A program made the position numbers and the translations under genes. Positions 1 to 64,000 of a stretch of 64,000 bases of DNA are shown piece after piece. Where the stretch lies: positions 1-64,000 of the forward strand of contig WGLR01000029.1 in assembly GCA_016125475.1 (NCBI GenBank), written 5' to 3'. The notes beneath the pieces are model-generated. The model ran no database searches, was not told where the DNA came from, and worked only from the letters and a program-made list of their open reading frames with translations. The first letter of the stretch is position 1. Every line of letters starts with the position of its first letter. This DNA comes from Betaproteobacteria bacterium. GTDB lineage: Bacteria > Pseudomonadota > Gammaproteobacteria > Burkholderiales > Ga0077523.

Positions 1-405
1 GTAGCTCTCCCGATACTCGAGAATCTCGACGCCCCGCAGAGCACCTGCGGCGTCGATGCCCACCGCATACGTGATGAACTCGTGCTTGCCGATGACCTGG
101 TCCACGATGAACGCCGCACCGTCGGGGGCGCGCCAGACCTGCGGGTCGTCGACCCGTACGCGAACGCCCGAATGCTGCTCGATCGCGTGCTTCTGATCCT
201 CGGTCAGGTGGATCGTCTGGGACTTGAGCGGGATGCCCGGAAACAGGATGTGCTGTGCCTGCTCGACCGTCAGATAGGTCGCAGCACAGGCCCAGTGCGG
301 AACCGCGACCGCGGCGGGCACGAGCATCAAAGCACGCCAGTCTCGCAACCCTTCCCTCTCGTGTCGGCCGATCTCATGGCTTCCGGTTCCCCCCTGCCAC
401 AGCAT
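1..405 (-). CDS. FMN-binding domain protein, C-terminus off the left edge
   Basis: The minus frame is open from an ATG at 405 (alternative ATG at 327) to the window edge without a stop. After a short hydrophobic, Ala/Val-rich leader ending in WACA, the visible product has a periplasmic-type segment with TYLTVEQAQHILFPG and ends in GVEILEYRESY. This is the start of the FMN_bind fold found in RnfG/NosR-like and stand-alone FMN-binding proteins. The leader suggests export to the periplasm, where FMN is usually attached covalently to a Thr further C-terminal, which lies outside the window. A palindrome resembling a Fur box lies upstream at 495-513. The family call is fairly safe; the role (periplasmic electron transfer, perhaps iron-linked) is inferred. 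Confidence 0.7.
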   Translation of the reverse strand, partial: MLWQGGTGSHEIGRHEREGLRDWRALMLVPAAVAVPHWACAATYLTVEQAQHILFPGIPLKSQTIHLTEDQKHAIEQHSGVRVRVDDPQVWRAPDGAAFIVDQVIGKHEFITYAVGIDAAGALRGVEILEYRESY

Positions 406-494
406 GCGTCCGGCGGCGGATCCACCGTCCGGTAGCGCGCTTTCATCGTGTCACGGGCCATCGCCGTCCCGCCACTCGGGTCGAGAATAGCGCA

Positions 495-513
495 AATGCG
501 TGTGATTCGCATT
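495..513 (-). promoter_or_regulatory. Fur-box-like palindrome upstream of the FMN-binding gene
   Basis: The sequence is AATGCG-N7-CGCATT, a perfect 6-bp inverted repeat with a 7-bp spacer that resembles proteobacterial Fur operators. On the minus strand it overlaps the likely -35 position of a promoter whose -10 would be TATTCT just downstream. Fur identity is inferred from the pattern only. Confidence 0.4.
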
Positions 514-571
514 AAAGAAACGTCGTTCCGCTCTCGCGGAGAAGGCGCAGACACCGGCCGGCACCGGCGTT

Positions 572-2248
572 TCAGTGCCGGTTCGACCGCCAGATCGAGA
601 GTACGAGCCAGATCGCGTTCACGCTCGCGACCACGAACCCGAGCAGGCCGAAGACCGGCAGCCCGAACAGTTCCGGCCCCCCCTTGACCGTCATCACGAT
701 CGAGGAGCCGACGATCAGCGCAGCCGTCACGACCCCGAGCGTGAGGCGATTCGCGCTCCGGTCGATCTGATGGCCGAAATGATCCAGACGCTTGAGGTCG
801 AACTCAATCCGGAACTTGCCCTTCCGGGCATCCCGCAGCACCCTGCTCACGTCGCCGGGCAGACCGCCGAGCGCGGACAGGGCGTCGCCCACGTTGTGCT
901 GCATGCGCTGGGTGACGCGACGGGGATCGTACCGGCCCACTATCACCTTGCGCACGAACGGGGTGAGGAACCCGACGAGGTGGAAGGCCGGATCCAGCCG
1001 GCGCCCGAGACCTTCCAGGGTGATCAGGGCCTTGAAGAGCAACGCGAGGTCTGCGGGCAGGACGATCGAGTGCTCGCGCATGATGGCCGTGATGTCCGCG
1101 AGCAGTTGCCCGATCTGGATTTCCCGCAGTTCGAGGTTCTCGTAGTTGAACACCAGTTCGCCGAGGTCGTTCGCGAGCTTGGCCTCGTCGACGACGGCGT
1201 CGCCGGTCCAGTCGAGCAGTACGTCCATCATCTTCCGCTCGTCGTGACGCGAAAGTGCGTAGAGCAGATCGACGATCTGGTCACGGCGCGACTCCGACAA
1301 CCGCCCGACCATGCCGAAATCGAGAATCCCGACCCGGTTTCCTCGCAGATAGAGCACGTTGCCCGGATGCGGATCGGCGTGGAAGAAGCCGTGGATCAGG
1401 ATCATCCTGAGCACGGCATCGGCCCCACGCTGCGCGAGCACCTTCCGGTCGAGTCCGGCGCGCTCGACCACGTCGAGTTCGTTGCCGGGAATCCCCTCGA
1501 CGTAGTCCTGCACGTTCATGAATCTGGACGTGTACTGCCAGTGGATCCGCGGGATGACGATCGTGTCGTCGTCCGCGAAATTCTGAGCGAAACGGTCCTG
1601 ATTTCGTGCCTCGAGGGCGAGATCCAGCTCGCGTGCGATGGATTTCGCGAACTGCGCAACCATCTCCCTCGGCTGAAAGCGCTGAAGCTCGGGCAGTTCG
1701 CGCTCGGCGACCCCCACGATCGCGCGCACGATGCGAAGGTCCGCCTCGATTCTCGGGCGTATGCCCGGACGCCGCACCTTCAGCACGACCGGCGTGCCGT
1801 CCTCGAGCTTCGCCCGGTAGACCTGCGCGATCGACGCGGCCGCGAAGGGCCGGTTCTCGAATTCGCGGAACACCTGGTCCGGCGGCGCACCGAGCGCCTC
1901 GGTCATCTCGCGCGCCACGGCCTCCCAGGGTGCGGGCTCGACGGCGTACTGAAGCTTCTCGAATTCGGCGATCCAGTCCGGCGGGAAGACGTCGACACGC
2001 GTGCTCAGCACCTGTCCGAGCTTCACGAACGCCGGCCCCATCGCCTCGAGCGCGAGCCGCGCGCGTACCGGCAGTTCCAGATGGCGCAGGCGCTCGTCCT
2101 GCCCCGCGTTGAGCAGTTCGCCGGCTCGCTCCAGAAATGTCCCGACGCCCGCGCGCCGGACCACGTCACCGAATCCGTGCCGGATCAGGATGGTGACGAG
2201 TTCCCGCAGTCTCGGGAGATCCTGGAAGGCGTGCAGGGACTCAAGCAT
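572..2248 (-). CDS. AarF/UbiB-family atypical kinase
   Basis: This is a 558-residue ABC1/ADCK/UbiB-family protein. The diagnostic KLGQ motif is at residues 76-79 and the Ala-rich loop (AAASIAQV) at about 136-143. The invariant Lys is at about 157, the catalytic HADPHPGN at 290-297 and the metal-binding LDFG at 309-312. Two hydrophobic segments at the C-terminus anchor it to the membrane, as in bacterial UbiB. Family members support ubiquinone biosynthesis or lipid distribution through ATPase/kinase activity. No ubiE or ubiJ is adjacent, so this may be a second AarF-like paralogue rather than the ubiEJB-operon UbiB. The gene stands alone, with about 130 bp on its 5' side before the next gene. 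I see no clear Shine-Dalgarno, so the start is less certain than the family. Confidence 0.88.
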   Translation of the reverse strand: MLESLHAFQDLPRLRELVTILIRHGFGDVVRRAGVGTFLERAGELLNAGQDERLRHLELPVRARLALEAMGPAFVKLGQVLSTRVDVFPPDWIAEFEKLQYAVEPAPWEAVAREMTEALGAPPDQVFREFENRPFAAASIAQVYRAKLEDGTPVVLKVRRPGIRPRIEADLRIVRAIVGVAERELPELQRFQPREMVAQFAKSIARELDLALEARNQDRFAQNFADDDTIVIPRIHWQYTSRFMNVQDYVEGIPGNELDVVERAGLDRKVLAQRGADAVLRMILIHGFFHADPHPGNVLYLRGNRVGILDFGMVGRLSESRRDQIVDLLYALSRHDERKMMDVLLDWTGDAVVDEAKLANDLGELVFNYENLELREIQIGQLLADITAIMREHSIVLPADLALLFKALITLEGLGRRLDPAFHLVGFLTPFVRKVIVGRYDPRRVTQRMQHNVGDALSALGGLPGDVSRVLRDARKGKFRIEFDLKRLDHFGHQIDRSANRLTLGVVTAALIVGSSIVMTVKGGPELFGLPVFGLLGFVVASVNAIWLVLSIWRSNRH

Positions 2249-2379
2249 CGCGCTCGCGCATCCGCGCCGTCACGGAACGACGAAGGGCAGACCGTCCACG
2301 GGAGCCCGAGTCACGCCGAGGCCCCCGGGAGCGGTCGATCCCGTACCGACGGATGGACAGACGCTGGCCTCGCTCCGGC

Positions 2380-2784
2380 TCAGTGCACGTGACCGCCCTG
2401 GTCCCGCATGCGATCCTTGGCGTCGAAATAGCGTCGGGCGTGCGCAACGACCTGGGCATCCGAAGGATGATCGGCCGTTTCCACGCCGACGATGCGTTTC
2501 ACGAGATCCTGGTGGTGAACGTGGACGTGCTTGACGAGTTCCAGCTTCGCCTGCCCCGGGCCGACCACCAGAACCTCCTGCGCGCCGCCGATCAGCCGCA
2601 CGATTTCGTCGTAGTAGTGCTTGTCCTCCGCGTTCCTGCCCGCCCCGACCGATCCGCGCTTGTGGTGCAGATGCGGGTGCGAATCGGAAGCGTGCGCGGT
2701 GAACTTCTCGACATCGTCGGGAGCGAGATGCATCACGTGGGCTTCGGAATGGTCGAGCCAGACGACGGCGTGATAGTGCGACAT
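2380..2784 (-). CDS. eRF1-domain-like 'translational machinery' small protein
   Basis: This His-rich soluble protein of 134 residues starts MSHYHAVVWLDHSEAHVM and contains YDEIVRLIGGAQEVLVVGPGQ followed by KHVHVHH. Its fold pattern matches bacterial proteins related to the C-terminal domain of eRF1/Pelota, annotated 'translational machinery protein'. They are often found among stress genes, but their function is not established. It is encoded on the minus strand between the UbiB-like gene and a DUF6781-like gene, probably as its own unit. The many His residues (HPHLHHK, HVHVHH) could bind metal, which is inference. Confidence 0.65.
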   Translation of the reverse strand: MSHYHAVVWLDHSEAHVMHLAPDDVEKFTAHASDSHPHLHHKRGSVGAGRNAEDKHYYDEIVRLIGGAQEVLVVGPGQAKLELVKHVHVHHQDLVKRIVGVETADHPSDAQVVAHARRYFDAKDRMRDQGGHVH

Positions 2785-2821
2785 TTATGTTCTCTCGGGT
2801 CGAAATCGTGGTGGTGGACGA

Positions 2822-3463
2822 TCAACTGCGATCCCGGTCGTCCTTGCGCGCCAGCGCGTCGGACCGACCGGACAGGAAACCGCTCGTCGCCTGGGCGAGT
2901 CGATCGGTCATGAGCCGCGCCGCCTCGAAACTCGCGTGCGTCGTTTCGGCTGCGGTATTCGTCATGCGCTGCGAGAATTCCTGCAGGGTCTTCGCGATCA
3001 CGGCACTCGTATCGGTCGCTGCGCGTGCGGTGTGGGAAGCGAGCGTCTGCATCTCGCCCTTCGCGCGGGTCCCCGCCTGTTCGGCGACCTGCGACATCGT
3101 GGCGCTGAAATCGGCCTCGAGCTTCTTCATCGCGTCGAGGGCGCTGCGGAACTCCTGTTCGTTGAAGTCCCTGCCGCGCGAGGCAAGCTCGGACATCGCG
3201 AGCTGCGTGGCCTGGAGCGACTTGCTCAGCGCCTCGTCGAGCCCCTTGAAACCGGACTCGACGGCCTGCCGGACGTCGCTGCCGCGCTTCTCGGCCCCGA
3301 TCGAGATACCTTCGGCGACCTGCTGCATCACGTCACGCATGCCGGCGAAATCGAACCTGCGCTCGCGAATGGCCTGCAGCGTGAGGTCGCGCACCTTCGC
3401 GCGGATGTCGCCGCTTCCTTCCACGGATCGGGCAGCCGCGGCCTTGAGATCGTTCTCTTCCAT
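2822..3463 (-). CDS. DUF6781/phasin-like coiled-coil protein
   Basis: The product has 213 residues from the ATG at 3463, which is preceded by GGAGG at good spacing; an in-frame upstream extension to 3607 has no such signal. It is almost entirely amphipathic helix rich in Ala, Gln, Glu and Arg, with no membrane segment. It contains GDIRAKVRDLTLQAI near the N-terminus and GRDFNEQEFRSALDAMKKLE in the middle, a layout I associate with DUF6781 proteins of betaproteobacteria and more loosely with phasins. A structural or granule/chaperone role is possible. No polyhydroxyalkanoate genes are nearby, so phasin function is not supported by context. Confidence 0.6.
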   Translation of the reverse strand: MEENDLKAAAARSVEGSGDIRAKVRDLTLQAIRERRFDFAGMRDVMQQVAEGISIGAEKRGSDVRQAVESGFKGLDEALSKSLQATQLAMSELASRGRDFNEQEFRSALDAMKKLEADFSATMSQVAEQAGTRAKGEMQTLASHTARAATDTSAVIAKTLQEFSQRMTNTAAETTHASFEAARLMTDRLAQATSGFLSGRSDALARKDDRDRS

Positions 3464-3603
3464 TGCGTTCCCTCCAACGTGTGACGGCCACGCGGCCGCG
3501 CGGGGCGTCCAGGAGCCGGACCGAAACATTGGCCCATTATCGAATTGCCGGCAATGACCGGTTTGACCTGAGTCAACTCGATGTCGTGCTCGCCGGCGGC
3601 AGA

Positions 3604-4452
3604 TCATGCTTCCCGGGCACTCCAGCGGCCGTTCTCGACCTGATGAAAGAAGTCCTCGACGACGAGGTTGAAGAGCATCGGCTCCTCGATGTTCAGCACG
3701 TGCCCGCTCCTGGGCAGCACGACGAGTGCAGCCGTGGGAATGGTGCGCTTCATGAGCACGGACGGTTCGAGCGTCGGATCGTCCTCGTCGCCCGCGACGA
3801 CGAGCAGCGGCGCGGTGATGCGTTTCATCTCCTCCGTCAGCGTGTAGAGGGACGGACGCCTGCCCTGGTAGCCGAGCATCGTGTTCGCCGAGCCGGCCGG
3901 CGAGTGTTCGGCGAAGTGCCGGATGAAATCCGCGAAGCCGCGGGGATCCTTGTCACGGAGCTGGAGGCGCGCCGGCCCGTGCCCATAGGTGGCCGCGACC
4001 TTCTCCATGCCTTCCTCGACCATCGTCTGCGCGAGGGCCCGGGCCTGCGCCTGAAACTCGGCGTACTGCTCGGGCTGGGCGCCATAGCCGCACCCGGCGA
4101 CGACGAGCGACAGTGCCCGGTGCGAATGCACCATGCCGAAATGCAGCGTGGCGAAAGCCCCCATGGAGAGTCCGACGATGTGGGCGCGCTCGAGCCCGAG
4201 TCCGTCAAGCACCGCGAGCACGTCGTCGCGTGCGCGCGCCTGCGAATAGCGTTCCACATCCTCTGGAACGTCCGAGGGCGGATAGCCGCGCGCGTTGTAG
4301 GTGATGCAGCGGTACCGGCGCGAGAAATGCCTGACCTGCGGCTCCCAGCTCCGGCAGTCTCCCGCGAATTCGTGCACGAACACGATCGGCGTTCCCGACC
4401 CCGTGTCCTCGTAGTACAGATCGACGCCGTCGTCGGTCCCGATCGTTGGCAT
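3604..4452 (-). CDS. alpha/beta hydrolase
   Basis: The product has 282 residues from the ATG at 4452, which has a GGGAG-type ribosome site; the longer frame upstream reads as Arg-rich noise. The fold landmarks are oxyanion-side HEFAGD (residues 27-32), the nucleophile elbow GLSMGA, an acid in AGDEDDPT, and the catalytic His in RSGHVLNIEEP. It resembles the esterase/3-oxoadipate-enol-lactonase-like branch of the superfamily. The substrate cannot be told from sequence. It is cytoplasmic, with no signal peptide, and its neighbours do not form a pathway with it. Confidence 0.82.
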   Translation of the reverse strand: MPTIGTDDGVDLYYEDTGSGTPIVFVHEFAGDCRSWEPQVRHFSRRYRCITYNARGYPPSDVPEDVERYSQARARDDVLAVLDGLGLERAHIVGLSMGAFATLHFGMVHSHRALSLVVAGCGYGAQPEQYAEFQAQARALAQTMVEEGMEKVAATYGHGPARLQLRDKDPRGFADFIRHFAEHSPAGSANTMLGYQGRRPSLYTLTEEMKRITAPLLVVAGDEDDPTLEPSVLMKRTIPTAALVVLPRSGHVLNIEEPMLFNLVVEDFFHQVENGRWSAREA

Positions 4453-4555
4453 GGCTCTCACTCCCGTCCGGTTTGTCGTTCGCAGCGAGCGAGCGCCGCT
4501 GCGCCAGGGCGGGAGTGTACGCGCGCGAGATCTTGCCTGCGCAGCGCCGGCGGGG

Positions 4556-6367
4556 TCACGCGGCTGCGGCTTCCTCCTGCTGCTGGAGCGCCCACATCTG
4601 CGCGTACGTTCCACTGCGTGCGAGAAGCTCGCGGTGGGTGCCGCGCTCCACGATGCGCCCGGCCTCCATCACGAGGATCTGGTCAGCGTCCACGATCGTC
4701 GAGAGCCGGTGCGCGATGATCAGGGTCGTCCTGTCGCGCGCGATGCGCTCCAGTTCGGACTGGATCGCCTTCTCGGACTTGGAGTCCAGCGCGGACGTGG
4801 CCTCGTCGAAGATCAGGATCCCGGGGTTCTTCAGGATGGCCCGTGCGATCGCGACGCGCTGCTTCTCGCCCCCCGACAGCTTGAGCCCCCGCTCCCCGAC
4901 GCTCGTCTCGTATCCCTGCGGCAGCGATGCTATGAATGCGTGGATGTGGGCTGCACGCGCCGCGGCGATCACCTCGTCCCGCGTGGCTTCCGGGCGACCA
5001 TAGGCGATGTTGTAGAAGATCGTGTCGTTGAACAGCACCGTGTCCTGCGGGACGATGCCGATCGCGGCGCGGAGAGTCTTCTGCCGGACGTCGCGAATGT
5101 CCTGTCCGTCGATGACGACCCGGCCGCCCTGCACGTCGTAGAAGCGGTAGAGCAGACGGGCGAGCGTCGACTTGCCGGACCCACTGGCCCCGACGACCGC
5201 GACCGTGTGTCCGGCCGGCACCTCGAAGGACACGTCGTGCAGGATCTTCCTGCTCGGTTCGTAGCTGAAGTCGACGTGCTCGAACGCGACCGCGGCGCCT
5301 CGCACGTGCAGAGGCTGCGCGCCCGGCCTGTCCGCGACCTCGCGGTTCTCCGAGAGCAGGCGGAACATGCGGTCCATGTCGGTGAGCGACTGCTTGATCT
5401 CGCGATACACCATGCCCAGGAAATTGAGCGGGATGTAGAGCTGGATCAGCAGCCCGTTCACGAGCACGAGATCGCCGAGCGTGAGCTGCTTGTTCACGAC
5501 CCCCTGCGCGGCAAGCATCATGAGCGCGGTCACCGCCGTGGCGATGATGAGGCTCTGACCGATGTTGAGCAGGCCGAGCGATGCCTCGTTCTTCACTTCG
5601 GCCGCCTCGTACTGCTGCAGGTGCTCGTCGTAGCGCGATGCCTCGAAGTCCTCGTTGTTGAAGTACTTGACGGTCTCGTAGTTGAGCAGGCTGTCGACCG
5701 CACGCGTGTTCGCGCGGGAATCGAACTCGTTCGCGCGGCGACGGATGTCCATGCGCCACTCGGTCACGACCACCGACCAGCCGATGTACACGACGACCGC
5801 GAGAAACGTGATCGCCGCAAAACGCCAGTCGAACTTCTTCAGCAGCACGATCGCGACAAGCGTGAATTCGAGAATCACGGGAATGATCGAGAACAGCATG
5901 TAGGAGAGCAGCGAGGAGATGCCTCGTGTGCCGCGCTCGATGTCCCGGGACACGCCGCCGGTCTGGCGCTCCAGATGGAAACGCAGGCTGAGCGAGTGGA
6001 GGTGGCGGAACACCTCCAGCGCAACGCGCCGGATCGCGCGTTTCGACACGCGCACGAAGACGACGTCGCGCAGTTCGGCGAACAGGGTCGTCGACAGCCG
6101 CAGGGCACCGTACATCACGAGCAGCGCGACCGGCAGCACGACCGCCGCGTGCACCTCGTCCAGCGAGTCGACGATCTCCTTCATGACGAGCGGCACGCCC
6201 ACGTTCGCGAGCTTCGCGGTGACCAGGAAGAGCAGCGCGATCACGACGCGCGCCTTGTACTCGAGCAGATAGGGAGCCAGACGGCGCAGGACGCGCCAGT
6301 CGCCCCGGGCTGTACCGGTGCGACCGGGGGCCGGGCCCGCGGCCGCCGAGGAGGCGTGAGGATTCAT
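4556..6367 (-). CDS. Atm1-type ABC exporter (fused permease and ATPase)
   Basis: This is a 603-residue half-transporter. The N-terminal six-helix membrane domain starts near residue 30. The C-terminal nucleotide-binding domain has Walker A GASGSGKST at 393-401, signature LSGGE at about 497, Walker B ILIFDEATSALD at about 516-527, and the H-loop His in IIAHRLST. NYETVKYFNNE in the membrane domain is the hallmark of the Atm1/HMT1/ABCB7 branch. These export glutathione-conjugated metals or sulfur species and link to Fe-S or heavy-metal homeostasis. The functional dimer would sit in the inner membrane. The gene appears monocistronic, with about 100-125 bp gaps on both sides. Confidence 0.9.
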   Translation of the reverse strand: MNPHASSAAAGPAPGRTGTARGDWRVLRRLAPYLLEYKARVVIALLFLVTAKLANVGVPLVMKEIVDSLDEVHAAVVLPVALLVMYGALRLSTTLFAELRDVVFVRVSKRAIRRVALEVFRHLHSLSLRFHLERQTGGVSRDIERGTRGISSLLSYMLFSIIPVILEFTLVAIVLLKKFDWRFAAITFLAVVVYIGWSVVVTEWRMDIRRRANEFDSRANTRAVDSLLNYETVKYFNNEDFEASRYDEHLQQYEAAEVKNEASLGLLNIGQSLIIATAVTALMMLAAQGVVNKQLTLGDLVLVNGLLIQLYIPLNFLGMVYREIKQSLTDMDRMFRLLSENREVADRPGAQPLHVRGAAVAFEHVDFSYEPSRKILHDVSFEVPAGHTVAVVGASGSGKSTLARLLYRFYDVQGGRVVIDGQDIRDVRQKTLRAAIGIVPQDTVLFNDTIFYNIAYGRPEATRDEVIAAARAAHIHAFIASLPQGYETSVGERGLKLSGGEKQRVAIARAILKNPGILIFDEATSALDSKSEKAIQSELERIARDRTTLIIAHRLSTIVDADQILVMEAGRIVERGTHRELLARSGTYAQMWALQQQEEAAAA

Positions 6368-6492
6368 CGAGGTGAAATGGGGACGATGACAGGATAATCA
6401 AACGGCGGCACGCGCATCCGGCATCGCCGGACCGTTCGCGCGCCTCCGGACGGCGAGATTACCACTGCGTGTCGCCGCGGGAATCGCGACGG

Positions 6493-7257
6493 TCACTCGA
6501 CGCCGGGTCGCAGCGGCAGCGTCAGCAGCAGGACCGGGCCACCGTCGGGAACCCTGCCCGCGGCGAGGAAGGGCAGCCACAGCGTGCCGCGAAACGACCG
6601 CTGGCCACGATCGCGCGCGTCGAGCAACGCGGACAGGCGCGCATAGCGGGCACGCAGCCGGCGGAGCGTCGCGAGATCGATGGTCGCGCCGGTCTGCGTC
6701 ACGGGCGGCTCGACCGTACCCGGGTCTGGGGCGGGTCGCGGCGGTACCGCGGGAACGAGGTCGGCGCCTGCCTCGAGCGCACGGCGATACCAGAGGCCTG
6801 CCTCGCGGGCCTCGTCGTCCGGGGAGGCCGTTGATCCCAGAAGCTTGGACAGTTCGAGTTGCGCCTGCGCGTGACCCTGACGCGCAGCGATCCGGTACCA
6901 GTGCCTGGCGGCCGCGTCGTCCCGGTCCACGCCGTCCCCTCGCGCATGGAGGTTGCCGACGATGTAGGCGGATTCGGCGTCTCCCGCTTCGGCGGCCCTG
7001 ACCCGCCACTTCACTGCTGCGTCGTGGTCGCGCCGCGTTCCGAGGCCCTTCTCGTACATCTCCGCGAGCGCCGCGGCAGCGCGGGGATCGCCGCGGGTGG
7101 CCGCACGCTCGAACTCGCGAATCGCGACGCCGTACTGGCCGCGATCCCGCGCATCGAACCCGGCCTCGCCCTGCCCTTCGGCCCGCGGCACGCCGCCGGC
7201 GAGCAGGACCACCGTCGCGACGGCCAGCAGGCAGGTGTGGCAGAGACGGGCGATCAT
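6493..7257 (-). CDS. exported Sel1-repeat protein
   Basis: The product has 254 residues. A cleavable signal peptide (hydrophobic LLAVATVVLLAGGV, processing near AEG) is followed by about three to four Sel1-type TPR units, seen as AAALAEMYEKGLGTRRD, SAYIVGNLHARGDGVDRD and QAQLELSKLLG. After a Pro-rich linker the C-terminus is helical and then runs into a hydrophobic stretch. Sel1 repeats mediate protein-protein contacts in the periplasm. It lies 16 bp downstream of a small membrane-protein gene on the same strand and probably shares its transcript. The function is unknown. Confidence 0.72.
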   Translation of the reverse strand: MIARLCHTCLLAVATVVLLAGGVPRAEGQGEAGFDARDRGQYGVAIREFERAATRGDPRAAAALAEMYEKGLGTRRDHDAAVKWRVRAAEAGDAESAYIVGNLHARGDGVDRDDAAARHWYRIAARQGHAQAQLELSKLLGSTASPDDEAREAGLWYRRALEAGADLVPAVPPRPAPDPGTVEPPVTQTGATIDLATLRRLRARYARLSALLDARDRGQRSFRGTLWLPFLAAGRVPDGGPVLLLTLPLRPGVE

Positions 7258-7273
7258 CGATGCCCGCCGTGCG

Positions 7274-7771
7274 TCAAGCCAGGACGACGAGGAGACTGAC
7301 GAAACCGCCGGCGAGCATCACGCCGGCCAGGACGTAAACCGACGCTTTCGGTTTCGGCGAGCGCGCATAGACGTGAATGGCGGCGACTGCCGAGGATGAG
7401 CCATCGGTGCCGCCGGCAGGAATGCCCTTGACCCGGTAACGGCCTGCGTGATCGACACGGAAACGTTCGACCGAGACGGCGTCGTCGAAGAGCCCGCGGC
7501 TCTCCCCGGGCAGCACGTCACGGGTCCAGAGCCAGCTGCCTTCGCGCTCGAGTTCGACGCGGAATGTCTGACGCGAATGTGCGCGCGACGGCCCGATCTG
7601 GGCAGCGATCTCCACGGGGCTCATGCCGGGGTCGAGATCGAACACCGCCTCGCCGGGTACCCGGCACTTCGCCAGGAGCCGCCCGCCGAAGACAGTGGTG
7701 AATGCGAAATAGCCAATCGCGAGCAGGAAGCCTCCGAGGCTCACGAGAAAGAGGATGATAGGCAAGTACAT
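7274..7771 (-). CDS. two-TM membrane protein with extracytoplasmic domain
   Basis: The product has 165 residues. A hydrophobic helix opens the protein (LPIILFLVSLGGFLLAIGYF) and another closes it (VYVLAGVMLAGGFVSLLVV). Between them lies a soluble beta-rich domain of about 110 residues with no cysteine pair. I do not recognise the family. It precedes the Sel1 gene by 16 bp and a small 43-residue reading frame lies just upstream, so the three may form one unit. The topology predicts both termini on the same side, with the domain in the periplasm. Confidence 0.6.
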   Translation of the reverse strand: MYLPIILFLVSLGGFLLAIGYFAFTTVFGGRLLAKCRVPGEAVFDLDPGMSPVEIAAQIGPSRAHSRQTFRVELEREGSWLWTRDVLPGESRGLFDDAVSVERFRVDHAGRYRVKGIPAGGTDGSSSAVAAIHVYARSPKPKASVYVLAGVMLAGGFVSLLVVLA

Positions 7772-7846
7772 CTCCCGTGGTCGCCGCCGGTCAGGGGGTA
7801 TCGCGGCTCCCGCGCGATCGGGTCGACGCCGGCGTGTCGGTCGCGG

Positions 7847-7978
7847 TCAGCGGCGGCGTCCCCGAGGACGGCGAACGGGGACCGGAACCGGCTGCGGGAC
7901 CCGGGCTCCCGGGGCACGCGGTGAACCCAGTGCTCCGAGCACTCCGAGGAGCTTTCCGAGCAGTGCGACGACGGACAT
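7847..7978 (-). CDS. possible 43-residue basic small protein
   Basis: This short frame has an ATG at 7978 preceded by AGGAG at 7-nt spacing. It would encode a hydrophobic amphipathic N-terminus (MSVVALLGKLLGVLGALG) and a Pro/Arg-rich tail (VPVPVRRPRGRRR). The composition suits a membrane-associated small protein. It sits upstream of, and on the same strand as, the two-TM protein. Support is the ribosome site and composition only; there is no family match, and high-GC chance ORFs are common. Confidence 0.35.
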   Translation of the reverse strand: MSVVALLGKLLGVLGALGSPRAPGARVPQPVPVPVRRPRGRRR

Positions 7979-8158
7979 GGCGGACTCCTGTGATGCCTCA
8001 CGACACCCTTTGACAAGGGGTTTCCCGAAACGTTGAGCAGGTTGCATGCCAAACCAGGGCAGCACCCGATTCGAAACACCGGTTTCCGCGGGAGGCTGGA
8101 CACGGGACACCGCCAACGGTTGAAATAGCGGATCTTTCCAATCCCGAATCGCCCCCTC

Positions 8159-8680
8159 ATGGATACGTCCAATTCCTCCGGCGGCCTGAAGTGGCTGCTG
8201 TGGCTGGTGATCGTGCCGGTCGTCCTGTTCGTGCTCTACACGTGGTTCGTGCTGTCGTGGAGCTACTCCCGCGGCGAGCGCGCGGGCTATGTGCAGAAAC
8301 TGTCGCAGCGGGGCTGGCTGTGCAAGACCTGGGAGGGTGAACTCGCCCTCGTCACCATGCCCGGCACGGTCGCGGAGAAGTTCTACTTCACCGTGCGCGA
8401 CGAGAACATCGCGAAGAAGATCAACGAGACCATCGGCCACCGTGTCGCCCTGGATTATGAGCAGCACGTGGGAATCCCCACGTCCTGCTTCGGTGACACC
8501 CAGTACTTCATCACGTCGGTTCGTGCCGTGCCGGACATCGGGGCGGGCGGTTCGCCCCCGGGCCCTGTTGCGCCGACCGGCACCGCCTCCCCGGGCGCGC
8601 CCCCTGCTGCTCCCCCTGTTGCCCCCTCCGTTTCCTCCCCTGCTCCGGCTCCTGCGCCGTCGGAGGGGCAGGACCGGTGA
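8159..8680 (+). CDS. conserved membrane-anchored protein with Pro/Ala-rich tail
   Basis: The product has 173 residues with one N-terminal membrane helix (WLLWLVIVPVVLFVLYTWFVL) followed by WSYSRGERAGYVQKLSQRGW. A compact domain containing LCKTWEGELAL comes next, and then a C-terminal 45-residue Pro/Ala-rich low-complexity tail. The WSYSxGxRxGxxQKxSxxGW-CKTWEGEL pattern is widely conserved in betaproteobacteria, and such proteins are sometimes mis-annotated as 6-phosphogluconate dehydrogenase; nothing here supports that activity. The stop overlaps the GTG of the following SDR gene by 4 bp (GTGA), implying translational coupling. The function is unknown. Confidence 0.7.
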   Translation: MDTSNSSGGLKWLLWLVIVPVVLFVLYTWFVLSWSYSRGERAGYVQKLSQRGWLCKTWEGELALVTMPGTVAEKFYFTVRDENIAKKINETIGHRVALDYEQHVGIPTSCFGDTQYFITSVRAVPDIGAGGSPPGPVAPTGTASPGAPPAAPPVAPSVSSPAPAPAPSEGQDR

Positions 8681-9447
8681 CACCCGCCGCGGACGGACCG
8701 TCACCGCGCGTGCTCGTCGTCACGGGCGCGGGACGCGGCATCGGCGCGGCGATCGCGCGACTCGGCGCCCGGGCCGGCTACGCCGTCTGCGTGAACTACG
8801 TCGCGAACGAGGAAGCCGCGCACCGCGTCGTCTCCGACATCGAAGCTCTGGGAGGTCGCGCGATCGCGGTCGCGGCAGACGTCGGCCGCAGGGCGGAAGC
8901 CGCGAGACTCTTCCGGGTGGTCGACGAGGAACTGGGTCCGGTCACTGCGCTGGCCAACAATGCGGGCGTCGCCGGGGCCGTGACGCCCGTCGAGGACATC
9001 GACGCGGAGAGCCTCGATCGCGTTCTCGCCGTGAACGTCGCGAGCCTGTTCTGGTGCTGCGGCGAGGCCGTTCGCCGCATGTCGCGGCAGCACGGGGGGA
9101 GCGGCGGTGCGATCGTGAACGTGGGGTCCATCGCGTCGCGCTACGGCGGCATGCCGGGACTGTCGGCCTACGCGGCGTCCAAGGGGGCCGTCGACAGCTT
9201 CACGATCGCCCTCGCGAAGGAGGTGGGCCCGCAGGGGATCCGCGTCAACTGCGTCCGGCCGGGCACGACGCGCACGGACATCATGGCGCCTCTCGGCGGC
9301 GAGACGATCCTCGCCCGCATCGCCGCCACCACGCCGCTGGGCCGGGTCGCCGACCCTGAGGAAATCGCGGAGTCGGTACTCTGGCTGCTGTCGGATCGTG
9401 CATCCTTCACCCACGGAGCCATCCTCGACGTCTCGGGCGGACGCTGA
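8677..9447 (+). CDS. SDR-family NAD(P)-dependent oxidoreductase
   Basis: This is a 256-residue classical short-chain dehydrogenase/reductase. It has nucleotide-binding TGAGRGIG near residue 17, structural NNAG, a catalytic Ser in NVGSIASR, and the YAASK active-site motif. The C-terminus has the conserved LDVSGG. The GTG start at 8677 overlaps the previous stop, so it is translated from the same transcript. It is followed by a mandelate-racemase-family enzyme and an MBL hydrolase on the same strand, with gaps of 52 and 8 bp. A role in oxidising or reducing a hydroxy/keto acid in a small catabolic operon fits, but the substrate is unknown. Confidence 0.85.
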   Translation: MTPAADGPSPRVLVVTGAGRGIGAAIARLGARAGYAVCVNYVANEEAAHRVVSDIEALGGRAIAVAADVGRRAEAARLFRVVDEELGPVTALANNAGVAGAVTPVEDIDAESLDRVLAVNVASLFWCCGEAVRRMSRQHGGSGGAIVNVGSIASRYGGMPGLSAYAASKGAVDSFTIALAKEVGPQGIRVNCVRPGTTRTDIMAPLGGETILARIAATTPLGRVADPEEIAESVLWLLSDRASFTHGAILDVSGGR

Positions 9448-9499
9448 TTTCCCGCCCGGGGCCGATCCATTCCAACGCACTGCAACGGGAACACGAAAC

Positions 9500-10591
9500 A
9501 TGTCCGTGATCGAACACCTCACCACAGACCGCTACCTGGTGCCACTGCCCGTCACGCTGTCGGACAGCACGCACGGCGAAATGACGCATTTCGAGCTGGT
9601 GACCGTCCGCATCCGGGATCGTGACGGCGCCGAGGGTGCCGGCTACACCTTCACGGTCGGCGCGAACGGACACGCGGCGCACGCGACCATCGGGCACGAT
9701 CTCGCGCCGGTTCTGAAGGGAGAGCGCGCGGATCTCGTCGAGGCCCTCTGGCAGAAGATGTGGTGGCGGCTGCACTACGGGGGACGCGGCGGGGCGGCGA
9801 CTCTCGCGATCTCGGCGGTCGACATCGCACTCTGGGATCTCAAGGCGAAGCGCCTGGGCGTCCCGCTGTGGACCCTCCTGGGCGGATACGATCCGCGCGT
9901 GCCCTGCTACGCGGGCGGCATCGACCTGTGGTTCCCGCTGGAGGACCTGCTTTCCCAGACCGAACGCAACCTCGCGAAGGGATTCCGGGCGATCAAGATG
10001 AAGGTGGGGCGCCCGAAGCTGTCGGAGGACGTCGCACGCGTGAAGGCCATGCGCGAGTTTCTCGGCGAGGACTTCCCGCTCATGGTGGATGCGAACATGC
10101 GCTGGAGCGTCGACGAGGCCATCCGCGCCGCGCGCGCGCTGCAGCCGTACACGCCGGGCTGGATCGAGGAGCCCACGGTGCCCGACGACGTGGGCGGGCA
10201 CGTCCGCATCGTGCGCGAGGGCGGGCTGCCCGTGGCCACGGGCGAGAACCTGCACACGCTCCACGAATTCCAGCAGATGATCGCGGCGGGCGGCGTCACG
10301 TATCCCGAACCGGACGTGACCAACTGCGGTGGCGTCACGACATTCATGAAGATTGCCCGACTGGCGGAAAGCTTCAACCTCCCCGTCACGTCGCACGGCG
10401 CCCACGACATCACGGTCCACTGTCTCGCGGCGTGCCCAAACCGGTCCTATCTGGAGGCGCACGGCTTCGGGCTGGACCGCTACATCGCGCAGCCGCTGCG
10501 GATCGAGGATGGCTGCGCCGTCGCGCCGGACGGACCCGGCCACGGCATCGAGTTCGACTGGGCGGCGCTCGAGGCGCTGCGCCCGCGCTAG
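9500..10591 (+). CDS. mandelate racemase/muconate lactonizing enzyme family protein
   Basis: The product has 363 residues from the ATG at 9500; an upstream in-frame start at 9398 lies inside the SDR gene. It has an enolase-superfamily N-terminal cap and TIM barrel. It carries the KxK pair at Lys166/Lys168 (IKMKVG), Mg2+ ligands Asp197 (DAN), Glu223 (IEEP) and Glu249 (TGEN), and a His299-Asp272 dyad (SHGAH, EPDVTNCGG). That residue set matches the mandelate racemase subgroup, including sugar-acid dehydratases such as galactarate/talarate enzymes. The neighbouring SDR and MBL hydrolase suggest hydroxy-acid or lactone breakdown. The exact substrate is not deducible. Confidence 0.85.
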   Translation: MSVIEHLTTDRYLVPLPVTLSDSTHGEMTHFELVTVRIRDRDGAEGAGYTFTVGANGHAAHATIGHDLAPVLKGERADLVEALWQKMWWRLHYGGRGGAATLAISAVDIALWDLKAKRLGVPLWTLLGGYDPRVPCYAGGIDLWFPLEDLLSQTERNLAKGFRAIKMKVGRPKLSEDVARVKAMREFLGEDFPLMVDANMRWSVDEAIRAARALQPYTPGWIEEPTVPDDVGGHVRIVREGGLPVATGENLHTLHEFQQMIAAGGVTYPEPDVTNCGGVTTFMKIARLAESFNLPVTSHGAHDITVHCLAACPNRSYLEAHGFGLDRYIAQPLRIEDGCAVAPDGPGHGIEFDWAALEALRPR

Positions 10592-10599
10592 AGTCCTCC

Positions 10600-11505
10600 G
10601 TGCTGCCCGACACCATCCGGGTCATCGTCCGGGACTGGATCACCGCCAACCACGTTCTGGCGACCGACGACCGGCAGACCGTCCTGATCGATGCGGGCCA
10701 TGTGACACGCACCGACGAGACGCTGAGCCTGCTCGCCCCGCATCTCGGAAGTCGCGGCATCGACAGGATCGTGCTGACGCACTGTCACTCGGATCACATG
10801 GGCGGATGCGCGGCGCTCCGGCGCAGTTTCGGGAGCCGGATCACGATTCCCGTCGGGGAGGCCGATGCGATCCGCACGTGGGACACCCGCGCACTCTGGC
10901 TCGACTTCTCGGGACAGGTGGCCGAGCCATTCGGGTTCGACGACGTGATGTCGCCGGGAGACCGCTTCGGGATGGGCGGATTCGAGTGGGAAGCGATCGC
11001 GGTGCCGGGCCACGACATGGGCGCGCTCGCCTTCTGGTGCTCGGAAGCGCGCGTCCTGATCTCGGGCGACGCGCTGTGGGAGAACGGATTCGGCATCGTG
11101 CTCCCGGGAGACGACTGGAAGGAGCGCCTGGCCGCCGCGAGGGACTCCCTGCTGCGCGTGCGCTCGCTCGGGGCACGTGTGGTCATTCCCGGTCACGGCG
11201 AGCCCTTCACCGGAACCGATGAAGCCATCTCGCGCTGTCTGTCGCGTGTCGCGGCCTTCGAGCAGGACGAGCACCGCCTCGCGCGACACGCGCTGAAAGT
11301 CATGCTCGTCTACTTCGTCATGGAGCGTCGCACGCTGCCACGCGTCGAACTCGTCGACACTCTCTCGACGGTCCCGATGTTCGTCGAATACGACCGCGAG
11401 TACTTCCACCTCGGCAGCGGTGTGCTCGTCGCCCGCCTCCTGGACGAGCTTCTCGGGTCGAACGTGCTCGCCCTGGACGCCGCCGACGCGCTGAGCGCGC
11501 CGTGA
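10600..11505 (+). CDS. MBL-fold metallo-hydrolase
   Basis: The product has 301 residues from the GTG at 10600, 8 bp after the preceding stop. The metallo-beta-lactamase signature HCHSDHMGG is near residue 65. Further metal-ligand motifs are PGHDMGALAFW, ISGDALWENGFG and IPGHGEPFTG, in the usual order and spacing. A C-terminal helical domain follows, as in many RNase Z/glyoxalase II-like hydrolases. It is probably cytoplasmic and co-transcribed with the SDR and mandelate-racemase-family genes. Lactone or thioester hydrolysis in the same pathway is plausible but not shown. Confidence 0.85.
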   Translation: MLPDTIRVIVRDWITANHVLATDDRQTVLIDAGHVTRTDETLSLLAPHLGSRGIDRIVLTHCHSDHMGGCAALRRSFGSRITIPVGEADAIRTWDTRALWLDFSGQVAEPFGFDDVMSPGDRFGMGGFEWEAIAVPGHDMGALAFWCSEARVLISGDALWENGFGIVLPGDDWKERLAAARDSLLRVRSLGARVVIPGHGEPFTGTDEAISRCLSRVAAFEQDEHRLARHALKVMLVYFVMERRTLPRVELVDTLSTVPMFVEYDREYFHLGSGVLVARLLDELLGSNVLALDAADALSAP

Positions 11506-11598
11506 TCCGCTGACCGTCGCCCGTGTCGGCCACCGGGATCACGCCTCCGGCAAGTCGTCGACGAAACCCGGCGGACGCCGTACGGCTCCGGAAGTTCC

Positions 11599-11615
11599 CT
11601 TAAGTGTCCGTTAAG
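11599..11615 (+). promoter_or_regulatory. QseB/PmrA-like box upstream of His-rich peptide gene
   Basis: The sequence is CTTAAG-TGTCC-GTTAAG, two hexamers whose TTAA cores are 11 bp apart. This is the spacing of the PmrA/QseB/BasR direct-repeat operator (YTTAAK-N5-YTTAAK). It lies 77 bp upstream of the His-rich peptide ATG. The only other box of this type I found is at 14524-14540 before degP, with the OmpR-type regulator gene between the two. Binding by that regulator is inferred. Confidence 0.6.
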
Positions 11616-11692
11616 GGGACGGCCTCAGCATCCCGTCCGGGGTGAGGCAAGGGTGTCTCGCCCGACCTCGTCGATCCAGAAGGAGAAATGCA

Positions 11693-11947
11693 ATGAAACC
11701 ATCCCGTATCGCCGCGTCCGCGGCAGCGCTGCTGTTCGTGGCGGCCACCGGTCTCGCAGTTGCGGATGACGCCGCCGGCGGTGCCGCGGACCAGTCCTCC
11801 GAAGCCGCCAAGCCGGCCGCACCGGCGCACCACGCCCGGCACCATGCCCGGCACCACGTCCGTCATCACACGAAGCACCACGCCACCAAGAAGGCGGGAG
11901 CCGAGAAGTCCGACGCCCCCGCATCGTCCGACGAACCTGCAAAGTAA
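11693..11947 (+). CDS. small secreted His-rich protein
   Basis: The product has 84 residues from the ATG at 11693, preceded by AAGGAG. It has a clear signal peptide (AASAAALLFVAATGLAVA, cut near AVA/DD). The mature region has a run of His pairs spaced by basic residues (HHARHHARHHVRHHTKHH) and an acidic Ser/Ala tail. The composition resembles acid-shock/Asr-like or metal-binding periplasmic peptides. A QseB/PmrA-like box lies upstream and the two-component genes lie downstream. That suggests induction by envelope or metal/pH stress, which is inference. No enzymatic domain is present. Confidence 0.7.
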   Translation: MKPSRIAASAAALLFVAATGLAVADDAAGGAADQSSEAAKPAAPAHHARHHARHHVRHHTKHHATKKAGAEKSDAPASSDEPAK

Positions 11948-11964
11948 ACGATCTGCGGCAGATG

Positions 11965-12002
11965 CAGCGGCGGGTCGCCGGGTTCCCGGCGACCCGCCGC
12001 TG
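11965..12002 (+). terminator. long perfect hairpin after the His-rich gene
   Basis: It is an 18-bp perfect stem with a 2-nt loop; arms of the core are 11967-11982 and 11985-12000. It begins 17 bp after the stop of the His-rich gene. No T tract follows, so it is either a weak or Rho-assisted terminator or an mRNA-stabilising hairpin that separates the peptide gene from the regulator genes. Confidence 0.5.
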
Positions 12003-12201
12003 TGCATGCGGCCCCGGCAACGCGACACTCCGGGCCCCCTCCGTCCCGCCTCGCTCGAACGGTCCTCGCGCCCGCGGGAACTGGAACAGGGTATCGTGCG
12101 ACAAACGAGATGGAGGAATCGGGGACACAGCGAACACCGGACGACCGGCGTTCCTGCGGATCCGGTCTCGAACTTCGCTCCGGCTGATCTGGAATCACTC
12201 G

Positions 12202-12864
12202 ATGCGACTACTACTGGTTGAAGACGATCCCATGGTCGCGGATGCCGTGCGCAGCGGACTGCGTCAGTCCGGCTACACCGTGGATGCCGTCCGCGACGGG
12301 ACGTCCGCGGAGGTGGCGGCACGCACGGAACCCTACTCCCTCGTCCTGCTCGATCTCGGACTGCCGCGCAAGGACGGACTGGCCGTGCTGCGATCGCTGC
12401 GTGGTCAGGGCCACCACGTCCCGGTGCTCATCCTCACCGCCCGCGATGCGGTCGAGGACAGGGTGGCCGGTCTCGACGCGGGAGCCGACGACTATCTCGT
12501 GAAGCCGTTCAGCCTGGCCGAACTGCTCGCGCGCGTCCGCGCGATCACGCGACGCCACGGCGGTCGCTCGGCCTCGGTGCTCACGCACGGCGCACTCACG
12601 CTCAATCCGAGCACGCGCAAGGTGTTCGTCGCCGGTCGCGAGATCGCGCTCTCGGCACGGGAATTCGAGGTGCTCGAGGTATTGCTGGAACGACCCGGCA
12701 GCGTGCTGTCCCGTGCCCAGATTGAGGAACGGCTCTACGGCTGGGGCGAGGAAATCGGCAGCAACAGTGTCGAGGTCCACATTCATCACCTGCGCAAGAA
12801 GCTCGGCACGGGCGTCATACGCAACCTGCGCGGCGTGGGCTACACGATCGGCAGCGTTGCATGA
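12202..12864 (+). CDS. OmpR-family response regulator (QseB/PmrA-like)
   Basis: The product has 220 residues from the ATG at 12202; the longer in-frame upstream region does not look coding. The receiver domain has acidic pocket EDD at 7-9, phospho-acceptor Asp51 in LLDLGLP and the switch Lys in DYLVKPF. The C-terminal winged helix ends with RKKLGTGVIRNLRGVGY, as in the QseB/PmrA/TctD group. Its stop overlaps the histidine kinase start by 4 bp (ATGA). It lies between two genes that each carry a TTAAG-type box, the expected operator class for this subfamily, so it probably controls both. Confidence 0.88.
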   Translation: MRLLLVEDDPMVADAVRSGLRQSGYTVDAVRDGTSAEVAARTEPYSLVLLDLGLPRKDGLAVLRSLRGQGHHVPVLILTARDAVEDRVAGLDAGADDYLVKPFSLAELLARVRAITRRHGGRSASVLTHGALTLNPSTRKVFVAGREIALSAREFEVLEVLLERPGSVLSRAQIEERLYGWGEEIGSNSVEVHIHHLRKKLGTGVIRNLRGVGYTIGSVA

Positions 12865-14168
12865 ATTCGATTCGTCAGCGCTTGCTGGTCTGGTTGCTGA
12901 CGATCATCCTCTTCGCGGCCGCGACCGCCGGTCTCGGGGTCTATCTGAACGCCCAGCAGGAGGCCAATTCGGTCTTCGACCACCACCTCTACCAGGTGGC
13001 GATGACGCTGCTCGACCAGCCTTTCGAGGACGAGGACATCCTGGGGACGCTCGGGCAGGAATCCCAGTTCGACCTCGTGATCCAGGTCTGGACCGAGGAT
13101 GGCGTCCGGCGCTACTTCTCGCGCACGCACGTCGATCTTCCCAGGGCATCGCACGCGGGTTACGAGACCGTCAAGACACGCGAAGGCGGCTGGCGTGTCT
13201 TCTCGCTCGTCCGGGACGGCCTCATCATCCAGGTCAGTCAGCCCCAGAGCATTCGCAGGCGTCTCGCGGCCGGGATCGCCTGGCGCACGGTGCTGCCGAT
13301 GTTCGTGCTGCTGCCGTTCCTCGGCATCGCCACCTGGATCATCGTCGGCCGTGGCCTGCAGCCACTCGCGAAGGTGGCATCGGCGGTGAAGCAGCGCAAT
13401 CCGGGCTCGCTCGAGCCCGTCGTCGTGGACGGCCTGCCGGACGAACTGCAACCCGTCGTGAGCGAGCTGAACACACTGCTCGAGCGGCTCGATCACGCGC
13501 TCGACGCGCAGCGCGCATTCACGGCCGATGCCGCTCACGAACTGCGCACGCCGCTCACCGCGCTGCAGTTGCAGCTCGAGCTCGCGCAGAACGCCAGGAA
13601 GGCGTCCGATCGGGAAGCCGCCTTCCTGCAGCTCGAAGGCGGCATGCGCCGGGCCATCCGTCTCGTGAACCAGTTGCTCACGCTCGCGAGGCAGGAACCC
13701 GGACGGCCCGACACGTCATTCGTGCGGGTGGATCTGAACGTGATCGCGAAGCGTGTCCTCGCCGAACAGGATTCCCTCGCCGCGGCGCGCGACATCGACC
13801 TCGGCATGACTCGCGACGAACCCGCATGCACCGACGGAGATGGCGAATCCATCTCGGTACTGATCGGAAATCTCGTCGACAACGCGATCCGCTACACGCC
13901 TGACGGCGGAAGGGTCGACGTCGCCGTGTATCGCGATGGCGATCGTGCCGTCGTGGAGGTATCGGACACGGGGCCCGGCATACCCGAGGAAGAGCGCGAA
14001 CGCGTCTTCGACCGGTTCTACCGACGGGCGGGCAACGAAGTGCCGGGAAGCGGACTGGGCCTCGCGATCGTCCAGAACATTGCACGCAGACATCACGCGA
14101 GCGTCGATCTCCACGACAATCCCGATGGTGCGGGCCTTCTCGTTCGCGTCGGGTTTCCGGGCAGCTGA
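12861..14168 (+). CDS. sensor histidine kinase
   Basis: The product has 435 residues with two membrane helices (about 8-30 and 140-162) flanking a roughly 110-residue periplasmic sensor. A HAMP-like linker follows, then the HisKA H-box with His226 (DAAHELRTPL). The ATPase domain has the N-box LIGNLVDNAIRYTP, the G1 box DTGPGIPEE and the G2 box GSGLGLAI. This is the QseC/PmrB-like layout and the cognate kinase of the regulator it overlaps. The stimulus is unknown. The neighbouring degP and His-rich peptide genes suggest a periplasmic stress signal. Confidence 0.88.
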   Translation: MNSIRQRLLVWLLTIILFAAATAGLGVYLNAQQEANSVFDHHLYQVAMTLLDQPFEDEDILGTLGQESQFDLVIQVWTEDGVRRYFSRTHVDLPRASHAGYETVKTREGGWRVFSLVRDGLIIQVSQPQSIRRRLAAGIAWRTVLPMFVLLPFLGIATWIIVGRGLQPLAKVASAVKQRNPGSLEPVVVDGLPDELQPVVSELNTLLERLDHALDAQRAFTADAAHELRTPLTALQLQLELAQNARKASDREAAFLQLEGGMRRAIRLVNQLLTLARQEPGRPDTSFVRVDLNVIAKRVLAEQDSLAAARDIDLGMTRDEPACTDGDGESISVLIGNLVDNAIRYTPDGGRVDVAVYRDGDRAVVEVSDTGPGIPEEERERVFDRFYRRAGNEVPGSGLGLAIVQNIARRHHASVDLHDNPDGAGLLVRVGFPGS

Positions 14169-14610
14169 GTCACGGCTCCTGGTGGCACCCGCGCCCGGGA
14201 GCGATGCGGCCTGCGGTCACCGTCGCCCGGAGGATCCATGCAGATGGCATGTCGGGCCACGCGGCGCGGACCGCGCTGCGGATCGGGGATTCCTGCGTTC
14301 CACCGTCGCTCCTGAACGTCTGCGGCCCGCAATCGCCGCCACCGCAGCCGGAACTGGCCTCCGCGAGTCGTGTCTCAAAGTCATCGGGTCGGGTGGAGCC
14401 GTTCACTCGCGGGTGACCGGAGACGGCTGCGGAGCACTCGTCTTCCACGAACCTCGATCCGACCGGCAGGGCCGGGGTCGCACGGAACGTCGCCGAAACT
14501 CTCCCCGACATCAGTCGCCACCGGTTAAGTACGACTTAAGTTGCGACACCCATCATTGAAATCGTACGAGAGGCAGCCGCCTCTCCCGAACCGTTGCGAA
14601 GGAGGACATC
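14169..14610. other. 442-bp non-coding gap before degP
   Basis: I see no credible gene. The frames open here lack ribosome sites and recognisable composition. The 3' part holds the TTAAG-type box and the degP ribosome site (GAAGGAGG, 8 bp before the ATG), so it is the degP control region. Confidence 0.5.
14524..14540 (+). promoter_or_regulatory. QseB/PmrA-like box upstream of degP
   Basis: The sequence is GTTAAG-TACGA-CTTAAG, the same two hexamers and 5-bp spacer as the box at 11599-11615 but in the other order. It sits 70 bp before the degP ATG and is followed at once by TTGCGA, a possible -35. It suggests activation of degP by the adjacent two-component system. Confidence 0.6.
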
Positions 14611-16065
14611 ATGACTTTCAAGAAGAAGTTGCTGGCGGTCGCGATCGCTGGCGCCATGGCCGGCGTCGGCGTCGGGGGATACATCGGATCCCACGATCTC
14701 CTCATCACCCGTGCCCATGCGGCCGCAAACGATGCGGTTCCGATCGCCGTGCCGAGCGTTCCGTCTGCGGCGTCGCTGCCTGACTTCTCGCAGCTCGTGA
14801 GCCAGTACGGTCCCGCCGTCGTGAACATCACGGTGACCATGGATCGCGATCAGAACACCATGCCGGACGGTCCGAACTTCGATCCGTTCAACGAATTCTT
14901 CCGTCGCTTCGGTCAGCCGCCACAGCCGCAGGCACAGGCGCCCGCGAAGGCGCTCGGATCCGGCTTCATCATCCGCCCGGACGGCATCGTGCTCACGAAC
15001 GCACACGTCGTCGACCATGCGACCGACGTGACGGTGAAGCTCACCGACGGACGCGAATTCAAGGCGAAGGTTCTCGGGAGCGACGAACGCTCCGACGTGG
15101 CGGTGCTGAAGATAGACGGCAAGGATCTTCCGACCGTGTCGATCGGCGACGATGCCAAGACCAAGGTCGGCCAGTGGGTGGTCGCCATCGGCTCGCCGTT
15201 CGGTTTCGAGAACACCGTGACGGCCGGCATCGTCAGCGCGAAGGGACGTGCGCTGCCCGACGGCACGTATGTTCCGTTCCTGCAAACGGACGTCGCGGTG
15301 AACCCGGGCAACTCCGGTGGTCCGCTGTTCAACATGAAGGGTCAGGTCATCGGCATCAACTCGCAGATCTTCAGCCGTACCGGTGGCTACCAGGGGCTTT
15401 CCTTCGCGATTCCGATCGACGTCGCGATGAAAGTCGCCAACCAGATCGAGGAACACGGCAAGGTCGTGCGCGGCCGGGTGGGCGTCCAGGTCCAGGATCT
15501 CAACCAGCCTCTGGCCGAATCGTTCGGGCTCGATTCGACGAACGGCGCCGTGGTGAGTTCGATCGATCCGTCGGGCCCTGCCGCCAAGGCCGGTCTCAAG
15601 CCGGGCGACGTCGTGCTCCGCGTGAATGGCGAACCGATCCATCGGTCGATGGATCTCGCACAGGTCATCGGCGACATGAAGCCGGGTTCCAGTGCCACCC
15701 TCGAGGTCTGGCGCAACGGCGAGGCGAAGGACATGACCGTGAACATCGCGGAGCTTCCGGATGACCAGGTCGCCCAGAACGCGACGGGCGACAGTGCTCA
15801 GGGGCGTTTCGGTGTCGCCGTGCGGCCACTGAGTCCCCAGGAACAGTCCGAGTCGTCGACGAAGGGCGGACTGCTCGTCGAGGACGTCGCAGGTCCGGCG
15901 GCCAAGGCCGGCATCCTTCCGGGCGACGTGCTGCTGCAGTTCAACGGCACCCCCGTGAAGAGCGTCGACCAGTTGCGCGGGCTGGTCCAGCACGCGGGCA
16001 AGCAGGTTGCGGTGCTCATCCAGCGCCAGAACATGCGCATGTTCGTCCCGGTCCAGCTCGGCTGA
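14611..16065 (+). CDS. degP: DegP/HtrA (Do) family periplasmic serine protease
   Basis: This is a 484-residue Do-type protease. A signal peptide (MTFKKKLLAVAIAGAMAG, cut near AHA) precedes the trypsin-like domain. The catalytic triad is His132 (TNAHVVD), Asp162 (SDVAVLKI) and Ser235 (NPGNSGGPLF). Two PDZ domains follow (about 270-370 and 390-480). It degrades or refolds misfolded envelope proteins. A strong GGAGG precedes the start. A QseB/PmrA-like operator in its promoter and its position directly after the two-component pair tie it to that system. MucD is an equally fitting name. An intrinsic terminator follows. Confidence 0.92.
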   Translation: MTFKKKLLAVAIAGAMAGVGVGGYIGSHDLLITRAHAAANDAVPIAVPSVPSAASLPDFSQLVSQYGPAVVNITVTMDRDQNTMPDGPNFDPFNEFFRRFGQPPQPQAQAPAKALGSGFIIRPDGIVLTNAHVVDHATDVTVKLTDGREFKAKVLGSDERSDVAVLKIDGKDLPTVSIGDDAKTKVGQWVVAIGSPFGFENTVTAGIVSAKGRALPDGTYVPFLQTDVAVNPGNSGGPLFNMKGQVIGINSQIFSRTGGYQGLSFAIPIDVAMKVANQIEEHGKVVRGRVGVQVQDLNQPLAESFGLDSTNGAVVSSIDPSGPAAKAGLKPGDVVLRVNGEPIHRSMDLAQVIGDMKPGSSATLEVWRNGEAKDMTVNIAELPDDQVAQNATGDSAQGRFGVAVRPLSPQEQSESSTKGGLLVEDVAGPAAKAGILPGDVLLQFNGTPVKSVDQLRGLVQHAGKQVAVLIQRQNMRMFVPVQLG

Positions 16066-16073
16066 GCCGGCAG

Positions 16074-16099
16074 GAAGCCGGGCCGCCTGGCCCGGCTTC
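16074..16099 (+). terminator. GC-rich hairpin just after degP
   Basis: It is an 11-bp perfect stem (GAAGCCGGGCC / GGCCCGGCTTC) with a GCCT loop, 9 bp past the degP stop. No T run follows. It probably protects the 3' end or helps the stronger terminator at 16129-16162. Confidence 0.45.
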
Positions 16100-16128
16100 G
16101 CCTCATCTCTCTCCAGTCTCCCTTGAGG

Positions 16129-16162
16129 CGGTCCGGCGCATGTCGCCCGGACCGTTTTTTTT
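16129..16162 (+). terminator. intrinsic terminator of degP
   Basis: The stem is CGGTCCGG / CCGGACCG (8 bp) with a 10-nt loop, followed immediately by eight T residues (16155-16162). This is a textbook Rho-independent terminator reading rightward. Confidence 0.85.
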
Positions 16163-16298
16163 GTCCGGCTCCGGCGACTGTTCCGCGACGCTGCCGATGC
16201 GCCTCGGCCAGCGGCGTCCCGCCTGCTGTCGTATCCTCCGTGACTTTGCTCGCCCGCAGTGCGGCGGGCTCGCGCAAACCCGCAACGGAGAACAACCG

Positions 16299-16766
16299 AT
16301 GTCAGAAGCACACGGCGACACGCACGAGATGGAATCCACACTTCCCGGGACGTGGCGCATGACGCGCTGGACACGAAGGCTGGTCGCCACCGGGGAGGAA
16401 AGCGACGCGTTCGGCCCCGACCCGAAAGGCTTCATGAGCTACGACCTCGCGGGCCGGTTGATGGTGATCGTGGTTCGCGGAAGCAGGATCCGGCCGGAGT
16501 CGTCGTTGCCGACGGATGCCGAGAAACTCGCCCTGTTCGACAGCATGTTCGCCTACGCGGGCACCTACCGGGTCGAACCGGATCGCATCGTGCACGAGCT
16601 GGACACGAGCTGGAACGAGCTCTGGAGCGGATCGCGCCAGACCCGCTTCTACAGCTGGGACGGCAAGCGGCTCGTGTACACCTCGCCGCCGACCGTCGAC
16701 CCGCTCGACGGTCAGGAATGCGTCTACACGATCACCTGGGAGAAGATCGGCCGGGAACGTTCCTGA
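16299..16766 (+). CDS. lipocalin-like domain protein
   Basis: The product has 155 residues from the ATG at 16299, with GGAG 8 nt upstream; no signal peptide. GTWRMTRWTRR near residue 17 corresponds to the lipocalin GxW start. Beta-strand motifs follow (KGFMSYDLAGRLMVIVVRG, FAYAGTYRVEPDRIVHELD, GKRLVYTSPP), as in the lipocalin_5 family of small bacterial beta-barrels. They are thought to bind or modify small hydrophobic ligands, but the ligand here is unknown. The gene stands alone between the degP terminator and the convergent prsT. Confidence 0.7.
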   Translation: MSEAHGDTHEMESTLPGTWRMTRWTRRLVATGEESDAFGPDPKGFMSYDLAGRLMVIVVRGSRIRPESSLPTDAEKLALFDSMFAYAGTYRVEPDRIVHELDTSWNELWSGSRQTRFYSWDGKRLVYTSPPTVDPLDGQECVYTITWEKIGRERS

Positions 16767-16777
16767 GCCGGGAACTC

Positions 16778-16797
16778 GCACCGTGTCGGCACGGTGC
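16778..16797. terminator. hairpin between convergent genes
   Basis: GCACCGTG / CACGGTGC is an 8-bp perfect stem with a TCGG tetraloop, located just after the lipocalin stop and before the prsT stop on the other strand. There is no T run. It may act as a bidirectional 3' end. Confidence 0.4.
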
Positions 16798-16881
16798 CGG
16801 TGTCACGAGACCGCGCCGCACTCATGATCGGCCACCCCGGGAGCATCGTCGCGTGCGAGCATCGACCGCGCGTGCGGTGCC

Positions 16882-19662
16882 CTAGAGGGTCGCGCGCAGT
16901 TCGGCGATCTCCTTCCTGGCCGTGTCGTTCGGATTCAGGCCGTCCGCCTCGTCGAGGTATCGCCTCGCACCGCTCTTGTCGCCGGACTTGATGAGCCCGC
17001 GCGCGAGATTGATCCTGACGGTCACGGCCTTCGGCGCGAGTTCCGCGGCCTTCCTGAGTTGCGCGATGCCTTCGTCGACCTGGCCGAACTGGACGTACAG
17101 GCTCCCCAGCGTGTCCATCACGACAGGACTGTCGGGAACACGCGCAAGGGCCTGCTGCCCGATCGTCACGGCCGAAGGATCACCGAGCTTGCCGAGCACC
17201 CACGCGAGATTGTTGAGGACGATCGCGTTCTGCGGCTGGACCGCGACGGCCTTCCGGTACCAGCGCTCGGCCTCGCGATACTGACCGGCCGCGAGACGTG
17301 CGTCGCCCGCGAACATCAGGGCACGGACATCCGACGGATGTCTGGCGACCCAGGCAAGCTGCTCCCTGTCCGCCGCTTCCCCCCGCCCCTGGGACAGCGT
17401 CAGCGCGTACAGGCGGTTGACGAGGTCTACACTGCCTGTCTTCGCCAGCCCGCTGCGCAACACCCTTTCGGCGTCGCCCGGCTTCTTCATCGCCATGTAG
17501 ACCTGCGCGCTCGCCGCGTAGCCCGCCGCCGTCGACGGCCACTTCTGCTGAATGGCCTGAGCGTCCGCGAGTGCCTGCTCGAGCTGCCCTGCACGCAGGC
17601 CGATGTCCACCAGAGACAGGTGCGCGGGAACGCTCCCGGGTTTCAGCTCCACTGCCCGCTGCGCAGCGGTCCTCGCCGCGGACCAGTTGCCCTCCGCGGC
17701 GTGGACAGAGGCAAGCCCGAGCTGCGGGATCTCCCACTCGGGCGCGAGCGAGGCGAGCTTCCCGAACGTGGCAAGCGCCTGCGCATGATCGCCCACGCGC
17801 TGCTGCGCACGAGCCAGCGCGTAGAGCACGGTGCGGTCATCGGGAAGGGTGGCCTGGGCATTCTGCGCGGCCGTGAGCGCATCCTTGTCGTTCCCGCTCT
17901 TCGTCAGATACTCGATCTTCGCGAGTTGCGGCCGGGGGTTCGACGGCGCCATGGCGATCGCGGAATCGAGCGCCGCGACGACGTCGGCCGCCGGCGAACG
18001 CGCGCGCTGCAGAGCCTCCGCGAGCAGGAGCGCGGCCTCGTACTGGTTCGGGTCGGCTTTCAGGACGGCCTGGAACCGCGCGACGGCCGCTGACGGCTTG
18101 TGGTCCTGCTCGTCGAGCACGGCGAGCTGGCGGGCGGCGGGCAGGTAGGCGGGGTCGATCGTCACGGCCTTCTCGAAAGCCGTGCGCGCCTGCGCGACGT
18201 CCTTGCGCGCGAGCAGCACGAGTCCCTGGGCGAACGGTGTCGCCGGCGCCGCGGGAAGCTTGCGCGCAAGCACGGTGGCAGCCGCCTGCGCGCGATCGAC
18301 GTCGCCGCGCGCGAGGTGGAAGGTCACGAGCGCGAGATCGGCGGCAGCATTCCCGGGATCGGCCGTCGATGCGGCCTCGAGTTCCGCCACGCCGCGGTCG
18401 GTGTCGCCGGTCGCGAGGCGCGCCTGCGCGAGCCTCAGACGCAACGACGCATTGCCGGGGTCGCCCTTCACCGCCTGTTCGTACTGCGAGACCGACGCGG
18501 ACAGGTCCCGTCTGGCGAATGCGATCTCGCCCGCGAGTTCGTGGACCTGGGGAGACACGCTCGGTGCCTCGAGCAGGGGTCGCGCGAGTTCTTCGGCCTT
18601 CTCGACGTTTCCGAGCCGCAGGTAGCTCGACGCCAGGAGACGCCGGGACTGTTCCTCGGCCGGAGCCGCGGCCACCACACGCGTGAGGTACTTCACGGCA
18701 AGGGAGTCGTTGCCGAGATCGTGCTCGATGGTGCCGGCGAGCATCAGCGCACGCATGTCGTCCGGGGCCACCTTGAGCACGAGCCCGATCGCGTCGCGCG
18801 CGTGCAGCTTGTCGCCTTTCGTGTAGGACATGAGGGCATCGAGGTACGCCGTGACGGGTGCTGCCGGGGCGAGCTTCTTCAGCTCGGCGACGCGACGCGA
18901 CGCGGTGTCCACGTTCCGCGTCACCAGCAGTGCCGGGATCAGTCCGGTATAGATGCGAAAGTCTCCCGGACGGATCGCGATGGCCCTGTCGTAGGCCGCG
19001 ATCGCATCGGGGATCCGGCCGCCCTGGACGAGCAGATTGGCCTTCATGAGCCAGCCGTTCAGGAAGTCCGGATGAACCTTCACGACCTCGTCGACGAGCG
19101 ATTCCGCGCGCGCGGAGTCGCCCGCGATGGCGGCCATGCGGGCACGCCCGAGCATGCCCGTTGCATTCTGGGGATCCTTCGCGAGCGCCGCGTCGTAGAC
19201 CGCCCGGGCATCTTCCGTCCGTCCCAGTCCGAGGAGGGCGTCGCCCTTGAGTGCGAGCAGCCCGGCCGGAATGGCGGTGTCGTCCGCACCGGCCTTCCCG
19301 ATCTCGTCGAGCGCCTTCTGAGCCTGCCCCATGTCGATGAGCAGGCCGACGATCGCGGCCCGGACGGTGTCGGCCTCGTAACCCGCCGCCAGCGCCTTGC
19401 GCAGTTCGATCTCCGCGGCCGCGAGGTTTCCCGTCGACCGCAGCGCAGTGCCCAGAAGGTAGCGCGCCTCCGCGTTGTCCGGCTGCTTCTGCAGTGCGTT
19501 CTTGAACTCGATGATGGCCCCGGCGTCGTTGTGCTGCTGCAGCTGCGCCTTTCCCGATGCGATGAATTTCTGCTCGTCTCCGCCGCCCCAGCACCCGCCC
19601 AGGAGTGCGGCAGGCAGGACGAGGGTCATCAGAAGGCGGGGCACTTTGCTGCAAAGAGTCAT
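16882..19662 (-). CDS. prsT: PEP-CTERM system TPR-repeat lipoprotein PrsT
   Basis: The product has 926 residues from the ATG at 19662, chosen because AGGA lies about 9 nt upstream; an ATG three codons earlier is possible. A lipoprotein signal ends in LLGGC with Cys24 as lipid site, followed by GGGDEQKFIASGKAQLQQHN. The rest is about twenty tandem TPR units (for example AEARYLLGTALRSTGNLAAAE and NAIVLNNLAWVLGKLGDP). Length, lipobox and repeat density match PrsT, usually encoded beside exosortase XrtA and exopolysaccharide genes. Here there is no exosortase, glycosyltransferase or PEP-CTERM substrate nearby, so it is displaced from its usual locus. It probably acts as a periplasmic scaffold. 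Confidence 0.85.
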   Translation of the reverse strand: MTLCSKVPRLLMTLVLPAALLGGCWGGGDEQKFIASGKAQLQQHNDAGAIIEFKNALQKQPDNAEARYLLGTALRSTGNLAAAEIELRKALAAGYEADTVRAAIVGLLIDMGQAQKALDEIGKAGADDTAIPAGLLALKGDALLGLGRTEDARAVYDAALAKDPQNATGMLGRARMAAIAGDSARAESLVDEVVKVHPDFLNGWLMKANLLVQGGRIPDAIAAYDRAIAIRPGDFRIYTGLIPALLVTRNVDTASRRVAELKKLAPAAPVTAYLDALMSYTKGDKLHARDAIGLVLKVAPDDMRALMLAGTIEHDLGNDSLAVKYLTRVVAAAPAEEQSRRLLASSYLRLGNVEKAEELARPLLEAPSVSPQVHELAGEIAFARRDLSASVSQYEQAVKGDPGNASLRLRLAQARLATGDTDRGVAELEAASTADPGNAAADLALVTFHLARGDVDRAQAAATVLARKLPAAPATPFAQGLVLLARKDVAQARTAFEKAVTIDPAYLPAARQLAVLDEQDHKPSAAVARFQAVLKADPNQYEAALLLAEALQRARSPAADVVAALDSAIAMAPSNPRPQLAKIEYLTKSGNDKDALTAAQNAQATLPDDRTVLYALARAQQRVGDHAQALATFGKLASLAPEWEIPQLGLASVHAAEGNWSAARTAAQRAVELKPGSVPAHLSLVDIGLRAGQLEQALADAQAIQQKWPSTAAGYAASAQVYMAMKKPGDAERVLRSGLAKTGSVDLVNRLYALTLSQGRGEAADREQLAWVARHPSDVRALMFAGDARLAAGQYREAERWYRKAVAVQPQNAIVLNNLAWVLGKLGDPSAVTIGQQALARVPDSPVVMDTLGSLYVQFGQVDEGIAQLRKAAELAPKAVTVRINLARGLIKSGDKSGARRYLDEADGLNPNDTARKEIAELRATL

Positions 19663-19866
19663 CGGGGTCATTCCTGATCGGCGGACGGGGGAATTCCGGC
19701 GCGGTGCCGGGCGGGCCCGTGTTCATCGACGGTTGGCGTCTCCCGTGCCAAGCGATTCGCACGCCAGGTCGCTGGATTCATCGGGGGGGCGACATCCGGC
19801 GTTCCACGTCCCGCGATTTTCCCGCACCATTGGTCACTTCACCATGAATGATTCGGGGAGCGAGTG

Positions 19867-20661
19867 ATGAATCTCAACCTGCAGGGTCGCCGGGCACTCA
19901 TAACCGGGTCGACGGGCGGCATCGGCTACGCGATCGCGGACGGGCTCGCGGCCGAAGGCGCGAATGTGACGATTACCGGACGCACGCAGGCCCGCGTCGA
20001 CGAAGCCGTCGGGCAGCTGCGAGCTGCCCACCCCGGCACGCCGATAGACGGCGTGGCCGCCGACTGCGCGACTGCCGACGGTGCCGCAGAGGTATTCGCC
20101 CGCGTGCACGACGTCGACATCCTCGTCAACAACCTCGGAATCTACGAGCGCAAGCCGTTCTTCGACATCCCCGACGACGACTGGACACGCCTGTTCGAAG
20201 TGAACGTGATGAGTGGCGTGCGCTTCGCCCGCCACTACACGCGCGCGATGGCGGAACGGGGCTGGGGACGGGTCATCTTCGTGTCCAGCGAATCCGGCCT
20301 GAACGTGCCGCGCGAGATGGTCCATTACGGCATGACCAAGACGGCCCAGCTCACCATTTCGCGCGGCCTCGCGATCGAGATGGCCGGCACGGGCGTCACG
20401 GTAAACGCACTGCTTCCCGGTCCCACGCGAACCGAGAACTCCGAGCGACTGCGACAGGAGCGCGCGCGCGCCGCGGGCAAGACCGTGAAGGAAATCGAGG
20501 AAGACTTCTTCGTCACCTTCCGCCCCACGTCACTGATTCGACGGTTCGCATCGGCCGTCGAGGTCGCGAACCTCGCCGTCTATCTGTGCGGGGAGGGCGC
20601 TTCTGCCACCACGGGCGCGGCGCTGCGCGTGGACGGGGGGACGGTGAACCAGATCATGTGA
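19867..20661 (+). CDS. SDR-family oxidoreductase
   Basis: The product has 264 residues from the ATG at 19867 (a GTG one codon earlier is possible; GGGGAG sits 6 nt before the ATG). It has the NAD(P) site TGSTGGIG near residue 16, NNLG, VSSESG with catalytic Ser, and the active-site pair in HYGMTK. The C-terminus has LRVDGGTVNQIM. It resembles 3-oxoacyl-reductase-like SDRs such as YxnA/FabG-like paralogues. It is divergent from prsT across a 204-bp gap. Substrate unknown. Confidence 0.85.
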   Translation: MNLNLQGRRALITGSTGGIGYAIADGLAAEGANVTITGRTQARVDEAVGQLRAAHPGTPIDGVAADCATADGAAEVFARVHDVDILVNNLGIYERKPFFDIPDDDWTRLFEVNVMSGVRFARHYTRAMAERGWGRVIFVSSESGLNVPREMVHYGMTKTAQLTISRGLAIEMAGTGVTVNALLPGPTRTENSERLRQERARAAGKTVKEIEEDFFVTFRPTSLIRRFASAVEVANLAVYLCGEGASATTGAALRVDGGTVNQIM

Positions 20662-20872
20662 CGGGCAGTGCATTCCGGACGACGCCGTCACGTCCCGGAC
20701 GAAGCCTCGGGCGTGCGAGGAACGAGGTCCGCGCCCGCTGTCAAGAGAACTATGACCGTGCCTTGCCTCCCGGGTTGCGCGAGGATCGCACCGATCCCGC
20801 GCGCCGCCCGTCCACCGGAAGGCGCGCGGGACCGCCACCGCTCGCCAGCCGCTACGCGAGGGAGATCACGAC

Positions 20873-21370
20873 ATGACCGAGCTTTCAGCACGCATCCCAT
20901 CGGGCGCCAGAGCCATGACGGACACGACCGCTGCAATTCCGAAGCGCCTCTGGATAGCCTCCGGGCTGAACATCGTCGTCGCCACGCTGAGCCTCGCCGC
21001 CTTCGCCCTGATGGGCCTCGGCACGAAGTGGGACACGTTCCCCGGAGCCGAGGCCGGGCGGATCTGCTTCGAGTTCGCCTGTCCCGCGGTGCTCATCGTG
21101 ACGTCCGGTCTCGCACTCGCGCGCGTGCGCCCGGCACGCATCGTCGTCACGATCGCCGCAATCCTGTTCTATGGCAGCATGATCCTGCCGAATCTCCAGC
21201 TGATCGTGGAAGTCGCGAACGCCATCCCGCTCGCGACCCGCTTGCGGATATCGGGCCAGATCGCGACGGAGGCCGCCGCCATCGGCCTGAACATCTGGGC
21301 CCTCTACTCGTTCCGGGTCACGCGCTTCCTGGCGAGTGACACCACTCGCTCCGACACGGCGTCCGACTGA
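20873..21370 (+). CDS. four-helix membrane protein of unknown function
   Basis: The product has 165 residues; the ATG at 20873 has GGGAG 8 nt upstream. Four hydrophobic segments are visible (about 30-50, 65-82, 88-110 and 127-145). Two Cys residues sit close together in ICFEFACP. I do not recognise a family. It is a small inner-membrane protein between the SDR and the MFS transporter, with gaps of about 210 and 170 bp, so it is probably transcribed alone. Confidence 0.5.
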   Translation: MTELSARIPSGARAMTDTTAAIPKRLWIASGLNIVVATLSLAAFALMGLGTKWDTFPGAEAGRICFEFACPAVLIVTSGLALARVRPARIVVTIAAILFYGSMILPNLQLIVEVANAIPLATRLRISGQIATEAAAIGLNIWALYSFRVTRFLASDTTRSDTASD

Positions 21371-21541
21371 CCCGGTACCCGCCGGCCCCCGCCGTTCGCG
21401 GGGTCATCCGGCCCCTCACGGTCGCGGTCGGCGGCTCGTGATGGTACAAATGCTTCCCATGAACGCCTCCCGATTCTGCGGCGCCGCCGGTCACGCGGTG
21501 CGTCCACGCATCCGCGCCCGCTCGCCCGGGCCTGCAAACCG

Positions 21542-23068
21542 GTGACGCGCACCGACGAACGCCGGCGCGCCACCGGCGCGACGTTTCCCGACGCGATCGA
21601 GACCGACCTGCCGGGCCGCCTCGACCGCCTCCCGGCGGGCAGGTTCCACGCGCTCGTGATCGTGGCGCTCGGGATCACGTGGCTGCTCGACGGTCTCGAA
21701 GTGACCCTCGCCGGATCGGTCGCGGGTGTCCTGAAGGAACCCGCTGCGCTCGGCCTCACCAACACCGACGTCGGTCTTGCGAGCAGCGCCTATGTCGCGG
21801 GCGCGGTGCTCGGCGCACTGGTGTTCGGCTGGCTCACGGACCGGATCGGTCGGCGGAAACTTTTCTTCGTCACGCTCGCGGTGTACATCGCCGCCACGGG
21901 CGCCACGGCCGTCGCGTGGGACTTCTGGAGCTTTCTTGCCTTCCGCTTCCTCACGGGAGCAGGCATCGGCGGGGAGTACGCCGCGATCAATTCCACCATC
22001 CAGGAGTTCATGCCCCCGAAGTTCCGCGGCTGGATCGACCTCGGCATCAACGGCACGTTCTGGGTCGGTGCCGCGCTCGGCGCCGTCGGCTCCGTCTGGC
22101 TGCTGGACCCGGCCGTCCTGCCGATCGACACCGGCTGGCGCGTCTGCTTCCTGATCGGCGCAACGCTCGCGCTCGTGATCCTGCTGATGCGCGCGTGGAT
22201 CCCGGAGAGTCCGCGGTGGCTGCTCCTTCATGGGCACGAGGCACGTGCGAAGTCGATCGTCGACGCGATCGAAACCCGGTACCACGAACGTGCCATTCCG
22301 CTGCCGGAGCCCGACGCCCCGCGCCTGCGATTGCGCCCGCGGCGCGGGACGTCACTCCGCGAGGTCGCACACACGCTGCTCCGACGGTATCGCAGTCGCT
22401 CCCTGGTCGCACTGAGCCTCATGACCGCGCAGGCGTTCTTCTACAACGCGATCTTCTTCACGTACGCGCTGGTGCTCACCGATTTCTACGGCGTCGCCGT
22501 CGATCGCGTCGGCTGGTATCTGCTGCCTTTCGCGCTCGGCAACTTCGCGGGTCCGCTCGTGCTCGGCCGACTCTTCGACGTCCTCGGCCGCAAGGTGATG
22601 ATCGCCTTCACCTACGCGATGTCCGGTGTGCTTCTCACGCTGAGCGGCTACCTGTTCCACCTGGGACTGCTCGACAGCCGGACCCAGACCGCGGCGTGGA
22701 TGATCATCTTCTTCTTCGCCTCGGCGGCAGCGAGTTCCGCCTACCTGACGGTCAGCGAGAACTTCCCCGTCGAGATCCGCGCGCTCACCATTGCGACCTT
22801 CTACGCGTTCGGGACCGCGCTCGGCGGAATCGCCGGCCCCGTGCTCTTCGGTCACCTGATCGACACCGGGGAACGGGATGCCGTGTTCGTCGGCTATCTG
22901 GTCGGCTCGGCACTCATGGTCGCAGCCGCGATCGTGGTGCTGCGCTGGGGAACGGCCGCCGAGCGCCGCCCGCTGGAATCGGTCGCGACACCGTTGTCCG
23001 CTCTCGCGACGCATGCCGACACGCCATCGGAGTCCCGCAACGGTCAGAAGTCTTCCGGCCGGGCATAA
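21542..23068 (+). CDS. MFS transporter (sugar-porter-like)
   Basis: The product has 508 residues from the GTG at 21542, with twelve predicted membrane helices. The conserved loop 2-3 motif is GWLTDRIGRRKLFF and its counterpart in the second half is GRLFDVLGRKVMI. WIPESPRWLLLHG after helix 6 marks the sugar/metabolite porter branch. An extended central loop holds Arg-rich RLRLRPRRGTSLREV. It imports or exports a small organic solute by proton coupling; the substrate is unknown. Its 3' end overlaps the convergent clsB gene by 25 bp. Confidence 0.85.
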   Translation: MTRTDERRRATGATFPDAIETDLPGRLDRLPAGRFHALVIVALGITWLLDGLEVTLAGSVAGVLKEPAALGLTNTDVGLASSAYVAGAVLGALVFGWLTDRIGRRKLFFVTLAVYIAATGATAVAWDFWSFLAFRFLTGAGIGGEYAAINSTIQEFMPPKFRGWIDLGINGTFWVGAALGAVGSVWLLDPAVLPIDTGWRVCFLIGATLALVILLMRAWIPESPRWLLLHGHEARAKSIVDAIETRYHERAIPLPEPDAPRLRLRPRRGTSLREVAHTLLRRYRSRSLVALSLMTAQAFFYNAIFFTYALVLTDFYGVAVDRVGWYLLPFALGNFAGPLVLGRLFDVLGRKVMIAFTYAMSGVLLTLSGYLFHLGLLDSRTQTAAWMIIFFFASAAASSAYLTVSENFPVEIRALTIATFYAFGTALGGIAGPVLFGHLIDTGERDAVFVGYLVGSALMVAAAIVVLRWGTAAERRPLESVATPLSALATHADTPSESRNGQKSSGRA

Positions 23069-24210
23069 CCGGTCATGCCGACGAACATCCGGCCAAGCTG
23101 GAAGGCCATCCAGGCGAGCACCCTCGCGGACCACGGTCGGTCCGCCCACGCGTCGCGCAGGATCGCGACGGAACCCGTCTGCTCGGCGAATTCGAGGCTC
23201 GCGCGCAGTTCCGCGGCGAACGCCTCGTCCACGACCACGACGTTCGCTTCGCGGGACAGCAGCAGGCTGAAGGGATCGATGTTGGAAGAACCGACCGTGG
23301 CCCACCGGCCGTCGACGACCGCGACCTTCGCGTGCAGGTAGGTCGCGATGTAGTCGTGGAGTTCGATGCCCGCGTCGATGAAGCTGCCGTACAGCGCGCG
23401 CATGGCGTAGTGCACGAGCAGGTATTCCCTGCGTCCCTGCAGGAGCAGGCGTACACGCACACCCCGCATCCTCGCCTCGCGCAGTGCCCGCCGGAATCGC
23501 CTTCCGGGCAGAAAGTAGGCATTCGCGATGAAGATCTCCGTGCGCGCGTGCTCGATCGCGTCGAGATAGGCGTCCTCGATCGCGCGTCGGTTGCGGAGGT
23601 TGTCCCGCGTGAGGAACAGGGCCTGGCGCCCCGCGGTGCGCGGCGTCGAAGCATGCAGTCGGCTGCCCTCGCGGGAGCGGCCGCCCCGCCCCGTCGTCCA
23701 GCGCACGAGAGTCCAGAGCCTGCGTGCCGCGTCGTGCATGTCCCTGACGATCGGGCCGTGGACCTCCACCGCGAAATCGAACCGCGGCGGCCCGTGGCCC
23801 GTGCCATTGCGGTCGTCGAGCACGTTGATGCCCCCGCAGAAGCCGATCGCACCATCGATCACGACGAGCTTGCGGTGCAGGCGTCGCAGACGGTGTCGCC
23901 GCAGGCGCAGACCGCCACGCTCGGGCCGGTACACGAGCACGCGCACCCCGGAGGGCTCGAGGATCTCGCGCAGGGAGGCCCGGAGGTTGGCCGCGCCGAA
24001 GCCGTCGACCAGCACGCGCACCGCGACCCCGCGACCGGCCGCGCGAGCCAGCGCCTGTGCAATCCGGTGGCCCGTCGGGTCGTCCGCGAATATGTAGGTC
24101 TCGAGATGGACCTCGCTGCGGGCCTCGTCGATGGCCCGCTCGAGAGCCGGAAAGTACTCGTCTCCCGTGCGCAGCAGTGCGACCTGGTTGCCGTCCGAAA
24201 ACCGCGTCAT
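23044..24210 (-). CDS. clsB: cardiolipin synthase ClsB
   Basis: This is a 388-residue phospholipase-D superfamily protein with two HKD motifs. The first is HRKLVVIDG (His112, Lys114, Asp119) and the second, in the C-terminal half, is HAKVAVVDG, followed by GSSNIDP. It lacks the N-terminal membrane helices of ClsA and ends with FVGMTGYARPEDF, consistent with ClsB. It condenses phosphatidylglycerol (or PG with phosphatidylethanolamine) to cardiolipin. The start overlaps the stop of the preceding EEP-family gene by 4 bp (ATGA), the same pairing as ybhP-clsB of enterobacteria. Confidence 0.9.
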   Translation of the reverse strand: MTRFSDGNQVALLRTGDEYFPALERAIDEARSEVHLETYIFADDPTGHRIAQALARAAGRGVAVRVLVDGFGAANLRASLREILEPSGVRVLVYRPERGGLRLRRHRLRRLHRKLVVIDGAIGFCGGINVLDDRNGTGHGPPRFDFAVEVHGPIVRDMHDAARRLWTLVRWTTGRGGRSREGSRLHASTPRTAGRQALFLTRDNLRNRRAIEDAYLDAIEHARTEIFIANAYFLPGRRFRRALREARMRGVRVRLLLQGRREYLLVHYAMRALYGSFIDAGIELHDYIATYLHAKVAVVDGRWATVGSSNIDPFSLLLSREANVVVVDEAFAAELRASLEFAEQTGSVAILRDAWADRPWSARVLAWMAFQLGRMFVGMTGYARPEDF

Positions 24211-24956
24211 GCCCGGGACAGAAGCGCCGAGAGCGCGACGTGGTCCGAGAGCCGGCCGGAGTGGCGACCGTGATGGGCGTGCGCGAGCTTCACCTTGAGG
24301 CCGCGGATGTAGATGCGATCGAGATTGAGCAGCGGCAGCGCGGCCGGGTAGCTGCGGGCGGACTGACCCGACGTGTGCTCGAACACCTCCGTGACCCCCA
24401 GCGCACGGCGCAGCCGGTAGCCCGCCCTGCCCGTCCAGTCGTTGAAGTCGCCCGCGATGACGAGCGGTGCATCGGCGGGAACGAGCGCCTCGATGCGCCC
24501 GCGCATCAGGTCCACCTGGCGCTGGCGCCACAGCCCGACGAGTCCGAGATGCACGTTGATGCAGTGCAGGGGCTGCTCCCACCCCGGCACGGCGATCTCG
24601 CAGTGGAGCATGCCGCGCGACTCGAGCCGCGACTGCGAGATGTCCTGATTGTCCCAGCGCTCGATCGGAAACTTCGACAGGATCGCATTGCCGTGATGTC
24701 CTTCGTCGTAGACGGCATTGCGACCGTAAGCGAACGCGCTCCAGAGCGAGTCGGCCAGAAACTCGTACTGCGGCTTCTCGGGCCATTCCCGGTGACGTCG
24801 CGCATGGTAGGTGGACAGACCCTGCACTTCCTGCAGAAAGACGAGGTCGGCGCCGACGGTGTGCAGGGATTCACGCAGTTCGTGGATCGCCATGCGTCCC
24901 CGCAGCTGGGAAAAACCCTTGTGGATGTTGAAGGTGACGACGTGAAGGGATTCCAT
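24207..24956 (-). CDS. endonuclease/exonuclease/phosphatase family protein (YbhP-like)
   Basis: The product has 249 residues from the ATG at 24956; an upstream in-frame start at 25025 adds only unrelated residues. EEP-fold signatures are TFNIHKG near the start, the metal-binding Glu in FLQEVQGL, NVHLGL, the GDFNDW active-site Asp/Asn, and the catalytic LSDHVAL at the end. There is no signal peptide. It overlaps clsB by 4 bp, which is the conserved ybhP-clsB arrangement. A role in phospholipid or phosphodiester metabolism with ClsB is inferred from this coupling. Confidence 0.85.
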   Translation of the reverse strand: MESLHVVTFNIHKGFSQLRGRMAIHELRESLHTVGADLVFLQEVQGLSTYHARRHREWPEKPQYEFLADSLWSAFAYGRNAVYDEGHHGNAILSKFPIERWDNQDISQSRLESRGMLHCEIAVPGWEQPLHCINVHLGLVGLWRQRQVDLMRGRIEALVPADAPLVIAGDFNDWTGRAGYRLRRALGVTEVFEHTSGQSARSYPAALPLLNLDRIYIRGLKVKLAHAHHGRHSGRLSDHVALSALLSRA

Positions 24957-25079
24957 GGTGGCGACGGTCGCGCGAAGGATGGAATGACGGGGATTCGAGG
25001 TTAACAGATCACCCTGCGCCGGCACGGTGCGTGCGGGCGCGTCATGCCGTGGGCGGCGAGAACCGCGGCCCCGGATTTC

Positions 25080-25559
25080 TCACGTGCGGGCGAGATGATC
25101 CGGCAGACGCAGGATGGCGGCGGCGTTGCTCGGAGAGAAGCACCGGGCAGCCGCCTCGCGCCACGGCAGCCAAGCATGGGACAGGTGCTCGCGGGGTGCC
25201 AGCCGGACCGGTACGCGTGCGTCGAGCGTGAGGCCCAGCACGTGCTCCGTGTTGCGCGTGACACCGGGTTCGTAGCGCCACAGCCACTCCGGGTAGATGT
25301 CGTAGACGTTCTCCATGTGCCAGTCGGCCAGCCGGTGAAGCATCGCGTCGATGCCCGTCTCCTCCAGCACCTCGCGCCGTGCGGCCGCGAACAGCGGTTC
25401 GTCTGCCTGGTCCAGACTGCCGGTGACCGACTGCCAGTAGCCTGCATGATCCGCGCGCTCGATCAGCAGCACGTCCAGGGCCGTCGTGTGGATCACGACG
25501 AGTACGGACTCCGGGATCTTGTAGCGGCGCGGAACGCGCGCAGTGCCAGGGTTCGACAT
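25080..25559 (-). CDS. nudB: dihydroneopterin triphosphate diphosphatase NudB
   Basis: This 159-residue Nudix hydrolase carries the full Nudix box (GSLDQADE then REVLEETGI), preceded by GYWQSVTGSL. RRYKIPESVLVVIHT at the N-terminus is typical of NudB, which removes pyrophosphate from dihydroneopterin triphosphate in folate synthesis. It is in the same direction as EEP-clsB (123-bp gap) and would normally follow aspS closely in betaproteobacteria. Here three other genes lie between aspS and nudB. Confidence 0.88.
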   Translation of the reverse strand: MSNPGTARVPRRYKIPESVLVVIHTTALDVLLIERADHAGYWQSVTGSLDQADEPLFAAARREVLEETGIDAMLHRLADWHMENVYDIYPEWLWRYEPGVTRNTEHVLGLTLDARVPVRLAPREHLSHAWLPWREAAARCFSPSNAAAILRLPDHLART

Positions 25560-25566
25560 CGCTCCC

Positions 25567-26334
25567 TCAGAAAGACTGCGTGATCACGAAAACGCCTCCC
25601 CAGTCGGCGCTCGCGTCCGTGAACCCGCGGACGCCATAGATCTGCACTTTCGTGCGCGCTCCCGCCTTGACCGTCACGAACGGCGTGAGTTCGACGATCG
25701 GGTCACGGCCCGCGAGAATCGGCTGGCGGTAGTCGACGACCGCGCCGGCCGACACGGCGCGGCTCGCCTTGTAGACCGCCCCCAGACTGCAGTACGCGAC
25801 GTTGCGCAGGTCGGTTCCGGGCGGATCGCCGTACCACCGGTACCCGAGGCCGCCGAACCCCGTCAGCGAGCCCAGGGCCTTGTAGACGTCCACCTGGACC
25901 GAGTAGTCGTTCCGGCCGGTACCCAGCCCCTCCGACTCGCTCGCGGTGCCGAACTTGGTCTTGCCCGTGACATCCAGAAAGAAGCCATGCGTGACGAGAG
26001 CGGAATACGCGGCCGACACGACGATGTCCCCGGGCCCCGAGACGGTCCGACGCGTGGCGTTTCCGTTCGCGTCGATCACGACGGGACGATCCCCGCCGAC
26101 GACCGTACCCGGTCCCGATATGCGCACGTAAGGCAGCGTGGCCTTGAACAGCCAGCGATCCACCTCGTAGCGCGCGATGAACGGAACGTAGGTGACGTCG
26201 GTCGAGTCGGCCCGTCCGTAGCGACCCGTGCTGAAGTCGGCGCCGATGCTGGCGCTCAGCGAGCGGTGGTCCGCAGCCACCGGGGCCGAGGCAAGCAGCA
26301 GTATCAGACCGAACGTTCGCGGGATGACTCCCAT
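25567..26334 (-). CDS. outer-membrane beta-barrel protein, transporter-like
   Basis: The product has 255 residues from the ATG at 26334, with AAGGAG 8 nt upstream. A signal peptide (MGVIPRTFGLILLLASAPVAA) precedes alternating hydrophobic/polar strands, for example DVTYVPFIARYEVDRWLFKA and GFFLDVTGKTKFGTA. The chain ends in aromatic Phe (VFVITQSF), the usual outer-membrane insertion signal. It resembles the Phenol_MetA_deg/transporter barrel group. It ends 7 bp before nudB and follows the DUF5666 gene, so it may belong to the DUF6502-DUF5666 unit. Confidence 0.68.
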   Translation of the reverse strand: MGVIPRTFGLILLLASAPVAADHRSLSASIGADFSTGRYGRADSTDVTYVPFIARYEVDRWLFKATLPYVRISGPGTVVGGDRPVVIDANGNATRRTVSGPGDIVVSAAYSALVTHGFFLDVTGKTKFGTASESEGLGTGRNDYSVQVDVYKALGSLTGFGGLGYRWYGDPPGTDLRNVAYCSLGAVYKASRAVSAGAVVDYRQPILAGRDPIVELTPFVTVKAGARTKVQIYGVRGFTDASADWGGVFVITQSF

Positions 26335-26526
26335 GACCCCCACTCCTTCGTTGCGCAGCATGGTGGCCGATTCGGCACGCGCCCCCACCGGCCCCGTCAG
26401 GGCGCCGCATACCCTATCGAAGCGACGCGTGGGTGGCAACGCCTCGACTGCCGGACCGTGGCGGTGCGTGCCGGCCGCTGCGAAAGGGACGGCCTCGCCG
26501 GAGGCCCCCCCCGGCGTACACGTGGA

Positions 26527-28278
26527 CTAGTCGTGACGCTCCGGCAGTTCCACCCGCTCGACCTCGGGTCGCTCCACTTTCTCGGGTCGCTCGACCTTCT
26601 CCGGCCGCTCTATCTCGGGTCGCTCGACGGTTTCGGGTCGCTCCACCTTCTCCGGTCGCTCCACCGTCTCGGGTCGCTCGACCGTTTCGGGCCGTTCCAC
26701 TTTCTCGGGTCGCTCGACGGTTTCCGGACGCTCCACGGTTTCCGGACGCTCGATTTTCTCGGGATGTTCGATCTTCTCCGGACGTTCGACGTGCTCGGCG
26801 CGTTCCACGTGCTCCGGCATGTCGGCTTTGGGCGTTCCCGAAGGGGCGGGCCGTCCCGTTGCCGGCAACTCCCGGCGCGCGCGACGCCGCTGATCGTCGT
26901 CACCGTGACCATCGTCCTCGTCGCGATCTTCCGGTTGCTCGCGCTCGACGTCCGCGGCCTGCGTGCCGACGGACATGTCGGCCGCCTGCGACGCGTCTTC
27001 CTGATCGGCGCCGCCGGATTCCCCGGTCGACTCCGCACGGTCCTCCGCAGGCGATTCCGACTCCGTTCTGTTCGTGGCGGCAGGCGTCCCGCCACGATCC
27101 GAATGCCGCCGCCTGGCGGAACCCGGTATCGGCGGCTCGCCAGCGTCCGGCGCCTCCGGCCCGTGACGCACGAACTCCACACGCTCTGCACGGAGCCGCC
27201 CACGGTCATCGCGTGCCGTGATCACGATGCGCTGCCCCTGGCGGATGTCCCCCCGCGCCCCGCGCGCCACCACCGTGTCCGGACGCAGCCGGACTTCCTG
27301 GTTCGCGACCCGCACCCTGTCCAGATTTCTCGTCGCGACGAAACCCTCCAGCACCACGCGGTCGACCTTGCCGCCGAACAGGCGCGGCGGACGCACGGCC
27401 GCCTGGTCCGCGCGCAGGACGCCTCCCTGGAGCCGGCCCGCCACGTCGACCTGCTGATCGACCCTGAACGATCCACCGATCGTGCGTGCGAGATCGACCT
27501 TCTGGCCGTTCACGCGAATGATCGAGCCGGTCACGCGCGTGACCGTTCCGGTGAGGCGCACGCCCTCGCCGCGCGCCGCACTGCCGACTCTCGTCGCCTG
27601 GATGTCGCCATTGGGCAGTCGCAGTCCGCTGACGCGGACATTCCGGCCGGAGCCAGCCGCCCGCTGCATGAGCACGATCTGTCCCGGCGGCACGTTGATC
27701 CGCTGACCGAGCACGATCGCCCGACCGTGCACGGCGTCGACACGTTGCACGGGACCGACCACGACGTGCTCGATGTTGACCCGGCGGGCCGTCACACGGT
27801 CGCCGCGCCCGTCCGCCTCGACGGACACCACGTCGCCGATTCCGACGTCGCTCGCGTGTGCCTCGCGCCCGTCCATGCTCACCGGCGTCGAATCGTCGTA
27901 CATCACTTCGATGCCGCCGACGCAGATGGAACCGAAGCCGGTCACCACCCCGACGATGCCGGTGCCGCCGATCCCTCCTTCACCAGCTACCTGCCCCGTC
28001 CCGCCTATGCCGCCGCGATCGTGCCCCGCCCCGGACTGCGCGGCCGGCCGACCGGTCCCGCCGATGCCGCCACTCGAGGCGGACTTGCCTGTCCCGCCGA
28101 TACCACCTTCGTTCTGCGGTGCACCCGTGCCCCCGATCCCGCCTTCGCTCTGTGGCGCGCCGGTTCCGCCGATCCCTCCGTCACCCAGCTGGCCCGCGCA
28201 GGGGTTCTGCGCGGCCGCCACGGACGCCCATGCCGCGAGAACGGCGGCGAGCGCGATCCGGCGGATCACGTCACGCAT
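26527..28278 (-). CDS. exported DUF5666-domain protein with two repeat tracts
   Basis: The product has about 583 residues from the ATG at 28278 (alternative at 28284). A signal peptide is followed by six GGIGGTG units, then DUF5666-type beta domains starting GVVTGFGSICVGGIEVMYD and repeating short OB-like segments. Next is an acidic/Arg-rich low-complexity region, and finally a tail of about twelve ERPE units spaced as ERPETV/ERPEKV. The start overlaps the stop of the DUF6502 gene by 8 bp, so the two are co-translated. The glycine-rich part and the highly charged Pro-Glu rod suggest a surface or periplasmic structural protein. The function is not known. Confidence 0.75.
   Translation of the reverse strand: MRDVIRRIALAAVLAAWASVAAAQNPCAGQLGDGGIGGTGAPQSEGGIGGTGAPQNEGGIGGTGKSASSGGIGGTGRPAAQSGAGHDRGGIGGTGQVAGEGGIGGTGIVGVVTGFGSICVGGIEVMYDDSTPVSMDGREAHASDVGIGDVVSVEADGRGDRVTARRVNIEHVVVGPVQRVDAVHGRAIVLGQRINVPPGQIVLMQRAAGSGRNVRVSGLRLPNGDIQATRVGSAARGEGVRLTGTVTRVTGSIIRVNGQKVDLARTIGGSFRVDQQVDVAGRLQGGVLRADQAAVRPPRLFGGKVDRVVLEGFVATRNLDRVRVANQEVRLRPDTVVARGARGDIRQGQRIVITARDDRGRLRAERVEFVRHGPEAPDAGEPPIPGSARRRHSDRGGTPAATNRTESESPAEDRAESTGESGGADQEDASQAADMSVGTQAADVEREQPEDRDEDDGHGDDDQRRRARRELPATGRPAPSGTPKADMPEHVERAEHVERPEKIEHPEKIERPETVERPETVERPEKVERPETVERPETVERPEKVERPETVERPEIERPEKVERPEKVERPEVERVELPERHD
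26545..26810 (-). repeat. tandem 18-bp minisatellite encoding the ERPE rod
   Basis: Tandem near-identical 18-bp units (plus strand core GGTTTCGGGTCGCTC and variants) encode alternating ERPETV and ERPEKV hexapeptides. There are about twelve ERPE units, with HPE or shortened variants at the ends. Low divergence between copies predicts length variation between strains by slippage. Confidence 0.7.
27960..28190 (-). repeat. six imperfect GGIGGTG-encoding repeats
   Basis: Six copies of a unit encoding GGIGGTG with variable 5-15 residue linkers lie directly after the signal peptide of the DUF5666 protein. The motif recurs in other DUF5666 proteins, so it is probably a conserved structural element rather than a neutral expansion. 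Confidence 0.65.
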
Positions 28279-29143
28279 CCACATCGCCGGACGGATCCTC
28301 GGGCACCTGCTCGGAATAGAAGTAGATTCCGAAGTTGATCCGGTGCGTGGCCGCCTCGGAGTCGGCATCCGCTTCCGCGAGCTGGACGGCCCGGCGGTTG
28401 ACGGCCTTCAGCGCCTGCATGCCGGCCCGGGTCGCGAGCGCGGAGAGTTCGTGGGCCGACTCTGCCGTGAGCATGTTGTAGTGCACGCTGCGCTCGAGAT
28501 AGGGGGGCGACACCCCCATGACGTTGAACACGGTCGCCGCGAGGTGGTCGTGGACGTTCTGGCCGAAGTAGTAGACCTTCTCGTCGAACCCCTGGGCAGG
28601 TATGAACGCATCGACGTTGAGCACCACGCGATCCTGTTCGTCGAGGCGCGCCACGCCGAGGCGCAGCCACTCGTCGAGCACGGCCCGCGCACGGATGTCC
28701 TTGCTCACGGAAGCCACCAGCCCGTCGAACGAGAGATTCCCGCCCTGGCTCGCGAGCCGCGGCAGAGGCAGTGGTGCGCCCTCGTCGTCCAGGTACGAGG
28801 AGTCCGTGACCCAGCGCGCCACGAGCTGCGCGCCGAGCGAAACCACTGGCGGCGTCACGGCACGCGGGTCGGGCGGTGCGGCGCGAAGCCGGCGGACGTC
28901 CTTCCGGTGCACGCCCGTCAGCAGACTGATCCTGCTGTCGGTCTGGCGCTTGGTGTCGAGCTGGAACTCGCGATCGGCCACCTCCACGTAGATCTCCTTG
29001 AGCAGGTCGGAGAGCCACGGATAGGTGAGGCCGTGGGACAGCAGGAGCCGGATAAGGGGGCGGAGAACGCGACGCACGGCTCCGACCAGCTTCGCCGACG
29101 CCGCGCCGGTTGCCGCATTGGACGTAGGGTCTGGACTGTTCAT
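28271..29143 (-). CDS. DUF6502 family protein
   Basis: This is a 290-residue soluble protein. N-terminal helices (RRVLRPLIRLLLSHGLTYPW, LSDLLKEIYVEVA) and a helix-turn-helix-like segment (KRQTDSRISLLTGVHRKDVRRL) precede a conserved C-terminal domain with YFGQNVHDHLAATVFNV and HYNMLTAESAHEL. This pattern fits DUF6502, a family often found next to DUF5666 genes in betaproteobacteria. The LLTGVHRKDV segment suggests DNA binding, so it may regulate the cassette; this is inference. It overlaps the DUF5666 start. A TATAAT box lies only 8 nt before its ATG. Confidence 0.75.
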   Translation of the reverse strand: MNSPDPTSNAATGAASAKLVGAVRRVLRPLIRLLLSHGLTYPWLSDLLKEIYVEVADREFQLDTKRQTDSRISLLTGVHRKDVRRLRAAPPDPRAVTPPVVSLGAQLVARWVTDSSYLDDEGAPLPLPRLASQGGNLSFDGLVASVSKDIRARAVLDEWLRLGVARLDEQDRVVLNVDAFIPAQGFDEKVYYFGQNVHDHLAATVFNVMGVSPPYLERSVHYNMLTAESAHELSALATRAGMQALKAVNRRAVQLAEADADSEAATHRINFGIYFYSEQVPEDPSGDVDA

Positions 29144-29151
29144 TGCCCCGG

Positions 29152-29180
29152 ATTATACGTTGCGTGGGATATATGCCCAC
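29152..29180 (-). promoter_or_regulatory. promoter with inverted repeat, predicted leaderless DUF6502 transcript
   Basis: The minus strand has a perfect TATAAT at 29157-29152, 8 nt before the DUF6502 ATG, so transcription should start at or next to the ATG. GTGGG-N7-CCCAC at 29164-29180 covers the -35 position and half the spacer. The -35 hexamer itself is poor (GTGGGC), consistent with control by a factor binding the repeat. Confidence 0.5.
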
Positions 29181-29333
29181 ATTCGTGATGCAGATGCCGG
29201 CAGTGCCGGACGAATGCGCTCATCCGCGGATCGCCCCCAAGCGATCCACGTCCACCAGGCACGGGAAGTATCGGCCACGCAGCGTGGCCATACAAACCGG
29301 AGGACGGCGATCCCGGTGCGATCGCCTCGGCTC

Positions 29334-31109
29334 TCAGCGGATCCTGATGTGCAGTTCGCGCAGCTGCTTCTCGTCCACCGGGCTCGGCGCATGCGTGAGC
29401 AGGCACTGCGCCCGCTGCGTCTTCGGGAACGCGATCACGTCACGTATCGATTCCGACCCGGTCATCAGCGTGACGATGCGGTCGAGTCCGAATGCGATGC
29501 CGCCGTGCGGCGGCGCGCCGTACTGCAGCGCGTCGAGCAGGAAGCCGAACTTGAGGCGCGCTTCGTCCGCATCGATCTTGAGCGCGCGGAAGACCTTGCT
29601 CTGTACGGACTCCTGGTGGATACGCACCGAGCCGCCACCGAGTTCCCAGCCGTTCAGCACCATGTCGTACGCCTTGGCGAGGCAGGCGCCCGGATCCGTC
29701 TCGAGCAGGTTCTCGTGCCCGTCCTTCGGACTCGTGAAGGGATGGTGCATCGCCGACCAGCGCGCGTTCTCGTCGTCGTATTCGAACATCGGAAAGTCCA
29801 CGACCCAGAGCGGCTTCCACTCGCCCTCGACGAGTCCGCGCGCACGTCCGAAATCGGAATGGCCGACCTTCGCGCGCAGCGCCCCCATCGCGTCGTTCAC
29901 GACCTTGGCCTTGTCGGCCCCGAAGAAGATCAGGTCGCCATCCCGCGCGCCCGTGCGCTCGACCACGGCAGCAAGTGCGGCGTCGTGCAGGTTCTTCACG
30001 ATCGGCGACTGCAGGCCGTCACGACCCCTGGCGACCTCGTTCACCTTGATGTATGCGAGGCCCTTGGCGCCGTATATCTTCACGAACTCGGTGTAGCCGT
30101 CGATCTCTCCGCGCGTGAGTTCGCCTCCACCCGGGATCCGCAGCGCGGCGACCCGCCCGCCCGCGCTGTTCGCGGGCGACGAGAACACCTTGAAGTCGAC
30201 GTCCTTCATGACGTCCGTCACCTCTGTGAGCTCGAGCGTCACACGCATGTCCGGCTTGTCGGAGCCGAAGCGCCGGATCGCCTCCTCGAACGGCATGACC
30301 GGAAACGGGTCCGGCAGATCGACTTCCAGGGCCGTCCGGAACACGGACCGGATCATCTCCTCGAAGATGCCGCGGATCTGCGTCTCGGTGAGGAAGCTCG
30401 TCTCGCAGTCGATCTGCGTGAACTCCGGTTGACGATCGGCCCGCAGGTCCTCGTCCCGGAAGCACTTCGTGATCTGGTAGTAGCGGTCGAACCCCGCCAT
30501 CATGAGCATCTGCTTGAACAGCTGGGGGGACTGCGGCAGGGCGAAGAATTCGCCATGGTGCACGCGCGAGGGCACGAGGTAGTCACGCGCGCCTTCCGGG
30601 GTCGATTTCGTGAGCATCGGCGTCTCGATGTCGACGAAGCCCTGATCGTCGAGGTAGCGCCGCACGGCCATCGCGACCCTGTACCGCAACATGAGGTTCT
30701 TCTGCATCTGCGGCCGCCGCAGGTCGACGACCCGATGCTCGAGACGGACCGTCTCGGAGAGATTCTCGTCGTCGAGCTGGAACGGGGGCGTCAGTGCACT
30801 GTTCAGCAGTTCGATGTCCTTGGCGAGGACCTCGATCCCGCCGCTCTTCAGGTGCGGATTCGTGGTGCCGGCAAGTCGCTCGCGCACGCGCCCCTCGATA
30901 CGGACCACGAATTCGTTGCGCACACGGTCCGCGGTCTCGAATGCCTCGGGGGTGTCGGGGTCGATCACGACCTGCACGAGGCCTTCACGGTCCCGGAGGT
31001 CGATGAAGATCACGCCGCCGTGGTCACGGCGACGATGGACCCAGCCGAACAGCGTGACGGTCTGGCCGAGGTAGGACGAGTCGATGAGTCCGCAGTAGTT
31101 GGTACGCAT
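29334..31109 (-). CDS. aspS: aspartate--tRNA ligase, non-discriminating type
   Basis: This is a full-length 591-residue class II AspRS. It has an N-terminal OB anticodon domain ([20 protein letters not shown]) and motif 2 around [21 protein letters not shown]. The motif 3 region contains [15 protein letters not shown]. His30 in RRRDHGG and the RLAGTTN loop correspond to the residues that make Pseudomonas AspRS non-discriminating. It therefore probably charges both tRNA-Asp and tRNA-Asn, with GatCAB converting Asp-tRNA-Asn. It is transcribed with DUF502 and fmdB upstream (33-bp gap), as in many betaproteobacteria. Confidence 0.95.
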
Positions 31110-31142
31110 GATGTTGTTGGAGTGATCAGAGGAAAAGGGGAA

Positions 31143-31784
31143 TCAGCCACGCCGGCCCGGCACGTTCACGGGCGGGGCCACCCCCATGGAAATGATGTAC
31201 TTGAGCGCCTCGTCGACGGTCATGTCGAGTTCGACGACCTCGCTGCGCGGCAGCATGACGAAGTAGCCCCCGGTCGGGTTGGGTGTGGTCGGAACGTACA
31301 CGCTCACGTAGTCGCCGGGCAGATGATTGACGACGTCCCCACCCGGGACACCCGTCAGGAACGCGACGGTCCAGACACCCGGGCGCGGCCACTGGACCAG
31401 CAGGGCCTTGCGGAACGCCTGGCCGGTCGACGAGAACAGCGGGTCGGAAACCTGCTTGACGCTGTTGTAGATGGACTTGACGACCGGTATCCGCCCGAGA
31501 AGGGATTCCCAGGCCTCGACGAACCGCTGGCCCAGCACGTTCGTGGCGAGCAGCCCGGTCACCAGCACCACGACCACCGTGAGCAGGACCCCGACGCCCG
31601 GCACGTCGAAACCGAGCCACGCGTGCGGCCGCCACTCCTCCGGCAGGAGGAGGAGGCTCTGGTCCATCGCGGCGACGATGGCGTGCAGCACCCAGAGCGT
31701 GATGCCGAGCGGCACCCAGATCAGCAGGCCTGTGATGAGATAGCGTCGCACGAAAAAAATCGAGCGGACCACACCTCGCGGCAT
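31143..31784 (-). CDS. DUF502 inner-membrane protein
   Basis: The product has 213 residues with two N-terminal membrane helices (YLITGLLIWVPLGITLWVL; VGVLLTVVVVLVTGLLATNV). A soluble domain with GRIPVVKSIYNSVKQVSD follows, and VPTTPNPTGGYFVMLP is the DUF502 hallmark. Its function is unknown. It lies between fmdB and aspS, in the conserved betaproteobacterial order, and is probably co-transcribed with both. Confidence 0.9.
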   Translation of the reverse strand: MPRGVVRSIFFVRRYLITGLLIWVPLGITLWVLHAIVAAMDQSLLLLPEEWRPHAWLGFDVPGVGVLLTVVVVLVTGLLATNVLGQRFVEAWESLLGRIPVVKSIYNSVKQVSDPLFSSTGQAFRKALLVQWPRPGVWTVAFLTGVPGGDVVNHLPGDYVSVYVPTTPNPTGGYFVMLPRSEVVELDMTVDEALKYIISMGVAPPVNVPGRRG

Positions 31785-31947
31785 GGTCCGCGCTGCACTC
31801 CATTGTCAGGCCGGCCAATCGGCCGGCCGGGTTAAGCGGAAGCCTGCCCCGGCGCCGGGATCAGGCCCGTCTCGCCCGACCGCCCCACCACGGCGGGCGA
31901 CCGGCGCGCACGCATGCTTCCCGCACGCGCCTCGCCCCCCGAATCAC

Positions 31948-32268
31948 TCAGGTACAGGCCGGGCAGGGTCCCGCCGCGCATCCGCCCCCCGAGGCGGAAG
32001 TCCCCTCGGAGCCGGACGACTTGTCCGCGCCCGACGCCTTCTCCGGGTTCGCCCCGCCCTCGTCCTTCTTCGCCGCCGGCCTGGCACCCGAATTCTTGAA
32101 ATCCGTGGCGTACCATCCGCTTCCCTTCAGCTGGAAGCCGGCAGCGGAAATGAGCTTGGTCATCGTGGACTCGCCGCACGGACAGGTCGAGATGGGAGCG
32201 TCGCTCACTTTCTGCAGATACTCCTTCTCGATACCGCACTTGTCGCAGCGATACTCGTAAATGGGCAT
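31948..32268 (-). CDS. FmdB-family zinc-ribbon protein
   Basis: The product has 106 residues from the ATG at 32268; the longer frame has no support. The N-terminal zinc ribbon MPIYEYRCDKCG is paired with TCPCGE about 20 residues later. Next is the conserved GFQLKGSGWYATDFK and a Ser/Gly/Lys-rich low-complexity tail ending in a Cys cluster (GGGCAAGPCPACT). FmdB was first linked to amide/formamide-inducible genes but is widespread as a putative regulatory protein next to aspS. A promoter -10 lies 25 nt upstream, so it heads the operon. Confidence 0.88.
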   Translation of the reverse strand: MPIYEYRCDKCGIEKEYLQKVSDAPISTCPCGESTMTKLISAAGFQLKGSGWYATDFKNSGARPAAKKDEGGANPEKASGADKSSGSEGTSASGGGCAAGPCPACT

Positions 32269-32293
32269 GATGAACCTCGAAAAATGAACCAGA

Positions 32294-32299
32294 ATTATA
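32294..32299 (-). promoter_or_regulatory. -10 box for fmdB-DUF502-aspS
   Basis: There is a perfect TATAAT on the minus strand, 25 nt before the fmdB ATG. The hexamer 17 bp upstream (GGCGTC) is a poor -35. It is placed sensibly for the operon promoter in the gap divergent with ugpQ. Confidence 0.5.
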
Positions 32300-32434
32300 C
32301 GCGCGGGCGAACCCGCGACGCCGTCTCGATGTGCCCCGCCCGGCACGCACACGGACCGGAGGCGTCGGCCGTCCGTCCGCACGCGCCGGGGCCTCCCCGG
32401 GAAATATGAACCGATCACCCCGAACACAAGACCC

Positions 32435-33205
32435 ATGCTCACCAAAACCCGCTGGCCCTATCCGCGGATCATCGCCCATCGGGGCGCCGGGGTGATGGCC
32501 CCGGAAAACACCCTCTCAGCCCTCAGAGTGGCCGCTTCCCTCGGCTTCGCGGGCGTGGAAGTCGACGCGCGACTCGCCGCATGCGGTACCGTCGTGCTGA
32601 TCCACGACGGCACGGTCGACCGCACGACGGACGCCTCCGGTGCGGTCTCGGACTTCGGCGCCGCCGAACTCGCCGCGATGGACGCAGGGGTCTGGTTCGG
32701 AAACGAATTCGCGGGGCAGCCCGTACCGACCCTGGAACAGGGGGCCGCCCTGGGGCAGCAGTTCGGACTCTGGATGAACGTCGAGATCAAGACCGACCCG
32801 GACGCCGACGCGCGGGACGCGGGCGCCGCGATCGCTGCGGAAGTCGCACGGCGCTGGGGCGCCGCGAGCCCGCCCCCGCTGCTGTCGTCGTTTTCGGAAG
32901 ATGCGCTTGCGGGCGCCCGCGTGGCGGCACCGGACCTCCCCCGCGGCCTGCTCGTCGACGCGCTGCCGCATGACTGGCTCGACCGCGCGCAGGCACTCGG
33001 ATGCAGCAGCCTGCACGTTCGCCACGACGCACTGTCCGCGGCGATCGTCACGGCGGTGCGCGAGGCCGGACTCGGCCTGCTCGCGTTCACGGTGAACGAG
33101 CCCGGCCGTGCGATCACGCTGTTCGAGTGGGGGGTCGACGCGATCGTCACCGACGAACTGCGCGAGATCCGGGCCGACTTCCTGTCGCTCTACGGCATCG
33201 GTTGA
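32435..33205 (+). CDS. ugpQ: glycerophosphodiester phosphodiesterase UgpQ
   Basis: This is a 256-residue cytoplasmic GDPD TIM barrel. It has IIAHRGAGVMAPENTLSAL at the N-terminus (catalytic HR and E), EVDARL, the second catalytic His in LIHDGTVDRTT, NVEIKTD, and the closing WGVDAIVTDE. It hydrolyses glycerophosphodiesters to glycerol-3-phosphate and alcohol, a route for recycling phospholipid head groups. It is divergent from fmdB and converges with the di-haem peroxidase gene with a 22-bp gap. Confidence 0.92.
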   Translation: MLTKTRWPYPRIIAHRGAGVMAPENTLSALRVAASLGFAGVEVDARLAACGTVVLIHDGTVDRTTDASGAVSDFGAAELAAMDAGVWFGNEFAGQPVPTLEQGAALGQQFGLWMNVEIKTDPDADARDAGAAIAAEVARRWGAASPPPLLSSFSEDALAGARVAAPDLPRGLLVDALPHDWLDRAQALGCSSLHVRHDALSAAIVTAVREAGLGLLAFTVNEPGRAITLFEWGVDAIVTDELREIRADFLSLYGIG

Positions 33206-33227
33206 ACGCGGCGCCCGGCCGCCCTGC

Positions 33228-34292
33228 TCAATCCCGGTAACCCGCGACGGGGAGCGTCGGCACCGCGGCGAAGCCACCCGGCACCTCGCCGCTCAGGGAC
33301 TCCAGAAACGCGACGATGTCGTCGACGTCCGCGGATTCGAGATCGCGGCCGAGCTGCAGCTTCGCCATGATGCGCACGGCCTCGGGCAGTGTCGCGACCG
33401 ATCCGTCGTGAAAGTACGGCGGCGTGCGCGCGACGTTCCGGAGCTGCTGCACCTTGAAGAAGAAGGCGTCGGCCTCGTCCTTCGTGTCGTGGAACCGCCC
33501 CTTGTCCCGCCCCCCGAGCAGCGCCTTCTCGGTGCTTCCGGTGAGCGTCCAGTAATCGGCGGTGAGCCCGAACTTCTGGAACATCCGTCCACCGACCACG
33601 GGCCCGCTGTGACAGCCCGCGCATCCGACGCTCATGAACTTGCCGAGACCACGCTTCGCCTCGACGCCGATCGCGGAGGAATCCCCTTCGAGGAACCGGT
33701 CGAAGGGTGCACGCGAGACGAGCGTGCGTTCGAAGGCACCGATCGCGATTCCCCAGTTCTGCGCGGTGACCGGCTCGGCATCGTCCGGAAACGCGCGGGC
33801 GAACAGGTCCCGGTAGGGCAGCGCCCGCAGCCGCGCTTCCGCGGCGGCATAGTCCGCGTTGCCGTAGGCCAGCGCGCTCGTGAGCGCCTTGACGGCCTGC
33901 TCCTCGACGCTCGCGCGATTGCCACCATAGTGCTGCGCGAACTGGAAGGCGGTGTTGAACACGGTCGGCGCGTTGCGCGGGAGGACCTTGCCGTGATTCC
34001 CGACCGAGGTCGGGAGCGCGTCCGTACCGTAGTACATGGGCTGGTGACAGTTCGCGCAGCTCTGCTTCCCGTCCGAGGACACCCGGGTCTCGAAGAAGAG
34101 CAGCCGCCCGAGCTCGACGCGCGCGGGGGTCAGGACGTGTTCGGGCGTGCTCGCGTCCGCCGGAAGCGGCGCGAACAGTATCCGCGCACGTTCCAGAAGA
34201 CTGCCGTCCGGATCGTCGGCCCGCGCACCGGGCGCGAACGACACGGCCGCAAGAACCACACCGAGCAGCGAACTCGTCAGGATTCGATTCAC
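33228..34292 (-). CDS. di-haem cytochrome c peroxidase family protein
   Basis: The product has 354 residues from the GTG at 34292, which has GGGAG 9 nt upstream; an ATG at 34376 would add an implausible leader. A signal peptide (LLGVVLAAVSFAPGARA) is followed by two c-type haem sites, CANCH (electron-accepting domain) and CAGCH, with GRLLFFETRVSSDGKQSC as the MauG/CcpA lead-in. PRNAPTVFNTAF and RTPPYFHDGS are conserved loop motifs. It is located in the periplasm. It may reduce peroxide or act as a MauG-like oxidase. It is downstream of the CbbO/NorD-like gene on the same strand, but a 140-bp gap suggests separate transcription. Confidence 0.88.
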   Translation of the reverse strand: MNRILTSSLLGVVLAAVSFAPGARADDPDGSLLERARILFAPLPADASTPEHVLTPARVELGRLLFFETRVSSDGKQSCANCHQPMYYGTDALPTSVGNHGKVLPRNAPTVFNTAFQFAQHYGGNRASVEEQAVKALTSALAYGNADYAAAEARLRALPYRDLFARAFPDDAEPVTAQNWGIAIGAFERTLVSRAPFDRFLEGDSSAIGVEAKRGLGKFMSVGCAGCHSGPVVGGRMFQKFGLTADYWTLTGSTEKALLGGRDKGRFHDTKDEADAFFFKVQQLRNVARTPPYFHDGSVATLPEAVRIMAKLQLGRDLESADVDDIVAFLESLSGEVPGGFAAVPTLPVAGYRD

Positions 34293-34432
34293 GATTCGAT
34301 CTCCCAGAGCGATGCCGGCAACGGCCGGCGGGCGATTCTTCCGTCCGGGCCGGGGACGCGGGCTCTGCGCGATCACCGGCCGCGGCGATCAGTTTCTCAC
34401 GATCCGGGTCGCCTGCGTGGATCGCCGCGGAC

Positions 34433-36727
34433 TCAGCGCGTGAGCCGGAGATAGAGGCCCGGCAGCTTCTCCGGCAGACGATTGATGTGGTCGACGACCG
34501 TGTAGTTGCGGGCGCCGAAGATGCGCGACACGTACTCGTCCGCCCTGGGGTCGAGACTCATGCAGTAGGTGAAGATGCCGGCGCGACTGGCTTCCTCGAC
34601 GGCCTTCTTGGCGTCGAACAGCAGGTACTTCGGGTCGTGCACGTCGATGTCGTGCGGTTCGCCGTCGGTGACGAGCAGGATCAGCTTCTTGTCGCACGCG
34701 CGGTACCGCAGCCACTGCGTGGCATGGCGCAGCGCACCGCCCATGCGGGTGGAGAGCTGGCCCTTCATGCCCGCCACCCTCGCCTTCACGTGATCGTCGA
34801 ACGGCCAGCCGAAGTCCTTGAACCGGTAGTACTGCACCTCTCCCCGGCCGTTCGAGCAGAACCCGTGGATCGCGAACTGGTCGCCGATCCGCTCCATGGC
34901 GGCCGCGAGCAGGACCGTGGCCTCCCGCGCGAGATGCAGCACCGATTTCCCGGACGCCTTGACGACGTCGTTCGTCGACTCCGAGAGGTCGAGCAGCACG
35001 AGCACCGACAGGTCACGCTCGCGCCGGTCGATGCGCACGTGGAAGCGCGGATCCGGCGTGCGGTGGGAACGCACGTCGATCATGGCGTTCACGACCTGGT
35101 CGAGATCGAACCGGTCGCCGTCCATCTGCTTCCTGAGGCGCACGGGCTTGCGCAGTTCGCTCCCGCGGATCAGCGCGTCGATGCGGTCCAGGAGATCCTG
35201 ATGGCGGTGCAGGATCTCGCCCACCACCGCGGGATCGCCGGGCTCCGGACGTTTCTCCTGCACCGTGCACCACTGGGGCCGCATCAGGCTGATGAGGTGA
35301 TCCCATTCCGGGTAGTGGACGATGCGCAGGAGGTCTCCTGCCAGCATGGCCTGGTCGTCGGAATCAGGGTCCCCGGCGCCGGTCGGCCTGACCCCTTCGG
35401 CCTCTTCGGCGTCCGGGCTCTCGAGCGTGTCCCCGCCATCGGCCTCGATGACCTCCGGCTGCACGAGCATGATGTCCTCCTCCATCATGAGTCCCTGCTC
35501 GTTCTTGTCGGGCTCCCAGAGGAACGTGTTGTCGTCCCGGTACATCGGCTCGATGACCCAGGTCTTCGCATTGAACTGCAGCCGCATCTGGCCGATGTCG
35601 TTGCCGAGGGAGGATCCCAGCCCGCGCACGAAACCGGGATCCGAGAGATCGTGGCCGGACTCGAAGAAGAGCTTCCTGGCCTTGCGCACCCACGGACTGT
35701 CGTCCTCGTAGGCAGGATCGAGCAGCGCACGCGCGAGCCGTACCGCGAGGTCGGCGAACGTGGCGCCCCCCGTCGGACGCGCCTCGTGGAAACGCAGCCA
35801 GAGTCGCTGCAGGCCCGGAATCTCCCGGCTCGCGAGCCATTCGACGCGGGCATCCTCGAGCAGGCCGACGAGCACGATCTGGATGGGCTTCAGTCCGCCG
35901 CGTTCCTGCGGCGGCCCCGAGAAGGCGAGATGCGCGGCCGCATGGGCGGCCGCCGCGCGATAGAGCGCGACGCCCGTTTCTCCCTGGACGGCCCGGTAGG
36001 CGTCCGGCAGGTGGATCCCGAGCGGCGTGATGAACGGCCGGCTCTGCTGTAGCGTGACCGGAAATCCGCGCAGCTCGCTGCCCCGCCCCCACAGCGCCCG
36101 CAGGTACAGGCCGAGACGCTTGCGCACGTCCGTGAACTGGACGCCGCCGCTGTCCGCGCGCAGGAACGCACGCGCTTCGGGAGTCTTCAGGTCGAAATAG
36201 CTCTCCTGCGCGAAGAGATCGCGCGAGTGTGCCTGGATGCCGAGCAGTGCCCACTTGCGGAGATCCTCGACGCGGAGGTGGTCGAGCAGCGTGTTCACGT
36301 GCCGGAGCATCGCGGGGAGCCCGCGCGGCGCGCGTTCCGCGAGTTCCGAGACCAGCGCCAGGAACGCCGCGAACGCGCGCGGTTCCCGGAGGCGCCTCGC
36401 GGCGACAGGTGCGGCGGTGAGCAGGCCTTCCATCGTGGCCTGGTTCGTGTAGCCGTACACGCTCAGCGCGGTCTCGTTGAGCCGTCGCACGGCAGGCTCG
36501 CCCGCCTCGCGCGCGACCCGGGGTGCCTCACGCAGGTACGTGACGATCGTCGACCACGTCACGCCGATGGATTCGAGGGCACGCACCGCGCGCAGATAGG
36601 CGTCGAGGCCGGACGGGCCGAACACGGCGCGCGCGTCCGGCCAGGCGGCGCGCACGAGTTCGAGGTGCTCGCGCGACATGCCTTCCGTGAGGCTGCCGTA
36701 GGCTTCGAGATCGTGTCCGGCTGCCAC
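34433..36727 (-). CDS. CbbO/NorD-like VWA-domain protein
   Basis: This is a 764-residue protein of the CbbO/NorD family: a long helical N-terminal region, an acidic linker at about 415-445, and a C-terminal von Willebrand A domain. The VWA domain has an intact MIDAS (DLSES near residue 578, TDGEPHD later). These proteins act as adaptors for a MoxR-type AAA+ ring and remodel a metalloenzyme (RuBisCO for CbbO, NO reductase for NorD). It ends the urt-ami-ure array, 35 bp after its ATPase partner. No RuBisCO, nor or gas-vesicle gene is present. The target here is therefore probably urease or amidase, which is inference. Confidence 0.88.
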   Translation of the reverse strand: MAAGHDLEAYGSLTEGMSREHLELVRAAWPDARAVFGPSGLDAYLRAVRALESIGVTWSTIVTYLREAPRVAREAGEPAVRRLNETALSVYGYTNQATMEGLLTAAPVAARRLREPRAFAAFLALVSELAERAPRGLPAMLRHVNTLLDHLRVEDLRKWALLGIQAHSRDLFAQESYFDLKTPEARAFLRADSGGVQFTDVRKRLGLYLRALWGRGSELRGFPVTLQQSRPFITPLGIHLPDAYRAVQGETGVALYRAAAAHAAAHLAFSGPPQERGGLKPIQIVLVGLLEDARVEWLASREIPGLQRLWLRFHEARPTGGATFADLAVRLARALLDPAYEDDSPWVRKARKLFFESGHDLSDPGFVRGLGSSLGNDIGQMRLQFNAKTWVIEPMYRDDNTFLWEPDKNEQGLMMEEDIMLVQPEVIEADGGDTLESPDAEEAEGVRPTGAGDPDSDDQAMLAGDLLRIVHYPEWDHLISLMRPQWCTVQEKRPEPGDPAVVGEILHRHQDLLDRIDALIRGSELRKPVRLRKQMDGDRFDLDQVVNAMIDVRSHRTPDPRFHVRIDRRERDLSVLVLLDLSESTNDVVKASGKSVLHLAREATVLLAAAMERIGDQFAIHGFCSNGRGEVQYYRFKDFGWPFDDHVKARVAGMKGQLSTRMGGALRHATQWLRYRACDKKLILLVTDGEPHDIDVHDPKYLLFDAKKAVEEASRAGIFTYCMSLDPRADEYVSRIFGARNYTVVDHINRLPEKLPGLYLRLTR

Positions 36728-36762
36728 GCGTGGTCTCCGGTCGCCCGCTCCGCCGCGCCTCG

Positions 36763-37593
36763 TCAGAAGAACGCCGTGATGACCGAATCGAGCGCGTCAC
36801 GCATGTCCGCGTCGTCGGTGATCGGGCGCACGAGCGTGACGCGACAGGCCGCGACGGCGTCGATGCCCCGCGCGATCAGGTGCCCGGCGTGGATCAGCAT
36901 CCGCGTGGACACGCCTTCCTCGAGCCCGTGCCCCTTGAGATTGCGCGTCTTCTCGCCGATGGAGACGAGTCGTCCGGCGATCTCGCCCGAGACACCCGCC
37001 TCGTGCGCGACGATCTCGATCTCGACGTCGCGCGCGGGGTAGTGGAAGTCGAGCGCACCGAAACGCTGCTTCGTGGACTGCTTGAGATCCTTCAGGATGC
37101 TCTGGTAGCCGGGGTTGTAGGAGATCACGAGCTGGAAGTCCGGGTGCGCGTGCACGAGCTCGTTCTTCTTCTCGAGCGGCAGACAGCGTCGCGCGTCGGT
37201 GAGCGGGTGGATCACGACGGCCGTGTCCTGTCTTGCCTCCACGACCTCGTCCAGGTAACAGATCGCGCCGTAGCGCGCGGCGAGCGTGAGCGGTCCGTCC
37301 TGCCAGCGCGTGCCCTCCGCGTCGAGCAGATAGCGGCCCACGAGGTCGGATGCCGTCATGTCCTCGTTGCACGCGAGCGTCACGAGCGGGCGCTTCAGCC
37401 GCCACGCCATGTACTCGATGAAGCGGGTCTTGCCGCAGCCCGTCGGTCCCTTGAGCATCATCGGCAGGCGCGCGGCATATGCGGCCTCGTAGAGTTCGAT
37501 CTCGCTGCCGATCGCACGGTAATAGGGTTCTTCCGGGATCCGGTACTGCTCGATCACACCGGGCGTATCGGACGGCAGGTTCATGTTCGTCAT
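36763..37593 (-). CDS. CbbQ/NorQ-like MoxR AAA+ ATPase
   Basis: The product has 276 residues, the usual size for CbbQ/NirQ/NorQ/GvpN. Walker A is GPTGCGKT (49-56), Walker B CYLDEV (112-117), sensor 1 ISYNPGYQ, and the C-terminal lid has [11 protein letters not shown]. The family forms hexamers that work with a VWA partner to activate a metal enzyme. It lies 55 bp after ureD and 35 bp before the CbbO/NorD-like gene on the same strand. It is therefore the thirteenth gene of the amide/urea array. An alternative start lies three codons in. Pseudomonas amidase operons also carry an ATPase (AmiB), a possible functional parallel. Confidence 0.9.
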
Positions 37594-37648
37594 GAGGTGG
37601 AATCTCCGTACAGGTACTGGGGTCGCCGGGCGTCGCGGAGGCCCGCTG

Positions 37649-38503
37649 TCACTTGCGCCGCGGACCGGGCGCGGAGCCCGTCACGACGCGACGCGCAGCC
37701 GCCCACGCGTCGCGCACGAGACGGCGCAGCGCCACGGAATCGCTCGACAGCGCGCGCATCCACGCGCCGCATCCCCCGGGCAGCAGCGAGGCGCCCGCAT
37801 AGACGCTGCCGGCGTCGGGGAGGACCGAGCGCAGCGCCGCGAGCACTTCGTCGGGGGCGTGCGCGTGCACGACCCAGAGCGAGGCCTGCATCGTGTAGGG
37901 CCCGTGTATCCCGACCTGCCGCGCGCCGATCTCTTCCCCCGAAACCTCGAAGCGGTCCAGCGCGATCGTCTCCCCCGTCATCGTTTCGAGACGTGTTTCG
38001 GCGCGCAACGCCGCGAACGGTTCGTCGGCCCCGCGCGGATCGTGCGCGAGGAAACTGTCGCAGGCGATCACGGTGGCGGAGGGGTCCGCCACGATCGAGA
38101 GCACGTTCGACAGGCGCGCGCGCGGAAAGAGGATCAGGGGATCGGGCAGGTACTCCACGATTGCGCGCGCGTCCGCGCGGATCGAGACGTGCTGCTCGGC
38201 GTGATCCGATTCCATCGAGTGCACGATGGTGGAGGCAGCGGTCGTGACGTGCGCACACGCGTCGGCGCCGGCCGCCAGGGACATGCCGAGGCGATCACCC
38301 TGGAATATTCCGCCCGAGCACGACTGGATGTAGACGGTACAGAACTCCGGAGGATCACCGGGCAGGTAGAGGGCACGGCAGAGGTGAAACGGATAGGCTA
38401 CCCGCTGTCGTCTCAGGAAGGTCCGCGTGCCCGGCGCCCCGCCGAATGCGACCTGCACGTGGCGGGTGGCCTCGGCGGGTTCGACCTCTCCCGCGACCAG
38501 CAT
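37649..38503 (-). CDS. ureD: urease accessory protein UreD
   Basis: The product has 284 residues from the ATG at 38503, 4 nt after the ureG stop; a TTG at 38518 overlapping ureG is possible. Conserved UreD features include [43 protein letters not shown] and [13 protein letters not shown]. UreD forms the platform on which UreF and UreG deliver nickel to apo-urease. Gene order ureG-ureD and the near overlap show co-expression with the divergent urease. Confidence 0.93.
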
Positions 38504-38507
38504 GCGG

Positions 38508-39167
38508 TCACCGGTCAAAGAGCACCTCGCGCGCGATGTGTTCCATCACCGCGTCGACCCCCTCGCCCGTGTGGCAGTTCGTCGTGAGGACGGGACGTCC
38601 GCCGCGTACCTCGTTCGCCTCGCGCAGCATGCGGTCGAGATCGCTGCGCACGTAAGGGGCGAGATCGGTCTTGTTGATCACGAGCAGGTCGCACGACAGC
38701 ACGCCGAGGCCGCGCTTGCGCGGGATGTCGTCACCGCCCGCCACGTCGATCACGAACATCCAGAAATCGACGAGGTCGAGCGAGAAGGACGACGCGAGGT
38801 TGTCGCCGCCCGACTCGATCAGGATGAGCTCGAGCCCCGGAAACGTGCGGTCGAGTTCGTCGGCGGACTGCATGTTGAGCGTGGGATCCTCGCGGATGGC
38901 GGAGTGCGGGCACGCGCCGGTCTCGACGGCCAGCACGCGCTCGGGCGCGAGCAGGCTGGTGCGGCGCACCCGCTCCGCATCTTCCTTGGTCGCGATGTCG
39001 TTCGTGATCACCGCGAGATTCGTGCCGCGCGCGGTGAAACGTGGAATCAGCTGCTCGAGAAGCGCCGTCTTGCCCGACCCGACCGGGCCGCCCACGCCCA
39101 CCCGCGCGGCGCTTCGCGGCGCGGATGCGGCGGCGACCGCCGGGAATCCTGGTGTGATCTCGTTCAT
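38508..39167 (-). CDS. ureG: urease accessory GTPase UreG
   Basis: The product has 219 residues from the ATG at 39167. It is a SIMIBI-class GTPase with P-loop GPVGSGKT (27-34), the nickel-binding CPH motif in [22 protein letters not shown], and the base-specificity motif NKTDLAPYV. An N-terminal 20-residue Ala-rich extension precedes the core. UreG carries nickel and couples GTP hydrolysis to its insertion. It lies 23 bp after ureC and is followed directly by ureD. Confidence 0.95.
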
Positions 39168-39190
39168 GTGACTGCGTCGTCTCCGGTGTG

Positions 39191-40903
39191 TCAGCGAAGC
39201 ATATACCGCTGGGCGAGCGGTACAACCCGGGCCGGCTCGCACGTGATCACGTCGCCGTCCACCCGCACGTCGAAGGTCTGTGGATCGACCGTGATGTTCG
39301 GACAGGCGGTGTTGTGCAGCATGTGCGACTTGTTGAGCTTGCGCGTCCCGTGCGCGGGCAGCACGAGTTTCCGCAGGCCCAGCTTTCCGGCCACGTCCGC
39401 ATCGACCGCGCTCTGGTTCACGAAGCACGCGGACAGCGGCTTCCTGGCCTCGCCGAAGGCACCCCACTGCGGACGCATCATCATCGGCTCGCAGGTCATC
39501 AGCGACGCCGCCGAGTCGCCCATGGCGGACCAGGCGATGAAGCCCCCCTTCACGACGAGCTCGGGCTTGATGCCGAAGAACGCGGGCCGCCAGAGCACGA
39601 TGTCCGCGAGCTTGCCCTTCTCGAGCGAGCCCACGTGCGCGTCGATGCCGAACGTGCGCGCGGCGTTGATCGTGTACTTCGCGATGTACCGCCTGATGCG
39701 CTCGTTGTCGCCGATGGGTGTCGCCTCCTCCGGCAGACGTCCGCGCTGATCCTTCATCTTCGACGCGAGCTGCCACGTCCGGCAGATCACCTCGTTGATG
39801 CGTCCCATGCCCTGGCTGTCCGACCCCAGCATCGAGATGGCCCCCATGTCGTGCAGGACGTCCTCGGCCGCGATGGTCTGGGCGCGAATGCGACTCTCCG
39901 CGAACGCGACGTCCTCCGGGACCGCAGGATTCAGGTGGTGACACACCATGATCATGTCCAGGTGCTCGTCGAACGTGTTCACGGTGTAGGGGTTGGTCGG
40001 ATTCGTCGACGACGGGAGGCAGTTCATCTGCCCCGCGACCGCGATGATGTCGGGTGCGTGACCGCCGCCCGCGCCTTCGGTGTGGTACATGTGGATCGTG
40101 CGGCCGCGGATGGCCGCGAGCGTGTCCTCGAGGAAGCCTGCCTCGTTGAGCGTGTCCGTGTGCAGCTGTACCTGGAAGTCGAGGTCGTCCGCCACGCGCA
40201 GGCACGTGTCGATCACGGCCGGCATCGCGCCCCAGTCCTCGTGGATCTTGAGGCCGAGGCAGCCGCCCGCCAGCTGGTCGACGAGCGACCGCGGCTTCGA
40301 CGAATTGCCGCGGCCCAGGAAGCCGAAGTTCATCGGCCACTGCTCCGCCGCCTGCAGCATCTTGCCGACGTTCCACGCGCCTCCGCAGTCGATGCCGACC
40401 GTGATCGGACCGAGCGACCCGCCGATCATCGTCGTGAGACCCGACGCGATCGCGTGCTCGACGAGCTGCGCCGAATCGAAGTGGACGTGCACGTCGATGC
40501 CTCCCGGCGTCGCGACGAGACCCTCGCCGTCACGCACGGTCGTGGCCGCGCCGCAGATCAGGTCCGGGTGCACCCCGTCCATGATGGCGGGATTCCCGGC
40601 CTTGCCGATACCCACGATGCGGCCGTCCTTGATGCCGATGTCGCCCTTCACGATGCCGACCACGGGGTCGATGATCACGACGTTCGAGATCAGCATGTCC
40701 AGGGACCCGGCGGCGCTGTCGTAGCCGGGCACGAGCCCGATGCCGTCACGCAGCGTCTTGCCCCCGCCGTGCAGACACTCGTCGCCCGGCACGGCATGGT
40801 CGTGCTCGATCTCGGCGATCAGCGACGTGTCGCCGAGGCGCACGCCGTCGCCCCGCGTCGGGCCGTAGAGTTGCGCATACTCCCTGCGCGTCATCGTCGC
40901 CAT
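39191..40903 (-). CDS. ureC: urease alpha subunit, divergent paralogue
   Basis: The product has 570 residues. All Ni-site residues are kept: His139/His141 (HVHF), carbamylated Lys219 and His221 (GLKIHEDW), His248, His274 (HTEGAGGGH) and Asp362 (SDSQGMGR). The flap Cys321-His322-His323 (MVCHHL) is also kept. Two loops differ from the canonical UreC at 61308-63014: CPQQ after HIHF is replaced by DSAQ (143-146), and the [11 protein letters not shown] loop by [11 protein letters not shown] (161-171). Gly-Ala-Thr-Pro after the Lys/His pair is GAMP. It pairs with a fused UreA-UreB three bp upstream. It is probably an active Ni amidohydrolase; urea is the default substrate but is not assured. Confidence 0.9.
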
Positions 40904-40906
40904 GTC

Positions 40907-41602
40907 TCATGCTCCCCTGAAGCCGCGATTGCGCGCGTTCTGCAGCGCCTGATCCTTCACGATGTCGCTGCGTGTCGCGCCGTTGGTGAGTCCGTTCAGG
41001 CCGTGAACCTCGCCGGTGCCCCCGAACGCGACGAGCGTCACCTCCTTTTCTTCCCCCGGCTCGAACCGCACCGCCGTGCCGGCGGGGATGTCGAGGTGCA
41101 TGCCGAACGCGGCCGCGCGGTCGAAGTCGAGCGCGCGGTTCGTCTCGAAGAAGTGATAGTGACTGCCGACCTGGATCGGCCGGTCTCCCGTGTTGCGCGC
41201 CCGGACCGTGGCCCTGCGACGCCCCGGGTTGATCTCGATGTCGCCGTCGGCCGGAATGATCTCGCCGGGCCTCACGCCGCTCCCCGAGGCCTGCGCGCCG
41301 GGCCGGATCGGGTCGTGCACCGTCACGAGCTTGGTACCGTCGGGGAACGTCGCCTCGACCTGGAGCATCGGCATCATCTCGGCCACGCCTTCCATGACGT
41401 CGTCGGCGCCGAGCAGCGTCGACCCGAACGCGATGAGGTCCGCGACCGAGCGCCCCTCACGCGCGCCCTCGAGGATCTCGTCCGCGATGATCGCGACGGC
41501 CTCCGGGTGATTGAGCTTGAGCCCCTTCGCGCGACGCTTGCGCGCGAGTTCGGCCGCGGTGTAGATCGTCAGGCGTTCGAGCTCCGTGGGCGTCAACAGC
41601 AT
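40907..41602 (-). CDS. ureAB: fused urease gamma-beta subunit (UreAB)
   Basis: The product has 231 residues with a strong GAGGAGG ribosome site. Residues 1-100 are UreA (gamma): [49 protein letters not shown] linker at about 100-112 leads to UreB (beta), with [34 protein letters not shown] and [17 protein letters not shown]. About 20 extra C-terminal residues follow. Such a fusion is best known from Helicobacter UreA. In this window the second urease has the two subunits as separate genes. It lies 3 bp before ureC. Confidence 0.93.
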
Positions 41603-41752
41603 CGGACTTCACCTCCTCGTTCCTGGATGACGGCCCGCCCCGTGCGGACCGGAATGACTGCCTGCCGGAATCGCGCCTCGGCACCTGCCACGCGAGACCG
41701 GGTCTGCGCCTCGCCTCGCAGGGTCGAAAGGTGTCTGCGGAACACGGACATG

Positions 41753-42433
41753 TCAGTTCGCGAACAGCCTGCCCGTGCCCACTTCGTGCCGCATCATCGC
41801 GATCTCCGCCATGGGCGTGTAGGCATGCAGACTTTCGATGCCAGCGGGCGGGCCAGCCGCGACCTCGACGGCGAGGGGCCGGCAGCGCGAGAGGATGCGC
41901 TGTCCGTCGAGGTGTCCCAGCAGACCCACGCGGAGCGCGGCGCTCACGATCGCGACGCCGACCCCGTAGGCCGACAGCGCACACGTCGCGGACTCGGACA
42001 GACCGCAACCGAATCCCGCAAGCCCCTGGACTGCCGCCAGCTGCCCCGGCGCGTGGCCGCTCGCGACGCGGTCCCGGTAGCTCGCGGCGCCCGGCGTTCC
42101 GAGCCCTGCATGGACGCGCAGCAGGGCAGCACCGATCCGACGACCTCCCTCGCGGGCCTCGCGCGCGAGCGTCGCGGCATCCGCCTCGCGGTCGACGGCC
42201 GCAACGACCTCGAGATCACCGTGTGCGCGATGAGAGGCCAGGACCACCGGCCGGTCGAACGTGGCCCAGCGCAGCCGGATCTGGCCGGCAAGGAAGGCTT
42301 CGACGTCGCCCGCGCGGGCGAGGTGGCCTTCCGCGCGAAGCGTCTCGAGTCCCCACGAGAACGACGCGGCCCCACTCGGGAAGAAGCTGTCCCCGAGCTG
42401 GAGGAGCGCCATCGCCCCGGACAGATCACTCAT
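41753..42433 (-). CDS. ureF: urease accessory protein UreF
   Basis: This 226-residue all-helical protein has the UreF core: LLQLGDSFFPSGAASFSWGL at the N-terminus, the invariant Arg-rich middle, and SAALRVGLLGHLDGQRIL. HAYTPMAEIAMMRHEVGTGR at the C-terminus docks on UreD. It activates the UreG GTPase cycle. The start overlaps ureE by 8 bp. A 150-bp gap with no recognisable signal follows before ureAB. Confidence 0.93.
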   Translation of the reverse strand: MSDLSGAMALLQLGDSFFPSGAASFSWGLETLRAEGHLARAGDVEAFLAGQIRLRWATFDRPVVLASHRAHGDLEVVAAVDREADAATLAREAREGGRRIGAALLRVHAGLGTPGAASYRDRVASGHAPGQLAAVQGLAGFGCGLSESATCALSAYGVGVAIVSAALRVGLLGHLDGQRILSRCRPLAVEVAAGPPAGIESLHAYTPMAEIAMMRHEVGTGRLFAN

Positions 42434-42875
42434 CGGCGATTACCCTCACCTTGCCCTCGTCGACGAGGTGCGCGATGCGGCGCAGATAGTCGTCCCGCGG
42501 ACCTTCCATCGACACGTGCAGCATCTCGGCGACGAACCGGACCTTCCAGTGCATGTTGCCGCAGAAGTACCCCAGTTCCAGCGCGGCGGCCGCATCCCTC
42601 GGCACGAGCGCGAGCCACTGCGGTTCGTCCAGCCGCACGACGATCGCGCGTCCGGGCTCGAGCAGCAGCACGGCGCCGTTGGACAGCCGATCCTGGCGGT
42701 CGAGCATGATGCCCACCTCGGTGCCGCGGTCGGTGAATGCGTGCAGGCGTCGGCGCGCGGTATCGGCGCGACTGACCGTGAGGATCTCCACCCCGCCGGC
42801 GTGCTCCACACGGTGGAGAGCCTCGCCGAGGCGCGCGTCGCTCGCGTTTCCGAGCACTTGTGTGAGCCGCAACAT
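42426..42875 (-). CDS. ureE: urease accessory metallochaperone UreE
   Basis: The product has 149 residues. N-terminal domain RRRLHAFTDRGTEVGIML and C-terminal metal-binding domain ELGYFCGNMHWKVRF, with the conserved His of the dimer-interface nickel site, identify UreE. There is no His-rich C-terminal tail, so it is the simple, low-capacity form. It overlaps ureF by 8 bp and follows amiE after a 113-bp gap that contains a 12-bp hairpin. Confidence 0.9.
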   Translation of the reverse strand: MLRLTQVLGNASDARLGEALHRVEHAGGVEILTVSRADTARRRLHAFTDRGTEVGIMLDRQDRLSNGAVLLLEPGRAIVVRLDEPQWLALVPRDAAAALELGYFCGNMHWKVRFVAEMLHVSMEGPRDDYLRRIAHLVDEGKVRVIADE

Positions 42876-42937
42876 CTGACTGCCCTTGTTTCGGGACGAC
42901 GGTGTCGCGACGAGGCACCGTCATCGGTTGATCCGGG

Positions 42938-42969
42938 CCGTGCGGGGCGCCGGCAGACGCCCCGCACGG
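42938..42969 (-). other. intercistronic hairpin between amiE and ureE
   Basis: A 12-bp perfect stem (CCGTGCGGGGCG / CGCCCCGCACGG) with an 8-nt loop starts 20 bp after the amiE stop. No T tract follows in the direction of transcription. It more likely stabilises the upstream amiE mRNA or lowers ure read-through than terminates fully. Confidence 0.5.
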
Positions 42970-42988
42970 TGGGTACTAGCGCACCGGA

Positions 42989-44029
42989 CTACTTGTGGAC
43001 GGTCGCCTTCGGATTGGGAATTCCCTCGATCGGGCATTCCTCGGTGCCGACCGTCGTGCGGGTCATGGCCTCGACCATTTCGCGCGTGCCGTCCGGATCC
43101 GTGATCCACTTCTTGTAGAAGTCGTACGGACATGCCGCCACACCCTTCTCGTCCTCGCGCGAGTTGATCTTGCCCGTGTACCCGCGGTGCAGCAACTTGA
43201 AGAGGTGGTTCTCGGACTGGCCGTTGCGGCGTGCGTCCCGGATCAGCGACTTGGAGAGCTGCGCGTACTGGATGCCGTAGTCTTCCTCGCCGCACTCGCC
43301 GAGGGTCCGTCCGTCGAAACCGATGATCGCGGAATGGCCGAAGTACGAGTAGACGCCGTCGAAGCCCGCCGCATTCGCGACGGCGACGTAGGAATTGTTT
43401 GCCCAGGCCATCGCCTTCGCCATGACGACCTGCTGGTCCTTCGCGGGATACATGTATCCCTGGCAGCGCACGATGAGCTCTGCCCCCTTCATGGCGCAGT
43501 CGCGCCAGATCTCCGGATAGTTGCCGTCATCACAGATGATGAGCGACACCTTGAGCCCCTTGGGCCCGTCGGACACGTACGTGCAGTTGCCCGGATACCA
43601 GCCCTCGATGGGCACCCACGGCATGATCTTGCGGTACTTCTGGACGATCTCGCCCTTGTCGTTCATGAGGATGAGCGTGTTGTACGGTGCCTTGTTCGGG
43701 TGTTCCTCGTGACGCTCGCCGGTCAGGGAGAACACGCCCCACACCTTGGCCTTGCGGCAGGCGTCCGCGAAAATCTCGGTTTCCTCGCCCGGGCAGGTCG
43801 ACGCGGTCTCGTACATTTCCTTGCTGTCGTACATGATCCCGTGGGTGCTGTATTCCGGGAAGATCACGAGATCCATGCCCGGCAGACCCACCTTCATGCC
43901 CACGATCATCTCGGCGATCTTCCGTGCGTTCGCGAGCACCTCCGCCTTCGTGTGCAGACGCGGCATCTTGTAGTTGACCACTGCAACGCCGACGGTGTCA
44001 TTACTGCTGGAAATATCTCCGTGCAACAT
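42989..44029 (-). CDS. amiE: aliphatic amidase AmiE
   Basis: The product has 346 residues from the ATG at 44029 (AAGGAG 9 nt upstream), exactly the length of Pseudomonas AmiE. The nitrilase-superfamily triad falls at the same numbers: Glu59 (FPEYST), Lys134 (YRKIMPW) and Cys166 ([10 protein letters not shown]). Trp144 and the C-terminal extension with [10 protein letters not shown] are also kept. It hydrolyses short aliphatic amides to acid and ammonia, in the cytosol. It lies between a urtABCDE transporter and the urease genes on one strand. Its usual control genes amiC and amiR lie divergent at the head of the array. Confidence 0.95.
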
Positions 44030-44206
44030 TTCGAACACTCCTTGAACGTCGTTTGTCGGAACCGGGTGGAACGGCATCCCGGGTCTTGTCGCGCTGGACT
44101 CTCGACTGCCGGCCGCGCGAGGCCTGCCCACCATCGCGAAGCGGGCCACTCACTCCCTGGTCCGGCGCGTCACCTCGCCGGAAACGCGCCGGGCCGAAAT
44201 TCCTCC

Positions 44207-44232
44207 GGCACCGGGCAGCACGGTCCGGTGCC
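44207..44232 (-). other. intercistronic hairpin between urtE and amiE
   Basis: GGCACCGG / CCGGTGCC is an 8-bp perfect stem with a 10-nt loop, located 15 bp after the urtE stop. There is no T run. With the hairpin after amiE it may separate mRNA segments of different stability. Confidence 0.4.
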
Positions 44233-44247
44233 CCTGTCCACGGCGGG

Positions 44248-44937
44248 TCAGATGGTCAGGTAGCTGTGGATCCTTGCCTGGTCCACCGTTTCCTTCGGAC
44301 CCTCGTAGACGAACTCGCCCTTCTCGATGATCAGGAACCGGTCCGCGACGTCCACCGCGAACGAAAGGACCTGCTCCGACACCACGAGCGAGAAGCCGCG
44401 GTCCGTCTTGAGGCGGTTCAGTGCCTGCGCGATGTCCTTGATGATCGAGGGCTGGATGCCTTCCGTCGGCTCGTCGAGGATCAGCACCTTCGGGTTGCTG
44501 ACGAGCGCCCGGGCGATCGCGAGCTGCTGCTGCTGACCGCCGGACAGGTTGCCGCCCCGGCGCGTCTTCATCTCGGCGAGCACGGGGAACACGTCGTACA
44601 CGTAGGCGGGCACGGTCTTGTCGACGACGTTCTCCATGCCCGTGAGGATGTTCTCCTCGACCGTCAGGTACGGGAAGATCATGCGCCCCTGGGGCACGAA
44701 GCCCATGCCCGCGGCCACGCGAGCGAAACTGGGGCGCCCCGAGATCAGGTCCCCGCCGAGGGAGATCTCGCCCGAACGGGCCGGCAGCATGCCGATCAGG
44801 GACTTGAGCAGCGTGCTCTTGCCCATGCCGTTGCGCCCCATGATCGCGACGGTTTCCCCTTCGGCAACGTCGAAGGCGACGTCGCGAATCACGTGGCTCT
44901 CGCCGTAGTAGACGTTCAGTCCCGAGACTTTCAGCAT
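44248..44937 (-). CDS. urtE: UrtE-type branched-chain/urea ABC transporter ATPase
   Basis: The product has 229 residues from the ATG at 44937, 2 nt after the urtD stop. Walker A is GRNGMGKST, the signature LSGGQQQQLAIARA, and Walker B LILDEPTEGIQPSII. The EGIQPSII sequence is characteristic of UrtE. With UrtD it powers uptake by the UrtBC permease. The order urtA-B-C-D-E followed by amiE suggests import of amides and/or urea. It is regulated with the whole array through the leader upstream of urtA. Confidence 0.92.
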   Translation of the reverse strand: MLKVSGLNVYYGESHVIRDVAFDVAEGETVAIMGRNGMGKSTLLKSLIGMLPARSGEISLGGDLISGRPSFARVAAGMGFVPQGRMIFPYLTVEENILTGMENVVDKTVPAYVYDVFPVLAEMKTRRGGNLSGGQQQQLAIARALVSNPKVLILDEPTEGIQPSIIKDIAQALNRLKTDRGFSLVVSEQVLSFAVDVADRFLIIEKGEFVYEGPKETVDQARIHSYLTI

Positions 44938-44939
44938 GT

Positions 44940-45677
44940 TCAGTGCCCCAGATAGACGTCCTTGACCCGCTCGTCGGCCTGGACCTGATCCATCGTGCCC
45001 TCGGCGAGCATCCTGCCCTGATGCAGCACCGTGACCTTGTGCGCGATCATCCTCACGAACGCCATGTCGTGCTCGATGACGACGATCGAACGGCCCTTCG
45101 ATATCGCGTTGAGCAGCGACGCCGTCTGTTCGCGCTCCTTCGCGCTCATGCCGGCGACGGGCTCGTCGAGCAGCAGCAGTTCGGGGTCCTGCATGAGCAG
45201 CATTCCGATCTCGAGCCACTGCTTCTGGCCGTGACTGAGCTGCCCGGCCTTGTGGCGCAGGACCTCGTGCAGGAAGATCCTCTCCGACACCTCGTCGATC
45301 TTTGCGAGGAGGTCGGCGTCGCGCTTGAAGAAGAGCGACCCCATGAGCCCGCGTCGCTTCGGATACGAGATCTCGAGGTTCTCGAAAACCGTGAGGTCCT
45401 CGTAGACGCTAGGGTTCTGGAACTTCCGGCCGACCCCGACCCGCGTGATCTGGTACTCGAGCATGTCCGTGAGGTCGAATCGCTTGAACCTGATCGAACC
45501 GCCGGTGGGTCGGGTCTTGCCGCAGATCATGTCGAGCAGCGTCGTCTTGCCCGCGCCGTTGGGCCCGATGACGCACCGCAGTTCGTCCTTCTCCACGTAG
45601 AAGTTCAGGGAGTCCACGGCCCGGAAGCCGTCGAACGACACCGTGAGGTCCTCGACGGACAGGATGTTCTCGCTCAT
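44940..45677 (-). CDS. urtD: UrtD-type ABC transporter ATPase
   Basis: The product has 245 residues from the ATG at 45677, overlapping the urtC stop by 4 bp. Walker A is GPNGAGKTT, the signature LSHGQKQWLEIGM (the LSHGQ variant typical of UrtD), and Walker B LLLLDEPVAGM. VGVGRKFQNPSVYEDLTV is also characteristic. It is the second ATPase of the UrtABCDE importer. Confidence 0.93.
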   Translation of the reverse strand: MSENILSVEDLTVSFDGFRAVDSLNFYVEKDELRCVIGPNGAGKTTLLDMICGKTRPTGGSIRFKRFDLTDMLEYQITRVGVGRKFQNPSVYEDLTVFENLEISYPKRRGLMGSLFFKRDADLLAKIDEVSERIFLHEVLRHKAGQLSHGQKQWLEIGMLLMQDPELLLLDEPVAGMSAKEREQTASLLNAISKGRSIVVIEHDMAFVRMIAHKVTVLHQGRMLAEGTMDQVQADERVKDVYLGH

Positions 45678-46894
45678 TTCCCGCCTCCCACCTCGCCCGC
45701 GAGACGTGCGGCCGGGCGTTCGCCCGCCGCCTGCCCGGCCGCATCCGGCTCCGGCCCCGGTAGCGCGGCCAGCCGGTGCCGCTTCGCGCCGGGCAGCTTG
45801 TCGAGCAGCCCCGCGAGTCCGTGCGGCAGGAACATCACGATCACGATGAACAGGCCGCCGATGAGGTAGAGCCAGAATTCGACGAAGTTCTCCGAGAAGA
45901 ACGTCTTCGCGGCCCCGACGAGCATCGCACCGTAGACGGCCCCCACGAGCGACAGTCGTCCGCCGACGGCGGCGTAGATCACCATCTCGATCGACGGCGT
46001 GATGCCCACGAGCGACGGTGACGCCAGTCCGACCTGCAGCGTGAACATGGCCCCCCCGATGGACGAGAACAGCGCCGCCACCGCGAAGATGAACGCCTTG
46101 AAGAGCGCCGGGTCGTAGCCCGAGAAGCGCACGCGGTCTTCCCGGTCCCGAATGGCCACCAGCACCTTGCCGAGACGACTGCGCAGGATGAAGGTGCCGA
46201 TCAGCACGCACACGAGCAGCAGCACGCAGGTGATGTAGTACATCGCGATCTTGACGTTGTCGGGATCGAGGTTGATGCCCATGAACGTGCGGAAGTCCGT
46301 GATGCCGTTGACGCCCCCCGTGACGCCCTGCTGCCCGATGATCACGATCGCGAGGATCGCGGAGAACGCGAGCGTGATGATGGAGAAGTACACGTCGCCG
46401 ATGCGACGCCGGAAGTTCAGGTACGAGAGCACGAACGCGACGACTGGCGGCAGGATCAGGATCGCCGGAATCGTGAACCAGACGTGGTGGAACGGCTCCC
46501 ACCACCAGGGCAGTTGCTCCACGCTGTTCCAGACCATGAAGTCCGGCAGGTTCGAGCCGAAGAACGAGGAGAGCGCCTGGGCCGACGTGTCGGCCCCCGT
46601 GGACTCGAGCTTCAGGAACATCGCCATCATGTAGCTGCCGAGCCCGAAGAACACGCCCTGTCCGAGGCTCAGGATCCCGCCGTAGCCCCAGATCAGCACG
46701 ATGCCGACCGCACAGAAGGCGAGCGAGAGGTACTTCGCGGCCAGGCCGAGCCGGAAGATGTCCAGCGACAGCGGCAACACGGCGAGCAGCACCACGGCGA
46801 GGATCACGATCGCGTACCGCTGCAGGAAGCCGCGGGAAACCGGTGCGATCGCGGCGGCCATGCGGCTCCGCGACTCCTGGGACGGAGCGGTCAT
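45674..46894 (-). CDS. urtC: UrtC-type ABC transporter permease
   Basis: The product has 406 residues from the ATG at 46894, overlapping urtB by 4 bp. It has about ten membrane helices. It carries the LivM/UrtC motifs IWGYGGILSLGQGVFFGLGSY, GVTGGVNGIT and VAIRDREDRVRFSGYD (the EAA-like coupling loop). The last roughly 40 residues are a charged cytoplasmic tail rich in Ala, Pro and Gly. It forms the translocation path together with UrtB. Confidence 0.92.
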   Translation of the reverse strand: MTAPSQESRSRMAAAIAPVSRGFLQRYAIVILAVVLLAVLPLSLDIFRLGLAAKYLSLAFCAVGIVLIWGYGGILSLGQGVFFGLGSYMMAMFLKLESTGADTSAQALSSFFGSNLPDFMVWNSVEQLPWWWEPFHHVWFTIPAILILPPVVAFVLSYLNFRRRIGDVYFSIITLAFSAILAIVIIGQQGVTGGVNGITDFRTFMGINLDPDNVKIAMYYITCVLLLVCVLIGTFILRSRLGKVLVAIRDREDRVRFSGYDPALFKAFIFAVAALFSSIGGAMFTLQVGLASPSLVGITPSIEMVIYAAVGGRLSLVGAVYGAMLVGAAKTFFSENFVEFWLYLIGGLFIVIVMFLPHGLAGLLDKLPGAKRHRLAALPGPEPDAAGQAAGERPAARLAGEVGGGK

Positions 46895-47793
46895 CTTCTC
46901 ACCTTTGTCGCGAACAGGCCGTTCGGCCGGAAGAAGAGCACGACGATCACGAGCAGCAGGATGCTCGCACGCGCCATCGAGCCGCTCAGCTCGAACTCGA
47001 ACCACGACTGCATCTGGCCGATGATGAACGCCGAGGAGATCGTGCCGAGCAGACTCTCGACGCCGCCGAACACCACGACGATGAAGGTGTCGACGATGTA
47101 GTGCTGGCCCGTCGTCGGTCCCGTCGAGGCGAGCATCGTGAACGAGCTGCCGGCGATGCCGGCAAGGCCGCACCCGAGTGCGAACGTGTAGGCGTCGACG
47201 CGTGCGGTGTTGATCCCGGCGGCCCCGGCCATCGCGCGGTTCTGCGTGACTGCCCGGATCCGCAGCCCCCATCGCGTCCGGAACAGGAGCCAGTAGACGG
47301 CGGCGGCCGTCACGATGGCGAGCACGACGATGAAGATGCGCGAGAGCGGGAGTGCGATGCCGTCGGTAGGCTGCCAGGCGCCCTGAAGCCAGGACACGGT
47401 CGGCACCTCCACCTCCTTCGAACTGATGAACTGTCGGTAGACCTGCTGCAGGACGAGGCTCAGACCCCACGTCGCGAGCAGCGTGTCGAGCGGACGCTTG
47501 TACAGGAAGCGGATCAGTCCTCGCTCGAGCAGGAACCCGAATGCGCTCGTGACCACGAACGCGAGCAGTATCCCGACGAACACGTAGTAGTCCATCATGG
47601 ACGGCGCGAAATTCTCGAAGAATCGCGCCGCACCGTAACTGCAGTAGGCGCCCATCGCCATCAGCTCGCCGTGAGCCATGTTGATCACGCCCATGAGCCC
47701 GAACACGATCGCGAGCCCCAGGGCCATCAGCATGAGGATGGTGAAGATGGACAGGCCCGTGAATGCCTGCATGGCAAGCACGTCGAATGTCAT
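46891..47793 (-). CDS. urtB: UrtB-type ABC transporter permease
   Basis: The product has 300 residues and about eight helices. The LivH/UrtB motifs are FGLMGVINMAHGELMAMGAY near the N-terminus, the coupling loop LRIRAVTQNRAMAGAAGI, and VVFGGVESLLGTISSAFIIG. It is the length of the core permease, without the long periplasmic N-terminal extension some cyanobacterial UrtB proteins carry. It is separated from urtA by a 161-bp gap and overlaps urtC. Confidence 0.92.
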   Translation of the reverse strand: MTFDVLAMQAFTGLSIFTILMLMALGLAIVFGLMGVINMAHGELMAMGAYCSYGAARFFENFAPSMMDYYVFVGILLAFVVTSAFGFLLERGLIRFLYKRPLDTLLATWGLSLVLQQVYRQFISSKEVEVPTVSWLQGAWQPTDGIALPLSRIFIVVLAIVTAAAVYWLLFRTRWGLRIRAVTQNRAMAGAAGINTARVDAYTFALGCGLAGIAGSSFTMLASTGPTTGQHYIVDTFIVVVFGGVESLLGTISSAFIIGQMQSWFEFELSGSMARASILLLVIVVLFFRPNGLFATKVRR

Positions 47794-47954
47794 GACCGAT
47801 GCCGCCCCCGATATTGCATGACGCCGGTTCCTTCCTTGCGCGCGCGTGCGGATTGAGAACTGGCGGGACGCTCACACTGCCGGCGCGTGCCCGCCACGGA
47901 TTGCCGCCGGCGCGGATCGCGGCGTGACCGCGTACCGCGCAGGCGGATCTGCCG

Positions 47955-49145
47955 TTACAGCTTCGGGAAGGGATTCGGCTCGATGAGGGGCGACTCGTAC
48001 ACCATGTTCACCTGGCCGTCGGGGAGGAAGGTGCCGATGCGCGCGTGCTTCCAGAGGTGGTGGTTGGACTTGTGGAACCTGACCTTGCCCTCGGGTGCAT
48101 CGATCTCGAGCCCCGACGACGCCGCGACCACCTTCTCGACATCGAAGCTCTTCGCCTTCTCGGCCGCGAGCTTCCAGAGATACACCGAGTTGTAGCCGCA
48201 CTCGAGCGTGTCTCCCGTCACCCTGTTCTGTCCGTACTTGGCCTTGAAGGCCTTCACGAACTTCTGGTTCTCGGGGTTCTTGAGACTCTGGAAGTAGCCC
48301 ATGCAGGTCATCGTGCCCGCGGTGTTGTCCGCGCCGATTCCGGACACCTCCTCCTCGGACACCGCGAGCGAGAGGATCGTCTGCTTGTCGCCGGTGATGC
48401 CGGAAGCCGTGAGCTGCTTGAAGAACGCCACGTTGGACCCGCCCACCACGCAGTTGAGGATCACGTCGGGCTTCGCGGCCTTGATCTTGTTGATCTCGGA
48501 CGAGAACTCGATGTGGCCGAGCGGGTAGTACCCCTCGCCGACGAGCTTGCCGCCCAGTTTCTTCAACGTGTACTTCGCGATCTTGATCGTCGTGCGCGGC
48601 CAGATGTAATCCGAGCCGATCATGTAGAAGGTCTTGCCCTTGTTCTTGTAGAGCCAGTCCATCGCGGCGATGACGGACTGCGTGGCTTCCTGCGCCGTGT
48701 ACATGATGTTCGGCGACATCTCGAGGCCTTCGTAGTACGTCGGGTAGTAGAGCAGGCCCTTGAGCTTCTCGAAGACCGGCAGCACCGCCTTGCGGGACGC
48801 CGACGTGTAGCACCCCATCACGGCTGCGACGCGGTCACGCTCCAGCAGCTTGCGCGCCTTCTCCGCGAACGTCGGCCAGTCGCTTGCGCCGTCCTCGACG
48901 ACCGGTTCGATGCGGTGGCCCATCACGCCGCCCGCCTTGTTGATCTCCTCGATGGCGAGCATCTCCGCATCCACCACCGACTTCTCGGCGATCGCGATCG
49001 TTCCGGTCAGCGAGTGGAGGATTCCGACCTTGACCGTGCCCGCGGCTTCCGCCGAACGGAGATTGATCATCGGAAACGGCACCGCACTCGCGGCAGCCAG
49101 TGCACTGGAGGTCTTGATGAAATTCCGCCTGTTGATATTGCTCAC
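47955..49145 (-). CDS. urtA: UrtA-type substrate-binding protein
   Basis: The product has 396 residues from a GTG at 49145 with AAGGGGAA upstream. The twin-arginine leader starts NRRNFIKTSSALAAASA. The mature chain is a type I periplasmic-binding fold with VGILHSLTGTIAIAEKSVVD, GCYTSASRKAVLPVFE, GLLYYPTYYEGLEMSPN and SDYIWPRTT, as in UrtA/FmdD-type proteins. It binds urea or short amides and delivers them to UrtBC. It is first gene of the array. Its leader carries a terminator and ANTAR-type hairpins. The divergently encoded AmiC is a leaderless relative. Confidence 0.92.
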   Translation of the reverse strand: MSNINRRNFIKTSSALAAASAVPFPMINLRSAEAAGTVKVGILHSLTGTIAIAEKSVVDAEMLAIEEINKAGGVMGHRIEPVVEDGASDWPTFAEKARKLLERDRVAAVMGCYTSASRKAVLPVFEKLKGLLYYPTYYEGLEMSPNIMYTAQEATQSVIAAMDWLYKNKGKTFYMIGSDYIWPRTTIKIAKYTLKKLGGKLVGEGYYPLGHIEFSSEINKIKAAKPDVILNCVVGGSNVAFFKQLTASGITGDKQTILSLAVSEEEVSGIGADNTAGTMTCMGYFQSLKNPENQKFVKAFKAKYGQNRVTGDTLECGYNSVYLWKLAAEKAKSFDVEKVVAASSGLEIDAPEGKVRFHKSNHHLWKHARIGTFLPDGQVNMVYESPLIEPNPFPKL

Positions 49146-49242
49146 CGTTCTTCCCCTTTCCGTTAAAAGAGTTGGTCATCCAGAACCGACTTCGACAACA
49201 TCCTGCAGCGCACGGAACAGAACTGCCCACCCGCGGAACCGC

Positions 49243-49285
49243 AAAAAAAAGCCCGCAGGTCGAGACGATTTCGACCTGCGGGCTT
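49243..49285 (-). terminator. leader terminator upstream of urtA
   Basis: Reading leftward, a 13-bp perfect stem (arms 49283-49271 and 49263-49251, GCCCGCAGGTCGA and complement) with a 7-nt loop is followed by eight T residues (49250-49243). It sits about 100 nt before the urtA start, downstream of a promoter. It is therefore an attenuator inside the leader, not the end of a gene. Confidence 0.88.
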
Positions 49286-49320
49286 CTTTGCCGTGGCGCT
49301 GCGCGGGACGCCTTTGTCCC
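49281..49320 (-). promoter_or_regulatory. predicted ANTAR target: two A1/G4 hexaloop hairpins
   Basis: In the leader RNA, hairpin P1 (49320-49305) is GGGAC-AAAGGC-GUCCC. Beyond a G-G mismatch three more pairs extend the stem. After a 12-nt linker, hairpin P2 (49292-49281) is GGC-AAAGAA-GCC. Both loops are six nt with A at position 1 and G at position 4, the signature bound by ANTAR proteins. The 3' arm of P2 is the first three nt of the terminator's 5' arm, so P2 and the terminator exclude each other. The matching ANTAR protein AmiR is encoded 1.7 kb away. Confidence 0.75.
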
Positions 49321-49347
49321 CCGCCGCGCGAATTCCAATTCGCGTAC

Positions 49348-49376
49348 AGATTTTCACGCGAGTCCTGTGTTGTCAA
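49348..49376 (-). promoter_or_regulatory. promoter of the urt-ami-ure array
   Basis: There is a perfect TTGACA (-35) at 49376-49371 and a weak -10 (AAATCT) 17 bp downstream at 49353-49348. The start point would be near 49341, giving a leader of about 195 nt. That leader first forms an 8-bp palindrome (CGCGAATT/AATTCGCG, 49344-49327), then P1, P2 and the terminator. Confidence 0.6.
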
Positions 49377-49806
49377 GCATCGCGCGCTTCGGTCCCGTAT
49401 GTTGCAAGAGGCGGGCCGGGAATTGCTGCAGTGCGCTTCCGCACCGGTCGCGATCGCGGAAACGCTGGCTGGCAAAGGGAAATCGAGAATGGGCAACGGA
49501 CCGCCGAACCGGTCGGAACCACGTGGCCGCGCAAGACCGTGCACACGGCCCGCATTGTGCGGCACATCATTGGTGCGTCCGGGTGGAGCGCCGCCCTATA
49601 ATCGATCATGGCGGCGGGATGCGCGGACACGCAGGATCGAAGGAGGACCAAGACACCGGGACTCCGTGTCCGGCGCACTTCCTCTCGACAAACGGTCCGG
49701 GACTTGCTAATGATTCGCGTTGCACGGGTACGAACCTTCCATTCGCCCGCCCTGCGCAAGGACGCGCACCGGGCACACGCCGCGAGTACGAGATGAAAAA
49801 CGGCAC
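49377..49806 (+). promoter_or_regulatory. 430-bp amiCR upstream region with TATAAT box
   Basis: A perfect TATAAT lies at 49597-49602, about 205 nt before the amiC ATG; the -35 position (TGCGTC) is poor. I see no terminator in this leader and no convincing gene in the gap; the short frames inside it have no family-like composition. AmiC and AmiR are therefore probably made from a weak, constitutive-type promoter. Confidence 0.45.
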
Positions 49807-50967
49807 ATGATCTCTTCACATCACGACCCGGTTCGCATCGGGGTCCTGTTTTCGGAATCCGGCGTCACGTCGGTCATAGAGACCTCGCAGCGCATCGGCA
49901 CGATGCTGGCCGTCGAGGAAATCAACGCGTCGGGCGGCATCGACGGACGCGAACTGCAGATGATCTTCCGGGATCCGCAGTCGCGCCCATCGCTCTACCG
50001 CACGCTCGCGGAGGAGCTCATCGTCGAGGAGGACATCCGCGTGATCGCCGGCTGTTACATGTCGAGCACGCGGAAGGCGGTGATCCCCGTCCTCGAGAGA
50101 TGGAATGCGCTCCTGCTCTATCCGACGCTGTACGAAGGGTTCGAGTACTCCCGGCACGTCTTCTACACGGGCGCGGCCCCGAACCAGAACAGCGTCCAGC
50201 TCGCCGAGTTCATGACACGCAAGTTCGGCTCGCGCGTGTTCATGGTGGGTTCCGACTACGTGTATCCGTACGAGTCCAACCGCATCATGAGCGACCTCGT
50301 TCTCGAGCGAGGCGGCGAGAAGGTCGCGGAACACTATCTCCCGCTCGGCGCCACGCAGTCGGACTTCGATGCAGTGGTGCGCCTGGTGCGCGACGACAGC
50401 CCGGACTTCATCTTCTCGACCGTCGTGGGCGAGGGCACGGCCATGCTATACCGGGCCTACCGCGAAGCCGGTCTCGACCCCGCACGGATGCCGATCGCGA
50501 GCCTCACGACCTGCGAGGCCGAGGTCGCCCAGATGGGTGCCGAGTTCGCGGAAGGGCACATCACGTCCGCCCCCTACTTCCACTCGGTCGACACACCCGC
50601 GAACCGGAAGGCCGTCGAGGCCCTGCAGGCGGGCTTCGGTTCGTCGCAGCTCGCGAACCAATGTCTCGAAGCCGCGTATTTCCAGATCCACCTTCTCGCC
50701 GACGCGATGCGCCGCGCGAATCCCGACGAAGTGGAATCGCTGCTCCGTGCACTTCCCGGATCGGAATTCGAGGCACCGCAGGGTCGTGTCCGGATCGACG
50801 AGCAGAACCACCACACGCATCTGCATCCCCGGATCGGCCGCGCGAACACCCGCGGGCAGTTCGACATCCTGGAGCAGGCCAAGGACCGCGTCCGCCCGGA
50901 CCCCTACCTCGTCTCGCACACGCTGCAGGACTGGTCGGTACGGACGGCCCTGCGTTCGAGCGCATGA
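49807..50967 (+). CDS. amiC: AmiC amide sensor / negative regulator of AmiR
   Basis: The product has 386 residues from the ATG at 49807, without a signal peptide, so it is cytoplasmic. It has the type I periplasmic-binding fold with VRIGVLFSESGVTSVIETSQ, GCYMSSTRKAVIPVLERWN and LLLYPTLYEGFEYSRHVFYT, which matches AmiC. In Pseudomonas AmiC sequesters AmiR and releases it when acetamide-like ligands bind. It is followed by amiR after 19 bp. It is clearly related to the UrtA protein of the divergent operon (the YxSxxRKAVxPV and LLxYPTxYEG motifs are shared). Confidence 0.92.
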   Translation: MISSHHDPVRIGVLFSESGVTSVIETSQRIGTMLAVEEINASGGIDGRELQMIFRDPQSRPSLYRTLAEELIVEEDIRVIAGCYMSSTRKAVIPVLERWNALLLYPTLYEGFEYSRHVFYTGAAPNQNSVQLAEFMTRKFGSRVFMVGSDYVYPYESNRIMSDLVLERGGEKVAEHYLPLGATQSDFDAVVRLVRDDSPDFIFSTVVGEGTAMLYRAYREAGLDPARMPIASLTTCEAEVAQMGAEFAEGHITSAPYFHSVDTPANRKAVEALQAGFGSSQLANQCLEAAYFQIHLLADAMRRANPDEVESLLRALPGSEFEAPQGRVRIDEQNHHTHLHPRIGRANTRGQFDILEQAKDRVRPDPYLVSHTLQDWSVRTALRSSA

Positions 50968-50986
50968 CACCGTCCCGCCACCACGC

Positions 50987-51604
50987 ATGAAGACGCACGG
51001 TTCCGGCACCTCGAAGCTGCTGCGGGAACTGCGTTCGCTGAACGTCGTCGTGTACCACCCCGAGGACGCGGACGGCCAGGAGCTGATCGCACAGCTGCGC
51101 CGGATCGGGTGTCACGTGAAGGCGTTCTGGCCCCCGAGAAAGTCGCTCCCCGACGAGACGGACCTCGTCTTCCTGGCGGTGAGGCCCGAAGTGGCCTCCT
51201 TCGATCCGGCCTGGAGCAGGCGCGACGATGCGCCTCCCGTGATCGTCATCGTGAACTACGAAAATCCGACGATGGTGGAAAGCGTCCTCAGGCTGAACGC
51301 GTTCGGCGTGGTCGCGGCGCCGGTCAAGTCGTTCGGACTGCTCACGACGATCGTGGTCGCACGCAACCAGATCGAGCGCGTGCGCGAGCGCGTGCGATAC
51401 GTCGCGAAGCTCGAGCAGCGGCTCGCGAGTCAGCGCAAGATCGCGAAGGCCAAGACGATCCTCATGCAGACCCGGTCCGTGAGCGAGGAGGACGCCTACA
51501 AGCTCATCCGGGAGCAGGCCATGACCAAGCGCGTGACCACCGAAGAGATCGCGGACGCGATCATCAAGGCCAACGACATCCTCTCGTTCGACGCCAAGCC
51601 CTGA
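50987..51604 (+). CDS. amiR: AmiR ANTAR-domain antiterminator
   Basis: The product has 205 residues from the ATG at 50987. It has a pseudo-receiver domain lacking the phospho-Asp (LNVVVYHPEDADGQEL, DLVFLAVRPEVASFDP) and a long coiled coil (ERVRERVRYVAKLEQRL). The C-terminal three-helix ANTAR domain has AKAKTILMQTRSVSEEDAY, KLIREQAM and EEIADAIIKAND. It binds two hexaloop hairpins in nascent RNA and prevents terminator formation. Such an element lies in the urtA leader. AmiC immediately upstream would hold it inactive without amide. Confidence 0.93.
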   Translation: MKTHGSGTSKLLRELRSLNVVVYHPEDADGQELIAQLRRIGCHVKAFWPPRKSLPDETDLVFLAVRPEVASFDPAWSRRDDAPPVIVIVNYENPTMVESVLRLNAFGVVAAPVKSFGLLTTIVVARNQIERVRERVRYVAKLEQRLASQRKIAKAKTILMQTRSVSEEDAYKLIREQAMTKRVTTEEIADAIIKANDILSFDAKP

Positions 51605-51657
51605 TCGTCTCGCGTGCGCCGTCACGCCGCGTTGGCGCCGTCACGTCGCCGGCCCCG

Positions 51658-52836
51658 TCATGGCCGGTCCGCCGCCGGCCGGAAGCTCAGGCTCGTCCGG
51701 AGCAGGCAGTGATCCGACGCGCCGATCCGGGGCAGGTCGAGACGCGCAGGCAGGAGACCCGCACGCAGGGAATCGGCATCGAGGACCGCGAGCAGGCTCC
51801 GGCTCACCACGAGCTGGTCGACGACACCGAAGCACGCCCCGTGAACCGCGACGCCGCGATCGACTGCGGCCAGACGCAGGGCCCCGCCTTCGGGTTCGCC
51901 ATCGTCCAGTTCCGGGAACACGTTGCGGGTCGCGTGCGGCTGCGGAGGACTCGCGGGATCGCTGCCGTCCCGCCGCGCGCGATAGCGACCTCTCACCTCG
52001 GCTTCGAGGTCCCGGTTCCAGTCGCCCACGATCACGAACGGTCGCCGCGCGCGCCCCTGCGCCTCGACCCAGGCCTCGAGCGGCACCACCTGTCGCTGCA
52101 GCATCGCGCAACTCGCGTTCGCCTCCCGGTCGAGCGACCCCCCGACGCAGAACGCCTTGAGATGTACGTTGAGGATCGTGAGGACATGCCCCGCGATCCC
52201 GAGCGTGAGTTCGAGTCCGCGACGCACGGGATGCGGAACGTCGGCGGCGTCTTCGAGGCTCAGGGACGCGACCTCCCGACACGCGGTGACGAACCCTGAG
52301 GTGGCGCGCACCGCGAACGCGAGGTTCTGGGCGTCGTCGCGCGTGGTCACGCACGCGACGCGATACCCGGTCGGAAGCACGGCGTCGACCGCATCGCGCC
52401 CCGCCACTTCCTGCAGCGCGATCACGTCGACCCGCTCGAGTGCGAGCCGTTTGAGGGACTCTCTCACGGGAACGAGCTTGTCGGCGATGTAGCTGCGCTC
52501 GTCCGGCAGCCCCGCGAAACGATAGACATCGCAGAATGGCAGGTCCGGACGCAGCCTGACGTTTGGCCAGCCCAGCGCGGCGCACCGGGACCAGAAACGC
52601 TCTCGCCGCAGCGTTCGCGCGTCGGCGAGCCATTCGGCGTTCCAGGACGCCAGCGTGAGCACCCGGGGGCGCGACGGTTCCCCGACCGTACCGGCGGCAT
52701 CTCGCCCGACGGTCTCCGCGCGTACGTCCGGCAGGACCAGAAGCAGCAACAGCAACAGCACAGGCGCCACGGCCCGGTGAATCGTGTACCGGAACACCGC
52801 CGGCGAACCGGAGCCGCCATACGTCCGTGAGTGCAT
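51658..52836 (-). CDS. exported endonuclease/exonuclease/phosphatase family protein
   Basis: The product has 392 residues from the ATG at 52836 (an ATG at 52875 is possible). A hydrophobic leader VAPVLLLLLLLVLPDVRA indicates export. The EEP fold shows in LASWNAEWL, VIALQEVAGRDAV, LNVHLKAF, VGDWNRD and the terminal GASDHCLL. Several Cys residues (RCAALGW, FCDVYR, VACVTT, TACREV) could form disulfides. It may act as an extracellular nuclease or phosphatase. It converges with amiR with a 53-bp gap and has no operon partner. Confidence 0.75.
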   Translation of the reverse strand: MHSRTYGGSGSPAVFRYTIHRAVAPVLLLLLLLVLPDVRAETVGRDAAGTVGEPSRPRVLTLASWNAEWLADARTLRRERFWSRCAALGWPNVRLRPDLPFCDVYRFAGLPDERSYIADKLVPVRESLKRLALERVDVIALQEVAGRDAVDAVLPTGYRVACVTTRDDAQNLAFAVRATSGFVTACREVASLSLEDAADVPHPVRRGLELTLGIAGHVLTILNVHLKAFCVGGSLDREANASCAMLQRQVVPLEAWVEAQGRARRPFVIVGDWNRDLEAEVRGRYRARRDGSDPASPPQPHATRNVFPELDDGEPEGGALRLAAVDRGVAVHGACFGVVDQLVVSRSLLAVLDADSLRAGLLPARLDLPRIGASDHCLLRTSLSFRPAADRP

Positions 52837-52962
52837 CGCGCAAGCCTGTAACAATGGTCCCTTACCGTCTCGCATCCTAGTCATTCCCGGCCGCGCGGGA
52901 CAGGGCGCGTGTGGAAGTATCGCCTCCCGCGCCGCTTGCCTGCACGCGCTGAGCCCCCTGCC

Positions 52963-53586
52963 ATGAGCGAGATTCTCGGCCTGTTTCCCACGCCGCTGAT
53001 GCGGATCGAAAAGCTGCTGCCGCGCGAGATCGTGACGCCGCTGGCCGAGCGCTTCCGCCTTGCCGCACGCACGTCCAACTCGCGCTCCGACCGTCTGTCC
53101 CACAGCGAGATCGTGCCGCCCGGACACGACGACCTGATGGCGCGGGCCGGGGAGTGCCTCACGCCGGCCGTCGCGGATTTCGGCGTGCACCTCTTCGGCG
53201 AGCGTCTCGACTGGACCATCAAGGAGATGTGGGTGAACGTCCTCGAGACGGGCGGCTTCCAGGCGATGCACAACCACGCGAACAGTTTCGTGTCGGGCGT
53301 CGTCTATCTAACGCCGACGCACGAGTCCGCCGTGACCGTCTTCATGAAGAGCCCCGGGGGCAGCGAATTCGCATTTAGTCACGCGAACGAGAACACCGTC
53401 ACGGGGCCGTTCAACGCGCAGAAGTTCGCCCTTCCGGAACCCGCCCCCGGAGACGTCGTGCTCTTCCCGAGCTACCTGCTGCACGAGGTGCCGACGAACC
53501 GGGGCGCGCAACGCATCACGCTGGCGTTCAACGCGATTCCCGAACGGCTCGATTCCTGGGGTTACTCGATCCGGTTCGGTAGCTAG
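52963..53586 (+). CDS. 2OG-Fe(II) oxygenase-like protein (TIGR02466 type)
   Basis: The product has 207 residues from the ATG at 52963. LGLFPTPLMRIEKLLP at the N-terminus, MWVNVLETGGFQAMHNHAN (first iron-ligand His region) and FPSYLLHEVPTN followed by RITLAFN (second His and the 2-oxoglutarate Arg) fit the TIGR02466/2OG-FeII_Oxy_5 group. Members are putative hydroxylases, many of phage or cyanobacterial origin, with unknown substrate. It is divergent from the EEP gene and is followed by the PCuAC-like gene after a 107-bp gap. Confidence 0.78.
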   Translation: MSEILGLFPTPLMRIEKLLPREIVTPLAERFRLAARTSNSRSDRLSHSEIVPPGHDDLMARAGECLTPAVADFGVHLFGERLDWTIKEMWVNVLETGGFQAMHNHANSFVSGVVYLTPTHESAVTVFMKSPGGSEFAFSHANENTVTGPFNAQKFALPEPAPGDVVLFPSYLLHEVPTNRGAQRITLAFNAIPERLDSWGYSIRFGS

Positions 53587-53693
53587 CACGAATGCGCGCA
53601 CCGCCTTCCCAGGCCGTCCGGTCCGGAACAACGTCGCCGGTCGATCGCACCACCATCACGCGACCGCCCGGTCGCGCACCGGAGCCCGACCCA

Positions 53694-54137
53694 ATGACCG
53701 ACCACAGAAGAAGAACCACCGTCCTTGCCGTCGCGCTCGGACCGATCCTCGCCGTCACGCGCGACCGTGCGGCACTCGCCCACGAGTACTACACGCGATC
53801 CTTCACGATCATCCACCCGTGGTCCCTGCCGACGGCAACGGACCGGACGGCACGCGTCCCCGTCTACATGAAATTCGAGCAGATCGCCGCGCCCGACAGG
53901 CTGGTCGGGGCGATTTCGCGCGTGACCGCGAGCGTGGAACTGGTCGGACCCGACGGTGCACGCGTGGACGCGATCGACATCCCAGTCGGTCCGACGCACG
54001 AGTTCACCGCTGACGGTCCGCACCTCGTCCTCGTCGATCTCGCGACGCGTTTCCGGATGGGCCGCCAGTACCCCCTCACGCTGCATTTCGAGCGCAGCGG
54101 CACCGTCGACACCGACATCTCGATCGGCGACGACTGA
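53694..54137 (+). CDS. PCuAC-like periplasmic protein without copper motif
   Basis: The product has 147 residues with a leader ending near ALA/HEYY. HEYYTRSFTIIHPWSLPT and DRLVGAISRVTASVEL match the start and core of PCu(A)C copper chaperones, and YPLTLHFERSGTVDTDISI matches their final strands. However, the metal motif (H/M-x10-M-x21-H-x-M) is missing: no Met remains in the strand-turn region where it should be. It is either a structural derivative or binds through the N-terminal His. It converges with the DUF3604 gene across a bidirectional terminator. Confidence 0.65.
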   Translation: MTDHRRRTTVLAVALGPILAVTRDRAALAHEYYTRSFTIIHPWSLPTATDRTARVPVYMKFEQIAAPDRLVGAISRVTASVELVGPDGARVDAIDIPVGPTHEFTADGPHLVLVDLATRFRMGRQYPLTLHFERSGTVDTDISIGDD

Positions 54138-54159
54138 ACCGTTCACCAGTCCGCCAAAA

Positions 54160-54193
54160 CAGACGGGCCCGGACATCTGTCCGGGCCCGTCTG
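54160..54193. terminator. bidirectional terminator between PCuAC-like and DUF3604 genes
   Basis: It is a 16-bp perfect stem (CAGACGGGCCCGGACA and complement) with a 2-nt loop. On the minus strand it is followed by four T residues (54159-54156). It is placed between convergent 3' ends. Confidence 0.7.
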
Positions 54194-54280
54194 CGCACTC
54201 ACTTCACGAGGATGCGGGCACCGCGTCGTCGGGCACGGCCCTGCGCCGTGCCCGTCCGGTCCCTAGCCCCTACCGCACGA

Positions 54281-56341
54281 TCACTTGATGCCAGCCACTG
54301 CGTAGGAACCCTTAACCTCGATGAAGACCGGGTTGCTGTAGAACCAGAGATCGGCCCATGCGGCGACGTCGTAGCTCGACGCCTTCACACCGTTTACGAC
54401 GTTCATGTGGTCCGGGCAGTCGATCGAACCGCACGGGATGACGTTGTCGACGGCGTCGAAGTCGAGCAGCGGGTTGCCCTGGGCGTCGGTCTCGTAGGGC
54501 ACGGCCGCCGGCAGGTTGGTCCCGCGCAGGCGCAGGTACTGAGAGGCCTGCACCGCCGGAATCCGGTACGACATCACGCGGACACCATTGCGATGGGACT
54601 TCCAGTTGCTCACGTTGAACGTCCGCTTGAGAGCGGCGGACGGATTCGTCGCGGCAGGCGATCCGATCGGACCCGCGTAGGCTGCGGTGTTCGAGGGATC
54701 CACGTAGCCGGTCACGAGACCGCCGATCACGTCGATGTGATCGAGGACCGGCGCGTTCAGCGGCTGCTCGATGCCGATCTGCTTCAGCGACGGGTTCGGG
54801 AACGCGTACGGGGCGAAGTTCGTGCCCTGCGGGTCGCGCACGGCGATCGTCACGACGACGTCGGTGCCCGGACGGACGCGGAGCTTCTCGCCCATCGTCG
54901 CACAGCCCTCGACGTCCACGTCGGTGTTGCCCAGCACGGCGCGCACCGCGGCGTCCTCGATCCGGTGGTCCTTGTGGTCGCCACCCTCCCCGCGCGGGGC
55001 CGCGCAGGCCACGAACGCGAGACGGTCGATGAGACCTCCGTTCGCGACGAAGCTGTTGCCCGTGCGCAGACCGTCGACGACGGTGCCAGGCGTGGCCTTG
55101 CCGCCACCGCGGACCATCACGAAGTCCCGCGTGTACTCGCCGGGGTAGAAGTCGCCCGTGGTGGGGCCGACGTCAGGACCGAACGAACCACGGTTGTGAT
55201 AGTCGGAGCTCGCGAAGAAGAACCAGTTGCGGCCCTCGCCCAGCAGCGCATCCCACATGCCGCCGATCAGCGCACCATAGGCGCCCGTACCACCGTACGT
55301 GCCACCCCCTGCAGCGCCACGCCCGTAACCACCGCGCCCGAGTTGGGGCTGGTGGCCCGGCATCGTCTCGAAGCCGAACGCCACGGTCGGTGCGGCATTG
55401 TTGTAGTCCCGGAAATGATTCACGTCGAAGCCGCGGCTGGCGTTCGGGTCGAACACGCCCGCACGCTCGACGTGCGCGGGAATGTAGAAGCTTGCGCGCG
55501 GGAACTTCGCCGCCATCCACTTGACGCCCTCGAGCGACTTGAGGTGACCGTCGACGCCGGTGTTGTACGTGCCCATCAGCTTGAGGGCGGTGGCGTCGAG
55601 TTGCGCGTTGAGCGCGCTGCCCGGCACCGAGCAGTCCCAGTTGTTGGGACCAGTCGAGCCGACGAAGTTGCCGCGGCTCGTGTCACCGTCCGAGCGGTCG
55701 AAGCAGTACTCGAACATCGCCATCGCGTCGGCGTTGCCGGCGCCACGACGGGGAAGCTGCCCGTCGATGACGGACGACGAGGTGTGCTCGTGACCAGGTA
55801 CGTTCTGCTCGAGACCCATGAACAGCGGCTTGTTGCGGGCGCGCGATTCCTGTTCGATGACCGGATACATGTAGTCCTGGATCTCCTGCCACTTCCACAT
55901 CCTGCGCGCCGTGTCGGGACCGTTCACGTCGCCCTTGATGGCGGCGTTGCCCACAGTGTTGGTCCAGAGCTGGTTCGGGCCCATCTGATCGCTCGCGGGC
56001 TGTCCACCGGCCGGATAGTTCGGATCCTCGAGCGGCTGCTCGAGGAGCGTGCAGTTCCGTGCGCTGCTGCCACCGTGGCCAACCTGCACGAACCAGTCGA
56101 GGCCGAATGTGTCCGTGGACTTCTTCACGAGCTTCTGCACGGACAGCGAACCGTCGGAGCAGGTCGTGTGGTTGTGGAAGTCGCCGGTCAGGTAGCGGCC
56201 CGCCGCCTTGCGGGCGTGCTCGTGCTCGCGCTCGTGTTCGTGTTCGCCCGACACCGCTACCGACGTGTAGGTCAGCGCCGTGATGCCGAGCACCGCGACG
56301 GTCGCGGTCCCGATCGAGCAATTTCTCTTTCTTGAATTCAT
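54281..56341 (-). CDS. exported DUF3604 protein (PHP-like hydrolase fold)
   Basis: The product has 686 residues; the ATG at 56341 has AGGAG upstream. A signal peptide is followed by a His/Glu-rich mature N-terminus (EHEHEREHEHARKA). GDFHNHTTCSDGSLSV is a PHP-type metal site, and FVQVGHGGSS, HVERAGVFDPNASRGFD and SSDYHNRGSFGPD are further probable metal or active-site motifs of DUF3604. A Gly-rich insert (GRGGYGRGAAGGGTYGGTG) lies mid-protein. Its role is unknown; a periplasmic metal-dependent hydrolase is plausible. Such genes often occur with PPIase and HupE/UreJ genes, as here across a divergent spacer. Confidence 0.85.
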   Translation of the reverse strand: MNSRKRNCSIGTATVAVLGITALTYTSVAVSGEHEHEREHEHARKAAGRYLTGDFHNHTTCSDGSLSVQKLVKKSTDTFGLDWFVQVGHGGSSARNCTLLEQPLEDPNYPAGGQPASDQMGPNQLWTNTVGNAAIKGDVNGPDTARRMWKWQEIQDYMYPVIEQESRARNKPLFMGLEQNVPGHEHTSSSVIDGQLPRRGAGNADAMAMFEYCFDRSDGDTSRGNFVGSTGPNNWDCSVPGSALNAQLDATALKLMGTYNTGVDGHLKSLEGVKWMAAKFPRASFYIPAHVERAGVFDPNASRGFDVNHFRDYNNAAPTVAFGFETMPGHQPQLGRGGYGRGAAGGGTYGGTGAYGALIGGMWDALLGEGRNWFFFASSDYHNRGSFGPDVGPTTGDFYPGEYTRDFVMVRGGGKATPGTVVDGLRTGNSFVANGGLIDRLAFVACAAPRGEGGDHKDHRIEDAAVRAVLGNTDVDVEGCATMGEKLRVRPGTDVVVTIAVRDPQGTNFAPYAFPNPSLKQIGIEQPLNAPVLDHIDVIGGLVTGYVDPSNTAAYAGPIGSPAATNPSAALKRTFNVSNWKSHRNGVRVMSYRIPAVQASQYLRLRGTNLPAAVPYETDAQGNPLLDFDAVDNVIPCGSIDCPDHMNVVNGVKASSYDVAAWADLWFYSNPVFIEVKGSYAVAGIK

Positions 56342-56733
56342 GCAGTTGCTCCTGAGGGTTCAGGTTGGTGGTGTAAGTGCCGGGTCGTGCCCCGGGGAAC
56401 CGCACGCGGCCGTTGCCGGACGCGACGCTGCGGGATGATGCGGGGCGAACATTTCTTGCAGCTACCTGTCATCAGGCGTCGGCGTGGTCCGTTCAGACGC
56501 TCTCGTCGACGCGGTGTCGTGCCACCGGTCTGCCGAGGAACCCCCAAAAGGATCCGTTCGGACTATGCGAAGGACCGGTTCACGGTCCTGCTGTCACGGC
56601 AACGCGCTAGATGCGCGCCATTGCACGCCGCTAAGATCCGCGACCCTCTTCCGTCGATGGCACGTCACGGAGACGTCCTCGCGGTCGAGTTCTCTGCCCG
56701 CTACGAGCCGCTTCCTGCGCAAGACTCTCTCCG
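56342..56733. other. 392-bp divergent spacer
   Basis: It lies between the DUF3604 gene and the spermidine-synthase-like gene. It holds the DUF3604 ribosome site (CTCCT on the plus strand, 56349-56353). I see no gene, no clear consensus promoter and no strong hairpin. Confidence 0.4.
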
Positions 56734-59400
56734 ATGTCCTCGACCACTCTCGCAAGACCGCATGTCACGCGCGCCGGGCACACGCCCTCGATGCCGCTCG
56801 CGGGAGCAGGACTTCTCATGGGACTGTCCGGCTTTGCGGGGCTCGGTTTCCAGATCGTGTGGACACAGCAGTTCGGCGTGTGGCTCGGACACGAGATCGT
56901 CGCCGTGCTGGCCATCGTGGCGGCGTTCTTCGGGGGCCTCGCGCTCGGCGCCCATCTTCTCGGTCGCAGGATCGCGGCAAGCCGGCACCCCGCGCGCTGG
57001 TACGCCGGCTGCGAGGTGACGATCGGCCTGTGGGGGGTGGTGCTCGCAGCGATCCAGGCGCCAGCGGGTCAATGGCTCGCGTCGCTGACCGGCACCGAAC
57101 CCTCCACACCCTGGCAGTGGTGCGTCGCGTTCCTCGGCCCTCTTATCCTGCTGCTGCCGTCGACAGCGGCGATGGGTGCGACGCTGCCGGCTCTCGAACG
57201 CGTGACCGGCCGCATGCGCGAGGAGGGATTCGCGATCGGGGCGCTGTACGCGGCCAACACTGCCGGGGCAGTAGCAGGGGTGCTGGGGTGCACGTTCGTG
57301 CTCGTTCCCGCAATGGGGCTCACGAACACGGCGCTCGCGTGCGCGTGCGCGAACTTCCTGTGCGCGATCCTCACCCTCACGTTCGCGTCGGTCCGCACGG
57401 CCGGCCAGGCGCTGCCCGCCGACGACTCACTCGCCGAGAGCCGTGACAGCGCCCACCCCCGGCTCGGCCTGACGCTGTTCGCGACCGGACTTCTCGGCAT
57501 CGGCTTCGAGGTCCTGGTCGTGCGTGTCGTGAGCCAGATCGCCGAGGATACGGTCTACACGTTCGCGATCCTGCTGGCGGTGTATCTGCTCGGCACGGCA
57601 CTCGGCGCGGCGCTCTACCACCGCACGGTCATCCGGTTGCAGCGCTTTCCGGATGCACGCGGCGGGCTTCTGGCGGGACTGTCCGCGGCCTGCCTCGTGA
57701 GCACGCTGATCCTGCGCGCCGGCGACATGCTGCACTCGGTCGCGGCCACGGCGCTGGGCCACGGCATGAGCAGCGGACTCCTGTCCGAAGCGATCGTCTC
57801 GCTCGCCGCATTCGGGCTGCCGACCGTGCTGATGGGCGCCCTGTTCAGCCATCTCTGTGTCGAGGCCCGTGCTGCCGGGATGCGATTCGGCACCGCGATC
57901 GCCCTCAACACGGCGGGCGGGGCGATTGCCCCGCCGGTCTTCGGCGTCCTGCTCGTACCGGCCGCGGGACCCGGCCTCGCACTGGCCGCCGTGGCAGGTG
58001 GGTACCTGGCGCTCGGAGCCGTGCGCACCGGCCTTCGCTGGCCCGTCGTCGCGGGCGCGTTCGGTCTCGCCGCCGTCGCGTGGGCGGGTGGTCCGATCGC
58101 GTTCGTGGACGCCCCCCCCGGCAGCCGCATCGTGAGTTACAAGGACGGCGTGATGGCGAGTGTGAGCGTCGTGGAGGACGAGAGCGGCGTCGCCCGGTTG
58201 CGCATCGACAATCGCGAGCAGGAAGGCACCAACGCGAGCTTCGCGGCCGACGCACGCATGGCCTACCTGCCCCTCCTGCTCCATCCGGCGCCGACCCGCG
58301 CCCTGTTCCTCGGACTCGGGACCGGTGTCACCACAGCGGCCGCCGCGGAAGACCCGACCCTGAAGGTCGACGTCGTGGAACTGGTACCGGAAGTGATCGA
58401 TGCATCGGCGTTCTTCACGTCGACGCTCGTTCCGGAAGGCGGACACCTGCACGCGCGCGTGATCCCCGCCGACGCACGCCGCTTCGTACGCACTGCAGCC
58501 GTCCGCTACGACGTCGTGGTCGCGGACCTCTTCCATCCGGCTCGCAGCGGCTCGGGAGCGCTCTACACCACCGAGCATTTCACGGCAGTGCGCGCACGTC
58601 TCGCGGACGACGGCCTCTTCTGCCAGTGGCTGCCGCTGCATCAGCTCGACATCGGTACCCTGAGATCCATCGTTCGCTCGTTCCAGGTCGCGTTTCCGGA
58701 AGCGCGGGCGCTCCTTGCGACCGGCAGCCTGGACACACCCGTGATCGGGCTCGTGGGGCGAGCGAGGCCCGGGCCGTTCCACCTGAATGACGTCATGGAC
58801 CGGGCATCCGGCTTCGCGCTTGCCGGACAAGCCGCCCGGGTCGGACTCCCCGACGCCTACGCCGTGCTAGGAACGATGATCGCCGGTCCGTCGTCACTGG
58901 CCCGTTTCGCGGACCGGGCGCCGCTCAACACCGACGACCGTCCCGTGGTCGCCCACTCGGCACCACGGATTACGTATGCACCGGAGTCCACACCACGCGA
59001 GCGTCTCGCGAAGGTGCTCGAGGCCCTTCGCGTGGCGCCGGTGGACGTGCTCGGACAACCTGGTGACGAGCGCGAAGCCCGGTTCCAGGATGCGCTGGCA
59101 CGCTACTGGCGCGCGCGGGACCGGTTCATCGCGGTCGGGATGAACGTGCGGCCGACGCCGGATCCTGCCGCGATGCTCGCGCAGGTGGGACAACCGCTGC
59201 TTGCGATCGTCACGCAGAGTCCCGAATTCCGTCCGGCCTACGACCCGCTGCTCAACATTGCGGCGGCGCTCGCAACGGCCGACGCCCCGCGAGCGAGAGA
59301 CCTGCTGGAAGCACTGTCCCGTGCGAATCCGGCGCGGGAAGATGCGCGCGCTCTCCTCGCCCGGATTGCCGGCCCGCATGCCGGGACCGCATCACCCTGA
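56734..59400 (+). CDS. membrane-fused spermidine-synthase-like protein
   Basis: The product has 888 residues; the start is uncertain because no clear ribosome site is seen and an ATG at 56791 is possible. The N-terminal half has about fourteen membrane helices (SGFAGLGFQIVWTQQFGVW; LPSTAAMGATLPALERV). The C-terminal half is a spermidine synthase/SAM-methyltransferase fold: ARMAYLPLLL, ALFLGLGTGVTT (SAM-type loop), VDVVELVPEVID, ARRFVRTAAVRYDVVVADLF, and GALYTTEHFTAVRARLADDG. A helical, TPR-like tail follows. This fused MFS/spermidine-synthase layout is common but the substrate is unknown. It heads a rightward unit with a PPIase and HupE/UreJ genes. Confidence 0.85.
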   Translation: MSSTTLARPHVTRAGHTPSMPLAGAGLLMGLSGFAGLGFQIVWTQQFGVWLGHEIVAVLAIVAAFFGGLALGAHLLGRRIAASRHPARWYAGCEVTIGLWGVVLAAIQAPAGQWLASLTGTEPSTPWQWCVAFLGPLILLLPSTAAMGATLPALERVTGRMREEGFAIGALYAANTAGAVAGVLGCTFVLVPAMGLTNTALACACANFLCAILTLTFASVRTAGQALPADDSLAESRDSAHPRLGLTLFATGLLGIGFEVLVVRVVSQIAEDTVYTFAILLAVYLLGTALGAALYHRTVIRLQRFPDARGGLLAGLSAACLVSTLILRAGDMLHSVAATALGHGMSSGLLSEAIVSLAAFGLPTVLMGALFSHLCVEARAAGMRFGTAIALNTAGGAIAPPVFGVLLVPAAGPGLALAAVAGGYLALGAVRTGLRWPVVAGAFGLAAVAWAGGPIAFVDAPPGSRIVSYKDGVMASVSVVEDESGVARLRIDNREQEGTNASFAADARMAYLPLLLHPAPTRALFLGLGTGVTTAAAAEDPTLKVDVVELVPEVIDASAFFTSTLVPEGGHLHARVIPADARRFVRTAAVRYDVVVADLFHPARSGSGALYTTEHFTAVRARLADDGLFCQWLPLHQLDIGTLRSIVRSFQVAFPEARALLATGSLDTPVIGLVGRARPGPFHLNDVMDRASGFALAGQAARVGLPDAYAVLGTMIAGPSSLARFADRAPLNTDDRPVVAHSAPRITYAPESTPRERLAKVLEALRVAPVDVLGQPGDEREARFQDALARYWRARDRFIAVGMNVRPTPDPAAMLAQVGQPLLAIVTQSPEFRPAYDPLLNIAAALATADAPRARDLLEALSRANPAREDARALLARIAGPHAGTASP

Positions 59401-59474
59401 CGCGGTACGGGACAGCACCCCACGACGACATATCCCTTCAGTCCGACCGATCATCCACCGGAACCGACATTGCC

Positions 59475-60287
59475 ATGCCCGCCTTTGCCCGACGTCTCGT
59501 CCGCGAACCTCTCGTGCACTTCATCGTGTTCGGAGCGCTGATCTTTCTCGGCGACCACCTGCTCGCCGCGCGCCAGGACAACCCGCGTCTGATCCGCATG
59601 GGCGCGGACGTGGACAGGGAGGTGAGCGGCATCTTCCGCGAGGCGAAGGGACGCGCACCCGGCTCCGAGGAACTCGCGGTGCTGCGCGAGCGCTGGCTCG
59701 ACAACGAGATTCTCTACCGCGAGGGACTCGCGCTCGGCGTGGACCGCGGCGACACCGCGATCCGCGAACGCGTGATCTTCAAGGCACTGAACGTGTTGCA
59801 GGCCAACCTCCGGCTGCCGGACATCGACGATGCGGGGCTGCGCGCCTGGTTCGAGCAGCACCGTGACCGCTACGACCAGCCGACACGTGTGGACTTCCTC
59901 GAGGCCGTGCTCGTCGGGGACAAGTCCGAGCAGGCGGCGCGCCAGTTCGCGGAAGCGCTGAATGCCGGCAGACGATCCGACACCGAAAGCGGCCTGCGCG
60001 TCTTCCGCGGACGCCCGCGGGACAACATCGTGACGAGCTTCGGCGAGGACTTCGCGAAGGCGCTCGAAACGGCACCGGCCGGACGATGGTCCGTCCTCCC
60101 GGCCCGCGACGGCGTCCACATCGTTCGCGTCGAAGCAGTCGCCCCGGGCAAACCCGCCGATTACGACACGATCCGCAACGCCGTGCGCCAGGACTGGATC
60201 GACCTCACGATGCAGGCGCTCCGGACGTCCGCCGTGAAGGAACTCGCGAAGAAGTACACGGTATCCACGGACGGGACGACGCCATGA
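59475..60287 (+). CDS. parvulin-type peptidylprolyl isomerase
   Basis: The product has 270 residues with an N-terminal membrane anchor (EPLVHFIVFGALIFLGDHLL). A helical chaperone-like region (RWLDNEILYREGLALGVDRGDTAIRERV) precedes a degenerate PpiC/parvulin domain ending in PARDGVHIVRVEAVAPG. It would face the periplasm. Its stop overlaps the HupE/UreJ start by 4 bp (ATGA), so the two are translationally coupled. It may fold or assemble that transporter or the DUF3604 protein, which is inference. Confidence 0.82.
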   Translation: MPAFARRLVREPLVHFIVFGALIFLGDHLLAARQDNPRLIRMGADVDREVSGIFREAKGRAPGSEELAVLRERWLDNEILYREGLALGVDRGDTAIRERVIFKALNVLQANLRLPDIDDAGLRAWFEQHRDRYDQPTRVDFLEAVLVGDKSEQAARQFAEALNAGRRSDTESGLRVFRGRPRDNIVTSFGEDFAKALETAPAGRWSVLPARDGVHIVRVEAVAPGKPADYDTIRNAVRQDWIDLTMQALRTSAVKELAKKYTVSTDGTTP

Positions 60288-61261
60288 GACACCTGCTGCC
60301 CGAAGCCGGGCGCTGCGTGCGCTGGCTCGCGCTCATGCTGATCGGCATGCTGTCCCAAGGTCTGGTCGTCGCACACGAGATGTCCATCGCCGAGATCGAA
60401 CTGCACGAGATGTCGAAGGGACAGTTCGTGTGGGGATGGGGCCAGAGCGCGAGCACGCGCCCGCTGTCGGCCGACCTCACGCCGGTCTGGCCCGAAGGAT
60501 GCACCGCGGAGGAGCAGTCGCTGCACTGCCCGCCCGCAGGGCTCGTGGGCAGACTGTCCGTCGAGGGTGTCGGGAAACGCTACTCCGCCGCCATGGTGCG
60601 GATCACCTGGCTGGATGGCCAGTCGCGCGTGTACACCATCACTCCCGCGCAGCCTGCCGTGTATCTCTATGGCGCCGTGGACGACGGCCGCAGCGCGCGG
60701 GACATCGTGATCGCGTACACAGTGCTCGGGATCGAGCACATCCTGACCGGCGTGGACCATCTGCTGTTCGTGATCGGACTGCTCTTCCTCGTCGGGTTCC
60801 GGCGCCGGCTCGTCGGCACCATCACTGCCTTTACCGTCGCACACAGCCTCACGCTCGCGAGCAGCGTCCTCGGATTCGTGACGCTTCGGTCCGCGCCCGT
60901 CGAGGCTTCGATCGCACTGTCGATCGTGCTCGTGGCGGCGGAAGCGCTGCGGGAACGCGAAACGCTCGCGAAGCGGCTGCCTGCACTCGTCGCATTCCTG
61001 TTCGGGCTCGTGCACGGTCTCGGTTTCGCGGGGGCGCTGAAGGAGATCGGCCTGCCCGACAAGCACCTCTGGGTGGCGCTGCTCACATTCAACGTCGGCG
61101 TCGAGATCGGGCAGCTCATGACGGTCGCGGCGTGCTTCCTCGTGACGCGCATCGCGATTCGCCATCCGGCATTCGGGCGGGGCCGGGCTCCTGCGCTCTA
61201 CGCGATCGGCATCATCGCGGCCTACTGGTCGTGGTCGCGCATCGCGGGCATCGTCGCGTGA
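60284..61261 (+). CDS. HupE/UreJ-type metal transporter
   Basis: The product has 325 residues. A signal peptide and a roughly 120-residue periplasmic domain (HEMSIAEIELHEMSKGQF...) precede six or seven helices with the nickel motif HX5DH (HILTGVDH), FTVAHSLTLA and LVHGLGFAGAL. This is the long HupE/UreJ_2 form. It is coupled to the PPIase gene and converges with the canonical ureC. Nickel or cobalt uptake is plausible from the motif and neighbour. The same trio also occurs away from urease genes, so the link is not certain. Confidence 0.85.
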   Translation: MRHLLPEAGRCVRWLALMLIGMLSQGLVVAHEMSIAEIELHEMSKGQFVWGWGQSASTRPLSADLTPVWPEGCTAEEQSLHCPPAGLVGRLSVEGVGKRYSAAMVRITWLDGQSRVYTITPAQPAVYLYGAVDDGRSARDIVIAYTVLGIEHILTGVDHLLFVIGLLFLVGFRRRLVGTITAFTVAHSLTLASSVLGFVTLRSAPVEASIALSIVLVAAEALRERETLAKRLPALVAFLFGLVHGLGFAGALKEIGLPDKHLWVALLTFNVGVEIGQLMTVAACFLVTRIAIRHPAFGRGRAPALYAIGIIAAYWSWSRIAGIVA

Positions 61262-61307
61262 TGCCCCGCCGGCGCGGCGTGCCTCGCGCGCCCGGCGCGG
61301 GGACCGC

Positions 61308-63014
61308 CTAGAACAGGAAGTAGCGCTGCGCCATCGGCAGTACGGACGCGGGTTCGCAGGTCAGCAGCACGCCGTCGGCGCGGACTTCATAGGTCTGCGC
61401 GTTCACTTCCATCCTGGGTGTCGCACCGTTGTAGGGAAGGTCGCGCTTGCGCACGGTGCGCGTTCCGCGTACCGGCACGAGACGCTTGGCGAGACCAAGT
61501 TCGCGCCCGATGCCCGCGTCGAGCGCGTCGGCCGAGACGAACGTGACGCTCGTCGACGTGAGCGCGCGCCCGAATCCGCCGAACATCGGCCGGTAGTGCA
61601 CGGGCTGGGGGGTCGGGATGGACGCGTTGGGGTCTCCCATCGCGGCCGCGGCGATCAGGCCGCCCTTCAGGACGAGGCTCGGCTTCACGCCGAAGAACGC
61701 GGGGCGCCAGAGCACGAGGTCCGCGAGCTTGCCGGGTTCGACGGAACCTACCTCGTGCGCGACACCGTGCGTGAGCGCCGGATTGATCGTGTATTTCGCG
61801 ATGTAGCGCTTGATGCGGACGTTGTCGTTGTCGCCCTGCTCTTCCAGGAGGGGCCCGCGCTGGACACGCATCTTGTGGGCCGTCTGCCACGTGCGGAGGA
61901 TGACCTCGCCCACCCGCCCCATCGCCTGGGAATCCGACGACATCATGCTGATCGCACCCATGTCGTGGAGGATGTCCTCCGCCGCGATCGTCTGCGGACG
62001 AATCCGCGACTCCGCGAATGCGACGTCCTCCGGAATCGAAGCGTCCAGGTGATGACACACCATGAGCATGTCCAGATGCTCCTCGAGCGTGTTCACCGTG
62101 AACGGGCGCGTGGGATTCGTCGACGACGGCAGCACGTTGCCCTCGCCGACGACCTTGATGATGTCCGGCGCGTGACCGCCTCCGGCACCCTCGGTGTGGA
62201 ACGTGTGGATCGTGCGGCCCTTGAAGGCGGCGATGGTCGTCTCGACGAAACCCGATTCGTTGAGCGTGTCCGTGTGGATCGCGACCTGGACGTCCGTGCG
62301 GTCCGCGACGGCCAGGCACGCGTCGATCGCGGCGGGCGTCGTGCCCCAGTCCTCGTGCAGCTTGAGACCCATCGCCCCGGCGCGTACCTGCTCCTCGAGT
62401 GCAGCGGGCAGGCTCGCGTTGCCCTTGCCCATGAAACCGAGGTTCATCGGAAACGCCTCGGCCGCCTCGAGCATGCGATGGATGTTCCAGGGCCCGGGCG
62501 TGCACGTCGTCGCATTCGTTCCGGTCGCGGGCCCGGTGCCTCCGCCGAACATGGACGTCACGCCAGACATCAGGGCTTCCTCGATCTGCTGCGGACAGAT
62601 GAAGTGGATGTGAGAGTCGATGCCGCCCGCCGTGAGGATCATCCCCTCGCCCGCGATCACTTCGGTCGCGGCGCCGATCGGGATCGTTATCGCAGGCTGC
62701 ACGTCCGGGTTCCCGGCCTTGCCGATCTTCCAGATCCGGCCGTCCCGTATCCCCACGTCGGCCTTCACGATGCCCGTGTAGTCGACGACGAGGGCATTCG
62801 TGATCACGACGTCCGCCACCTCCGCAGACACGCGCTGGCTCTGACCCATGCCGTCACGGATGACCTTTCCGCCGCCGAACTTCACCTCCTCGCCGTACGT
62901 CGTGTAGTCCCGCTCGACTTCCAGCCAGAGGTCCGTGTCCGCGAGGCGCACCCTGTCGCCGACGGTCGGGCCGTACATCGCGCAGTAGGAGGCGCGATCG
63001 AGTCTGTTCGCCAT
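61308..63014 (-). CDS. ureC: urease alpha subunit, canonical
   Basis: The product has 568 residues with every canonical feature: HIHFICPQQ (His135, His137), [18 protein letters not shown], carbamylated Lys218 and His220 ([12 protein letters not shown]), His247, His273, flap Cys320-His321-His322 (MVCHHL), and Asp361 in SSDSQAMGR. It starts 2 nt after the ureB stop. It belongs to a ureA-ureB-ureC operon downstream of a urtE gene. No ureDEFG follows: the next gene is convergent. Maturation may use the accessory set at 37.6-42.9 kb or genes outside the window. Confidence 0.96.
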
Positions 63015-63016
63015 GA

Positions 63017-63322
63017 TCAGAGATCCCCCTGAACCTTCGCCTGGAATCCGTACACCTTCCGGTCGCCCGCGTAGGCCACCAGCGTGACCTCGCGCGACTG
63101 GCCGGGCTCGAACCGCACCGCCGTACCCGCCGCGATGTCGAGTCGCATGCCACGGGCCCTGGCACGGTCGAAAGAGAGCGCGTCGTTGACCTCGTGGAAG
63201 TGATAGTGGGAGCCGACCTGGACGGGACGGTCCCCGGAATTGGTCACGGTCAGGGTCACGGTCGGGCGCCCCGCGTTGAGTTCAATCTCGCCGGACGCGG
63301 TTCGGATTTCGCCTGGGATCAT
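63017..63322 (-). CDS. ureB: urease beta subunit
   Basis: The product has 101 residues from the ATG at 63322 with GAGGA upstream; the in-frame ATG at 63370 lacks support. [59 protein letters not shown] and YGFQAKVQG are standard UreB. It lies between ureA (70-bp gap) and ureC. Confidence 0.95.
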
Positions 63323-63392
63323 CGTGTGTCCTCGCGATGTGGAAGGGTGGTCTCTTGCGGGCACGCGCAACGGTCGCGCGGGGGGCGATCGG

Positions 63393-63695
63393 TCACGTGA
63401 TCGGGTTGTGCACCGTGACGAGCTTCGTCCCGTCCGGGAAGGTGGCCTCGACCTGGATCTCCGGAATCATCTCGGCCACGCCTTCCATTACGTCGTCGCG
63501 ACCGAGGAGCGTGGTGCCGAAGCTCATGAGATCGGCGACCGCCCGGCCGTCCCGTGCGCCTTCCATGACGGCAGCGGTGATGTACGCGACGGCTTCCGGA
63601 TAGTTGAGCTTGAGGCCCCGCGCCTTGCGCCTTTCAGCGAGCAGCGCAGCAGTGAAGACGAGAAGCTTGTCCTTCTCCCTGGGAGACAGGTCCAT
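63393..63695 (-). CDS. ureA: urease gamma subunit
   Basis: The product has 100 residues, the usual UreA length. It has [60 protein letters not shown] and [11 protein letters not shown]. It is the first subunit gene after urtE (75-bp gap), so transporter and enzyme are probably one transcript. Confidence 0.96.
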
Positions 63696-63770
63696 GTGTC
63701 GGCTCCAGACGGTGACTGCGAGGGGCCGGCCACGGCCGGCCCGATGTTCTTCCGTGCGACGGGGTGCGTG

Positions 63771-64000
63771 CTAGACCGCCACGAGCGCTCTCACGTTGTC
63801 GCGCTCCATGTCCGCGCCGGCCCCGCTTTGTACCACAACCCCGCGGTTCAGCACCACGTAGTGATCCGCGAGATCACGGGCGAAATCATAGTACTGCTCG
63901 ACGAGCAGGATCGCCATGTCGCCCCGCCTCGCGAGTGCCCGGATCGCGCGCTCGATGTCCTTGATGATGGAGGGCTGGATGCCCTCGGTCGGCTCGTCGA
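63771..64000 (-). CDS. urtE: UrtE ATPase of a second urea transporter, N-terminus off the right edge
   Basis: The visible part is the last 75 or so residues of an ABC ATPase: DEPTEGIQPSIIKDIERAI (after Walker B), AILLVEQYYDFARDLADHYV with the H-loop replaced by Gln as in UrtE, and a terminal VRALVAV. DEPTEGIQPSII is the UrtE signature also seen in the first cluster. A standard urtABCDE-ureABC operon therefore continues beyond the window. Confidence 0.9.
   Translation of the reverse strand, partial: DEPTEGIQPSIIKDIERAIRALARRGDMAILLVEQYYDFARDLADHYVVLNRGVVVQSGAGADMERDNVRALVAV

Follow-up and report, generated by a model that had tools for sequence, protein, structure and literature searches.

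Gene organization of the amiC-amiR and urtA locus

The window, that is, the whole stretch of DNA analyzed here, comprises 64,000 nt from Betaproteobacteria bacterium (GCA_016125475.1, contig WGLR01000029.1, positions 1 to 64,000 of the forward strand; GTDB lineage Bacteria; Pseudomonadota; Gammaproteobacteria; Burkholderiales; Ga0077523). Comparisons with Pfam, NCBIfam and the Protein Data Bank (PDB) revealed an amiC-amiR pair divergent from urtABCDE-amiE, which is followed by urease genes (Table 1). AmiC matched PDB 1pea with 369.4 bits, showing that an AmiC-type sensor is encoded beside AmiR. The Thr of YPT is kept in AmiC; the 1qnl sequence has Asn. The ORF carrying the AmiR_N and ANTAR domains lies on the plus strand and the array on the minus strand, confirming the divergent position of AmiR given in the original prediction. 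amiR, which adjoins the leader described below, was the sole ANTAR gene found in the genome (96.7% complete).

UrtA cleared the NCBIfam UrtA cut-off only narrowly (506.9 versus 492.75 bits), so its cargo could be urea, short amides or both. The inducer of AmiC is presumably a short aliphatic amide or urea, and urtABCDE-amiE and the urease genes are probably co-transcribed as a whole array. Beyond ureD, genes for a CbbQ/NorQ-type AAA protein and a VWA-domain protein were observed (34433–37593, minus strand); CbbQ- and NorD-like genes are also reported for a Pseudomonas plasmid amidase operon in a passage of PMC13209695. Apart from the urease set behind amiE, the window carries a second one (61308–63695, minus strand) with ureC, the ureA gamma subunit and a small ORF between them. 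An Rfam 5_ureB_sRNA match (62576–62862, plus strand, 88.5 bits) lies antisense to this second ureC (61308–63014, minus strand) and may simply reflect the conservation of urease coding sequence instead of marking an sRNA.

Table 1. Features of the amiC-amiR and urtA locus, with positions in the window.
Feature	Position	Strand	Remarks
Urease genes ureE, ureF, ureAB, ureC, ureD	37649–42875	-	ureAB, fused gamma-beta
amiE, aliphatic amidase	42989–44149	-	Pfam CN_hydrolase; NCBIfam aliphatic amidase, 722.4 bits
urtB and ORFs with UrtC/D/E-type permease and ATPase domains	44248–47793	-	urtB at 46891–47793
urtA	47955–49145	-	Substrate-binding protein, urea/short-amide type ABC transporter
Intrinsic terminator and U8 tract	49243–49289	-	5' arm shared with P2
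P2 antiterminator hairpin, GGC[AAAGAA]GCC	49281–49292	-	Only 3 bp; loop 49289–49284
P1 hairpin, GGGAC[AAAGGC]GUCCC	49305–49320	-	5 bp; loop 49315–49310
TTGACA	49371–49376	-	-35 of the original prediction; probably not the promoter
Sigma-54-like -24/-12 element, CGGCCCGCCTCTTGCA	49403–49418	-	Predicted start probably about 49392
NtrC-like site, GCACCAATGATGTGC	49562–49576	-	158 bp upstream of the sigma-54-like element
Sigma-54-like element before amiC, CGGTCCGGGACTTGCT	49693–49708	+	-113/-114
amiC, amide sensor and AmiR inhibitor by homology	49807–50967	+	Best PDB matches 1pea and 1qnl (Pseudomonas aeruginosa AmiC)
amiR, pseudo-receiver and ANTAR antiterminator	50987–51604	+	Pfam AmiR_N and ANTAR in an overlapping ORF; PDB 1qo0 (AmiR), 6wsh (EutV)

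A dual-hexaloop leader precedes urtA

The 661-nt intergenic region between amiC and urtA contains, on the minus strand (49324–49243), a leader composed of P1, a 12-nt linker, P2 and a terminator. The two hairpins with hexaloops AAAGGC and AAAGAA that had been predicted, with A1 and G4 in both loops, can be read directly from the sequence. The predicted 13-bp terminator with eight U residues was equally evident: its core pairs 49283–49271 with 49263–49251 (13 bp; 19 pairs including A-U pairs) and is followed by eight T at 49250–49243. As the 3' arm of P2 (GCC, 49283–49281) is also the start of the terminator core, the two structures compete, as originally proposed; this is apparent from both the overlap in sequence and the predicted folds. 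Taken together, the locus combines the features that define ANTAR dual-hexaloop leaders: two hexaloop hairpins of at least 3 bp, a linker of 5–12 nt, an overlap between P2 and the terminator, and an ANTAR gene in the genome.

A 106-nt region spanning these elements folded with a z-score of -5.7, and none of 200 shuffles was equally stable. When both strands of the 64-kb window were scanned for two A1/G4 hexaloops, the second overlapping a strict terminator, this was the single place found; none of 1000 dinucleotide shuffles of the intergenic sequence (661 nt) produced the pattern. A separate terminator scan of the window reported none at the leader because its rule needs a T run after the stem, and most of the T residues here pair with A. 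No Rfam family reached its threshold in the leader; the window's one threshold Rfam match sits elsewhere. Thr_leader, a sub-threshold Rfam hit, was rejected as a homologue, as its alignment rests on the GCCCGC terminator.

Folding of simulated nascent transcripts of the window gave P2 a probability of 0.82 to 1.00 before the terminator 3' arm was made and of 0.000 afterwards. In full transcripts of all twelve related leaders introduced below, the probability of P2 was 0.000 and its 3' arm was predicted to pair within the terminator with a probability of at least 0.998. In the simulated partial transcripts, L066 had a weak P2, as did L062 and L049 at one stage; a weak P1 was seen in L053, in L049 at one stage, and in the full-length L058 transcript.

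The leader is conserved at related amiCR/urtA loci

Divergent amiCR and urtA-urtB genes were found in the window and at eleven other loci, and the leader was present in 12/12. amiE lies behind the urt genes in the window and at ten of the eleven loci; the contig of the remaining one, L103, stops short of amiE. A leader before urtA is usual in relatives with this arrangement. The original prediction had regarded a leader in front of the transporter of a transport-amidase-urease array as a departure from the usual ami arrangement. The gene content agrees with that prediction, and because amiE belongs to the same array, the position of the leader is less unusual than it suggested.

The twelve leaders were aligned (alignment A2), with L067 omitted, as its contig does not reach urtA, and L071–L073 omitted as repeats of L053, L055 and L056. 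The pairs of P1 and the terminator were kept in 93.7% of alignment cells versus 79.1% in shuffles, and 32 two-sided changes were counted versus 10.2; neither value was reached in any of 500 shuffles, tests that are inflated by the kinship of the aligned leaders. Slid structures on the same alignment kept at most 42.6% of pairs. Changes on both sides were seen in three of the five P1 pairs and six of the 13 terminator pairs. The P2 stem was invariant in 12/12 leaders, so covariation is uninformative for P2 and gives it no compensatory support; when P1 and P2 were taken together, 94 of 500 shuffles reached the changed-pair count and 466 of 500 the pair-type count. A1 and G4 of the P1 loop were kept in all twelve leaders and those of the P2 loop in eight, the exceptions being AAAAGA in three and GAGGAA in one. 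The closing pairs of P1 were AC/GU in 11/12 leaders, and the linker measured 10–12 nt in all twelve. A direct repeat looked for in the intergenic regions was inconsistent between loci.

A strict dual-hexaloop scanner was tried as a homologue finder and set aside: it recovered only the window and L053, missing the others owing to mismatched terminators or other loops, and alignment and a covariance model were used instead.

In other AmiR lineages, amiE or urtA likewise has a leader-like structure in front. A dual-hexaloop survey covered 22 sites, one of which (L105 amiC) gave no dual hexaloop, and its automatic choice of P2 looks wrong by eye for L077, L105 urtA and L107 amiC. Among relatives of G202, L106 and L109 carry a dual-hexaloop leader in front of amiC and another in front of urtA; L104 stops short of the second gene, and the amiC side is ambiguous for L105 and L107. 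The leaders before amiC suggest that amiCR may be autoregulated in these relatives. In G444, a cytosine/purine-permease-like gene near urtA is preceded by two leader-like structures (L078, 7675 and 8156, minus strand); each of these has A at position 4 in its two loops.

Covariance-model search and distribution of AmiR

A covariance model built from the twelve leaders was run on 300 genomes of the order, with 15 candidates scored per genome and strict filters. Sixteen places scored above 38 bits, ten of them training sequences. Each of the six non-training sites stands before urtA, amiE or, downstream of an ANTAR gene, an NMT1-like transport gene: an amiE leader in G392, urtA leaders in G479, G450, G506 and G558, and an unexpected site in G379 (L159), where an ANTAR response-regulator gene is followed by a dual-hexaloop leader and then by an NMT1-like gene of the nitrate-transport type. 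The leaders of G392 and G506 had already been seen by eye before the search, and the matches in the nine AmiR-bearing genomes of the family, being the model's own training sequences, carry no evidential value. Lower scores formed a mixed list, in which the next four places inspected (36.1, 36.0, 35.1 and 34.3 bits) showed no urt or ami genes by tblastn and no dual hexaloop by eye. In the window's own genome, the next best match was this leader's terminator read on the other strand (30.9 bits), so the leader is probably the only target there.

AmiR_N is sporadic, occurring above the cut-off in 6/369 genomes of the class, in 18/300 genomes of the order at an E-value of 1e-20, and in nine of the 12 in the family. 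In G558, a member of the genus (95% complete), no ANTAR gene was found and a urtA leader is retained, in which A1 of P1 is changed to C and the U tract is short. In G479, a urtA leader with a shortened 3' terminator arm stands without adjacent amiCR; the sole ANTAR gene found there encodes a distant-type AmiR on another contig. G522 and G666 yielded neither an ANTAR gene nor a strong leader (best 23.5 bits and none). These few decayed or missing leaders appear to match what loss of the regulator would allow. The urtA leaders without adjacent amiCR in L156 and L157 look degraded.

A sigma-54-like promoter element lies upstream of the leader

The sigma-54 criterion was GG-N10-GC with the generally known -24/-12 consensus. 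Under this criterion, the best site on the urtA strand lay at -213 to -297 in nine of ten regions, with scores reached by 2 to 72 of 1000 shuffles each. L058 was the exception and lacked the element at the usual place (311/1000 shuffles as good). Four of five hold-out regions had the element at -242 to -253 (1 to 21 of 1000 shuffles); the fifth, L158, where just 422 nt are available, did not (373/1000 shuffles). Overall, the element was present at -213 to -297 in 13/15 regions. In the genus alignment it forms a conserved block upstream of the leader. Of the 444 windows (600 nt each) taken from ten of these loci with their leader regions, nine had sigma-54 scores of at least 14.4. On the other strand, the element before amiC occupies its -113/-114 position in the window and the four closest loci (5/5) and is not so placed in the other five of the ten regions.

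The pattern GCAC-N7-GTGC is NtrC-like. It was detected in six of the 15 regions (the window, L053, L064, L066, L156 and L157), and in the first four of these it lies 149–173 nt upstream of the sigma-54-like element. rpoN and ntrC are both present in the genome.

The original prediction had placed a perfect -35 upstream of P1. The exact TTGACA stands (49376–49371, minus strand), but it is probably not the promoter, as it is rarely conserved and has no matching -10: a sigma-70 scan with spacers of 16–18 found no promoter on the minus strand, and the hexamer occurred in two of ten regions (the window and L053) and in 0/5 hold-outs. Judged from these motifs, transcription of the urtA array most likely starts at a sigma-54/NtrC-dependent promoter.

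Proposed mechanism and alternative explanations

The anatomy of the leader, the competition between P2 and the terminator, the covariation of P1 and the terminator, the adjacent AmiC-AmiR genes and the leaders recovered by the model all support reading the region as an ANTAR leader, as the original prediction did. We consider it very probable from this sequence evidence that the leader is an ANTAR-type transcription attenuator controlled by AmiR in front of a urea/amide operon. RNA polymerase would start upstream, most likely at the sigma-54/NtrC-dependent promoter, and make the leader, in which P1 would fold first and P2 next. When no inducer is present, AmiC would hold AmiR, the 5' arm of the terminator would break P2, and transcription would stop at the U tract. 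When an amide (or urea) is bound, AmiC would free AmiR, whose ANTAR dimer would hold P1 and P2 and thus block the terminator. Read-through would then yield urtABCDE-amiE and probably the urease genes behind them. Binding of AmiR to the leader is a prediction of this model.

A strong terminator alone would attenuate, so a constitutive terminator or attenuator could lower urtA expression without control by AmiR, the hexaloops being incidental; the short and invariant 3-bp P2, whose G4 is missing in 3/12 leaders, is compatible with this. Against it, P2 keeps its GGC arm in 12/12 leaders even though this arm is not part of the terminator core, A1 and G4 of the P1 loop persist throughout although the P1 stem changes, and other amiCR loci, as well as one further ANTAR locus, show the same layout. 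Moreover, a terminator located between two divergent units and directed into urtA would have no ordinary job. We therefore regard constitutive attenuation as highly improbable. A still smaller chance, close to negligible, is given to a leader read by another factor, such as a riboswitch, another RNA-binding protein or an sRNA. Riboswitches share the leader-terminator layout, and weak hits to Thr_leader and Burkholderia sRNAs were obtained; however, these stay below the Rfam gathering scores, that to Thr_leader aligns on the terminator, and dual A1/G4 hexaloops beside an ANTAR gene fit better with AmiR.

The AmiR-controlled attenuator could also be transcribed from the sigma-70 -35 TTGACA instead of the sigma-54 promoter. 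The exact hexamer starts 56 nt before the P1 stem and recurs in L053, and L058, which lacks the usual sigma-54 element, has a sigma-70-like pair by eye. With no promoter on the minus strand at spacers of 16–18, and with TTGACA in 2/15 regions versus the far more widespread sigma-54-like element, we consider a sigma-70 start unlikely.

If controlled by AmiR, the attenuator at this locus would be a complete and conserved example from outside Pseudomonas, and its many natural variants come with known AmiR partners. The combination of elements suggests an AND gate in which nitrogen starvation, acting at the promoter, and amide, acting at the leader, would both be needed for the uptake-amidase-urease array, as in nas. 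The leader variants also make the loop specificity of ANTAR proteins testable.

AmiR branch variants and a possible loop code

Seven RNA-contact positions are named for EutV in a passage of PMC8934654, and Met172 is said there to plug the hexaloop. With EutV numbering anchored on AmiR at M172, the AmiR of the window is identical at K147, R168, M172 and R175, has R at K143 and T at both N173 and R177.

Six loci (L048, L050, L051, L052, L054 and L063), which belong to a separate AmiR branch and are all outside the alignment and the covariance model, carry amiC-amiR followed by a distant urtA (30–33% identity). All six showed P1 GCGGC[AGGGCT]GCCGC, a linker of 9–13, P2 GGC[UANGAA]GCC and a T run; under a strict scan, four yielded no terminator and two yielded 7-bp ones. 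The AmiR proteins of these U1-in-P2 loci have Thr at EutV position 172, and the 30 other AmiR proteins with a letter there all have Met. At position 147, Lys was found in nine urtA-type loci with G4 in P2 and Arg in the three with AAAAGA, with a counter-example in the relatives of G202, which have G4 in P2 and Gln at 147. A at position 4 of both loops was seen at five further sites among the 22 surveyed.

These co-changes raise the possibility, which we hold tentatively and think more doubtful than probable, that the leaders linked to AmiR bear a loop code and that this code and the ANTAR domain have drifted in concert. Each co-change is confined to one clade and thus counts as one event; position 172 adds support and position 147 a counter-example, leaving our assessment unchanged. 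If true, the loop code would be a readable protein-RNA specificity code.

Comparison with known systems

The amiE gene of P. aeruginosa has a leader of this kind, according to passages of PMC3369931 and PMC3369936. Based on its published description rather than a sequence alignment, that system shares with the present locus homologous AmiC and AmiR, P1, P2 and the terminator, and an aliphatic amidase in the target array. In contrast to P. aeruginosa, the leader here precedes urtABCDE, which is followed by amiE and urease genes; in addition, amiCR is divergent, and the promoter looks sigma-54-dependent.

The Enterococcus faecalis eutP, eutG, eutS and eutA leaders are described in part of PMC3369931 as having a dual hexaloop, a P2 overlapping the terminator and a linker of 5–12 nt, with sequence-specific AC/GU closing pairs of P1 in eutP. 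The dual hexaloop, the AC/GU closing pairs of P1, the linker range and the P2/terminator overlap are shared with the present leader. The regulators differ: EutV is phosphorylated by EutW, whereas AmiC holds AmiR, which carries a pseudo-receiver, as passages of PMC3369936 and PMC3369931 state.

At nasF of Klebsiella oxytoca, Ntr nitrogen control is combined with inducer-dependent ANTAR antitermination by NasR (from a passage of PMC5424462), and this two-level control is shared with the model proposed here. NasR contains its nitrate sensor within a single protein, whereas here, by analogy, a separate AmiC would sense and AmiR would bind the RNA; the targets also differ. For ANTAR genes, a survey from 2025 gives 66 predicted sigma-54 promoters, as stated in a section of PMC12316311.

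Urea transporters are named among the genes behind predicted ANTAR RNAs in a 2012 genome survey, where the relevant text of PMC3369931 gives no species, regulator or arrangement. A Klebsiella plasmid acetamidase operon combines amiE, amiC, amiR and transporter genes in one operon, as a passage of PMC13209695 relates; it differs in having four transporter genes, and urease genes and a leader go unmentioned in that passage. In word searches of the open-licence literature, we recognised no paper describing an AmiR leader before urtA. Nor did these searches reveal an account of a transporter-amidase-urease array that has a sigma-54-like promoter and a leader and stands divergent from AmiC-AmiR. 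The dual-hexaloop mechanism itself is already published for amiE, nasF and the eut genes, and it is well supported that the leader before urtA is another such switch.
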